In this document: in pieces, positions 1-47,360 of the stretch
Position numbering within the stretch: the first letter of the stretch is position 1
How the letters are laid out: each line of letters starts with the position of its first letter
Assembly: GCA_002154345.1 (NCBI GenBank)
Contig: MUNB01000069.1
Location: forward strand, 1-47,360
From: Streptomyces griseus
GTDB lineage: Bacteria > Actinomycetota > Actinomycetes > Streptomycetales > Streptomycetaceae
Direction: 5' to 3'
DNA: 47,360 nt
Program-made: the position numbers and the translations under genes
The notes under the pieces: generated by a model
The model's database searches: none
What the model was told of the DNA's origin: nothing
Seen by the model: the letters and a program-made list of their open reading frames with translations, nothing else

Positions 1-945
1 CGTGTCCGTCCGCAGCACCAGGGTGTTGACGAAGCAGCCGACGACGTCGGAGACCGCGTCGTCGGTGCGGCCGACGACCGGGCTGCCGAGCGGAATGTCG
101 GTGCCCGCGCCGAGCTTGCCGAGCAGGGCGGCGACACCGGCCTGGAGCACCATGAACAGACTGACGTTGGCCTCACGGGCCAGCGCGGTGAGCCTGCGGT
201 GCAGGTCCGCGTCCAGGCTCATGGACAGGGCGTCGCCGCTGCCTCCGGCCACCGCCGGCCGGGGCCGGTCGGTCGGCAGCTCCAGCTGGTCCGGCAGTCC
301 GGCCAGCGTGGTGCGCCAGAAGTCGAGCTGGCGCGAGACCGTGCTGTCCGGATCGCTCTCGCCGCCGAGCAGGGCGTGCTGCCACAGCGTGAAGTCGGCG
401 TACTGCACCGGCAGCGGCTGCCTGCGCGGGGCGCTGCCGGACAGCCGTGCCGTGTAGGCGGCGGAGAGGTCACGGCCGAGCGGGGCCAGCGACCAGCCGT
501 CGGTCGCGATGTGGTGCAGGACCAGGAGCAGGACGTGCTCCCGCGGTGCGGTGCGGAACAGGGTCGTGCGCAGCGGCGGTTCGGCGGCGAGGTCGAATCC
601 GCGCAGCGCCTCGGTCCGCAGCGCGTCCTGGAGTCCGTCCTCGGCGACGGCCACGACCGGCAGCGCGGGCCGGGCCACGTCCGCGTCGAGGACGTGCTGG
701 TACGGAGTGCCGTCCGGCGCGGGGAACAGGGTGCGCAGGCTCTCGTGGCGGCCGGTGAGATCGCCGAGCGCGGCGTGCAGCGCGGCGGTGTCCAGCTCAC
801 CGGTGAGGCGGACGGCCACCGGCACGTTGTACGCGGCGGACGGTCCGTCGACCTCGTTGATGAACCAGAGCCGCTGCTGCGCCAGTGACAGCGGTACGCG
901 CTCGGGGCGCGGCCCCGGTACGAGCGGCGGGTGCGCGGCCGCTCC
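1..945 (-). other. NRPS C domain of module 7 (partial)
   Basis: A condensation domain of the [12 protein letters not shown] (LCL) type with the intact active-site motif HHIATDG continues off the left edge. It shows that at least one further amino acid is added after Asn. The motif sits near bases 495-515. Its own A domain lies outside the window. Confidence 0.88.
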
Positions 946-3900
946 GGCGTGGTCCAGCCGGGCGGCGAGGCCGGCCACGGTCGGCTGCTCGAAGAGCGCG
1001 CGCATCGGCAGCTCGACGCCGAGGACGGTACGGATGCGGCCGACCAGCCGGGTGACCAGCAGCGAGTGTCCGCCGAGGTCGAAGAAGCTGTCCTCCGGGC
1101 CGACCCGCTCCGCGCCGAGCACCTCGGCGAACAGGTCGCACAGCAGCTCCTCGCGCGGTCCGCGCGGGGCGCGGCCGCCGCCTCCGGCGCCGAACTCCGG
1201 GGCCGGCAGCGCGGTCCGGTCCAGCTTGCCGTTCGCGGTGCGCGGGAAGTCGTCGAGGACGACGACGGCGGCCGGAACCATGTAGTCGGGCAGCTGCCGT
1301 GCGGCGTGCGCGCGCAGTTCGTCCGGGCGCGGTGCGACGCCCGCCCCGGCCGGAACGGCGTAGGCGACGATGCGACGGTCGCCGGGGCTGTCCTCGCGGA
1401 CCACGGCGAGCGTGCGCGCCACGCCTTCGTGCGTGGTGAGGACGGCCTCGATCTCGCCGAGTTCGATGCGGTAGCCACGGATCTTGACCTGGTCGTCGAC
1501 GCGCGCGACGAACCGCAGTTCGCCGTCCGTGCCCCAGCGCGCCAGGTCGCCGGTGCGGTACATCCGCGAGCCGTCGGCGGCGAACGGGTCGGCGACGAAG
1601 CGGCTCGCGGTGAGGCCGGGGCGGTTCAGATAGCCGCGCGCCACATGCGTACCGCTGATGTAGACCTCGCCGGCCACGCCGGGGGCCACCGGGCGCAGCG
1701 CGGCGTCCAGGACGAGCAGGGCGGTGTTCCAGGACGGCCGGCCGATCGGTACGGCGGCCTCCGGGAGGTCGTCGTCGGGGCCGACGCGGAATTCGGTGCA
1801 GCCGACCGTGGTCTCGGTCGGGCCGTACTCGTTGACCACGGTCACACCGGGCCGGGCCGCCCGCCACTGGCGTACGGCGTCGGAGGTCAGCAGTTCGCCA
1901 CCGACGATGAGCTGCGCGGTCGGCGAGAACTCCACCGGAAGTTCGGTGAGGACCGGGATGTGGCTCGGGGTGCCCTTGACCAGTGCCGGGCGGTGGTCCG
2001 GCGGTCCGTCCGGCGCGCCTTCGCGCAGCTCGACCAGGTGGACGCAGCCGCCGCTGGTGAGCGGCACGAACAGGCCGGTCACCGTCAGGTCGAAGGAGAC
2101 CGGCGAGTGGACCAGCCAGCGGCCGTCACCGGCGTCGTAGTGCACGCGCGACCAGGCGAGGTAGGCGTTGAGCGCGGCGTGCGGCACGACGACGCCCTTG
2201 GGCCGGCCGGTGGAGCCGGAGGTGTAGATGACGTACGCCGGGTGCTCCGGCCGCAGCGGCCCGGTCCGGTCGGCGTCGTCGATCGGCGCCGGATCGGCCG
2301 CGGCGCGTGCGGCCACGGTCTCCGGTGCGTCCAGGAGCAGCACCGGCACCTCGGTCGCGGGCAGCTGCCCAGCGGTCGCCGAGGTGGCGAGCAGCAGTGC
2401 CGGGGCCGCGTCGCCGAGCATGAACTCCAGGCGTTCGGCGGGCTGTTCCGGGTCCAGCGGAAGGTAGGCGGCGCCGGTCATGGCGACGGCGAGGACGGCG
2501 ACGACCAGTTCGGTCGACCGCTCCACGGCCACCGCGACCAGCCGCTCCGGTCCGGCGCCGCGGGCGAGCAGCAGCCTGGCCAGGCGGGTGACCTGCGCGT
2601 CCAGCTCGGCGAAGGTCAGCGCGGTGTCCTCGAACGCCACCGCCGGGGCGTCCGGCGTACGGGCCGCCTGCTGGGCGAAGAGTTCCGGCAGCGTGGCGTC
2701 CGGCACCCGGCGGCGCGGTCCGGCGCTGCGGGTCAGCGCGGTGCCGCGTTCGGCCGGGGTGAGCAGTGCCAGCCGGCCGACCGGCAGCCGCGGATCATCG
2801 GCGACGGCCTCGAAGAGCTGCCGCAGCCGTTCGGCCAGCCGCTCCACCAGCACGCCGTCGAACACGTCCGGCCGGTAGTCCAGCTTGAGCAGGATGCGCG
2901 CGCCGGGGGCGACGGTCAGGCCGAGCGGATAGTGGTTGGCGTCGCGGCCTTCGACGCCGCGGATGCGCAGTCCGCCGATCGGCGCGTTCACCGCTTCCGG
3001 GTCGACCGGATAGTTCTCGAACACGACGGAGGTGTCGAAGAGCGTTCCGGCGCCCGCCAGCGCCTGGATCTCGGCCAGTCCGAGGTGCTGGTGCGGCATG
3101 AGTCCGGCCTGCTCGTCCTGGACCCGGGCCAGCAGGGCGGAGACCGGTTCGGCCGGATCGGTCCTGATGCGCAGCGGCAGCGTGTTGAGCAGCAGGCCGA
3201 CCATGCTGCGCACCCCGTCGAGGTCCGGCGGGCGGACGGAGACGGTGGTGCCGGTGACGACGTCGGAGCGGCCGGTGAGCGAGGACAGCAGCAGGCCCCA
3301 CACGGTCTGGACGACGGTGTTGAGCGTGACGCCGTGGTCGCGGGCGACGGCGTTGAGCCGTGCGGTCAGCGTCTCGTCGAGCTCGAACGGCAGCCGGTCC
3401 GGCCGGACCGGATCGGCCGCGGCGTCGACCGGTGCGACGAGCGTCGGCTCGTCCACCCCGGCCAGCGCGGACCGCCAGGCGTCCTCGGCGGCCGTACGGT
3501 CCTGTCCGGCGAGCCAGCCGAGGTAGTCGCGGTACGGGGTGACGCGCGGCAGCGCGCTGTCGTCGCCGCCGCTCAGGTAGAGCGCGAAGAGTTCGCTGAA
3601 GAAGAGCGGGGTCGACCAGCCGTCCAGCAGGATGTGGTGGTTGGTCACCACCAGCCGGCAGCGGCCGGGGCCGAGCCTGACCAGCAGGAAGCGGATCAGC
3701 GGGGCCTTGGCGAGGTCGAACCTGCGGCCCCGGTCGGTCTCCAGGATGCGCGCGAACGCGGCCTCGCGCCCGTCCTCGGGCTCGGTGCCGAGGTCGATCT
3801 CGTACCACGGCATGCGCGCCTTGCGGCGGATCACCTGGACCGGCCGGTCCAGGCCCTCGTAACGGAACGCGGCGCGCAGGTTGGCGTGGCGGCGCAGCAG

Positions 3901-4065
3901 GCTGTCGGCCGCGCCGCGCAGTGCGGCGGCGTCGACCTCGCCTTCGATGTCCAGGACGATCTGCACCGTGTAGACGTCCGGCGCCTGGTGGTCGTAGAGG
4001 GCGTGGAACAGCAGCCCTTCCTGGAGCGGTGAGAGCGGAAGAATGTCCTCGATCCGGGCGTTCAC
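1..4065 (-). CDS. NRPS, C-A-T-C (3' end cut by window edge)
   Basis: This is the second peptide synthetase of the assembly line; 1355 codons are visible and the frame is still open at base 1. It starts at GTG (4063-4065) inside the stop of the upstream NRPS (GTGA overlap), and the condensation domain begins almost at once ([21 protein letters not shown]), as expected for the acceptor side of an E-to-C docking pair. Order: C (residues about 1-445, HHILLDG), A (about 470-950, [20 protein letters not shown]), T (LGGHSLL near 1000) and a second C (HHIATDGWS near 1180) running off the edge. The A pocket reads D-L-T-K-I-G-E-V-G-K, the classic Asn code. The first C looks like the DCL type, matching the E domain that ends the partner protein; the second looks LCL. 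Function is confident; the total number of modules is unknown. Confidence 0.95.
1000..4065 (-). other. NRPS module 6 (C-A-T), predicted L-Asn
   Basis: The module is translated directly from the minus strand. Pocket positions: FDLTVTG gives D235, L236 and T239; VKGTPS gives K278; LIVGGE gives I299 and G301; [11 protein letters not shown] gives E322, V330 and G331. The code DLTKIGEVGK differs from the usual Asn code only at the fifth position (V or L to I). The carrier motif LGGHSLL is of the non-epimerising type and no E domain follows. The asparagine-oxygenase-like gene at 37083-38081 could hydroxylate this residue, either as free Asn or on the carrier. Confidence 0.88.
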
Positions 4066-7000
4066 CGTGCGTCCCTCCAGAATGAGTCCATGTCGTCCTC
4101 TTCGTCCTCTTCGTCGTCCTCGTCGTCTCCGGCGAGCACGTGGTCGATCTGACTTTGCGTCAGTGATGTCAGTGCGACGTCGGACGGCGTCCAGCCGCCG
4201 GCGTCGGGGTTCCGCGCGTGCGTGACCAGGGCCTCCAGGGCCCGGAGCCAGCTCTCGGCCAGCTCGCGGACCTCGGCCTCGGTGAGCAGGCCGTCCGGCC
4301 AGGACAGGGTCGTGGACAGCCGTGGGCCGTCCGCGCCGTCGTGCGCGGCCGCGTTGATCTCCAGTACGTGCGGAAGCGGCGAGGCCGGATCCGCGTGGTC
4401 CGGCAGCGCGCCGGTCTCCGGAGCGGGCGTCCAGTGGCCGCCGACCGGATCGGCGGAGAATCTGCCGAGGTAGTTGAAACCGATCTGCGGAGCGGGCGCG
4501 CCGCTCAGCTCCGCCGCCGTGGCGGCGTTGAGGCGGCGCAGCAGGCCGTAGCCGATGCCGTGGTCCGGCACCGCGCGCAGCTGCTCCTTGACCCGCTTGA
4601 GCGCGCGGCCAGCCGCCGGTCCGGCCGCCAGCGCCTCCGCCACGTCCAGCGGCCCGGGGTCCAGCCACAGCGGATGGCTGGAGGTGAACCAGCCGACCGT
4701 CCGGGACAGGTCCACGCCGTCGACGAGGTCCTCACGGCCGTGGCTCTCCAGCTCCACCAGGGCTCCGGTGCCCCGCTCACGGCCGGTGCGCTCGCGCCAG
4801 TGTGCGAGCGCCAGCGTCAGGGCGGTGAGCAGGACGTCGTTGACCCCGGCGCGGAACACCGAGGGAACGGTGGTCAGCAGCGGTTCGGTGCGGTCGGCGG
4901 CCAGCTCGACGGTGACCGAGCGCAGGCTGCTCACCGTGTCGCGCGCCGGGTCCAGCGGCCGGCTGCCGAGCCGGGGGTCCGGACCGGCCGACATCCGCCG
5001 CCAGAGCGGCAGTTCGGCCAGGCGCGCCGGATCCTCGGCCAGCCGGACCAGGTGTTGCGTCCAGCGGCGGAAGGAGGTGCCTTCCGGCGGCAGGACGGCG
5101 GTCGCGGCGGTCGCGGCGGTCGCGGAATCCTTGCTTCCGTCCGGGCCGGCCGCGCTGGGGCCGTCCGCGCCGAGGCCGGACGCGCCGGAACCGGCCGCAC
5201 CGGAACCGTCCGCGCCGAGACCGGCCGTCGCCTGCCAGGCCGTGACCAGGTCCGGCACCAGGATGCGCCAGGACACCCCGTCCACGGCCAGGTGGTGCAG
5301 GACCAGCAGCAGCCGTCCGGACCGGTCCGGACCGGCGTCGAACCACACCGCCTGCACCAGGACCCCGGCCTCCGGCGCGAGCCGGCCGCGGGCCGCCTCG
5401 CCCTCGGACCGGATCAGCCCGGCCAGCCGCTCGCCGTCCGCCTCCGCCACCGCACAGCGGCGCACCAGCGGCCCGGCCGCGACGGATCCGGGCGCGCCGA
5501 CCGTCAGCCGCCGCTCCTCCCCGTCCACGGTCAGCCGCAGCCGCAGCGCGCCGTGATGGTCCAGCAGCGTCCGCACCGCGGCCACCAGCCGTTCCTCGCC
5601 GAGGTCCGGCGGAACGGTCAGCAGCGTCGCCTGGTTCACGCCGTCCGACGGGCCGCCGCGCTGCCACAGGTCGTGCACGATCGGCAGCGGCTCCACATCG
5701 CCGACGGCGATGTCCTCCGGGTCGACCCCGCCGACGCCCTCCTGTTCGGTGGCGGCCGCGGCGAGCGCCGCCACCGTCCGGTGCCGGAACACGTCGCGCG
5801 GGCTGATCACCAGCCGGTGCGCACGGGCCCGGCTGACCAGCTCGATGGAGACGATGCTGTCGCCGCCGAGGTCGAAGAAGCTGCTCTCCGCGTCGACCTC
5901 GTCCCGTCCGAGCACCTCGGCGAAGAGCCGCGCCAGCAGCTCCTCACGGCCCGGACGGGGAGCCCGGCCGCCGCTGTCGCCGCCGGTGCGCGGAGCGGGC
6001 AGCGCACGGCGGTCCACCTTGCCGCTCGTGGTGAGCGGCAAGGCGTCCAGCACGGTCACGGTCGCCGGAACCATGTAGTCCGGCAGCTCCCGCGCCAGCT
6101 CCGCGCGCAGCCGCGCCGGGTCCAGCGGTACACCGGGCCTGGCCACGGCGTACGCGGCCAACTGCCGGACGCCCGGCCGGTCCTCGCGGACGACGGCGGC
6201 CGCCTGGAGGACCCCGGACCGCCCGGCGAGCGTCGACTCGACCTCGCCGAGCTCGACGCGGAAGCCGCGGATCTTGACCTGGTCGTCGGCGCGGCCGACG
6301 TACTCCAGCTGTCCGTCGCGCCAGCGCACGAGGTCGCCGGTGCGGTACATGCGGCGGCCTGCCGGACCGTACGGGCAGGCCACGAACCGGCCCGCGGTGA
6401 GCGCCGGTTCACGCACATAGCCGCGGGCCAGCGCCGGGCCGGACAGATAGAGCTCGCCGGTCACACCGGGCAGCACCGGGCGCAGCCGGCCGTCCAGCAC
6501 GAGCGCCGCCGTGTCCGGCACCGGCCGCCCGATGACCGGCCGGCCGGCTCCGATCCTGGCCACCACCGAGTCGACGGTGCACTCGGTCGGCCCGTACAGG
6601 TTGAACGCGGCCAGGCCCGGCGTCGCGGCGAGCCTGCGCCACAGCGGCTCCGGCACCGCCTCCGCGCCGAGCGCCAGCGCCCGCAGCCCGTGCGGCAGGT
6701 CGAGCAGGCCCCGGTCCACCAGTCGGGCCGCGTAGGACGGCGTGGTGGAGAGCGCGTCGACGCGGTGGTCGGCCAGGTAGCGCAGCAGCCGCTCGGGGTC
6801 GGTACGGGTGTCCTCGTCGAGCAGGTGCAGCTCATGGCCGTCGAACAGCCACAGCAACTGGTCGACCGAGGCGTCGAAGGAGAACGAGGCGAAGTGCGCG
6901 GCCCGCAGCGGCGCACCGCCGGAGGACGGCCCGTACACGCGCTCGCGCATGCTGCGGAACAGTCCGCTCAGCGAGCGGTGGCTGACCACGACGCCCTTCG

Positions 7001-8950
7001 GCGTGCCGGTGGATCCGGAGGTGTGGATCACATAGGCCGGAGCGTCGGACCGCACGGCGGAGGCGTCCGGAATCCGCGCGTCCACGGCCCCGGTGACAGT
7101 GCCGGTGCCGGTGCCCGTGGCATCCTCCTGGTCGGCCGGTCCGGAGAGCGTCAGCACCTCGGCGGGCGTCAGCACCTCGACGCCCGTCCGCACTCCGTCC
7201 GGCATTCCGTCCGGGCCGGTGAGCACCAGGCGCGGCCGGGTCCGGTCGAGGATCCGGCCGATCCGCTCGGCCGGATGGGCCGGGTCCAGCGGTACGTACC
7301 CGCCACCGGCCTTCAGCACCGCGAGGATCGCGGTGACGAGCGCGGCGGACCGGGGCAGCGCGGTCGCCACCAGGCACTCCGCCGTCACTCCGCGCGCGGC
7401 CAGCGCCCCGGCCAGCCGGCCGGCCCGTGCGTCCAGTTCCGCGAAGGTCAGCGTGGCGTCCGCGGCGACGACGGCCGTGGCGTCGGGGGTCCGCGCCGCC
7501 TGCGCCGCGAAGAGCGCGGCCGGAGTGGCGTCGGAGAGCGGCAGCTCTCCCCGGCCCCGGCCCCATTCCTCCACGACGCGTTCCAGCTCACCGGGTCCGG
7601 CGATGTCCAGCGCGCCGACCGGGCGGCCGGGATCCGCCGCGGCGGCGGACAGCAGCCGCACCAGGCGGGCGGAGACCGTCTCGACCGTCTCCGCGTCGAA
7701 CAGCTCGGCGGCGAACTCGATCCGGCCGCCGATGCCGCCCGGCGCACCGGACGCGTCCAGCCGCTCCTCCAGGTTGAAGGACAGGTCGAACTTGGCCGCG
7801 TCCAGGCCGATCCGCAGCGGCTCCACGCTCAGCCCCGGCAGGGCGAGTTCGGCGTTCTCCGCGTTCTGGAAGGACAGCATCACCTGGAACAGCGGGTGGC
7901 GGGCGAGCGACCGCGTCGGGTTGAGCACCTCGACGAGGCGCTCGAACGGCACGTCCTGGTGCGCGTAGGCGGCGAGGTCCGCCTCCCGTACCCGCTCCAG
8001 CAGCTCACGGAACGTCGGATCACCGGAGACGTCCGTGCGCAGCACCAGGGTGTTGACGAAGAAGCCGACCAGATCGTCCAGCGCCTCGTCCGTACGACCG
8101 GCGATCAAGGAGCCGAGCGGGATGTCGTCACCGGCGCCGAGCCGGTGCAGCAGGGCCGCCAGACCCGCCTGGACCACCATGAACAGGCTGACGTTCGCCT
8201 CCCGCGCCAGCGCGGTGAGCTGCTGGTGCACGGCGGCCGGAAGGTCCACGCCGACGCTGCCGGCGATCCGGCTCGGCGTCTGCGGCCTCGGCCGGTCGGC
8301 GGGCAGCGCGATCTCGTCGGGCAGCCCGGACAGCGTCTCGTACCAGTGGCTCAGCTGCCGGGCGATCGGCGACTCCGGATCGCCCTCGTCGCCGAGCACC
8401 TCGCGCTGCCAGACCGTGTAGTCGGCGTACTGCACCGGCAACGGCCGCCACCGGGGCGCCTCGCCCGCCAGCCTGGCCGTGTACGCGGCCGACAGATCGC
8501 GCGCCAGCGGAGCCAGCGACCAGCCGTCGGCGGCGATGTGGTGCAGCACCAGCAGCAGGACGTGCTCCTGCTCGCCGGTCCTGAACACCCGTACGCGCAA
8601 CGGAAGTTCACGGTCCAGTGCGAAGCCGGTGTTGGCGGCCTCCGCGAGCGTCGCGGAGAGACCGTCCTCGGCCGCCGGCTCGACCCGGACATCCGGCAGC
8701 CCGGCCGGCAGGACGAGCTGGCGCGGCCGCCCCCGGTCGTCCGGGAAGACCGTGCGCAGCGCCTCGTGGCGGGCCAGCACATCGCCGAGCGCGCGCCGCA
8801 GGGCGTCCGGGTCCAGCTCTCCGGTGAGCCGGACAGCCATCGGCACGTTGTACGCCGAGGAGTTCTCCTCGAAACGGTTGAGGAACCAGAGCCTGCGCTG
8901 CGCGAAGGAGAGCGGAACGGCGTCGGGCCGGTCGGCGGGAGCGAGTGCCG
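4062..8950 (-). other. NRPS module 5 (C-A-T-E + docking tail), D-residue, unassigned
   Basis: The pocket reads [41 protein letters not shown] cannot assign it to a substrate. The A3 motif is [10 protein letters not shown], with His in place of the Tyr seen in the other modules. The carrier is LGGDSI and is followed by an E domain ([10 protein letters not shown]) whose sequence clearly differs from E1 and E2, then by an acidic C-terminal tail. The next protein begins with a C domain of the type that accepts D residues. Confidence 0.8.
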
Positions 8951-11900
8951 TACGCGCGGTGCCCGCGTCGTCGAGCGTGCGGTCGAGCGCGGCGACGGTC
9001 GGATGCTCGAACAACGCACGGACCGGCAACTCCACACCCAACACCGACCGCACCCGGCTCACCAACCGCGTCGCCAGCAACGAATGACCACCCAGATCGA
9101 AGAACCCGTCCTCGACCCCTACACCCTCAACCCCCAGCACCTCACCGAACAGACCACACAGAATCTCCTCCCGCGCACTGCGCGGACCACGACCCCCCAC
9201 CACCAACTCCGGCACCGGAAGCGCACGCCGATCCAACTTCCCGTGCACCGTCAACGGCAGAGCATCCAGCACCACGAACGCCGACGGCACCATGTACTCC
9301 GGCAGCACACCCGCCACCCGCTCCCGCAGCACGGAAACGTCCAGCGCACCATCGGCGCCGGTGCTCCCGGGCACGGCGTACGCGACGAGATACGCGCCGC
9401 GTGCCGGGTCCTCACGGACCACGACGGCGGCCTGGCCGACCCCGTCCACCGCGGCGACCACGGCCTCGACCTCGCCCGGCTCGATGCGGTGGCCGCGGAT
9501 CTTGACCTGGTCGTCCACGCGGCCGACGAACTCGAACTGTCCGTCCGGGAGTTGGCGCACCACATCACCGGTGCGGTACATCCGCGAACCGTCCACTGCG
9601 AACGGATCCGCCACGAACCGCGAAGCCGTCAGATCCGGACGGCCCAGATAGCCACGGGCCAGCCCCGCGCCGGCCACGTACAGCTCACCGGCGACACCAG
9701 GGGCGACCAGTCCGAGCGAGGCGTCCAGCACATAGGCGCGGGTGTTCCACACGGCCCGGCCGATCGGCGGGGTGCTCGCGCCGGTGAGCGGCCCGGTCAT
9801 GGTCGTGGCGACCGTCATCTCGGTCGGCCCGTAGGCGTTGACGACGCGGCGGCCACCGCGCGCCCAGCGCGCGACGAGCTCGGCGGAGCACGCCTCACCG
9901 CCGGTGACGATGCAGCGCAGCGTGTCCAGCCCGGCGTCCGGCACGGTCGCCAGGACCGGTGCGGCCAGCTGGACGTGCGTGACCGCGTACCGGTCGATCG
10001 CCTCGGCGAGCTGGTCGCCGACGACGTGCCGGCGCGGATCGGCCAGGACCAGCGCCGCGCCGGAGAGCAGCGCCATCACGGTGTCGGCCACCGACGGGTC
10101 GAAGGTGGTGGACACCGCCTGGAGCACCCGGCTCGCACCGTCGACGTCGAGCCGGTCGATGTGCACCGCCGCGAGGTTGCCGATGCTGCCGTGCGTGACG
10201 ACGACGCCCTTCGGCACACCGGTCGAGCCGGAGGTGTAGATGACGTACGCCGGATGCTCCGGCCGCAGCCCGGTCGTGCGCTCGCCGTCGGTGAGGTCGG
10301 TGGCGGCGAGACCGGCCGCCAGCCGCTCGGCCTCGTCGGTACGGAGCGCGGCGACGGACACGGCGAGCGGCGCGGCGGAGAACGCGGAGGCCTCCTCGCC
10401 GTCCGCTCCTTCGGTGAGCACCAGTACCGGCCGGGCGTCGGCGATCATGCGCTCGATGCGCGCGCCGGGCTGGGCCGGGTCGACCGGCAGATAGCCGGCT
10501 CCGGCCTTGGCCACCGCCAGGAAGGCGACGAGCCAGGACACGGAGCGCGGTACGGCCACCGCGACCAGGCTCTCCGGCCCGGCTCCCCGGCCGGCCAGCA
10601 GCCTGGCCAGCCGGTTGGACCGCGCGTTCAGCTCCGCGTAGGTCAGCTCCTGGTCACCGGCGACGACGGCGACGGCGTCCGGCGTGCGCGCCGCCTGCGC
10701 CTCGAAGAGCGCGGGCAGGGTGCTGTCCGGAAGGTCGTGGCCGGTGGCGTTCCAGCGGTGCAGCACGGTGTCGCGCTCGGCGGCGGACAGGACGTCGAGC
10801 GCCCCGACCCGCGTGCCGGGCGCCTCGGCGGCGGCGGCCAGCCAGCGGCCGAACCGGTCCGTCAGCAGCCGTACGGTGTCCTCGTCGAAGCGGTCGGCGC
10901 TGTAGTGCGCCAGCCCCTGGAGGCCGTCCGGCGCGCCGTCGGGACCGTGGCGCTCCACCAACTCGATGCCGAGGTCGAACTTGGCGTCGCCCTGCGCCGG
11001 AGGCAGCGGCTCCACGCTCAGCCCCGGCAGTCGCAGCGCGGCTTCCGGCGCGTTCTGCAGCGCGAGCATGACCTGGAACAGCGGGTGGCGGGCGAGCGAG
11101 CGGGCCGGGTTGAGCACCTCGACGAGGCGCTCGAACGGCACGTCCTGGTGCGCGTAGGCGGCGAGGTCCGTCTCCCGCACCCGCTCCAGCAGCTCGCGGA
11201 ACGTCGGATCACCGGACACGTCCGTGCGCAGCACCAGCGTGTTGACGAAGAAACCGACCAGATCGTCCAGCGCCTCGTCCGTACGACCGGCCACCGGAGT
11301 GCCGAGCGGAATGTCGCTGCCCGCGCCGAGCCGGTGCAGCAGCGCGGCCAGACCCGCCTGGACCACCATGAACAGGCTGACGTTCGCCTCCCGCGCCAGC
11401 GCGGTCAGCCGCCGGTGCAGACCGGCGTCGAACGCGAACTCCACGGTCCCGCCCCGGTATCCGGGCACCGGCGGCCTCGGCCGGTCGGCGGGCAGGTCGA
11501 TCTCGTCGGGCAGCCCGGACAGCGTCTCGTACCAGTAGCTGAGCTGCCGGGCGATCGGGGACTCCGGATCCGTCTCGTCGCCGAGCACCTCACGCTGCCA
11601 GACCGTGTAGTCCGCGAACTGCACCGGCAACGGCCGCCACTCCGGCACACCACCGGCGAGCCGCGCCGCGTACGCCGCCGACAGATCGCGCGCCAGCGGG
11701 GCCAACGACCAGCCGTCGGCGGCGATGTGATGGACCACCAGTGACAGCACGTGCTCACGCTCGCCGAGGCGCAGCAGCCGCGCGCGCAGCGGCGGATCGA
11801 CCGCCAGATCGACCGGTACGGAGACGGCGTCGCGCAGTTCGCGGGCGACCTCGTCCTCCGTCACGTCGACCAGGCCGAGCCCCGGCACCCAGAAGTCGAG

Positions 11901-14900
11901 GACCTGCTGACGCGGTACGCCGTCGTCGTCCGGGAAGACGGTGCGCAGCGCCTCGTGGCGGGCGACCAGGTCGCCGAGGGCCAACCGCAGCGCGTCGCCG
12001 TCGAGTTCGCCGGTGAGCCGGACGGCCAGGGAGACGCTGCCGCCGGCCGACTCGAACCGTTCGAGGAACCAGAGCCTGCGCTGCCCGAAGGAGAGCGGCA
12101 CCTGCGCCGGCCGCGCCAGCGGGGTGAGGGCACGCCGGGCCTGAGCGGCGTCGTCGAGTGTGCGGTCGAGCGCGGCGACGGTCGGATGCTCGAACAACGC
12201 ACGGACCGGCAACTCCACACCCAGCACCGACCGCACCCGGCTCACCAACCGCGTCGCCAACAGCGAATGACCACCCAGATCGAAGAACCCGTCCTCGACC
12301 CCTACACCCTCAACCCCCAACACCTCACCGAACAGACCACACAGAATCTCCTCCCGCGCACTCCGCGGACCACGACCCCCCACCACCAACTCCGGCACCG
12401 GAAGCGCACGCCGATCCAACTTCCCGTGCACCGTCAACGGCAGAGCATCCAGCACCACGAACGCCGACGGCACCATGTACTCCGGCAGCACACCCGCCAC
12501 CCGCTCCCGCAGCGCCGCCACATCCACCGCACCGCCCGCACCGGCCTCCGGCACGACGTACGCCACCACCGCGCGCACACCCGGGCGGTCCTCGCGGACG
12601 ATCACGGCCGCCTGGTCCACCGCCGGGCTCTCCAGGACCGCCGCCTCGATCTCACCGAGCTCGATCCGGAAGCCGCGCAGCTTCACCTGGTCGTCGACAC
12701 GACCGACGAACTCAAGCTCCCCGTTCGGCAGTTGGCGCACCACATCACCGGTGCGGTACATACGCGAACCGTCCGTCGCGAACGGATCCGCCACGAACCG
12801 CGAAGCCGTCAGATCCGGACGGCCGAGGTAGCCACGGGCGAGGCCGGGACCGGACACGTACAGCTCACCGGCGACACCGGGAACGACCGGCCCGAGCGAG
12901 GCGTCCAGCACATAGGCGTGGGTGTTCCAGACGGCACGGCCGATCGGCGGCGGCGTACGGCGGTCCGACGGGGCCAGCGGCTCGCTCATGGTGGCGCAGA
13001 CGGTGGTCTCGGTCGGCCCGTACGCGTTGATCATCCTGCGGTCGCGCGACCACCGGTCGACCAGCGCGGCGGAGCACGCCTCACCGGCCACGGTCAGCAC
13101 CATGCCGGCGGGCAGCCCGTCGTCGTCCAGGGCGGCGAGCGCGGCGGGCGAGATCGTCGCGTGCGTGATGCGCTGCCGTGCGATCACCCCGGCCAGACCG
13201 GACCGCCCGGCGCCCGGCAGCAGCCGGTCCGCCGGCGCCAGGACCAGCGTGGAGCCGGACAGCAGCGCGAGGCACAGCTCGGAGAAGGCCGCGTCGAAGC
13301 TCGGCGAGGCGACCTGGAGGATCCGGCTGCCCTCCTCGACCGCGAACCGCTCGATCTGGCTTCCGGCGAGGTTGGCGACGCCGCGGTGCGTGACCACGAC
13401 GCCCTTCGGACGGCCGGTGGAACCGGAGGTGTAGATGACGTACGCGGGACTGTCCGGCGTCAGCTGCGCGCGCCGCTCGTCCGCCGCCGGACGGTGGCCC
13501 GGCCGGCGCAGGGCGATGTCGCCGCCGAGGACCAGCGCGGGCGTGCCGGTGTCGAGCTCCGGCAGCCGGCGGCCGGTCACCGCGTCCACCAGGAGCAGTA
13601 CGGGCCGCGCGTCACCGACGACGTACGCGATGCGTTCGGCCGGATACGCCGGATCGATCGGCAGGTAGGCGGCCCCGGCCTTGGCAACGGCGAGCACGGC
13701 CACCACCTGGTCGACGGAGCGCGGCAGCAGCAGGCCGACGATGTCCTCCGGGCCGATGCCGCGCTCGATGAGCAGCCGGGCCAGGCGATTGGCCCGTGCG
13801 TCGAGTTCGGCGTACGTCAGCTCGACGGAGTGGTCCTCCGTCTCCTCGTACACCACGGCCGCCGTGTCCGGCGTCCGTGCCGCCTGCATCTCGAACAGGT
13901 CCGGGAACGGCAGGAGTTCGACGTACCGCCGGGACTGCCGCCGGTCCTGGACCAGCTGTTCCGCCTCGGCGTCGGTGAGGACGCCGACGCGCCCGACGGG
14001 CCGGTCCGGCTCCGTCACGATCAGGCCGAGCAGGGCGTGCAGCCGGTCGCCGATGGCCTCGACACGGTCGGCGGTGAAGCGCTCCGGCCGGTAGTCGAAG
14101 CGGAGTTCGAGCTCGTCGCCCGGTACGACGGCGAGCGAGAGCGGATAGTGGGCGGCGTCGCGCACGCGCGCGTCGGTGGCCCGCAGTCCGGTGCCCGGCA
14201 GGTCGAGCGTCGACGGGTCGAGCGGATAGTTCTCGAAGACGAGCAGGGTGTCGAAGAGCTCGCCGAGGCCGGTCCGCGCGGCGATGCCGGACAGCCCTAC
14301 GTGGTGATGATCCATCAACTCGGCCTGCTGGTCCTGGATCTGCTCCAGCAGTCCGACCAGCGACAGGGCCCGGGCCCGCTCCAGTGCGACGCGTACCGGC
14401 AGCGTGTTGCTGAACAGTCCGGTCATGTCCTCGACGCCGGGCAGATCGGCGGGCCGGCCGGAGACGGTGGCGCCGAAGACGACGTCCTCACGGCCGGTGA
14501 GCCGGGCGAGCAGCAGAGCCCACGCACCCTGGAGGACGGTGTTCACGGTGAGTCCGCGCGAGCGGGCCCAGGTGTGCAGCTCGGCGGTGAAGGCCTCGGG
14601 CAGCCGGACGGACAGCCGCTCCGGCAGGCCGGAAGAGTCCGGTGCCCGCTCGTCGGAAGCCACGGCACCGGCGGAGTCGGCGGAGCCGAAGGCTTCGGCG
14701 AGGAGCGTCGGCTCGTCGAGACCGGCGAGCGCGGTGCGCCAGGCCTCCTCGGCGGCCGGACGGTCCTGCGCTGCCAGCCAGTCGAGATGGTCGCGGAACT
14801 GCGGGGCCGGAGCGAGGTGCGCCCCGTCGCCGCCGTGCGCGTACAGCTCGAACAGCTCCCGCACGACGACCGGCACCGACCAGCCGTCCCAGAGGAGGTG

Positions 14901-17900
14901 GTGGTTGGTGAGGACGAGGCGGTGGCGGTTGTCGCCGAGGCGGATCGCGGTGAAGCGGAGCAGCGGCGGCCGCGCCGGATCGAAGCGGTGGGCACGGTCC
15001 TCGTCCAGGATCCTGTCCGCCAGGTCCTCCTGCTGGACGGCACCGATGCCGCGGAGGTCGACGTCCGTCCACGGCACCTCGGTGACGGCCGGTACCACCT
15101 GCACCGGCCGGCCGGACTCCTGGTTCAGGAAACCGGCGCGCAGATTGGGCCGGCGGCGCAGCAGCGCGGCGGCGGCGCGGCGCATCGTCTCCGTGTCCAG
15201 GTCGCCTTCGAGGTCGAAGACGAGCTGGATGGTGTAGAGGTCGGGCGACTCGGTGTCGTACAGCGCGTGGAAGTGGAGTCCTTCCTGCAACGGTGCGAGC
15301 GGCAGTACGTCGTCCAGCCCCGGATACGTCGCCTCCAGCGCCTCGATCTCCGCCTGCGACACCTCCGCCAGCACGTCGGAAGGGGTCAGACCACCGGCAC
15401 CGGGCTCACCTGCCTCCTGGACCAAGGCCTCCAGGACACCGACCCACAGACGGGCCAGCTCCTCGACCTCGCCGTCGCCGAACACCCCACCAGGCCACGC
15501 CCAGACCGCCGACAGCACCGGACCGCCTGCGCCGTCCAGCGCCAGGGCGTTGACCTCCACCGCGTGCGGCATCCGCATCGACGGATCGACACCACCACCG
15601 ACGCCTCCCGACTCACCGACGGGCAGCCAGTCGTCCTCACCGGACCGGAAGCGGCCCAGGTAGTTGAACCCGACCTGCGGTTCCGCCAGCCCTGCCAACG
15701 CCTCGGAAGCAGCGGGGTCCAGGTACCGCAGCAGACCGAAGCCCATACCCCGGTCCGGCAGCCCGCGCAGGGTCTCCTTCACCCGCTTCACCGCAGCGCC
15801 GACGTCCACCCCGTCGACGTCGAGCCGCACGGGGTAACGGCTCGTGAACCACCCGACCGTCCGCGACAGATCCCAGCCGTCGAGCAGCTGCTCGCGTCCA
15901 TGCCCCTCAAGATCCACCAGCACATGACCGCCACCACCACGACGCCGATCACGCCACTGGGACACCGCCACGCCGAGCGCGGCGAGCAGAACTTCCTCAA
16001 CTCCCGCGCCCCACACACCGGGAACCCAGGACAGCAACCCCTGCGACACCTCGGCCGGAACTTCCACCGTCACCGAACCCGCAGTGCCCGCGACATCCAC
16101 CACCGGGTCCAGCGCACGCGAGCCCAACAGCCCATCAGGCTCGGCCAATACGCCCTGCCACAGCGCCAGCTCACCGGCACGGTCCGCGGCCAGCTCCGGC
16201 AGCATCCCGGCCCAGGCCCGGTACGACGTCCCCACCGGCTCCAACGCCACCGGCCCACCGGCCGCAACCTGCCGCCACGCCGCTTCCAGGTCCGGCAGCA
16301 ACACCCGCCAGGACACACCGTCGACCGCCAGGTGATGCACCACCCACAACAACCGGCCCGCACGCCCCGCACCCGCGTCGAACCACACGACCTGCACCAT
16401 CACACCCGACACAGGGTCCAGTCGGCCCCGCGCCGCATCCGCCTCCACACGGACCAGCTCCGACAACACACCCCCGTCCCCACCCGACACATCAACCCGC
16501 CGCACACACCCCTCGACCGGAACCGAACCAACGGCCCCGACCTCAAGACCCCAACCACCATCCGCCCCGACCAACAACCGCAGCCGCAAAGCGTCGTGAT
16601 GATCCACCACACCCTGAACCGCCGCGCTCAAAGCACCCAGACCCACACCACCCGGCACCGACACCAACACCGACTGATGAAAACCACTCACACCAGAGCC
16701 CAGCCCCCGCAGCCACTCCACCACCGGAGGCACCACCACCTCACCCACACCACCACCGGGCAGATCGGCAGGACCGGCCACCGGCTCCTCGCCGCGCTCC
16801 TCCAGCTCGGCGGCCATGGCCTCGACGGTCTTCAGGCGGAAGACGTCGCGGGGGCGGAGTGACAGGCCGGACCTGCGGGCCCGGCCCGCGACCTGGATGG
16901 ACATGATGCTGTCGCCGCCGAGGTCGAAGAAGCTCGCATCGGCCGCCACCTCGTCCAGCCCCAGCACCTGCGCGAACAGCCCGCACAGCAGTGCTTCGGC
17001 CGGAGTGCGCGGTCCACGGCCACCGCCCGCCGATCCGGCGAAGTCCGGGGCCGGAAGCGCACGCCGGTCCAGCTTCCCGTTCGGATTCAGCGGCAGCGCG
17101 TCCAGCACCACGAACGCCGACGGCACCATGTACTCCGGCAGTGCGCCCGCGACCCGCCCCCGTACCGCCGCCACATCCACCGCACCGCCGCCCGCGCCGC
17201 CCTCCGGCACGACGTACGCCACCACGGCACGCACGCCCGGACGGTCCTCGCGCACCACCACGGCGGCGCTGCCGACACCGGGGTGACCGGCGACGGCCGC
17301 CTCGATCTCGCCCAGCTCCATACGGAAGCCGCGGACCTTCACCTGGTCGTCGGCGCGGCCCAGGTACTCCAGCTCACCATCGGCCGACCACCGCACCACA
17401 TCACCGGTCCGGTACATCCGCGCACCACCGTCACCACCGCCGTCACCGGCGAACGGATCCGCCACGAACCGCGAGGCCGTGAGCGCCGGCCGGCCGCCGT
17501 AGCCACGCGCCAGACCGGGCCCGGCGAGATAGAGCTCTCCCCGGACACCCGGGGGCACCGGTCGCAGCCCGGCATCGAGGACGTACACGCGTCGGTTGCT
17601 GATCGGGCGGCCGATCGGCGGTGCGGCCGGAACAGGGCCGTCACCGGCGAACCATCCGGTGGAGTAGACCGTCGCCTCGGTGGGTCCGTAGAGGTTGGCG
17701 ATCCTGGCGTCCGGCATGGTGCGGCGGATCCGGTCCACCAGGCGGGCCGGCAGCGCCTCGCCCGCCAGGACCACCAGTCCGGCGCTCACCGCCGGGCCGG
17801 AGTGCGTCAGCACCTGGTCGAGGGCGGACGGCACCGCGCTCACCAGTGAGCCGGACCAGGTGTCGTACGGCTCGTCGGCGAGCGCGAGCACATCGCGCAC

Positions 17901-20900
17901 CACCTCGGTGCAACCGCCGGACAGGAGCGGCCCGAAGACCTCGAAGACCGACACGTCGAAGTTGAGCGAGGTCGAGAACAGGACCCGCGACAGCGCCTCG
18001 GCGCCCAGTTCCTCCTCGGCCCAGGAGGCGAAGCCGACCACGCTCTCGTGGCTGACGACGACGCCTTTCGGGCGGCCGGTGGAGCCGGAGGTGTAGATGA
18101 CGTACGCCGGGTTCGCGGGCCGCAGCGGCAGGATCCGGTCCGCGTCCGTCAGCGGCGCTCCGGACTCGGCGCGCAGCGCGGCGGCGGTCGTGCCCGCGTC
18201 CAGCAGGAGGCGCGGGGTGCCGGTGTCCGGCAGGTCGGCGGCCACGGCGGAGGTGGTCAGTGTCAGCACCGGAGCCGCGTCCTCCAGCAGGAACGCGATC
18301 CGGTCCGCCGGATAGCCGGGGTCCACCGGCAGATACGCGGCACCTGCCTTCAGCACCGCCAGTACGGCGACGAGCAGATCGGCCGAGCGCTCCATGGCGA
18401 CCGCGACGAACTGCTCCGGGCCCGCCCCCCGGGCGACGAGCAGCCTGGCCAGCCGCGACGCACGGTCGTCCAGCTCGGCGTAGGACACGGCGGCGCCCTC
18501 GAAGCGGACGGCCACGGCGTCCGGGGTGGCGGCGGCCTGGCGCTGGAACGCGTCGGCGACCGTGCCGTCCGGCACCGCTGCCGCCGTGTCGTTGCGGTGG
18601 ACGAGGAGCTGCTCGCGTTCGGCCGCGGTGAGCAGGTCGATCCGGCCGGTCGGCCGGTCGGTGCCGGCGGCGACCGCGTCGAGGACGGCGAGCAGTCCGT
18701 TCAGGAAGCGCCCGGCGCGCTCCTCGCCGATGAGGTCGGTGCGGTAGCCGAGGCGCAGGTGCAGACGGTCGCCGGGAACGGCGATCAGGGTGAGCGGATA
18801 GTGCGTGGTGTCACCGCCGTCGATGCCGGTGACGCGGAGCCGGCCGTCCGGGGTGCCGAGGTCGAGCGCGTCGACCGGGTAGTTCTCGAACACGGCGATG
18901 GAGTCGAAGAGTTCGCCGTGTCCGGCCAGCCGCTGCACATCGGTCAGCCGGACGTGCTGGTGCGGCATCAGCCTGGCCTGTTCGTCCTGCACGGCCGTGA
19001 GGAGTCCGGCGAGGCTGTCGGCGGGGCGGACCCGGACGCGTACCGGCAGGGTGTTGATGAAGAGGCCGACCATGTCCTCGATGCCGGGCAGATCGGCGGG
19101 GCGGCCGGAGACGGTGGCGCCGAAGACGACGTCCTCGCGGCCGGTGAGCCGGGCCAGCGTCAGACCCCAGCTGCCCTGCACCACGGTGTTGAGCGTGACG
19201 CCGAGCGCACGGGCGCGCGCGGCGACGGCCCGCGTCTGCTCCTCGGTGAGCTCGACGCGGAGCTGTTCGGAGACCGGGGCTGCCACGGAGGCCGGATCGG
19301 CCGGGTCGGCGGAACCGGCGGAACCGGCGGTGCCGAAGGCTTCGGCGAGGAGCGTCGGCTCGTCGAGTCCGGCGAGCGCGGTGCGCCAGGCCTCCTCGGC
19401 GGCCGGGCGGTCCTGCTCGGCCAGCCGGCCGAGGTGCTCGCGGAAGGCCGTGACCCGGGGCAGAGCGGTGGTGTCGCAGCCGTTGGCGTACAGGGCGAAC
19501 AGCTCGCGCATCAGGACAGCGGTCGACCAGCCGTCGAGGAGCAGGTGATCGTAGGTGAGGACCAGGTGGTGGCGGTTCTCGCCGAGGCGGATCGCGGTGA
19601 AGCGGAGCAGCGGCGGCCTGGTCGGATCGAAGCGCCGCGCGCGGTCCTCGTCCAGGATCCGCCCGAGGGCCGCGTCGCGCTCCGCTGCGTCCAGCTCGCT
19701 CACATCCCGCTGGGACCAGGGCAGTTCGACCTCGGAGGCGATGACCTGGACCGGAGCGTCCAGCCCTTCGTGCACGAATCCGGCGCGCAGCCCCGCGTGC
19801 CGTTCCAGGAGCGCTTCGGCGGCATGGCGCATCGCGCGGAGGTCGAGGCCGCCTTCGAGATCGAGGCCGATCTGCACGGTGTACGCGGCGGAGCCCGCGT
19901 CCTCGTCGAGCGCGTGGAAGTGGAGTCCTTCCTGCAACGGTGCGAGCGGCAGTACGTCGTCCAGCCCCGGATACGTCGCCTCCAGCGCCTCGATCTCCGC
20001 CTGCGACACCTCCGCCAGCACATCCGAGGGCGTCAGACCACCGGCACCGGGCTCACCGGCCCCGGCCACCAAAGCCTCCAGGACACCGACCCACAGACGG
20101 GCCAGCTCCTCGACCTCGCCATCGCCGAACACACCACCAGGCCACGCCCACACAGCCGACAGCACCGAACCACTCGCGCCGTCCAGCGCCAGGGCGTTGA
20201 CCTCCACCGCGTGCGGCATCCGCATCGACGGATCGACACCACCACCGACGCCTCCCGACTCACCGACCGGCAGCCAGTCACCCTCGCCGCCGGCACCGCC
20301 GGACCGGAAACGGCCCAAGTAGTTGAATCCGACCTGCGGTTCCGCCAACGCCGACAGCACCTCGGAGGCGCCGGGCTCCACGTACCGCAGCAGACCGAAC
20401 CCGACACCCCGGTCCGGCAGAGCCCGCACGGCCTCCTTCACCCGCTTCACCGCAGCGCCGACGTCCACCCCGTCGACGTCCAGCCGCACGGGGTAACGGC
20501 TCGTGAACCACCCGACCGTCCGCGACAGATCCCAGCCGTCGAGCAGCTGCTCGCGTCCATGCCCCTCAAGATCCACCAGCACATGACCGCCACCACCGCG
20601 CCACTGGCTCACCGCCACGCCCAAAGCGGCCAGCAACACCTCTTCGACCCCGGCCCCCCACACACCGGGAACCCAGGACAGCAGCCCCTGCGACACCTCG
20701 GCCGGAACTTCCACCGTCACCGAACCCGCAGTGCCCGCGACATCCACCACCGGGTCCAGCGCACGCGAACCCAACAGCCCATCAGGCTCGGCCAATACGC
20801 CCTGCCACAGAGCCAGCTCACCGGCACGGTCCGCGGCCAGCTCCGGCAGCATCCCGGCCCAGGCCCGGTACGACGTCCCCACCGGCTCCAACACCACCGG

Positions 20901-23900
20901 CCCACCGGCCGCAACCTGCCGCCACGCCGCCTCAAGATCCGGCAGCAGCACCCGCCACGACACACCGTCGACCGCCAGGTGATGCACCACCCACAACAAC
21001 CGGCCCGCACGCCCCACACCCGCGTCGAACCACACCACCTGCACCATCACACCCGACACAGGATCCAACCGGCCACGAGCCGCATCCGCCTCCACACGGA
21101 CCAGCTCCGACAACACACCCCCGTCCCCACCCGACACATCAACCCGCCGCACACACCCCTCGACCGGAACCGAACCAACGGCCCCGACCTCAAGACCCCA
21201 ACCACCATCAGCCCCGACCAACAACCGCAACCGCAAAGCGTCGTGATGATCCACCACACCCTGAACCGCCGCGCTCAACGCACCCAGACCCACACCACCC
21301 GGCACCGACACCAACACCGACTGATGAAAACCACTCACACCAGAGCCCAGCCCCCGCAGCCACTCCACCACCGGAGGCACCACCACCTCACCCACACCAC
21401 CACCGGCCTCGGAGCCGAGTGCGGCGACCGTGCGGCCGGCGTCCTCCACCGCGGCCTCCGCGATGGCCTCGACGGTCTTGAGGCGGAACACATCACGCGT
21501 GGTCAGCACCAGGCCCTCGGTGCGGGCGCGGCTGACGAGCTGGATGGACATGATGCTGTCGCCGCCGAGGTCGAAGAAGCTCGCATCGGCCGCCACCTCG
21601 TCCAGCCCCAGCACCTGCGCGAACAGCCCGCACAGCACCGCCTCACGCGCCGTCCGCGGCGCGCGGCCGCCCGCCGCCGCGCCGCCGAAGTCCGGCGCCG
21701 GAAGCGCACGCCGGTCCAGCTTCCCGTTCGGGCTCAGCGGCAGCGCGTCCAGCACCACGAACGCCGACGGCACCATGTACTCCGGCAGCACACCGGCCAC
21801 CCGGCCGCGCAGCACGGACACGTCCACCGCTCCGCCCGCACCACCGACACCACCGGCCTCCGGCACCACATACGCCACCACCGCCGGTGATCCCGGGCGG
21901 TCCTCGCGGACGATCACGGCCGCCTGGTCCACCTCCGGGTTCGCCAGGACCGCCGCCTCGATCTCGCCGAGCTCGATCCGGAAGCCGCGCAGCTTCACCT
22001 GGTCGTCGGCGCGGCCCAGGTACTCCAGGTCGCCACCCGCCGTCCACCGCACCACATCACCGGTCCGGTACATCCGCGCACCGCCACCACTGCCGTCACC
22101 ACCGCCCTCACCACCGCCGTCACCGGCGAACGGATCCGCCACGAACCGCGAAGCCGTCAGGCCCGGACGGTGCAGGTAGCCACGGGCCAGCTGCACGCCC
22201 GCGAGATAGAGCTCTCCCGGTGCTCCGGCCGGTACCGGGCGCAGCCGCGCGTCCAGGACGTACAGCCGGGTGTTCCACACCGGGCGGCCGATCGGCACGG
22301 ACGGGGTCTTGTCGTCGGGTCCGCACTGCCACCAGGTCACGTCGACGGACGCCTCGGTCGGCCCGTACAGGTTGTGGAGTTCCGGGCCGGGGCCGGGACC
22401 GTCGCCGGTGAGCACGGTGTGGAAGCGGTCGCGCAGCGGGGCCGGCAGCGCCTCGCCGCTGCAGATCACGCGGCGCAGGCCGGTGCAGCCGGCGGCGGCG
22501 GGCTCGGCGAGGAACGCCTGGAGCATGGACGGTACGAAGTGCGTGGTGGTGACGGACCGGGCCTGGATCAGCTCGGCGAGGTACAGCGGGTCCTTGTGTC
22601 CGTCCGGGCGCGCGACGACGAGCGCCGCTCCGGTGATCAGCGGCCAGAAGAACTCCCAGACGGAGACGTCGAATCCGGACGGCGTCTTCTGGAGCACCCG
22701 GTCCTCTGCCGTGAGCCGGTAGTGGTCCTGCATCCACAGGAGCCGGTTGACGATGCCGGCGTGCGGGACGACCGCGCCCTTCGGGCGGCCGGTGGAGCCG
22801 GAGGTGTAGATGACGTACGCCGGGTGGGCGGGCAGCGGAGCCGGAAGCGGTGCGGCGTGGTCCGGGGCGTGGGCAACGAGCAGCGCGGCGGTGTCGTCGG
22901 TGTCGAGGACCAGGCGCGGGGTGCCGGTCTCCGGCAGGTCGGCGGCCACCGTGGAGGTGGTCAGCGTCAGCACCGGAGCCGCGTCCTCCAGCAGGAACGC
23001 GATCCGGTCCGCCGGATAGCCGGGATCCACCGGCAGATACGCGGCACCGGCCTTCAGCACCGCAACCAGCGCCACGACGAGTTCGACGGAACGCGGCACG
23101 GCGACCGCGACGAAGCGCTCCGGGCCGACGCCCCGGCCCACGAGCAGGCGGGCCAGCCGCGCCGCGCGGTCGTCCAGTTCGGCGTAGGAGAGGGCGGTGT
23201 CCTCGAAGAGGACGGCGACGGCGTCCGGGGTGGCGGCGGCCTGCGCGGTCAGCAGCTCGGTGAGCGTGACGGCCGGTACCTCGTGGCCGGTGTCGTTCCA
23301 GGTGTCCAGCAGCAGTCGCCGCTCGTCCTCGTCGACCAGGCCGAGCGTGCCGAGGACCTGGTCGGGTCCTCCGGCGGCCAGCTCGCGGAGGTAGCGCAGG
23401 AAGCGGTGGAGGTGCGCGTCGATCGCGTCCGGTGTGTAGAGCTCCGGGTTGGCGTCGAGGTCGATCTGCAGACCGTTGCCGTCGGTCCGGTCGTAGACGA
23501 CCACGGACATGTCGTCGGCCGGTCCGACGGACAGGTTGTGGACGACGGCGCGGTGCCCGCCGAAGGTCAGGTCGTAGTCGAACATCATGATGTTGACCTG
23601 CGGTCCGACCAGCCGCTGGTCGTCGGCGAGGAGGTTCAGGTCGCGGCGCAGGTCCTCGTACCGGTAGCGCTGGTGCCGCAGGTCGCCGCGCATGGCGGCG
23701 GAGGTGTGGCGCAGCAGCTCGCCGACGGTCATGTCGTCGTGCGGTGCGAGGCGCAGCGGCAGGACGTTGGAGACCATGCCGGGGGCGGTGCGCGCGGTGC
23801 GGCCGAGCCTGGTGGTGACCGGCAGGCCGAGGACGATCTCGTCGCCGCCGGTGCAGCGCTGCAGATACGCGGCGAAGGCGGCGGCCAGCAGCGGCGGCCA

Positions 23901-24644
23901 CGGCACCTCGGCGGCGCGGGCCAGGTCGCGCAGTGCATCGGCCGACGTCCGGTCGAGGTGCGCGGTGCGGCGTTCGAGGCGGTGCGGGGTGGCGGGGCGG
24001 CCGCCGGAGAGGCCGGCGGGCTCCGGTGCGCCGGCCATCCGGTCCGTCCAGTACGCGCGGTCGGCGGCGAAGCGGTCGGAGGCGCGGTACGCGGTGTCGG
24101 CGTCGATCAGCGCCGTGAGCGGGACGAAGGGCGTCGGCGTCGGCTCGTCCCCCGCCGCCAGCGCGGTGTAGACCTCGGCGGTCCGCCGGGCCACCAGCGA
24201 GACGGTGAAGCCGTCGACGGCGCTGTGGTGGTAGGCGTGCAGCCACAGGTGGTGGTCGTCCGCCAGCCGGAACAGGACGAAGTCGAAGAGCGGATCGCGG
24301 CGGATGTCCTTCGGTGTGGCCAGCAGGTCCCGCATCCGCAGTTCCGCCGCCGCGCGCGGATCCGGCTCCGCCGAGACGTCCAGGACCGGAAGGCGCCAGT
24401 CGCCGACCGGGGCGATCCGCTGCCGGGGGCCGTCGGAGGTGTCCGTGAACCGCACGCGCAGGCACTCCGCCTCGGCCAGCACGCGCAGCAGCGCGGCCTC
24501 GAAGACCGCCGCGTCCACCCGGCCGCGGATCTCCAGGTACTCGCCGGCGTTGTAGATGACGTTGGCCGGGTCGAGTTCCTGCGCGAACCAGATCCCGGAC
24601 TGCGCGGCGGTCAGCGGCAGGAGAAGGTCCTGGACGTCGGACAA
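4062..24644 (-). CDS. Five-module NRPS with starter C domain
   Basis: A peptide synthetase of about 6860 residues. Domain order with approximate residues: C1 8-440, A1 485-977, T1 1028, E1 1082-1532; C2 1557-2002, A2 2052-2529, T2 2575, E2 2632-3076; C3 3105-3552, A3 3609-4075, T3 4125; C4 4179-4619, A4 4669-5135, T4 5185; C5 5239-5679, A5 5732-6209, T5 6259, E5 6312-6805; acidic tail to 6860. C1 begins [14 protein letters not shown] with HHSAVDG and has no upstream module, so it should accept the acyl group made by the 26-38 kb operon. The start is uncertain: TTG at 24644 directly precedes the C domain ([11 protein letters not shown]), while an in-frame ATG at 24749 would add 35 residues. 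The tail ([10 protein letters not shown]) looks like a docking donor for the next NRPS, whose GTG overlaps this stop. No thioesterase domain is present, so release happens further downstream. Confidence 0.95.
8963..9332 (-). repeat. Duplicated T-domain segment, copy in module 4
   Basis: About 370 bp covering the end of A4, T4 and the linker to C5 matches 12148-12515 with only a handful of mismatches by eye, while the flanks diverge sharply. It reads as a recent gene-conversion or module-duplication tract. The block also uses more GTG, GGT and GTT codons than its surroundings. Confidence 0.85.
9000..12130 (-). other. NRPS module 4 (C-A-T), substrate unassigned
   Basis: The pocket reads [42 protein letters not shown]. 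Asp235 is kept, so an alpha-amino acid is expected. Pro236 and Gln278 do not match any code I can name; the end of the code is loosely like some aromatic codes. The C domain begins [12 protein letters not shown] with HHIAADG, the LCL type, in agreement with the lack of an E domain in module 3. Confidence 0.78.
12148..12515 (-). repeat. Duplicated T-domain segment, copy in module 3
   Basis: Partner of 8963-9332 at an offset of 3183 bp. The encoded T3 and T4 domains are identical through [26 protein letters not shown] and [15 protein letters not shown]. Confidence 0.85.
12190..15390 (-). other. NRPS module 3 (C-A-T), probably aromatic amino acid
   Basis: The pocket reads [41 protein letters not shown]. 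It is one residue away from DASTVAAVCK, the code reported for Tyr and beta-hydroxy-Tyr domains, so an aromatic residue is the best guess. The C domain (HHLLWDGWS) is of the type that follows an epimerase. The carrier is [11 protein letters not shown] with no E domain, so the residue should stay L. The T-domain DNA is almost identical to that of module 4. Confidence 0.72.
15262..16758 (-). repeat. Duplicated E-domain segment, copy in module 2
   Basis: About 1.5 kb covering the E2 domain and the first residues of C3 is nearly identical to 19909-21405. Differences are scattered substitutions plus two small indels (for example a short RR-containing insertion after SQWR in E2). The block has a codon style of its own, rich in GTG, GGT and GGG, compared with the surrounding C and A domains. 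Confidence 0.88.
15430..20000 (-). other. NRPS module 2 (C-A-T-E), D-residue, substrate unassigned
   Basis: The pocket reads [41 protein letters not shown]. The first six positions resemble what I recall for piperazate-activating domains, but positions 322-331 do not, and no piperazate-forming enzymes are visible in the window, so I leave it unassigned. The C domain carries DHLLLDG, where the first His of the HHxxxDG motif is Asp; the second, catalytic His is kept. An E domain nearly identical to that of module 1 follows, so the product should be a D residue. Confidence 0.8.
19909..21405 (-). repeat. Duplicated E-domain segment, copy in module 1
   Basis: Partner of 15262-16758, offset about 4647 bp, that is, one module length. 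It covers E1 and the start of C2 up to [11 protein letters not shown]. The third E domain of the same protein (module 5) does not share this DNA. Confidence 0.88.
20060..24644 (-). other. NRPS module 1 (C-starter, A, T, E), predicted D-Ser
   Basis: The pocket reads D-V-W-H-I-S-L-V-D-K: FDVSVWE gives D, V and W; THFVPS gives H278; VICSGE gives I299 and S301; [11 protein letters not shown] gives L322, V330 and D331. This matches the standard Ser code closely. The carrier is LGGDSI, the form normally paired with epimerases, and a full E domain with [10 protein letters not shown] follows, so the residue should be D-Ser. The first C domain has no upstream partner and is the point of N-acylation. 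Confidence 0.85.
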
Positions 24645-24876
24645 CGGGAACCACCCTCGGTCGTTTTCGGGAACACCGGGGCCGGGGAGCGGTACGGGCC
24701 GCTGCCGGCAGTCATCACGGCGGAACGCACAGGAGGCGCGTCCGCTCATCCTGGCCCGGTACGCGGCCGATTCCCGTGCGCGTGCACGTTGTTGCAGACC
24801 GACCCGGTGGCAGCGGTGGTGCGGGTGCACTGGTGGCGTCGCCGAACGGCGGTGGCACGACGACGGAGGTGGAGTG
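24645..24876. promoter_or_regulatory. Divergent promoter region between NRPS and type II thioesterase
   Basis: These 232 bp separate the NRPS operon (leftward) from the thioesterase (rightward) and must carry both start regions. I see GTTGTTGCA at 24788-24796, close to GTTGCTGCA (minus strand) upstream of the acyl operon at 38190-38198, but no convincing -35/-10 pair. If the NRPS really starts at the ATG at 24749, the region is shorter. Confidence 0.5.
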
Positions 24877-25659
24877 ATGGCCGAGGGGTCCGATGTGTGG
24901 TTCCGGCGCTTCAGACGAGTGGCGCGGCCCCGGCTGCGGCTGGTCTGTCTGCCGCACGCGGGAGGATCCGCGTCGACGTTCCGGTCCTGGCCGCAGTGGC
25001 TTCCCGAGGACGTGGAGGTGTTGGCCGTCAACCTTCCGGGGCGGCAGGACCGGCTCGGCGAGGACTGTGTGAGCGACATGGACCGGCTGGCCGACGGGGT
25101 CGCGGAGGCGCTGCTGCCGCTGTCCGGCGAGCCGTTCGCGCTGTTCGGCCACAGCATGGGCGCGTCGGTGGCCTTCGAGGTGGCGCACCGGCTGGAGCAG
25201 CGGTACGGAACCGTGGCCGCGGCGCTGATCGTCTCCGGCCAGCAGCCGCCCGCCCGTTACCGCGTCAACGAGGCGCATCTCGGCGGCGATCCGGGCCTGT
25301 TGGCGGAGGTGCGGCGGCTCGGCGGCGAAGGCGCGGCGTTCCTGGACAGTCCGGAGATGCGTGAGCTGCTGATGCCGGCGATCCGCGGCGACTTCGCGCT
25401 GATGGGCGCGTACCGGCCGGATCCCTCGCTGCGGATCGCGGCGCCGGTGGACGCCTGGGTCGGCGACGCGGACGTGGACGTCACCGTCGAGGAGACGCGG
25501 GCCTGGGCGGAGGTCACGACGGGGCCGTTCGCGTACCGCGTGTTCTCCGGCGACCACTTCTATCTGAACGCGCAGAGCGCGGAGTTCACCGGTGCGCTCG
25601 TGGAGCGGCTCGCGCGGCCGGAGGCGAAGGCGGGCAGCGCGCCACACCAGGTGCGCTGA
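24877..25659 (+). CDS. Type II (editing) thioesterase
   Basis: An alpha/beta-hydrolase of 260 residues that normally hydrolyses wrong or stalled acyl groups from carrier proteins of NRPS/PKS systems. It shows [12 protein letters not shown] (oxyanion region, residues 22-33), the nucleophile elbow GHSMG with Ser93, and the late SGDHFYL motif that provides the catalytic His. The length is normal for the family. The ATG at 24877 has GGAGGTGGAG just upstream. It is transcribed away from the NRPS genes and is followed after 7 bp by a strong hairpin terminator. A second member of the family lies at 43629-44378. Confidence 0.93.
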
Positions 25660-25666
25660 GCAGGAC

Positions 25667-25715
25667 CACGACGAGGCGGCCCGGAACCGGAGAGGTTCCG
25701 GGCCGCCTCGTCGTG
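25667..25715. terminator. Perfect 22-bp-stem hairpin terminator
   Basis: The left arm 25667-25688 and right arm 25694-25715 are exact reverse complements, separated by the 5-base loop GGAGA. It lies just after the thioesterase stop, and the convergent MbtH gene ends beyond it, so it can serve as a bidirectional terminator. No T-tract follows, as is common in Streptomyces. Confidence 0.88.
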
Positions 25716-25741
25716 CGCGGCACCTGCCGTGCGGCGGGGTG

Positions 25742-25910
25742 CTAGGGGGTGTCTTGTCGATCAGGGTCGGTCAGGCCGCGGCGTCTGGTGCGGTGCATCG
25801 CAAGGCGCTGGAACGTCCTCATCGCGGAGCGATTCGGGCGTTTCGGCAACGCCGCGAAGTGCCGTGCCAGGCGTCGCGGACCCGGCCGTGATCGACAAGA
25901 CACCCCCTAG
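25742..25910. mobile_element. MITE (169 bp, terminal inverted repeats, CTAG ends)
   Basis: The two ends, 25742-25763 and 25889-25910, are perfect 22-bp inverted repeats beginning CTAGGGGGTGTCTTGTCGAT. Weaker inverted similarity continues inwards (GGTCAGGCCGCGGCGTCTGG against CCAGGCGTCGCGGACCCGGC). It has no coding capacity. CTAG at both ends fits a target-site duplication of the kind made by IS5-type elements. The right-hand CTAG holds the TAG stop of the MbtH gene, so the insertion left that protein intact. A degenerate copy of one end lies at 27717-27749. Confidence 0.82.
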
Positions 25911-26128
25911 ACCGTGGCGGAGTCCATCGCCACGGCGAGGCTGCTGGGCCGCATGTCGGTCCAGTTCTCCTCGATGTAGGCGAGCGCCGCGTCATGGCCG
26001 GCGTCCTTCAGGACGACCTGCCAGCCGGCCGGGACCTCGGCGAAGGCCGGCCACAGGGAGTGCTGGCCCTCGTCGTTGACGAGCACCAGGTAGGTGGCGT
26101 CCTTGTCCTCGAAAGGGTTCGTCGACAT
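25907..26128 (-). CDS. MbtH-like protein
   Basis: A 73-residue MbtH family protein, which binds NRPS adenylation domains and supports their folding or activity. The family signature is complete: [17 protein letters not shown], and [10 protein letters not shown] near the C terminus. ATG at 26128 follows GAGGAGAG. It is the last gene of the acyl operon, 68 bp after the isomerase-like gene; its upstream gap holds a tandem GAACCGAG repeat. The stop TAG is part of the CTAG end of an inserted MITE. It would serve the two NRPS proteins of this window. Confidence 0.97.
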
Positions 26129-26196
26129 GGTGGTGTTCTCTCCTCGGTTCCTCGGTTCGTACGGAATGTCGTTCGGTCAAGGGGTGTTGCGGGCCG

Positions 26197-26910
26197 TCAG
26201 CCGCAGCCTCCGGCGTGGCCCAGGTCTCCGGACGGGGTGGCCGACAGCGCCGCCGCCGGAACGGGAGCCGCTGAAGGCGCCGGTGCCGGGGTCGCCGCCG
26301 CGGAGCGTACGGCGTCGGCGAAGCGGTCCAGCCGGTCCAGGCCCCAGAACTTCTCGCGGCCCGCGATCAGGAACGGCGGTCCGAACACCCCGTCGCGGTA
26401 CGCCGACATCAGCGCCGCCGTGGCCCGTTCGCGCAGGGCCGGGTCCTCGGCGGCCGATCCGGCCGCGGCCGGGTCGAGACCGAGGCGGCCGGCGATCTCG
26501 GCGATCAGCGACGGATCGTTGATGTCCTCGCCGTCCTGGAAGCGGGCCCGGTAGACGAGGTCGGTGTAGGCCGGTCCCACGCCCTGGTCGGCGGCGAGGA
26601 ACCAGGCCAGGTGCGCCGTCTCCCACACCGGTTCGCGGTCGAGCGGCCAGGAGACCGCCAGCCCCCGGTCCTTCGCCAGCCTGCGGACGTCGGTCAGCAC
26701 GTAGAAGTGCTTCTCGCGGGACATCGGCGTGTAGAGGAAGGAGCCGCCGGCCTCGGCGAGCAGCCGCTCGCTCACCGGGTCCGGATCCCAGTACGGAATC
26801 CACTCCACGCGCCCGGCGACGTCCGGGTGGCGTGCGGTGAGGTCGTGATGGGCCAGCCAGGAGTACGGGCTGCGGAAATTGAAGTACCAGCGGGGGCCGC
26901 GCTGGGCCAT
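26197..26910 (-). CDS. DsbA/HCCA-isomerase-fold protein, candidate polyene isomerase
   Basis: A 237-residue protein of the kappa-class GST/2-hydroxychromene-2-carboxylate isomerase family. The N terminus reads YFNFRSPYSWLA with Ser14 where thiol oxidoreductases have CxxC, as in the isomerases, and GVFGPPFLIAG near residue 190 gives the cis-Pro loop. Members of this family are found in clusters that make cinnamoyl or polyene acyl groups on type II PKSs, where a double-bond isomerisation before ring closure is proposed. By inference it would act on the unsaturated acyl chain made by the neighbouring KS/KR/DH genes. The C-terminal 30 residues are Ala/Pro-rich and end GHAGGCG, which is unusual. 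It starts 17 bp after the ketoreductase gene. Confidence 0.85.
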   Translation of the reverse strand: MAQRGPRWYFNFRSPYSWLAHHDLTARHPDVAGRVEWIPYWDPDPVSERLLAEAGGSFLYTPMSREKHFYVLTDVRRLAKDRGLAVSWPLDREPVWETAHLAWFLAADQGVGPAYTDLVYRARFQDGEDINDPSLIAEIAGRLGLDPAAAGSAAEDPALRERATAALMSAYRDGVFGPPFLIAGREKFWGLDRLDRFADAVRSAAATPAPAPSAAPVPAAALSATPSGDLGHAGGCG

Positions 26911-26927
26911 GGCTGTCCTCCCGGTCG

Positions 26928-27674
26928 CTAGAGGGTGATGCCGCCGTCGATCTGGAAGACGGAGCCGGTGATGTAGCCGGCCCGGTCCGACGCGAGGTAG
27001 CCGATGAGACCGGCGACCTCCTCCGGGCTGCCCATGCGGCCGAGCGGAATCTGCTTCAGCGCACGGTCGCGGACCGCGCCCTTCAGCGCGTCCGTCATGT
27101 CGGTGTCGATGAAGCCCGGGGCGACCACGTTGGCGCGGATGCCGTACGGTCCGGCCTCCTTGGCCAGCGCCTTGGTGAAGCCGATGATCCCGGCCTTGGA
27201 GGCGGAGTAGTTGGTCTGGCGCGCGTTGCCGTGGACCCCGGCGACCGAGGACACGTTGATCAGGTGGCCGGACTTGCGCTTCATCATCGAGAAGATGGCC
27301 GCCCGGCAGACGTGGTAGACGCCGTCCAGGTTGGTGTCCAGCACCGAGTGCCACTGCTCGTCGGTCATCAGCAGCAGCGGATTGTCGCTGGTGATGCCGG
27401 CCGAGGTGACGACCACGTCGACCGGTCCGAGTTCGTCCTCGGTGCGCTCGACCAGGTCGCGTACGGCCTTGGCGTCGGTGACGTCGGCGCGCGCCGCCAG
27501 CACGCGCACGCCGAGTTCGGACGCCTCCTTCTCCAGGGCCAGCGCCGCCTTCTCGTCCGACCGGTAGCAGAACGCCACGTCGTGGCCGTCCTGTGCCAGG
27601 CGCAGCACCGCGGCCCGTCCGATGCCCCGTGAACCGCCGCTGACGAGCGCGACGCGGGACGGCTGGTCTTCCAC
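26928..27674 (-). CDS. 3-oxoacyl-ACP reductase (FabG-type ketoreductase)
   Basis: A short-chain dehydrogenase/reductase of 248 residues that reduces the beta-keto group of ACP-bound chains with NADPH. It shows GGSRGIG at 13-19 for cofactor binding, NVSS (Ser142/143), YSASK with Tyr156 and Lys160 as the catalytic pair, and the usual ending (YITGSVFQIDGG). The GTG start at 27674 is preceded by AGAAGGAG. It is the only ketoreductase in the window and should serve both KS systems. The gene ends in CTAG. Confidence 0.93.
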   Translation of the reverse strand: MEDQPSRVALVSGGSRGIGRAAVLRLAQDGHDVAFCYRSDEKAALALEKEASELGVRVLAARADVTDAKAVRDLVERTEDELGPVDVVVTSAGITSDNPLLLMTDEQWHSVLDTNLDGVYHVCRAAIFSMMKRKSGHLINVSSVAGVHGNARQTNYSASKAGIIGFTKALAKEAGPYGIRANVVAPGFIDTDMTDALKGAVRDRALKQIPLGRMGSPEEVAGLIGYLASDRAGYITGSVFQIDGGITL

Positions 27675-27716
27675 CCGTTTCTCCTTCTGTGAACGGCCGG
27701 TCCGGGTGCGGTGCGC

Positions 27717-27749
27717 CGGACCCGGCCATGATCGGTAGAACGCCCCTAG
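27717..27749. mobile_element. Degenerate MITE end
   Basis: The 33 bases ending CGCCCCTAG resemble the right end of the MITE at 25877-25910 (same CGGACCCGGCC followed by TGATCG, then a diverged end). Its terminal CTAG contains the stop codon of the dehydratase gene on the minus strand, as the intact element does for MbtH. No matching left end is visible. Confidence 0.5.
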
Positions 27750-28231
27750 GAGGCGCGGACGGCTTCGGTGAGCGCGGTCGCCGGGCGGAACGCCAGCGTG
27801 GCGCGCTCCACGGTCATGACGCGCTCGCCGTCGACCAGCGCCTCGCCCTCGAAGATCATCGTGTCGGGGAGCACGCGCAGGACGCGGACGTGGTGCACGA
27901 CCACGTCGCCGGGCAGCACCGGGCGCTCGAAGCGGACGTCGCTGACGCCGCCGAAGAGCATGACCCGGCCGCTCAGCACGTCCGGGTTCGGCTGGTCCCA
28001 GGTGGCGAGAACGCCGGCCGCCTGGCACCAGGACTCGGTCAGCAGGACCTCCGGGTAGCGGTAGCCGTCCGGGGGTGCGTCCTGCGGAAGGTCCGCGTAC
28101 CAGGGCTCGTTGTTGGTGACGGCCTTGCGCGCGACCAGCCGCTCGCCCGCCTTCAGCTCCTCGACGCGGTCCAGCAGCAGCATCGGATGGCGGTGCGGCA
28201 GCAGGCCGCGCAGTTCGGCGGAGCCGATCAT
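27746..28231 (-). CDS. FabZ-like hotdog dehydratase subunit, catalytic His missing
   Basis: A 161-residue hotdog protein related to 3-hydroxyacyl-ACP dehydratase. The start LLPHRHPMLLLDRV and the helix motif TESWCQAAGVLA with Glu66 fit FabZ. The segment that should read GHFPGxPxxPG instead reads ADLPQDAPPDGYRYPE, so the catalytic His is absent. The neighbouring gene at 28228-28683 has that His, so I infer the two form one heteromeric dehydratase, as described for aryl-polyene systems. The ATG overlaps the stop of that gene (ATGA). Confidence 0.87.
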   Translation of the reverse strand: MIGSAELRGLLPHRHPMLLLDRVEELKAGERLVARKAVTNNEPWYADLPQDAPPDGYRYPEVLLTESWCQAAGVLATWDQPNPDVLSGRVMLFGGVSDVRFERPVLPGDVVVHHVRVLRVLPDTMIFEGEALVDGERVMTVERATLAFRPATALTEAVRAS

Positions 28232-28683
28232 CCGAGACCTCCGGAGGTGAGGCGGAGCCGGACCGTGGCGGCCGTTCCGCGGACCGTCCGCACGGTCGCC
28301 GCGACCCGCCAGGCATCGTCGCCCCCGGTGTCGCCGGCGGCGGTCAGGGCGAGCTCCACGGACAGTTCGTCGCCCGGCAGCACCGGACCGCGGAACCTCG
28401 CGGACTCGATCGCGGCGAGCCGGGCCGACGGCAGGACGAGCAGGGCGCTGCGGTGGACGCATTCGATGACGCAGACACCGGGAAAGATCGGGAAGCCCGG
28501 ATAGTGACCGGCGAAGAACGCCTCGTCCGGATCGGCCAGGCACGCGGTGGCGGCGCTCAGCGAACCGTCGTCGGCGCGCTGCGGCGTACCGACGATCCGC
28601 ACCGGCGCGGAGACCGGCGACGCGGCGCGCGGCGGTGTCCCGACGGCCGGGGCGTCCGTGCGGAGCCCGCCGGCGACCGTCAC
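28228..28683 (-). CDS. FabA/FabZ-like hotdog dehydratase with full catalytic pair
   Basis: A 151-residue hotdog protein. GHYPGFPIFPGV carries the catalytic His60, and CVIECVHR carries Glu74. The PHRxPxLLLDR entry of FabZ is missing and is replaced by an Ala/Pro-rich N terminus of about 40 residues. It would dehydrate 3-hydroxyacyl-ACP to the enoyl stage; since no enoyl reductase is encoded nearby, the chain should keep its double bonds. It starts at GTG (28683) overlapping the ACP stop, and its own stop overlaps the next dehydratase gene. Confidence 0.88.
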   Translation of the reverse strand: MTVAGGLRTDAPAVGTPPRAASPVSAPVRIVGTPQRADDGSLSAATACLADPDEAFFAGHYPGFPIFPGVCVIECVHRSALLVLPSARLAAIESARFRGPVLPGDELSVELALTAAGDTGGDDAWRVAATVRTVRGTAATVRLRLTSGGLG

Positions 28684-28940
28684 CGGGGGTCCGCCAGCTT
28701 CTGCGCTATCAGGCCGTACGCGGCGCGCAGGCAGGTCACCTGCTTCAGCTCCTCCTCGCGGAGTTTGACGCGGTACCTCTTCTCCAGCACCACGACGACC
28801 TCCAGGGCCATCAGCGAGTCGATCTCCAGGTCGTCGGTGAAGCTCGTGTCGTCACCGACGTCCGCGGTCTCGACGTCGAGCACCTCGGCGATGATCTCGC
28901 GCAGCTGCTCCAGGTCCAGTGTCTGCACGGCGGATGTCAT
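28680..28940 (-). CDS. Acyl carrier protein (second in operon)
   Basis: An acidic 86-residue carrier protein. LEIDSLMALEVVVVLEKRY contains the phosphopantetheine attachment site at Ser42. ATG at 28940 follows AGAGAGG. It is coupled by GTGA overlap to a dehydratase gene and lies next to the degenerate KS-like gene. The other ACP (36771-37022) is beside the intact KS genes, so the two carriers may serve different phases of chain building. Confidence 0.93.
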   Translation of the reverse strand: MTSAVQTLDLEQLREIIAEVLDVETADVGDDTSFTDDLEIDSLMALEVVVVLEKRYRVKLREEELKQVTCLRAAYGLIAQKLADPR

Positions 28941-29000
28941 GGAATTACCTCTCTCGTCTGCTTGTCGGCTCGTTCACTGCATCTCGCGCGGTCCGGCCCG

Positions 29001-30074
29001 TCATCGGCCGAGCCGCAGGACCGCGCATCCCGCCTCGCCGTCCCGGTCCACCGCCGTGACGACGGCGACCCGTCCTCGTACGTCGTCCTGCTCGGCGAGC
29101 GCGAGCACGGCGGCCAGCTGGAACATCGCGGCCGCACCGGCCGTGTCGCCGATCAGCCGGGACACGCGGTTCACCGCCGCCGGGTCGAAGTGCTGGTCCA
29201 GCACCGCCTGTTCGGCCGCTCCGAGAGCGCCCGCCGCACCGCTCGGCGCGACGGTCCACACATCGGCCGGCTCCGCACCGGCGCGGTCCAGGGCGCGGCG
29301 CACACAGCGGCCGAGCACCGCCGCCGCATCGCCGACCGCGTCGAACACGCCGACCTCGACGGCCTCCACGGTGGCGTGGGCGCCGCCCGTCGCGGCCGCC
29401 TCCGGCTCGACGCGCAGCATCACACAGCCCTCGCCGTGCACGACGCCGGTCTCGTCCTCGCCCCTGCTGTGCAGGTCCAGCCAGGCGCGCGCGTCCGCGT
29501 ACTCCTCGACCGCCCCGCACAGCACGGTGCGCGCCCGGTCGGCGTTGAGCAGCCGCTGCGCGTACTTCAGCGCGTGCAGTCCGGAGACGCGGCCGCCGGC
29601 GATGGTGGTGTTCGGGCCCTTGAGCCGGTGGCGGATGGCGCACTGTCCGGCGGCGCAGTTCATCACGGCGTTCGGGAAGCGGGCCGGGTCGACGAAGTAC
29701 GGCTTCTCCGAGACGAGTCCGCTGCGCGTGAAGTCCATCATGCTCTGCACGCTGCCGGAGGTGGTGCCGAGCACCAGCGCCACGTCCTCGCCGTCCGACG
29801 CGGTGTGCGGGTCCGGCGACTCGTCGATCAGCCGGCCGACCGCCGACACCGCGAGGCCGGTGACCCGGTCCATGGCCCGGGTGCCCTTGCGGCCGAGCGC
29901 GGCCGCCGGGCTGAAGCCCGGTACGAGGCAGACCTCGTCGTCCGGCGTACGCCACTGCTCGCGGTCCACCGCCGTGACGGCGGACCGTCCCGCGTGGAAC
30001 CCGCTCACGAAGGCCTCGCGGCCGATGCCGAACGGCGAGACGGCGGACCAGGCGGAGATCACGGTCTTGGTCAT
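29001..30074 (-). CDS. Ketosynthase-like protein without catalytic residues
   Basis: A 357-residue thiolase-fold protein alignable with FabF-type KS across its length, but with the whole triad lost: the Cys position is Arg162 (GPNTTIAGGRVSGLHALKYA), the HGTGT segment reads VAPSGAAGA, and the KSxxGHT segment reads RLIGDTAGAA. It cannot condense on its own. Likely roles are chain-length factor or structural partner of one of the two intact KSs. It is separated by 49 bp from the DsrE-type genes and by 60 bp from the ACP. Confidence 0.88.
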   Translation of the reverse strand: MTKTVISAWSAVSPFGIGREAFVSGFHAGRSAVTAVDREQWRTPDDEVCLVPGFSPAAALGRKGTRAMDRVTGLAVSAVGRLIDESPDPHTASDGEDVALVLGTTSGSVQSMMDFTRSGLVSEKPYFVDPARFPNAVMNCAAGQCAIRHRLKGPNTTIAGGRVSGLHALKYAQRLLNADRARTVLCGAVEEYADARAWLDLHSRGEDETGVVHGEGCVMLRVEPEAAATGGAHATVEAVEVGVFDAVGDAAAVLGRCVRRALDRAGAEPADVWTVAPSGAAGALGAAEQAVLDQHFDPAAVNRVSRLIGDTAGAAAMFQLAAVLALAEQDDVRGRVAVVTAVDRDGEAGCAVLRLGR

Positions 30075-30123
30075 ACGGATCCATTCCTTGGCTGGAGCGA
30101 CGGGGAGGGGCGGCCCTGCGCGG

Positions 30124-30543
30124 TCACAGGAAGCTGACCATCCGGTAGTGCGGCCACCAGCCGGACAGCTGGGCCGAGGTGACCGGGCGGACGGCGGCGT
30201 CCACCAGGTCGGCGGGGCCGAGTCCGAGGTCCGTGAGGTCCTCCTCCTGCACGAGGACCCGCACCCCGGCGGCGAGCAGCGCGCGCAGGTCGCGGCGCTG
30301 GTCGCTGAGCGTGTCCAGGACGCGCCCGCCGAACGTCAGCGGAGCGGTCTCCGCCGTCCGCAGCGCGCAGGTCACCGCGGGTCCGCGCAGCAGGATGTCC
30401 ATGCCGCCGAGCTGGCGGTGGAGTTCCACGGCCATGTAGAGCACGTCGAAGAACTGCTTCTCCACCGCGCCCCGGTAGGCCCGTTCGACGATGCCGAGGA
30501 CCCGGCCGTCGAGCGTCGTGTCCCGGTCCGTCGCCGCCGTCAC
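30124..30543 (-). CDS. DsrE/DsrF-superfamily protein (sulfur-relay-like), third of three
   Basis: A 139-residue protein resembling the TusC/DsrF class: a predicted strand-helix core (MDILLRGPAVTCAL) and a late block VRVLVQEEDLTDLGL, then a C-terminal strand (YRMVSFL). The position matching the reactive Cys of TusD-type subunits holds no Cys; the one Cys (in AVTCAL) is elsewhere. The GTG start shares one base with the stop of the preceding DsrE-like gene (TAGTG). With its two neighbours it could form a DsrEFH-like hetero-oligomer. Family membership is by fold-level pattern; function in this cluster is unknown. Confidence 0.65.
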   Translation of the reverse strand: MTAATDRDTTLDGRVLGIVERAYRGAVEKQFFDVLYMAVELHRQLGGMDILLRGPAVTCALRTAETAPLTFGGRVLDTLSDQRRDLRALLAAGVRVLVQEEDLTDLGLGPADLVDAAVRPVTSAQLSGWWPHYRMVSFL

Positions 30544-30950
30544 TAGAGCACCCCCACGAACAGCGTCCGGCCGGCCGCCTCGACGTTCTCGGCGAACGCC
30601 CCGGGGGCGCGGAGCCTGACCTCCGGAACGTGGGCGACCGCACCGCGGTCGTCGCTGCAGAAACGGCAGCCGTACCAGTGGAACCGGCCCGGGTGCGCCG
30701 CGAGCATGCCGCGGATGACGGTGGCGGTCGACGGATAGTCGACGGACCAGTCGGCGAGGTTGCGGGGCTTCGACTCGCCGAGGCCCTCCTGGGTGAGCAG
30801 CGTCGCGTAACCGCAGGCCCACACCTGCACACTGGCCTCGCGCCGCAGCAGCGACTCCACGAGCCGCAGCACGCTGGTGACCAGGTCGGAGCCGTGCGGC
30901 GAGCCCATGAGCGTGATCAGCACATCGGTACGCGGAATGCCTCTGGCCAT
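30543..30950 (-). CDS. DsrE-superfamily protein with Cys95/Cys98, second of three
   Basis: A 135-residue protein with the DsrE/TusD pattern: VLITLMGSPHGSDLVTSVLRL at the N terminus, a central VQVWACGYA strand, and HWYGCRFCSDDRG. Cys95 falls where TusD has its persulfide-carrying Cys, and Cys98 makes a CxxC. In known systems such subunits accept and pass on sulfane sulfur. It starts one base after its DsrE-like neighbour ends, and its TAG stop overlaps the next start. A sulfur-transfer role is inference; a scaffold or redox role is also possible. Confidence 0.7.
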   Translation of the reverse strand: MARGIPRTDVLITLMGSPHGSDLVTSVLRLVESLLRREASVQVWACGYATLLTQEGLGESKPRNLADWSVDYPSTATVIRGMLAAHPGRFHWYGCRFCSDDRGAVAHVPEVRLRAPGAFAENVEAAGRTLFVGVL

Positions 30951-30951
30951 C

Positions 30952-31281
30952 TCAGTGCCACACCACCTTCACCGAGGCGTCCAGCACGCTGTCGGCGATC
31001 TCGTCCATGTCCACCAGCCGGCCGCCCTCGACCAACTGCTTCTCCTCCAGGCCGCGTTGGCGGAAGGAGTAGCGGTCGACGAGGAGCTGCCCGCCGGTGC
31101 GCAGATAGTCCGCCAGCTCCGGCAGCACTCCGGGCAGCGCGCCGAGCACGCCTTCCTGGAGGAGGAAGAGCCGGGTGCGGTGCCCGCCGTCCGCCAGCGC
31201 CGCGGCGTCGCGGACGAAGGCCGCGCAGCCGCGGCCGCCGCTCCACGGTCCCCGGGTCTCGATGAGGAGGTGGCCGCTCAT
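30952..31281 (-). CDS. DsrE/DsrH-superfamily small protein, first of three
   Basis: A 109-residue protein. HLLIETRGPWSGGRG, then a helix (CAAFVRDAAALADGG) and RTRLFLLQEGVLG, fit the first half of DsrE-like domains; the C terminus ends VKVVWH, as DsrH/TusB proteins end with a conserved Trp. It is translationally coupled to the upstream hotdog gene (ATGA). Cys19 lies early in the chain and not at the usual reactive position. It is probably the smallest subunit of a three-protein complex with the next two genes. Confidence 0.65.
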   Translation of the reverse strand: MSGHLLIETRGPWSGGRGCAAFVRDAAALADGGHRTRLFLLQEGVLGALPGVLPELADYLRTGGQLLVDRYSFRQRGLEEKQLVEGGRLVDMDEIADSVLDASVKVVWH

Positions 31282-32282
31282 GCGCCGACGGCCGGTTCGC
31301 CGCGCAGCGCCCGCAGGACCGGCTCGTCGAAGTTGACCAGGTGCCAGTCGGTGCGGCTGTCGATGACGGCGTAGCCGTGCGTGACCTGGCCGGTGGCGGT
31401 CTGGACGAGCCGGCCCTCGCGCACCACGTAGGTGTCGAAGCGCGAGCGGTAGAGGAAGTCCTTGAAGATCTCCTCGACCGTGTAGACGACGTACAGGTCC
31501 TCCTCCATGAGGGCCTCGTCGAGGATGCGGATCTTCGAGTGCGAGCAGGCCGGGATCCACTTGCGGTCGTCCAGGAGCGTCTTGATGGAGAGGCCGCGGT
31601 CGGCGAGGAACAGGTCGACGACCTCCTCCATCTGCCGCAGATAGCCGGACATCTGGAGCCGCTCGGTGAAGTGGCAGTACGGGTAGGGGATGCGCCACTT
31701 CCAGCCGAAGGCGTTCTTCCCCTCGGTGAGCAGGCTGAGCACCGGGTCGGGGCCGGTGGTGCCGTGGCCGTCCGACAGCGGCTCGGGAGCGGTCGGCGTC
31801 ACGTGCGCGCCGGGCTCGGAGGTGGCGATCCGCTCGACGGCGAACGGCCGCAGCTGCTCCGGTACCGGCTCGGCCGGGAAGGTGGTGTCGATGCGCAGCA
31901 CGACGCGCGCCCGGCCGGTGACGGCCTTCACGGACGCGCCGTCGCGGTCGACGTTCAGCGTCACGCGGAAGAGCAGTGCGTCGCCGTCCTTGGAGACCGG
32001 CTCGACGTCGGCGGTCACCAGGTCGTCCAGGTGCAGCGAGCTGAGGATGCGGACGTCCAGCTCGGCGAAGTCCAGGCCGAGGCCCAGCTCCTCGTAGAGC
32101 ACGCGGCTCGACAGGCCCGCGGCTCTGAAGTGTTCCAGGACGGCTTCCTCGACCAGGTAGTTGTCGTGCTTGAAGCCGATCCAGGTGCAGATGTTGGAGC
32201 CCTCGTAGCGCGGGCGCAGCGACACGCGCGTCGGCGTGTGCAGGAGCGTCTTGATCCGGGCGTCGGTCACAACGATGGTCAT
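31278..32282 (-). CDS. Double-hotdog acyl-thioesterase-like protein
   Basis: A 334-residue protein that reads as two hotdog domains: one at about 10-150 (SNICTWIGFKHDNYLVEEAV, then LDFAELDVRI and LHLDDLVTADVE) and one at about 195-325 (YCHFTERLQMSGYLRQMEEV, then SKIRILDEALMEEDLYVVY). The pattern fits acyl-ACP or 4-hydroxybenzoyl-CoA-type thioesterases. It might release or transfer the finished acyl chain, or trim wrong chains. I cannot name the catalytic residue with certainty. ATGA overlaps link it to the hydrolase gene before it and the DsrE-like gene after it. Confidence 0.68.
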   Translation of the reverse strand: MTIVVTDARIKTLLHTPTRVSLRPRYEGSNICTWIGFKHDNYLVEEAVLEHFRAAGLSSRVLYEELGLGLDFAELDVRILSSLHLDDLVTADVEPVSKDGDALLFRVTLNVDRDGASVKAVTGRARVVLRIDTTFPAEPVPEQLRPFAVERIATSEPGAHVTPTAPEPLSDGHGTTGPDPVLSLLTEGKNAFGWKWRIPYPYCHFTERLQMSGYLRQMEEVVDLFLADRGLSIKTLLDDRKWIPACSHSKIRILDEALMEEDLYVVYTVEEIFKDFLYRSRFDTYVVREGRLVQTATGQVTHGYAVIDSRTDWHLVNFDEPVLRALRGEPAVGA

Positions 32283-33397
32283 GGGGCTGGTTCTCCAGGC
32301 GCTCGGTCTCCGGGCCGCTGCGAACGCGCCCGCGAGGACAGGGACATGACGAAGTCGCCGACGACGGAGGAGAACTCCGCCGGCCGCTCCGTCATCAGGA
32401 AGTGGCCGCAGTCCGTGAGGACGCGGATGTACGCGTCGGGCAGGTCGGCGGTCAGATCGCGGCCCTCGGCCGGATCCACCGCGATGTCCAGCGCACCGCA
32501 CACGACGGCGACCGGCACGCGGATCCGCCCGGGCCGGAGCCACGGGGTGCGCAGATAGCTGTCCACGAACCGCAGCCAGCCGTACGGACCGATCCGGTCG
32601 CAGACCCGGCGCGCCATGGAGAGCTGGATCTCCGGATCCAGCCGGCCGCCGGAGTGGACCCGGATGCCCTCCTCCATGATCCGCTCGAACTCCGCCGGAT
32701 AGCGGGTCATGGAGTCCCAGTCGAACTCCTCGGCCGTACGCCGGTAGAACGGCGAGACGAGCACCAGGCCCTCGATGCCGTACCGCTCGAACGGGTCGCG
32801 TCCGGCGTCCAGTTCGCGGTCGAGGAGCGCCAGCGTCTGGAGCGCGGAGAACGAGTGGGCGACGACCGTGCCCGCGCCGCCGGGTACGCCGTCCAGCGCC
32901 TCCGCCAGCCAGCGGGTGGCGTCCGGGGCACGGTGCCAGCCGCCGTCGCCCGCGCCGCGCCACGGCAGGTCGGCGGTCCACAGCTCCTGGCCGGCCGGCC
33001 GGTGCGCGAGGAAGGCGTCCCAGACGGTGGCGCTGTTGCCGAGGCCGTGCAGCAGGAGCATCCGGCCGGTGACCGGACCGCCCGCCACCGGATGGCGGTG
33101 CAGCTCGACCGGCGGCCCGGTGCCGGTGGCGAACCCGCGCGGCACCACGGCGGTGCGCGGCCGCGCGGACCGTACGGGAGCGGTGACGGGCGGCTCCTGC
33201 CGTACGGGAGCGGCGGTGGCCGGTTTCGGCCGTACGGGAGCGGTGGCCGTCGTCGTCCGCCGTACGGGAGCAGACGCGGTCGGCGTCTCCGGTGGGGCCG
33301 TCGTGGCGACCGCCTCCGGCCGTACGCGCGGTGCCGGAAGCGTGTCCGGCAGCGCCGGTGCCACAGGTCCCGCGGCCGTCCCGGTGGCGCTGCTCAT
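32279..33397 (-). CDS. Alpha/beta hydrolase with repetitive N-terminal extension
   Basis: A 372-residue protein. After about 105 residues of low-complexity, Pro/Ala/Arg-rich sequence comes a standard alpha/beta-hydrolase: MLLLHGLGNSATVWD (oxyanion), VVAHSFSALQTL (nucleophile Ser in AHSFS), VVCGALDIAVDP (acid region) and TDCGHFLMTERP (His). The extension contains several APVR units encoded by a 30-bp tandem repeat. The substrate is unknown; in this operon a thioester or ester of the acyl chain is plausible. ATG at 33397 has AGGAGG upstream and overlaps the preceding stop. Confidence 0.85.
   Translation of the reverse strand: MSSATGTAAGPVAPALPDTLPAPRVRPEAVATTAPPETPTASAPVRRTTTATAPVRPKPATAAPVRQEPPVTAPVRSARPRTAVVPRGFATGTGPPVELHRHPVAGGPVTGRMLLLHGLGNSATVWDAFLAHRPAGQELWTADLPWRGAGDGGWHRAPDATRWLAEALDGVPGGAGTVVAHSFSALQTLALLDRELDAGRDPFERYGIEGLVLVSPFYRRTAEEFDWDSMTRYPAEFERIMEEGIRVHSGGRLDPEIQLSMARRVCDRIGPYGWLRFVDSYLRTPWLRPGRIRVPVAVVCGALDIAVDPAEGRDLTADLPDAYIRVLTDCGHFLMTERPAEFSSVVGDFVMSLSSRARSQRPGDRAPGEPAP
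33171..33290. repeat. 30-bp tandem repeat inside the hydrolase gene
   Basis: CGTACGGGAGC occurs at 33171, 33201, 33231 and 33261, exactly 30 bp apart, and a decayed version (CGTACGCGCG) lies at 33321. On the coding strand each unit gives APVR plus six variable residues. Such in-frame repeats usually vary in copy number between strains. Confidence 0.9.
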
Positions 33398-34338
33398 CCG
33401 GCCTCCTGCGGTCCGACCAGCAGCAGGCCGGCCGCCGGCCCCGCGTCGCCGCCGCCGGTCACCGCGTACACGGGGCCGACGCCGCCCGCCGCGAAGTAGC
33501 CCGCCGAGGCCGCGCACTGGAGGACGCCGAGCGCACCGGAGGCGCCGGGCCAGCGGCCCGCGACACCGAGGTCGCGGACTCCGGCCGGTCCGCCGGCCGC
33601 CACGGCGTCGCCGTCCGGCGACTGCCAGGCCGTCGGAGGCCGGCCGCCGAGCGCGTCGAGCGCCTCGACGCAGTCCGGCAGCCCGCCGGAGCGCGCATGG
33701 CCGCCGACCACGGCGACCGCGCGCACACCGCGCACCCCGGCGGAGCGCCGGTGCTCCAGCACCAGTGCCGCCGCTCCGTCGAACGCCTGCGTACGGCCGG
33801 TGAGCCTGCGCGCCGGATCGGTGTCCGGCTCCGCGCCGATCACCACGGCCCGGTCCGCGCGGCCCGCCGCGATCAGCGTCATGGCCCAGCGCACCGCGTC
33901 CGTTCCGGAGGTCTCGCCGTTGCACAGCATGAGGTTCGGTCCGGTGAGGCCGAACCTGATGGCGACCGACGAGGCGAGCACATTGCTCGACGCGTTCGGC
34001 AGGTCCATCGGGCTGGTGGCCCCCGCGGTGTCGGCGGCGATCGTGTCGACGGTGCGGCAGATGGTGTCGAGGTTGCCGTAGTTGGAGCTGGCGACGACGG
34101 CCGTACGGTCGCCGCCGAGCGCGGTCCCGTCCTCGTCCAGGAGCCGCGCCTCGGTCAGCGCGTCCCGGACCGCGCAGTAACCGAGCTGCGTGGCACGGTC
34201 CTTGTAGCGCAGCCCCTTGCGGCCGAGCCGGGCGCGCGGATCGACCGGCGCACTGTCCGGACGCGGTTCGCCCAGCAGGTCCGCCGGGGTGTCCACGCCC
34301 GCCAGGGCGATGCCGATGCCGGTCACGAGGATGCTCAT
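33394..34338 (-). CDS. KS-like protein, candidate chain-length factor (Cys replaced by Glu)
   Basis: A 314-residue thiolase-fold protein, shorter than a full KS. The nucleophile region reads TGPNLMLCNGETSGTDAVRW: aligned on GPN and SG, the active-site Cys position is Glu142, whereas classical chain-length factors often have Gln there. The C-terminal half is compressed; HGTGT is missing, although GASGALGVLQCA survives. It sits directly after two intact KS genes with ATGA coupling, the usual place of the beta subunit in type II systems, so I infer a KS-CLF heterodimer with one of them. Confidence 0.83.
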   Translation of the reverse strand: MSILVTGIGIALAGVDTPADLLGEPRPDSAPVDPRARLGRKGLRYKDRATQLGYCAVRDALTEARLLDEDGTALGGDRTAVVASSNYGNLDTICRTVDTIAADTAGATSPMDLPNASSNVLASSVAIRFGLTGPNLMLCNGETSGTDAVRWAMTLIAAGRADRAVVIGAEPDTDPARRLTGRTQAFDGAAALVLEHRRSAGVRGVRAVAVVGGHARSGGLPDCVEALDALGGRPPTAWQSPDGDAVAAGGPAGVRDLGVAGRWPGASGALGVLQCAASAGYFAAGGVGPVYAVTGGGDAGPAAGLLLVGPQEAG

Positions 34339-35474
34339 CGCACGGCCTCCACCACGGCGACGGCGTTGATACCGCCGAAGCCGAACGCGTTGATCTGCGC
34401 CACGGACAGCTCGGCCTCGGCCGCCTCACCGGTGACGAAACGGAAGTCGGCCGCCTCCTCCACCGGATGGCTCAGGCCCGGGGTCGGCGGTACGCGGCCG
34501 GTGTCGAGCGCGTTCAGCGCGGTGACCAGGCCGATCAGCCCGGAGGCTCCGGAGGTGTGGCCGGTCATCGACTTGATCGCGGTCATCAGCGGCACACCGA
34601 CGTGCGCTCCGAAGGCCTCGGCCACCGCGGTGGCCTCCGCCTCGTCGTTGAGCAGCGTGCCGGTGCCGTGCAGCATCACCAGGTCGACGTCCTCCGGCTT
34701 GACGCCGGCCCGCTCGTGCGCCTGCCGGATCGCCGCGGCGATGCCCCGGTGGTCCGGCGCGGTGGCGTGGTGCGCGTCGCAGTTCAGTCCGACCGACCGC
34801 AGCCGGCCGCGGACCGCGCCGGTACGGCTGCCGGTGTCGCGGCGGATCACGACGGCCGCCGCGCCGTCGCCCATCACCGCGCCGGTACGGTCCCGGTCGA
34901 ACGGCCTGACCCGGTCCGGCGGCACCGGATGCACCCGCTCCACCAGCCCGTACATGCTCTCGGTGAGCACGTCCACACCGGCCGCGATCACCGTGTCGGC
35001 CTCGCCGAGCTCCAGCAGATCGGTGCCCATCGCCAGCGCGTACAGCGAAGCGGAGCAGGCGTTGGCGAAGGTGTGCACGGAGGTCGTGCCGAAGCGTTCG
35101 CGCAGCGCCCGGCCGAAGTGCAGCCGCTCCGCGTCCATCGGCAGGCCGTCGCGCCACCACAGTTCGGCCGAGCGCAGCTCGCGCAGACCGGTGCCGACGA
35201 GCACCGGAACACCGGAGAGGTCGTCGCCGAGACCGGCGTCGCGCGCGGCCTGCGCCACCGCGTCCAGCAGGAGGGCCGTGGCCCGGCCCGGCACATCGGC
35301 GCCGGGTACCGGGCGGTCGTCGATCTCGTACGCGTACCGCGCGTTGTACCGCGAGCGGTCGAAGCCGCGCAGCTCGGCGTGGGCGCTGCGGCCGGCGCAG
35401 AGCGCCTCGAAGAGTTCGCGCGGATCACGGCCGACGCCGGCCGCCGCGCCCGTTCCGGTCACCAGCCAGCTCAT
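34335..35474 (-). CDS. Beta-ketoacyl-ACP synthase (intact, second KS)
   Basis: A 379-residue FabF-type KS with all catalytic residues: Cys140 in FANACSASLYALAMG, His269 in HGTGTLLND, and His306 in KSMTGHTSGASG. It differs considerably from the KS before it and has a shorter N terminus (MSWLVTGTGAAAGVG). It overlaps both neighbours by ATGA. It may form one of two condensing pairs with the degenerate KS-like proteins. Confidence 0.93.
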   Translation of the reverse strand: MSWLVTGTGAAAGVGRDPRELFEALCAGRSAHAELRGFDRSRYNARYAYEIDDRPVPGADVPGRATALLLDAVAQAARDAGLGDDLSGVPVLVGTGLRELRSAELWWRDGLPMDAERLHFGRALRERFGTTSVHTFANACSASLYALAMGTDLLELGEADTVIAAGVDVLTESMYGLVERVHPVPPDRVRPFDRDRTGAVMGDGAAAVVIRRDTGSRTGAVRGRLRSVGLNCDAHHATAPDHRGIAAAIRQAHERAGVKPEDVDLVMLHGTGTLLNDEAEATAVAEAFGAHVGVPLMTAIKSMTGHTSGASGLIGLVTALNALDTGRVPPTPGLSHPVEEAADFRFVTGEAAEAELSVAQINAFGFGGINAVAVVEAVR

Positions 35475-36724
35475 CGGCCCTGCCCCTCGTACTTGCCGAG
35501 GACGACGACCGCGTTGTTGCCGCCGAACGCCAGACCGTTGTTGACGACGATGTCGAGATCGGCGTCCACGGCCTCGTTCGGTACGCAGTCGACGTCGCAC
35601 TCGGGATCGGTGCTCACGTGGTTGATGGTCGGCGGGATGAAGCCGTGCACGATCGCCAGCGAGCAGGCGATGGCCGACAGCGCGCTGGCCGCGCCCATGG
35701 TGTGGCCGATCATCGACTTGATGGACACGGTGCGCGGCGGCTCGCCGAAGACCTCGCGGATGGCCTGCGCCTCGGTGATGTCGTTGGCCCGGGTACCGGT
35801 GCCGTGCGCGGAGATCAGGTCGACCTGCTCCGGCTTGACCCCGGCGTCGTCCAGCGCCAGTTGCATGGCGCGGCCGACGCTCGCGCCGTTCGGCGCGACC
35901 TGGTGGTGCGCGTCGCAGTTCAGTCCGTAGCCGAGGACCTCGGCGTAGATCCTCGCGCCGCGCGCCAGCGCCGACGACAGGCTCTCCAGCACCAGTACGC
36001 CGGCGCCCTCGCCGGTGAGGATGCCCTTGCGGTCCACGTCGAAGGGCTGGCAGCGCTCCGGTGCGATGGTGCCCAGCCGGTAGAAGCCGGCGAAGGTCTT
36101 GCGGCACAGCGCGTCGGCGCCGCCGCACAGCGCGAAGTCGACCTCTCCGGCGCGCACCGCGTCGTAGCCGTAGCCGATGGCGTAGTTGCCGGCCGCGCAG
36201 GCCGTCGGAATGGTGACGGCCTCCACATCGGTCAGTCCGAGCTCGTGCGCGATGGCGGTGGAGAGCCGGCCCGCCCGGACGCGCCGCGCGACCACCGGAT
36301 CCATGTGCTCGGATCCGGCGCGGATCTCGGTCTCGACCAGGCTGTCGAGGTCGCGGGACTCGCCGTCGGTGGTGCCGATGGAGATGAGACCGCGTTTGGT
36401 CCGCAGCTCCTCCGGAAGCAGGCCGGCGTCCTGTGTGGCCATCCGGGCGGCGGCGACGGAGAACCGCGCCGCCCGGCCCAGCTGTTCGAGATCCGTGTCA
36501 CGGATCCAGTCGGCCGGTTCGAAATCGCTGATCTCGCAGCCGTTGGCGTAGGCGAAGCCCGTGGTGTCGAAGCTGGTGATCGGCTTGGCGCCACTGCGCC
36601 CGGCCCGCAGCCCCTCGGCGAAGGCGGCTGCGCCCACACCGATGCTGGAGAACACTCCGAACCCGCTCAGGACCACTCGCTGCGCACCGTCCGGATCCGC
36701 CGGATCCACGGAGAACGACGTCAT
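35471..36724 (-). CDS. Beta-ketoacyl-ACP synthase (intact, first KS)
   Basis: A 417-residue FabF/KS-alpha-type enzyme that elongates ACP-bound chains with malonyl units. The catalytic triad is Cys176 (IPTACAAGNYAIGYG), His307 (HGTGTRAND) and His341 (KSMIGHTMGAAS). The length is normal. It starts 46 bp after the first ACP gene, giving the ACP-KS-KS-CLF order. With the ketoreductase and dehydratases but no enoyl reductase in the operon, repeated use would make a polyene. Confidence 0.95.
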   Translation of the reverse strand: MTSFSVDPADPDGAQRVVLSGFGVFSSIGVGAAAFAEGLRAGRSGAKPITSFDTTGFAYANGCEISDFEPADWIRDTDLEQLGRAARFSVAAARMATQDAGLLPEELRTKRGLISIGTTDGESRDLDSLVETEIRAGSEHMDPVVARRVRAGRLSTAIAHELGLTDVEAVTIPTACAAGNYAIGYGYDAVRAGEVDFALCGGADALCRKTFAGFYRLGTIAPERCQPFDVDRKGILTGEGAGVLVLESLSSALARGARIYAEVLGYGLNCDAHHQVAPNGASVGRAMQLALDDAGVKPEQVDLISAHGTGTRANDITEAQAIREVFGEPPRTVSIKSMIGHTMGAASALSAIACSLAIVHGFIPPTINHVSTDPECDVDCVPNEAVDADLDIVVNNGLAFGGNNAVVVLGKYEGQGR

Positions 36725-36770
36725 GAAATCTCCCCAACCAGTCTCGATGGTCCGTGGTGTGGTGACGCCG

Positions 36771-37022
36771 TTACCAGCCGGCTATCTCGGCGACGACCTG
36801 GTAGACGCTCTTGAGGTTGACCATGCGGCCGAGCTGGGCCTGGTCGATCTCGATGTGGAACTCCTTCTCCAGCGACGCGAGGATCTCGATCGCGCGGAGC
36901 GAGTCGGCGTCGTGGTCCTCCTTGAAGAGGCTGGTCTCCGTGACGTCCTCGGGCTCGATCTCCAGGATGTCGCAGACGATGTCCTTGATCTTTTCCTGGC
37001 GCTCGTCGATGGCGGTCGTCAT
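36771..37022 (-). CDS. Acyl carrier protein (first in operon)
   Basis: An 83-residue carrier protein with the attachment site HDADSLRAIEILASLEKEF, Ser41. I chose the ATG at 37022 because AAGGAG lies 7 bases upstream; a TTG two codons earlier is less likely. The gene lies between the oxygenase and the intact KS genes and is probably the main carrier for chain extension. Confidence 0.94.
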   Translation of the reverse strand: MTTAIDERQEKIKDIVCDILEIEPEDVTETSLFKEDHDADSLRAIEILASLEKEFHIEIDQAQLGRMVNLKSVYQVVAEIAGW

Positions 37023-37082
37023 CGTCAATCTCCTTGGTGTGGGGTGGTGTCGAGGCGGGCCGCACGGTGCGGCCGGCCGGGG

Positions 37083-38081
37083 TCAGACGTCGGTGCTGGA
37101 CTGCACCTGTCCGTCGTCCGCGCGGCCCGGCCGCGAGCGGCGCAGGTCGAGCTGGACGAAAACGCGCTGGAGCCAGCGGTCACGGCCGTCGTAGCGCGGC
37201 GTGAACGCGGTACGGCCGTGCAGCGCCAGCCGGTTGTCGACGTACGCGAGGTCGCCGGGCTCCAGCACCAGCGTCCTGCGGGTCTCGGCGAAGGCCTCGC
37301 CGAGCTCGTCCATCGCGTGCCGCGCCTCGTCGTCCAGCGGCTGGGTGCTGGTGAAGTCGACCTTCACGTCCGGGTCCTGCCGGGCGCCGCTGAGGATGCC
37401 GTGCGGCTCCGGCAGCGAACCGAGGTCGCCGAAGGAGGCGGGCGGGGCGGTGACGTAGCGCGGCTCGTGCAGCACCGCGCGGCTGCGCTCGGACAGCAGC
37501 GGCAGCGCGTTGCGGATGGACGCCACGCGCAGACCGGCGACGTTGTCGTGGTCGTTGCGCAGGCACATGAGACCGACCAGGTCCGGCCGCATCGGGTGGA
37601 AGGCGTTCTCGATGTGCATGGTCAGCTGGGTGGCGCCGGCGTTGCCCTGGAACTCCTCCATGCCGGGCACCGGGACGACGTCCTGGACCAGTGCGCCGTG
37701 CTTCTCCTCGCGGAAGGCGGTGAGTTCGCCGAGCTGGAGCGAGATGAGCGCGAGGACGGAGGCCGGCAGGGTGGTGGAGCGCTGGACGGAGCCTGCCTTG
37801 CTCGGGGTGTCCGGCAGGACGTCGGAGTGGACCGGCAGGTTGCGCAGCAGCAGCATCGCGTCGGCGCCGGGTTCGCGGACGAAGCGGCGCAGCGTCTGGC
37901 GCAGCCGGATCGGAAGACGGGCCGAGAATTCGCGCGCCGCGTCGACCCAGACACGGTCGTCGATCTCTCGCGGACTGATATCGGTCAGCTCGGCGGCGAC
38001 CCTTTCGAGTTCGCCCTTCTCTTCCTCGGTGAGCACAATGCCGGCCTTGCGGTCCAGCACGTTTCCGACGTCGACGGACAT
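37083..38081 (-). CDS. Fe(II)/2-oxoglutarate oxygenase, asparagine-hydroxylase-like
   Basis: A 332-residue member of the clavaminate-synthase-like family that includes AsnO and VioC, which hydroxylate free amino acids at the beta carbon. The iron ligands read MHIENAFHP (His156, Glu158) and DNRLALHGR (His288), with Arg302 or Arg306 behind for 2-oxoglutarate; the HxE form rather than HxD is typical of this subfamily. ATG at 38081 follows GAGGAG. It is the first gene of the acyl operon. Since module 6 of the NRPS reads as Asn, the likely product is 3-hydroxy-Asn, but Arg or another amino acid cannot be excluded. Confidence 0.87.
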   Translation of the reverse strand: MSVDVGNVLDRKAGIVLTEEEKGELERVAAELTDISPREIDDRVWVDAAREFSARLPIRLRQTLRRFVREPGADAMLLLRNLPVHSDVLPDTPSKAGSVQRSTTLPASVLALISLQLGELTAFREEKHGALVQDVVPVPGMEEFQGNAGATQLTMHIENAFHPMRPDLVGLMCLRNDHDNVAGLRVASIRNALPLLSERSRAVLHEPRYVTAPPASFGDLGSLPEPHGILSGARQDPDVKVDFTSTQPLDDEARHAMDELGEAFAETRRTLVLEPGDLAYVDNRLALHGRTAFTPRYDGRDRWLQRVFVQLDLRRSRPGRADDGQVQSSTDV

Positions 38082-38244
38082 GTTTCTCCTCGCCTGCGGG
38101 AGGTGGGTGGGGCTCTGGAATCCGCGCTGCCGGAAATCGATCCGGCGCCTGTCCAGAATGACGGGCTTCGAAGAGCTAAAACGTGGCCTTGCAGCAACTG
38201 GCAAAAGCGCAGGCCGACCACGGCCGTTCGCGGGCCGCGTCCGG
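38082..38244. promoter_or_regulatory. Upstream region of the acyl operon
   Basis: These 163 bp precede the oxygenase gene and should contain the promoter of the long leftward operon. On the minus strand TTGCCAGTTGCTGCAA is a gapped inverted repeat (TTGC-N8-GCAA, 38189-38204), a possible regulator site. The LuxR-type gene upstream points the same way, so read-through is also possible. Confidence 0.45.
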
Positions 38245-39207
38245 TCAGAGCAGGCCCATCTGCGCGGCCCTGACACCGGCCTGGAACCGGCTGCGCGCGT
38301 CGAGGCCGACCATGGTGGACGCCACGTCGTTGCGCACCGTCCGGACGCTGACGCCGATGCGCCGCGCGATCGCGTCGTCGGTGAGGCCGTCGGCGAGCAG
38401 CCGCAGGACGCGTTCGCGGCGCGGCCGCGACGGCGGGGCCGGCAGCGGTGACGTCGCCTGCCTGACCTCCATGCTGTTGTCCCACAGCCGGTCGGCGAGG
38501 CCGTTCAGCGCGTCGAGGCCGGAGCCGCCGCGCAGGACCCGCGCACCGCCGCCGGCGTCGAAGAGGACGCCGACCGCGCCGTCGACGATCACCGCGCGGG
38601 TCGGCACGTGCGGCAGCGTGCACGGCGCCGCGCCCTGGGCGCCGAGCCACCGCGCATGCTCGACCGCGGCGGGCCGGTGCAGGAACGACGCGCTCCACAC
38701 CTGCCGCAGCACGGCCTCCCGGCGGAGCACCGCCTCGGCCACATGGCGCGAGAACTCGAAGGATCCGGCGCTGTGCTCCGGTACGAGCAGCACCACCTCG
38801 CGCCGGACCGTGGCGACCAGCCGCTCCACCAGGGCCGAGGCCTCGTCGGCGCTGCCCGCGCCGAGCGGCTCGGCCGGCCGTTCCACGGACCGCTCGTGCA
38901 GCGCGATCAGCCGCTCCACCTCCAGCGGTCCCGGCAGCCCGGTGCTCTGGGCGTCCTGGAACCTGCGGGTCGCCAGGGCCGGCAGCGCCAGCGCCGGTTC
39001 GACCGCGCGCAGCGCGCCCTCGTCGTCGGCCGACGCCGTGACCAGTCCTTCCTCGCGCAGCTCCGCGACGACGCCGCCGAGCCACTCCTCCGTCGTGTCG
39101 AGCACGGCGGCCAGGTCGGACGGACGCCATCTTCGGCGACGCAGCATCATGCGATAGACGAATTCGGTCCGGCGGTCGAGTCCGACCGCACACTCTCGTT
39201 CGTTCAT
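38245..39207 (-). CDS. LuxR-HTH transcriptional regulator with TrmB-like N terminus
   Basis: A 320-residue regulator. The N terminus has a winged-helix-like segment (RPSDLAAVLDTTEEWLGGVVAELREEGLV cut here into its key parts: the recognition helix around residues 35-50), the middle resembles the ligand-like domain of actinomycete TrmB/LuxR proteins (TRAVIVDGAVGVLF), and the C terminus is a LuxR-type HTH (LADGLTDDAIARRIGVSVRT) ending in RSRFQAGVRAAQMGLL. The same ending occurs in the genes at 44541 and 45504, so the three are paralogues. It lies directly upstream of the acyl operon in the same orientation and is a natural candidate for its control. The start is ATG at 39207. Confidence 0.85.
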   Translation of the reverse strand: MNERECAVGLDRRTEFVYRMMLRRRRWRPSDLAAVLDTTEEWLGGVVAELREEGLVTASADDEGALRAVEPALALPALATRRFQDAQSTGLPGPLEVERLIALHERSVERPAEPLGAGSADEASALVERLVATVRREVVLLVPEHSAGSFEFSRHVAEAVLRREAVLRQVWSASFLHRPAAVEHARWLGAQGAAPCTLPHVPTRAVIVDGAVGVLFDAGGGARVLRGGSGLDALNGLADRLWDNSMEVRQATSPLPAPPSRPRRERVLRLLADGLTDDAIARRIGVSVRTVRNDVASTMVGLDARSRFQAGVRAAQMGLL

Positions 39208-39459
39208 CTCCGGGCCCCCGTGAAATCATGGATACGCAGAAGCGTGAAGGCGTCCGCGGTGAACGGAGAATGATGTCACCGCAGTTGCCGAGGACACGTC
39301 GCATTCCGCCACGCAACGGAATGCGGAGAACAGGACCCGCCCGTCCTCGGACCTCTGTCCTACGGGCGTCCCGTCGACGATTCGTCCGGCATTCGACCGC
39401 CGGCCCGAATTCACGTTCCCATGTTTATCCGCCGCGCGGTGCCGGGGCAATGCCGGCTA

Positions 39460-39473
39460 CATGAAGCTGCCAG
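39460..39473. promoter_or_regulatory. Shared regulatory motif, copy 1 (variant)
   Basis: CATGAAGCTGCCAG, one mismatch to the core of the copies at 40443 and 44501. It lies about 250 bp upstream of the LuxR gene that starts at 39207. The 277-bp gap it sits in (39208-39484) is somewhat richer in A/T than its neighbours and holds no gene. Confidence 0.5.
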
Positions 39474-39484
39474 CGCGGGCCGGT

Positions 39485-40222
39485 TCAGACCGTCAGACCA
39501 GCACCTAGCTGCACCGCGGCGTCGATGGCGGCGGCTCCGTACTGCCGGCCGGGCCGCCGGCCGAGCCGTGACACCGGCCCGGCCACGCACACCGCGGCGA
39601 CGACGCGGTTGCCGGGTCCGCGTACCGGCACGGCCACGGACGCGGTCTCGCGCTCGGCGTCATCGGCGCCGACCGTCTGCGCCCAGCCCTGCTGCCGTAC
39701 GCAGGTGAGCGTCGCCGCGGTGAACCGCGCTCCGCGCAGGCTCCGGAAGAGCAGCTCCGGCGCCTCCCAGGCGACCAGCACCTGAGCGGCCGCCCCGGCG
39801 TGCATCGGCAGCGCCGCGCCGACCGGCACCGGCGGCAGCTGCGCCCCGCATTCGGCGGCGGCGACACAGACGCGCAGGTCGCCGTGGCGGCGGTAGAGGC
39901 GTGCGCTGGCGCCGACGCGGTCGCGCAGCCGGCCGAGCACCGGGCCGGCCGCGGCGACCAGCCGGTCGCGGCCGGCCTCGACCGCCATGTCGCCGAGCCG
40001 GGGCCCGAGCACGAACCGGCCCCGCCGGTCCCGGGCGACCAGCCGCAGCCGCTCCAGCGCGGTCGCCAGCCGGTGCACGGTCGGCCGCTTGAGGCCGGTG
40101 CGTGCCACCAGCTCCGCCAGCGAGGCGGGCCCCAGCTCCATCACTTCCAGCAGCAGCGACGCCTTGTCGAGCACTCCGACACCGCTGACCGCATCCACCC
40201 GTTCGGGAGCCACGGCGGTCAT
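39485..40222 (-). CDS. IclR-family transcriptional regulator (first)
   Basis: A 245-residue IclR protein: N-terminal winged helix (LDKASLLLEVMELGPASLAELVARTGLKRPTVHRLATAL, here residues about 18-58) and an effector-binding domain (CVAAAECGAQLPPVPVGAALP, residues about 118-140, and AAIDAAVQLG at the end). It is a paralogue of the IclR gene at 42904, sharing RPTxHRLA, GRFxLGPRLG and the start VLDKASLLL. A perfect 38-bp palindrome lies 61 bp upstream of its start, and a shared motif lies further up at 40443. The effector is unknown. Confidence 0.9.
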   Translation of the reverse strand: MTAVAPERVDAVSGVGVLDKASLLLEVMELGPASLAELVARTGLKRPTVHRLATALERLRLVARDRRGRFVLGPRLGDMAVEAGRDRLVAAAGPVLGRLRDRVGASARLYRRHGDLRVCVAAAECGAQLPPVPVGAALPMHAGAAAQVLVAWEAPELLFRSLRGARFTAATLTCVRQQGWAQTVGADDAERETASVAVPVRGPGNRVVAAVCVAGPVSRLGRRPGRQYGAAAIDAAVQLGAGLTV

Positions 40223-40282
40223 ACCGGAACCTCTTTCTCACCCCGTCGGGCGACGGGGACGGTAGGGATGCACACACATGCG

Positions 40283-40320
40283 GCCTGAGGTCCGGATCCC
40301 ACGGGATCCGGACCTCAGGC
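40283..40320. promoter_or_regulatory. Perfect 38-bp palindrome upstream of IclR gene
   Basis: The arms GCCTGAGGTCCGGATCCC (40283-40300) and GGGATCCGGACCTCAGGC (40303-40320) are exact reverse complements with only AC between them. It may be an operator, or, if within the 5' leader of the IclR mRNA, a strong hairpin acting as an attenuator. There is no upstream gene in the plus direction that would need a terminator here. Confidence 0.8.
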
Positions 40321-40442
40321 ATCGCGACGGCGTCAACGGGGGGGTGAATTCGGCCGTCGCACAGGGGGCTTCGCGGGAGGGGCGAGCACCACACCTGACA
40401 CACCCATGGAACGGTGTGACGACGGTCCGGCGCAATCCCAAC

Positions 40443-40458
40443 TTCAGGAAGCTGCCAG
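40443..40458. promoter_or_regulatory. Shared regulatory motif, copy 2
   Basis: TTCAGGAAGCTGCCAG, identical over 16 bp to the copy at 44501-44516. It lies between the divergent IclR gene (start 221 bp to the left) and small ORF (start 131 bp to the right). Confidence 0.65.
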
Positions 40459-40588
40459 TGAGTTCGTGCCGGGGACGTGGTGTGCGAGGTGTCCTGGCGC
40501 GGCGCGGCCCGGAGTATAGAGAACGCATAGGCAGGTACCCAACCCTGGGAAGAACGCCCGGCAGGGGCGGGTCACGGAGGAGGGGATC

Positions 40589-40828
40589 ATGAGCCAGGAC
40601 GCGGCGCCGGATCCGGCAGAGGTACCGCACGGGGACGGCTCGGCGGACATCACGGAGACGGACTGCACGCAGGACCGCACGGAGGACGGCTCGGCCGCCG
40701 ACAACGACGACCAGGGTCTGCGGTGGGCGGCGCTGCTGGCGGCGTTCATCGACGACGCGCTGAGTCCGGGCCCCGGCGCGCCTCCGGACGGGGCCACCGG
40801 CGAGCCGCCCGCTCCCGGTACCGCGTGA
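40589..40828 (+). CDS. Small acidic protein, unknown function
   Basis: A 79-residue ORF with a strong ribosome binding site (GGAGGAGGGG, 4 bases before ATG) and a hairpin terminator directly behind it, which together argue that it is real. The first half is Asp/Glu-rich with many T and S residues; a single amphipathic helix (LRWAALLAAFIDDAL) follows, then a Pro/Gly tail. I recognise no family. It is the only plus-strand gene among the regulators and is divergent from the IclR gene. Confidence 0.58.
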   Translation: MSQDAAPDPAEVPHGDGSADITETDCTQDRTEDGSAADNDDQGLRWAALLAAFIDDALSPGPGAPPDGATGEPPAPGTA

Positions 40829-40833
40829 TCGAC

Positions 40834-40901
40834 GGGAGCCCGGCCGGACGCCGGGCTCCCGGAACCCGCGTACCGCCGTACGGCCTGACCAGCCGTACGG
40901 C
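40834..40901. terminator. Two adjacent hairpins between convergent genes
   Basis: The first hairpin has perfect 11-bp arms (GGGAGCCCGGC at 40834-40844 and its complement at 40850-40860) with a 5-base loop. The second is formed by two copies of the self-complementary GCCGTACGGC (40875-40884 and 40892-40901). They lie between the small ORF and the stop of the convergent SARP gene and can end transcription from both sides. Confidence 0.78.
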
Positions 40902-40922
40902 AGGGCGACCGGCCCGACCGGC

Positions 40923-42875
40923 CTACGAAGGCTGCCGGAGGCCGGCCGTCGGCTCCCGGAAGAGCAGCCGGACCAGCGGCGAGCACCGGTAGCGTTCCCG
41001 CGCCGGCCGCGCGGCGGCGCCACCGCCGCGCGGAGTGACGAGGACCGTGTCCGGTTCGCCCACCGAGGCGAGCAGTCCGGCCTCGACCAGCGCCGCGAGC
41101 GCCATCCTGGTGCGCTCCTCGGACCAGTTCAGCCGCCGCGCGGCGGCGGCCGGGGTGAACGCGCCGCGCTCGGCGCGCGCCAGCGTCCGCAGCACCGGCC
41201 GGAGGAACGGCCCGAGCTCCAGGACTCCGGCGCGCAGGCCCGCCAGCGGATCGAGGCTGCCCTCGCCCCACTCCTCGGCCCGCACCTCGCCCTGGTCCAG
41301 CCGGGCCACCAGCCGCTCCACCGGCCACCTCGGCCGCGCCGCCAGCCGGGCCGCGCAGAACCGCAGCGCCAGAGGATTGCCGTCGCAGGCAGTCAACAGC
41401 CTGTGGACAGCGCCGGGTTCGGCCTCCAGTCGGCCCTTGCCGACGGCGGACACCAGCAGCTCCCGCGCCTCCGCCTGGTCGAGCCGGCCGATACGGACCG
41501 CTCGTACGCCGTCCAGCGAGGCCAGCGAGCGACGGCCGGTGATCAGCGTCCGGCAGCCGGGACCGCTCGCCAGCAGCGGCCGCACCTGACCGGCGTCCAC
41601 CACGTTGTCCAGCACCACCAGGACGCGGCGGCGCGACAGCGCGCTGCGGTAGAGCTGGAGCCGTTCGTCCAGCGTCGCCGGCAGGTCCGCGCCGCGCTCG
41701 GGAATCAGCGCGCGCAGGAAGCAGCCGAGCACCTCCAACGGACTCTTCGCGCCGCCGCTCTCGCGCCGCAGGTCGATGTAGAGCTGGCCCTGCCAGAAGT
41801 CGTCGCGGCAGATGTGGCCGGCCCGCACGGCCAGCGCGGTCTTGCCGGCCCCGGCCTCACCGGTCAGGAGGACGCCCCTGCCGCCGGACCGGCTGCCGCG
41901 CAACTCCTCCAGCACATCGGCGAGTTCGAAGCGGCGGCCGACGAAGCCGACCGGATCCATCGGCAGCATCGCCGGCACCAGGCCGAGCCAGGGGCTGTGC
42001 GGGCCGCGGTGCCGCTGGAGCGCTGGTGCGGCCTGCCCCGCCGGACCGGCCGGAGCGGCGTCCGGGCGCGGTCCGGCGGGCACCGGCGTCAGCACCTCGG
42101 TCGCCGCCGGGCCGGGCAGCTCCTCCAGCAGGACCGAACGGTGCAGCGCGCGCAGCGCCGCTCCCGGCACCACGCCCAGCTCCTCCTGGAGAACGCGGCG
42201 GCCCTGCTCGTACACGCGCAGCGCGTCCATCTGCCGGTCGCCCCGGTACAGCGCGACCATCAGGTGGCCGCGCAGCGATTCCCGGGTCGGATGCTCGGCG
42301 ACGAGCCGGGTCAGCTCCGGCAGCGCGGCGGCGTGCCGGCCCAGCGCGAGGACGGCCGCCATGCGGTTCTCGATTGCGGCGAGGCGGGCCTCCTCCAGCG
42401 CCGGCAGCTCGCTCCGGGTCAGGAACTCGGTGACATCGGACAGCGCCGGGCCCTGCCACAGCTTCAGCGCCGAGTCCAGGCAGGCCGCGGCCTCCGCGTA
42501 CCGGTGCTTCACCAGGTCCCGGCGCCCCTGCTCGGCGAGCTGCTGGAACGCCGCCCAGTCGAACCACGCGGTGCCGAGGACCAGGTGATAGCCGCGGTGC
42601 CGGCGCACCACGCGCAGGCCGGGACCGCAGCAGCGCCTCAGCCGCGACACATAGGTGTAGAGCTGGGCGGTCCTGGTGGCGGGCGGATTCGCGCCCCAGA
42701 GCAGTTCGGCGAGCCACGCGTCGGAGACGAAGCGCCCCGGGGAGATGAGGAGCGCCGCGAGCACCGTGCGCTGCTTGGCCGCCGTCAGCGGGATGCGTAC
42801 GCCTCCCGACCAGATCTCGGTCGCGCCGAGAATCCGGAACTCCACACGCGGAGCCGGATCATGACGGGCCGTCAT
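40923..42875 (-). CDS. SARP/AfsR-type regulator with NB-ARC ATPase domain
   Basis: A 650-residue pathway activator candidate. Residues 10-95 are an OmpR-like winged helix (FRILGATEIW, LLWGANPPATRTAQLYTYVS), 105-250 a bacterial transcriptional activation domain (FDWAAFQQLAEQGRRDL, EELGVVPGAALRALH), and 305-600 an NB-ARC ATPase with Walker A GEAGAGKT at 339-346 and LVVLDNV as Walker B. The TPR region of full-length AfsR is missing. I chose the ATG at 42875; two GTG codons just upstream are alternatives. It follows the IclR gene by 28 bp in a thioesterase-IclR-SARP operon. SARPs usually activate biosynthetic genes directly. Confidence 0.92.
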   Translation of the reverse strand: MTARHDPAPRVEFRILGATEIWSGGVRIPLTAAKQRTVLAALLISPGRFVSDAWLAELLWGANPPATRTAQLYTYVSRLRRCCGPGLRVVRRHRGYHLVLGTAWFDWAAFQQLAEQGRRDLVKHRYAEAAACLDSALKLWQGPALSDVTEFLTRSELPALEEARLAAIENRMAAVLALGRHAAALPELTRLVAEHPTRESLRGHLMVALYRGDRQMDALRVYEQGRRVLQEELGVVPGAALRALHRSVLLEELPGPAATEVLTPVPAGPRPDAAPAGPAGQAAPALQRHRGPHSPWLGLVPAMLPMDPVGFVGRRFELADVLEELRGSRSGGRGVLLTGEAGAGKTALAVRAGHICRDDFWQGQLYIDLRRESGGAKSPLEVLGCFLRALIPERGADLPATLDERLQLYRSALSRRRVLVVLDNVVDAGQVRPLLASGPGCRTLITGRRSLASLDGVRAVRIGRLDQAEARELLVSAVGKGRLEAEPGAVHRLLTACDGNPLALRFCAARLAARPRWPVERLVARLDQGEVRAEEWGEGSLDPLAGLRAGVLELGPFLRPVLRTLARAERGAFTPAAAARRLNWSEERTRMALAALVEAGLLASVGEPDTVLVTPRGGGAAARPARERYRCSPLVRLLFREPTAGLRQPS

Positions 42876-42903
42876 GCACACCACCGGCCCGGTGTCGAAC
42901 AGG

Positions 42904-43632
42904 TCATCCTTCGCAGGCTTCGCCCAGGCGCAGCGCCGCGTCGATCATCGCCGCGGTGCACTTCCGCGCGTCCGGCACGGTCGCCGGGCCGGACAGCGAG
43001 AGCGCCGCGACGACCCGGCCGCCGGGCCCGCGTACCGGAACGGCCAGCGTGTCCGTCGCACCGGGCCCGCCCGCGCCCTGGGCCCAGCCGCGGTGGCGCA
43101 CCTGCGCCAGCACCGCGGCGGTGAACCGCGCGCCGGCCAGGCCCTGGTAGAGCACGTCCGGCTCCGCCCAGGCCAGCAGGACCTGCGCCACCGGACCGGA
43201 CCGCAGACCGGCGGCCGTGCCGACCGGCAGCGGCGGTGTCGCCGGGTCCGCCGTCTCGGCGACGGCCACGCACAGCTGATGGCCGTCGCAGCGGCGGTGC
43301 AGACGTGCGGAGGCTCCGGTCTCCTCGCGCAGTTCGGCCAGTACGGGCGTGGCCTGCGCGAGCATCCGGTCACCGTGCTCCGTCACCGCCATCTCGCCGA
43401 GCCGGGGCCCGAGCAGGAAGCGGCCTCCGTTGTCGCGCGTGACCAGGCGGAGGCGCTGGAGCGCGAGCGCGAGACGGTGTGCGGTGGGCCGGGTCAGCCC
43501 GGTGAGCGCGACGATCCTGGACACCGAGGCGGGCCCGTCCTCCAACACGCTCAGCAGGAGCGACGCCTTGTCCAGCACGGCGACTCCGCTGTCGTGGCGG
43601 AGCGTGGCCGTGGGCGAGGGATAGGTGGTCAT
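42904..43632 (-). CDS. IclR-family transcriptional regulator (second)
   Basis: A 242-residue IclR protein with the winged helix at about 18-58 (LTGLTRPTAHRLALALQRLRLV) and the effector domain behind it (LCVAVAETADPATPPLPVGTAAG, residues about 118-140). It is a paralogue of the protein at 39485. The ATG overlaps the stop of the type II thioesterase gene (ATGA), so both are made from one message with the SARP gene. Confidence 0.9.
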   Translation of the reverse strand: MTTYPSPTATLRHDSGVAVLDKASLLLSVLEDGPASVSRIVALTGLTRPTAHRLALALQRLRLVTRDNGGRFLLGPRLGEMAVTEHGDRMLAQATPVLAELREETGASARLHRRCDGHQLCVAVAETADPATPPLPVGTAAGLRSGPVAQVLLAWAEPDVLYQGLAGARFTAAVLAQVRHRGWAQGAGGPGATDTLAVPVRGPGGRVVAALSLSGPATVPDARKCTAAMIDAALRLGEACEG

Positions 43633-44378
43633 CGGACACCTGCCAGGGAGCGCCCGAGCTCGCCGGTCAGTTCGGCGTGCCGGTCGACGAGGTAGAAGTG
43701 GCCGCCGGGGTAGAGCCGCCGGCGGAAGCCGGCCGGGGCGATGTCGGCCCAGGCGGCGAGGTCGGCGGGGCTCACGGCGGGGTCGCGGTCGCCGGCGTAC
43801 GCGTGCACCGGGCAGCCGACCGGGACGGCGGCGCGCGGACCGTAGGTGCCGGCGATCTCGAAGTCCGCGCGGATCACCGGCAGCACCATGGCCCGCAGAC
43901 CGGGGTCGGCGAGCGCGGCCGCGTCGGTACCGCCGAGGCGGACGACCTCGTCGATCAGCGTCCGGTCGTCCGCCAGATGGAGGCGGCGGGCGGTGAGCCG
44001 GTGCGGCGGCCTGCGGCTGGACACATGCAGTCCGGCGAGCCGCACGGAGTGCCGTGCCTCCAGCCGGAGCGCCACCTCGTGGGCCAGTGACGCGCCCATG
44101 CTGTGACCGAAGAGGCTCAGCGGCAGATCCGTGAACGGCAGCAGCGCCGCCGTCACCGCGTCGGCGAGCTCGTCCATGGTCCGCAGGAGCGGCTCGTCGA
44201 GCCTGGTGTGCCGGCCCGGGTAGCACGCCACCAGCACATCGGTCTCCGGGCCGAAGGACGCTCCCCACCGGCGGTAGAACGCGGCGGATCCTCCGGCGTG
44301 CGGCAGTACCACGAGCCGTTCGCCGGGGGCCGCAGCCTCGTACCGGCGGAACCATCCGCCGGCGATGCCTGCCGTCAT
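43629..44378 (-). CDS. Type II (editing) thioesterase, second copy
   Basis: A 249-residue alpha/beta-hydrolase: [22 protein letters not shown] with Ser93, and GGHFYLVDRH with the catalytic His. It is clearly related to, but not a close copy of, the enzyme at 24877-25659. The LPHAGGSA motif is placed as in NRPS-associated editing enzymes. It is the first gene of an operon with IclR and SARP regulators, so its expression is probably tied to pathway onset. Confidence 0.92.
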   Translation of the reverse strand: MTAGIAGGWFRRYEAAAPGERLVVLPHAGGSAAFYRRWGASFGPETDVLVACYPGRHTRLDEPLLRTMDELADAVTAALLPFTDLPLSLFGHSMGASLAHEVALRLEARHSVRLAGLHVSSRRPPHRLTARRLHLADDRTLIDEVVRLGGTDAAALADPGLRAMVLPVIRADFEIAGTYGPRAAVPVGCPVHAYAGDRDPAVSPADLAAWADIAPAGFRRRLYPGGHFYLVDRHAELTGELGRSLAGVR

Positions 44379-44500
44379 CTCTTCGCACCTCGCGTCAGCG
44401 GAACAGGGTCAAGGCGGTGGGGGTACGGGTGGTGTCGCCCGGGGGCGACGGTCACCGCAGCTTGTTCTAGTCGTCGGTTTCCGGACCGGACAACGGGTGC

Positions 44501-44516
44501 TTCAGGAAGCTGCCAG
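44501..44516. promoter_or_regulatory. Shared regulatory motif, copy 3
   Basis: TTCAGGAAGCTGCCAG, identical to 40443-40458. It lies 123 bp upstream of the thioesterase-IclR-SARP operon in the 162-bp gap after the LuxR gene. Confidence 0.65.
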
Positions 44517-44540
44517 GACCGCCGCGCGGGCGTCGGCCGC

Positions 44541-45452
44541 TCAGTCCTCGGCACGAGTCTGCGGGGTCTGCTGCGGCTTCACCGCACCGAGCAGGCCGAG
44601 TTCGGCGGCCCGCACGCCGGCCTGGAACCGGGAGCTGGCGTCGAGCAGGGTCATGATCTCCGCCACGTAGCGCCGGTAGGTGCGCACCGAGACGGTCAGT
44701 TCACGGGCGGCGACCTCGTCGGTGATGCCGGCCCGCAGCGCGGCCAGTATCTGCCGCGCGAGATCGGACCGGGAGTGGTCGCCGAAGGTGATGCGCCCGT
44801 CGGCCGTCACCGCGTTGCCCCAGACACCGTCGTAGAGCGTGCAGAGCGTGCGGATGACATCGGGAACGCGGATGAGGGACGCGCGGCGGCCGGTCGGGGA
44901 CTCGGCGGAGACCAGCGCCACGGAATCGTCGACGATCATGGCCTGTAAGGGGGGCACGCGCGCCACTCTGACCTCGACCGGCGCGTCGCGCTCGCGCTGG
45001 CGCCGTACGAAGTCCTCGTCGATCATGGCCGGCGAGCAGAGCAGCCGCAGCCGTACGGTGTCCGGCACCAGGCGGACCAGATCGCCGAGCGCCGCCTTGG
45101 CCTCGGCGCCGCAGCTCGGTCCCGCGGCCAGCACCACATCGATGCTGGTGGCGGCCTGGAGCACCAACTTGTGGGCTTCGCCGAGCACTTCGGGTTTTCG
45201 TCCGTCGAGCGCGGTGATCAACTGGTCCCACGAGACCCGGTCGCGGTGCTGCTCCACGGTCGTCTCGATCATGGCCCGGACCTCCAGCAGAGCGCGCTCG
45301 ATGGCGTCCTGGCCGGCGGCCGGTCCGTCCTGCGCGTCCCGCCCGGCGCGGTCATCGGCCTCCGCGGGTCTGAGCGGTTCCTTGCCCGCGTTCGGCCCGC
45401 GGCCGCTCTCGCCCGGATCCTCGGACCCTCTCGCAGATGTCGTCCTGGTCAT
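44541..45452 (-). CDS. LuxR-HTH transcriptional regulator (second)
   Basis: A 303-residue regulator with a charged, disordered N terminus (about 45 residues), a middle domain of the kind seen in actinomycete LuxR/TrmB-like proteins (LQAMIVDDSVALVSAE), and a C-terminal HTH (LRAGITDEVAARELTVSVRT) followed by SSRFQAGVRAAELGLL. It lacks the N-terminal winged helix of the protein at 38245. It is followed after 51 bp, in the upstream direction, by its closest relative at 45504, and probably arose by duplication. Confidence 0.83.
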   Translation of the reverse strand: MTRTTSARGSEDPGESGRGPNAGKEPLRPAEADDRAGRDAQDGPAAGQDAIERALLEVRAMIETTVEQHRDRVSWDQLITALDGRKPEVLGEAHKLVLQAATSIDVVLAAGPSCGAEAKAALGDLVRLVPDTVRLRLLCSPAMIDEDFVRRQRERDAPVEVRVARVPPLQAMIVDDSVALVSAESPTGRRASLIRVPDVIRTLCTLYDGVWGNAVTADGRITFGDHSRSDLARQILAALRAGITDEVAARELTVSVRTYRRYVAEIMTLLDASSRFQAGVRAAELGLLGAVKPQQTPQTRAED

Positions 45453-45503
45453 CCTGTCGCCCCCCGATGTCTCTCTGCCGGTGCCACCGCCCGAGCCGAC
45501 GGC

Positions 45504-46316
45504 TCAGCACCGCTCCAGCAGACCCAGCTCGACGGCGCGCGCTCCGGCCTGGAACCGGGAGTTCGCCCCGAGTTCGCGCATGATGTCGGCGACATGCCGC
45601 CGGTACGTACGCAGCGAGACGTCGATCTCCCGTGCCGCCACGTCGTCGGTGCGCCCCGCGCGGAGCTGTTCCAGGATCCGCCGGGTCAGCGCGCTGCGCA
45701 GGCTGCGGTCCAGCCGCAGTTCGTCGGCGACGGGGCGCGCGTTGGCCCAGGCCCCGGCGAAGAGCAGGTCGAGCGCGCCGACCGCCGCCGGGTCGGTGAT
45801 GATCGCGGCGTGCCGGCCGGCCGAGCCGTTGCCCGACTGGACCAGCGCCGTGCGCCCGTCGACGATCAGCGCCTCGCGCAGCTCACCCTTCGTCATGCGC
45901 ACTTCGAGATAGGTGTCGGCGAACGACTGACGGCACTCCGGGTTCAGTTCGAGCGCGCCGCCGGACGCGAGCAGCCGGACGGCCAGCCTGCCCCGGCCCT
46001 CGCGTGCCGTGCGCGGCGCGCCGGCCATCGAGTCCGCGACGGAGGAACACACCACGGCCGAGTGCTTGCGGTTGCTCGTCACCGCCAGGTGGGCCGAGTA
46101 CCGCGCGCCCGCCATCAGGCGTTTCACCGCGTCGACGACCGAGCCGTCGTCCGCGCGCACCAGCAGCGACGTGCCTCCGGGCCGGCTGCGGTGCATCGAC
46201 ACCGAGGACTCGATCAGCGCGCGTGCCTCCAGGAGCGCCCGCTCGACGGAATCGGTGCGTTGCCTGTCCTCCGGTCGGTGCACTTCCCCACGCACACTCG
46301 CCACCCCCGAACCCAT
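45504..46316 (-). CDS. LuxR-HTH transcriptional regulator (third)
   Basis: A 270-residue paralogue of the previous gene: middle domain with REALIVDGRTALVQSG, HTH LRAGRTDDVAAREIDVSLRT, then NSRFQAGARAVELGLL. The start is taken as ATG at 46316; GTG codons a few residues in are alternatives. It lies upstream of its paralogue in the same orientation and may be the first gene of that pair. The ligand, if any, is unknown. Confidence 0.8.
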   Translation of the reverse strand: MGSGVASVRGEVHRPEDRQRTDSVERALLEARALIESSVSMHRSRPGGTSLLVRADDGSVVDAVKRLMAGARYSAHLAVTSNRKHSAVVCSSVADSMAGAPRTAREGRGRLAVRLLASGGALELNPECRQSFADTYLEVRMTKGELREALIVDGRTALVQSGNGSAGRHAAIITDPAAVGALDLLFAGAWANARPVADELRLDRSLRSALTRRILEQLRAGRTDDVAAREIDVSLRTYRRHVADIMRELGANSRFQAGARAVELGLLERC

Positions 46317-46728
46317 TCCACTCCCCCGTTACCCAGTGGCGATCACTCCGGGAACCGATGACGTGCATCAGATATCGCCGGGGTGTCATCGACCATGCGC
46401 AGTTGAATTGAGAACCAATTGGCGGGACCTCATAGGCACTTACACGCCAATCTTTGCGGCTCACCCAGAGATTAGGTCGCGAACGTGAACCCGTCAACGG
46501 CGGTCCTTTCCGCTTCATGAATAGGCTCTGCAACCTCCTCCACCACCACGTTCCGCACCTCCCGCGAGCCCGCAGATGTCAGGAAGCTGCACCCCTGACG
46601 CACATTCGCACCACTCACACTCCACTTACTCTTCCGTATGTGACCGGACCGTCACGCAGCGAAGTCACGCCTGTCCCATAGAGGACAGCCGTAGCCGTCA
46701 ACCTCGGAGCCCGTCCTACGCTCTTCCC
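46317..46728. promoter_or_regulatory. 412-bp divergent region, A/T-richer than average
   Basis: No gene is seen here. It separates the leftward LuxR pair from the rightward phosphopantetheinyl transferase. It contains the inverted repeat AATTG-AGAAC-CAATT (46406-46420), a fourth copy of the shared motif (46578-46591) and, just before the transferase GTG, TACGCT (46717-46722), which would suit a -10 element of a nearly leaderless message. Confidence 0.55.
46578..46591. promoter_or_regulatory. Shared regulatory motif, copy 4 (variant)
   Basis: GTCAGGAAGCTGCA keeps the CAGGAAGCTGC core of the copies at 40443 and 44501. It is 262 bp upstream of the LuxR gene starting at 46316 and 138 bp upstream of the transferase gene. 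Confidence 0.5.
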
Positions 46729-47360
46729 GTGACCGCACTCCAGGCCCCCGCAGCCACCGATGTGGCCGTCCACTGGTGGCAACTCGCCGGGAACAGCACC
46801 GATTCGGCCGATCTCGCCGTACTCGGCCCGAACGAGCGCGAAAGGCTGGATCGCATCCAACACCCCGCCCAGGCGGCCCAGTTCGTCGGCAGCCGCGCCG
46901 GCGTCCGCCGCATCCTGGCGGAGCTCCTCGGGGTCGCGCCGGGCGCCGTCGCCCTGGGCCGGCTGCCGTGCCCCGGGTGCGGAGCCGCGGACCACGGACC
47001 GCCGGCGGTGCTGCACCCGCGAAGCCCGTTCCGGATCAGCCTCTCGCACGCGTCGGGCCGCTGCCTGCTGGCCGTCGCACAGGTTCCGGTCGGCATCGAC
47101 ATCGAGGCGGAACGACCTCTGAACCTCAGCGAGTTGGCCCGCGTCGCGCTCACGGCCACCGAGCACCGGCAGTTGCTCGGCCTACCGGCCGGAGCGGCCC
47201 GCGAGCGCGCCTTCCTCCGCTGCTGGACGCGGAAGGAAGCCGCGCTCAAGGCGCTCGGAACCGGTATCGCGACGGACCTGTCCCGCATCGAGACGCACCC
47301 GGACCGGCGAGGTCCGGTCACGGTCACGGCCGGCCCGCCGGGCACCGCGCGCGACTGGTC
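46729..47360 (+). CDS. Sfp-type 4'-phosphopantetheinyl transferase (3' end missing)
   Basis: At least 210 residues of a transferase that attaches phosphopantetheine to the Ser of carrier domains, needed by the NRPS T domains and both ACPs here. Signature blocks are present: FRISLSHASGRCLLAVA, VPVGIDIEAERP (metal-binding Asp/Glu) and FLRCWTRKEAALKALGTGI. CPGCG lies before the first block. The GTG at 46729 has no visible ribosome binding site but lies 7 bases after TACGCT, so a leaderless transcript is likely. Most of the protein is present; the last residues lie beyond the window. Confidence 0.93.
   Translation, partial: MTALQAPAATDVAVHWWQLAGNSTDSADLAVLGPNERERLDRIQHPAQAAQFVGSRAGVRRILAELLGVAPGAVALGRLPCPGCGAADHGPPAVLHPRSPFRISLSHASGRCLLAVAQVPVGIDIEAERPLNLSELARVALTATEHRQLLGLPAGAARERAFLRCWTRKEAALKALGTGIATDLSRIETHPDRRGPVTVTAGPPGTARDW

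Follow-up and report, generated by a model that had tools for sequence, protein, structure and literature searches.

Sulfur-relay complexes of the DsrEFH/TusBCD type are α2β2γ2 hetero-hexamers, and we take Cys78 of TusD to be their persulfide cysteine. Highly reducing type II PKS gene sets for cinnamoyl lipids or CCNPs have been described for gla (PMC9381841) and kitacinnamycin (PMC6510318), as far as the available parts of both sources go. According to the available text of PMC9321520, which cites Shi et al. 2022 (doi 10.1021/jacs.2c02855), Kcn17-Kcn18-Kcn19 and YssX catalyse 6π-electrocyclic ring closure. The original prediction for the contig analysed here (47,360 bases, G000:C656, hereafter the window) had singled out three small adjoining genes, T1, T2 and T3, as the best candidate for an undescribed system, on the premise that no type II PKS/NRPS pathway was known to have a job for such a trio. 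The report on Kcn17-18-19 speaks against this premise, and the claim of an undescribed system was not borne out, since gene order equates the trio with Kcn17-18-19. We consider it very likely, by this correspondence in gene order, that the trio of the window is a three-protein cyclase of the Kcn17-Kcn18-Kcn19 type, belonging to a cluster for a cinnamoyl-containing nonribosomal peptide, and that by analogy it would share the cyclase activity reported for Kcn17-19. The DsrE/F/H trio is real, but it is probably an already reported ring-closing enzyme and not a new sulfur system.

The three genes are consecutive on the minus strand, running from 31281 to 30124, and neighbours either overlap slightly or stand one base apart. 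T1 (30952..31281, 109 aa) is a DsrH/TusB-like subunit in the kcn19 position, T2 (30543..30950, 135 aa) a DsrE/TusD/YchN-like subunit in the kcn18 position, and T3 (30124..30543, 139 aa) a third DsrE-superfamily subunit in the kcn17 position. T1 matched Pfam DsrE (E=2.7e-4), as did 27/32 of its homologues; DsrH was matched by 14/32 homologues, and V-W-H at the C-terminus was invariant. In hhalign single-pair comparisons, T1 aligned with E. coli TusB (E=8e-5, probability 61) and the profile of T3 with that of T1 (E=5.9e-8, probability 95), while a weak DsrE match was found in 7/32 T3 homologues. Between T3 and E. coli TusC, hhalign detected no similarity (E=0.029, probability 1.7), nor did it detect a relation of T1 or T3 to T2 (E 0.11 and 0.17). 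The DsrE fold typical of DsrEFH/TusBCD systems was found for T2; AlphaFold runs covered T2 and T3 as monomers, with alignments of three rows (window, L009 and L010). Profile searches of the PDB with the trio gave a best match of only E=0.011, and the one match from a single-sequence PDB search with T2 was judged to be chance. The expectation of three small adjoining DsrE/F/H-type genes was therefore confirmed by Pfam DsrE matches, hhalign and a fixed T1-T2-T3 order; compared with the DsrE, TusC and TusB families, T1 came out as TusB-like, T2 as DsrE/TusD-like, and T3 as related to T1, with no detectable TusC similarity.

The gene content of the surrounding operon confirmed its earlier reading as an acyl-PKS operon and corresponded to published cinnamoyl PKS gene sets. 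Upstream of the trio and in the same direction were an Fe(II)/2OG oxygenase (37083-38081; VioC/clavaminate synthase/GntD-like, with strong matches that all fell under curated cut-offs), acyl carrier protein 1 (36771..37028; Kcn4/GlaD position, by eye and synteny), ketosynthases KS1 (35471..36724; TACAAG motif, GlaE position) and KS2 (34335..35474; NACSAS motif, GlaF position), both with active Cys motifs, as read by eye from the ORFs, and the CLF-like KS3 (33394..34338; GlaG position by synteny, KS Cys motif absent by eye). An alpha/beta hydrolase (32279..33397; Pfam Abhydrolase_1, E=7.7e-10) and a double-length hotdog thioesterase-like protein (31278..32282; Pfam 4HBT_2, E=1.9e-7, in the C-terminal half and a weak YbgC match in the N-terminal half) then led into T1. 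Downstream, likewise on the minus strand, followed KS4, a CLF-like partner (29001..30074; Pfam ketoacyl-synt, E=4.4e-13, GlaQ position), acyl carrier protein 2 (28680..28940; by eye and synteny), dehydratases DH1 (28228..28683; ApeI/FabZ-like, Pfam ApeI-like and FabA) and DH2 (27746..28231; FabZ-like, Pfam FabA, with NCBIfam FabZ under cut-off), a ketoreductase (KR; 26928..27668; Kcn14/GlaU position, by eye and synteny), and a DsbA-fold protein in the cis-trans isomerase position (26197..26910; Kcn15/GlaV/Sky27, Pfam DSBA E=5e-22, equated with GlaV by gene order). An MbtH-like protein (25907..26128; Pfam MbtH, E=1.1e-27) and a large NRPS of about 6860 aa (4062..24644; ORF by eye, start chosen by script) completed this side, with a further NRPS at the left edge of the window. 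A cinnamoyl highly reducing type II PKS and a cis-trans isomerase thus occur in one cluster, and KS, KR, DH, ACP and isomerase genes lie beside NRPS genes, the combination that marks CCNP clusters in the available part of PMC6510318.

The window is the whole contig, so that the cluster is truncated on either side. A cispentacin-like pathway, raised by NCBIfam AmcE and AmcG matches, was set aside because these matches were far under cut-off. The Fe(II)/2OG oxygenase, which perhaps hydroxylates an amino acid, was present among 33 trio regions only in the window and in Streptomyces sk2.1. By eye, the ORFs at 38245-46316 form a dense block of regulators that includes a SARP-like gene, IclR-like genes and a number of helix-turn-helix genes.

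The link to kitacinnamycin was drawn through genome G140, whose unadjusted ORF list was compared with kcn numbers from the available parts of PMC6510318 and PMC9321520 using one offset of 25. The run from the ACP to the isomerase comprises twelve genes, which fell on kcn4-kcn15; within it, kcn4 corresponded to the ACP, kcn7 to a member of the KS family and kcn14 to the KR. The numbers kcn21-23 corresponded to three NRPSs, of which only the last had TE motifs, kcn27 to a P450, kcn28 to a gene that by eye looked glycosyltransferase-like, and kcn33 to an isomerase homologue. By the same offset as all these anchors (4, 7, 14, 21-23, 27, 28 and 33), the G140 trio fell on kcn17-19, and its proteins shared 44, 66 and 53% identity with T1, T2 and T3 of the window, respectively. 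One detail did not fit: kcn7 is a KS in the available text, but the G140 gene there was most like the CLF-like KS3 of the window. Rough motif counts in the G140 NRPSs (12 for C or E, and 6 for A when strictly defined) did not confirm the nine modules. From this gene order, we infer that the G140 cluster is that of kitacinnamycin or closely related to it. The window resembles kitacinnamycin in having three adjoining genes within a type II PKS/NRPS cluster of the cinnamoyl kind, although the G140 trio runs divergently next to the NRPS genes, whereas that of the window is inside the PKS operon. The isomerase homologue in the kcn33 position (G140:C1:6337865-6338518) is the second DsbA-fold homologue of this kitacinnamycin-like cluster.

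T2 matches were found at 37 places in 35/394 Streptomycetaceae genomes, the window's own included, as well as in two named loci, Streptomyces sp. sk2.1 and Actinokineospora xionganensis. In a phylum-wide sample scored for T2 only, 2/396 genomes had a match, namely the window's own and one with a 41-residue match (E=5.9e-4). Six Streptomyces plasmid records in PLSDB (256-737 kb; L076, L077 and L078 among them) also held T2 homologues, and the record NBC_01431 had the same coordinates as G314. The three plasmid records that were viewed were linear, with the trio inside PKS/NRPS clusters and annotated as hypothetical or DsrE family protein. The genome survey suggested in the original prediction was made on 37 loci, comprising the two named ones and 35/36 non-window places, with G039 (a 4 kb contig) left out: T1, T2 and T3 adjoined in the same order in 37/37, spaced by -11 to 50 bases. 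Placement varied: some trios lie within the main operon, others follow a third KS/CLF pair, others accompany an ACP and DHs at a distance from the core, and others stand by themselves in divergent orientation. The isomerase was present in 34/35 T2 genomes vs 79/394 overall (Fisher p=6e-26), and the sole T2 genome outside these 79 was G039. Twenty-nine of the 37 T2 places had the isomerase at most 60 kb away; the other eight had none within 60 kb on the contig, and seven of these had none anywhere on it. In the Actinokineospora locus (L010), KS4 and ACP2 flank the 3' part of ORF 11493-13385, which by eye resembles an acetyl-CoA carboxylase carboxyltransferase.

Some sister clusters lack the trio. 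Isomerase-bearing genomes (79/394, counted by strong matches with best E<=6.2e-37; ten more genomes at E 4e-13 to 4e-11 were left uncounted) comprised 34 with T2 and 45 without, and a T2 profile that finds the window's genome found 0/45 of the latter. Around the isomerase in 35/45 such genomes (20 to 40 kb each), the best match for T1, T2 or T3 was only E=0.068. The absence of T2 from these 45 genomes implies that ring closure is done there by another enzyme or not at all. The trio is missing from G377 and G285, where KS4 comes 27 bases after the hotdog gene and the rest of the operon is present. The existence of such sister clusters is consistent with the available text of PMC9321520, according to which no homologue of Kcn17-18-19 was found in the epoxinnamide cluster. 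In a quick KS1 tree of 59/68 regions (nine without a suitable KS1 ORF were dropped, seven with and two without the trio), trio presence needed at least six changes, three of them forced by starred branches, in a tree that carries a long-branch warning. Trio-less G255 adjoined trio-bearing G343, which suggests that the trio was lost in G255, although the G255 assembly is in ~240 contigs. The trio is a marker that splits cinnamoyl clusters with a three-protein cyclase from those without.

A family comparison found no trio-replacing gene common to the trio-less clusters at >=38% identity. The idea of the trio as a substitute for a phytoene-dehydrogenase-like FAD oxidoreductase (FADox) was not supported, FADox being present in 6/33 trio regions and 2/17 trio-less core regions (chosen as having most of the operon). 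We rejected the trio as a mark of the third KS/CLF pair, since trio without pair and pair without trio both occur. In the trio-less twins G377 and G285, a phytoene-dehydrogenase-like FAD oxidoreductase lies directly after the isomerase.

In the Kcn17-19-type cyclase that we propose, the KS/CLF pairs, KR and DHs would build an ACP-bound polyene, in which the DsbA-fold isomerase would set a Z double bond. The trio, assembled like DsrEFH/TusBCD, would hold the polyene in a pocket and fold the chain for 6π-electrocyclization to a six-membered ring; oxidation would then give the benzene ring of an o-substituted cinnamoyl group, and the starter module of the NRPS would take the acyl group. Against this reading count the failure to find a FADox homologue in the window's cluster, truncated as it is by the contig ends, the absence of T2 from 45 isomerase-positive genomes, and the eight T2 places with no isomerase within 60 kb on the contig. 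Ring closure has been reported for the relatives Kcn17-19 in the available text of PMC9321520, while the other steps, and the joining of T1, T2 and T3 in one hetero-oligomer, are what we infer. This reading assigns a job to genes annotated as hypothetical protein or DsrE family protein, and raises the questions of whether the conserved cysteines are catalytic and by what route a fold for sulfur transfer acquired a pericyclic ring closure. A DsrE relation of the ring-closing trio is not stated in the available parts of PMC9321520, PMC9381841, PMC6510318, PMC10054270, PMC13311259, PMC11446937 and PMC12664062, which is no claim that it is unpublished; among the literature matches listed, titles with 'dsre' were on other matters (many probably DsRed), none on a cinnamoyl PKS.

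The cysteines of T2 bear on a variant of this cyclase. Cys46, Cys95 and Cys98 were invariant in 38/38 T2 sequences (window and 37 loci), whereas the T1 and T3 alignments had no conserved Cys, consistent with the earlier view that a persulfide-type Cys occurs only in the middle protein. The active-site-type Cys of DsrE/TusD subunits is present in T2, with Cys95 in register with Cys78 of TusD and its spacing to Arg-Gly being that of Cys78 in both TusD and YchN; a CxxC is common to T2 and YchN (PDB 1jx7), although in E. coli the latter had no DsrE-type neighbour within the 5 kb viewed. Cys95/Cys98 with Cys46 may take part chemically, either by nucleophilic attack that fixes the alkene geometry or by forming a disulfide to accept the two electrons of aromatization, making ring closure and oxidation one machine. 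The invariance of the three cysteines and the match of the CxxC to YchN speak for it, as does the lack of a FADox homologue in 27/33 trio regions of 15-80 kb. However, the remaining six trio regions have FADox, 15/17 trio-less core regions also lack it, and the cysteines may be structural or ancestral, as YchN has the same CxxC. We regard this thiol chemistry as possible but rather doubtful. The broader picture that it would imply is equally tentative: a sulfur-relay complex turned carbon-ring-forming enzyme, in which the ancestral persulfide Cys, today part of a CxxC and joined by a third invariant Cys, would do new chemistry coupled to 6π closure, either isomerizing an alkene with the help of a thiol or driving aromatization by a disulfide, with no flavin.

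It is quite improbable that the trio is a non-catalytic scaffold or chain holder that organises ACP, DHs and KS/CLF with no chemistry of its own. Such a role would suit G188 and G221, where the trio genes lie between ACP and DH-like genes, but the trio is missing from otherwise matching clusters, T2 has three invariant Cys, and the available text of PMC9321520 reports a cyclase role for Kcn17-19.

A TusBCD/DsrEFH-like relay of persulfide sulfur to the product, a thiocarboxylate or a cluster enzyme would explain the DsrE fold and the T2 Cys in register with TusD Cys78, and TusA homologues occur in 35/35 trio genomes (which we count neither for nor against a sulfur role), but we hold it to be very improbable and rejected it as the main reading, since the acceptor DsrC/TusE was found in 0/35 trio genomes (E. 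coli control positive), TusA is far from the trio (e.g., 4 Mb in G140), globisporamic acid, a product of the gla cluster, where the gene count predicts the trio, is sulfur-free (C20H30O2), and a cyclase role is reported for Kcn17-19 in the available text of PMC9321520. Addition of sulfur by the operon is accordingly unlikely, and the alternative offered by the original prediction, recruitment for a non-sulfur role, is the more likely one. The trio resembles DsrEFH/TusBCD in fold, in the Cys95 of T2 and in having three distinct subunits from adjoining genes, and differs in its PKS context, its extra Cys46 and Cys98, the lack of DsrC/TusE, a T3 that is not detectably like TusC, and its T1-T2-T3 order, in contrast to tusD-tusC-tusB.

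The gla cluster of Streptomyces globisporus C-1027 has the same enzyme set in the available part of PMC9381841, where the trio is not named. Between CLF3 and CLF1, its lettering runs from L to P, which would suit SDR, hydrolase, T1, T2 and T3 as in G352, G294 and G216, and this match of five letters to five genes suggests that gla carries the trio. In contrast to the window, gla has three KS/CLF pairs, its product is a chain-extended fatty acid, and the acyltransferase-like gene between KS4 and ACP2 in G352, G294 and G216 is absent from the gla lettering in that text. Near the isomerase or KR in G352, G294, G216 and G061b, a small SRPBCC/polyketide-cyclase-like protein (by eye) and extra hydrolases recur in clusters with the third KS/CLF pair, the former being a candidate for another cyclase.
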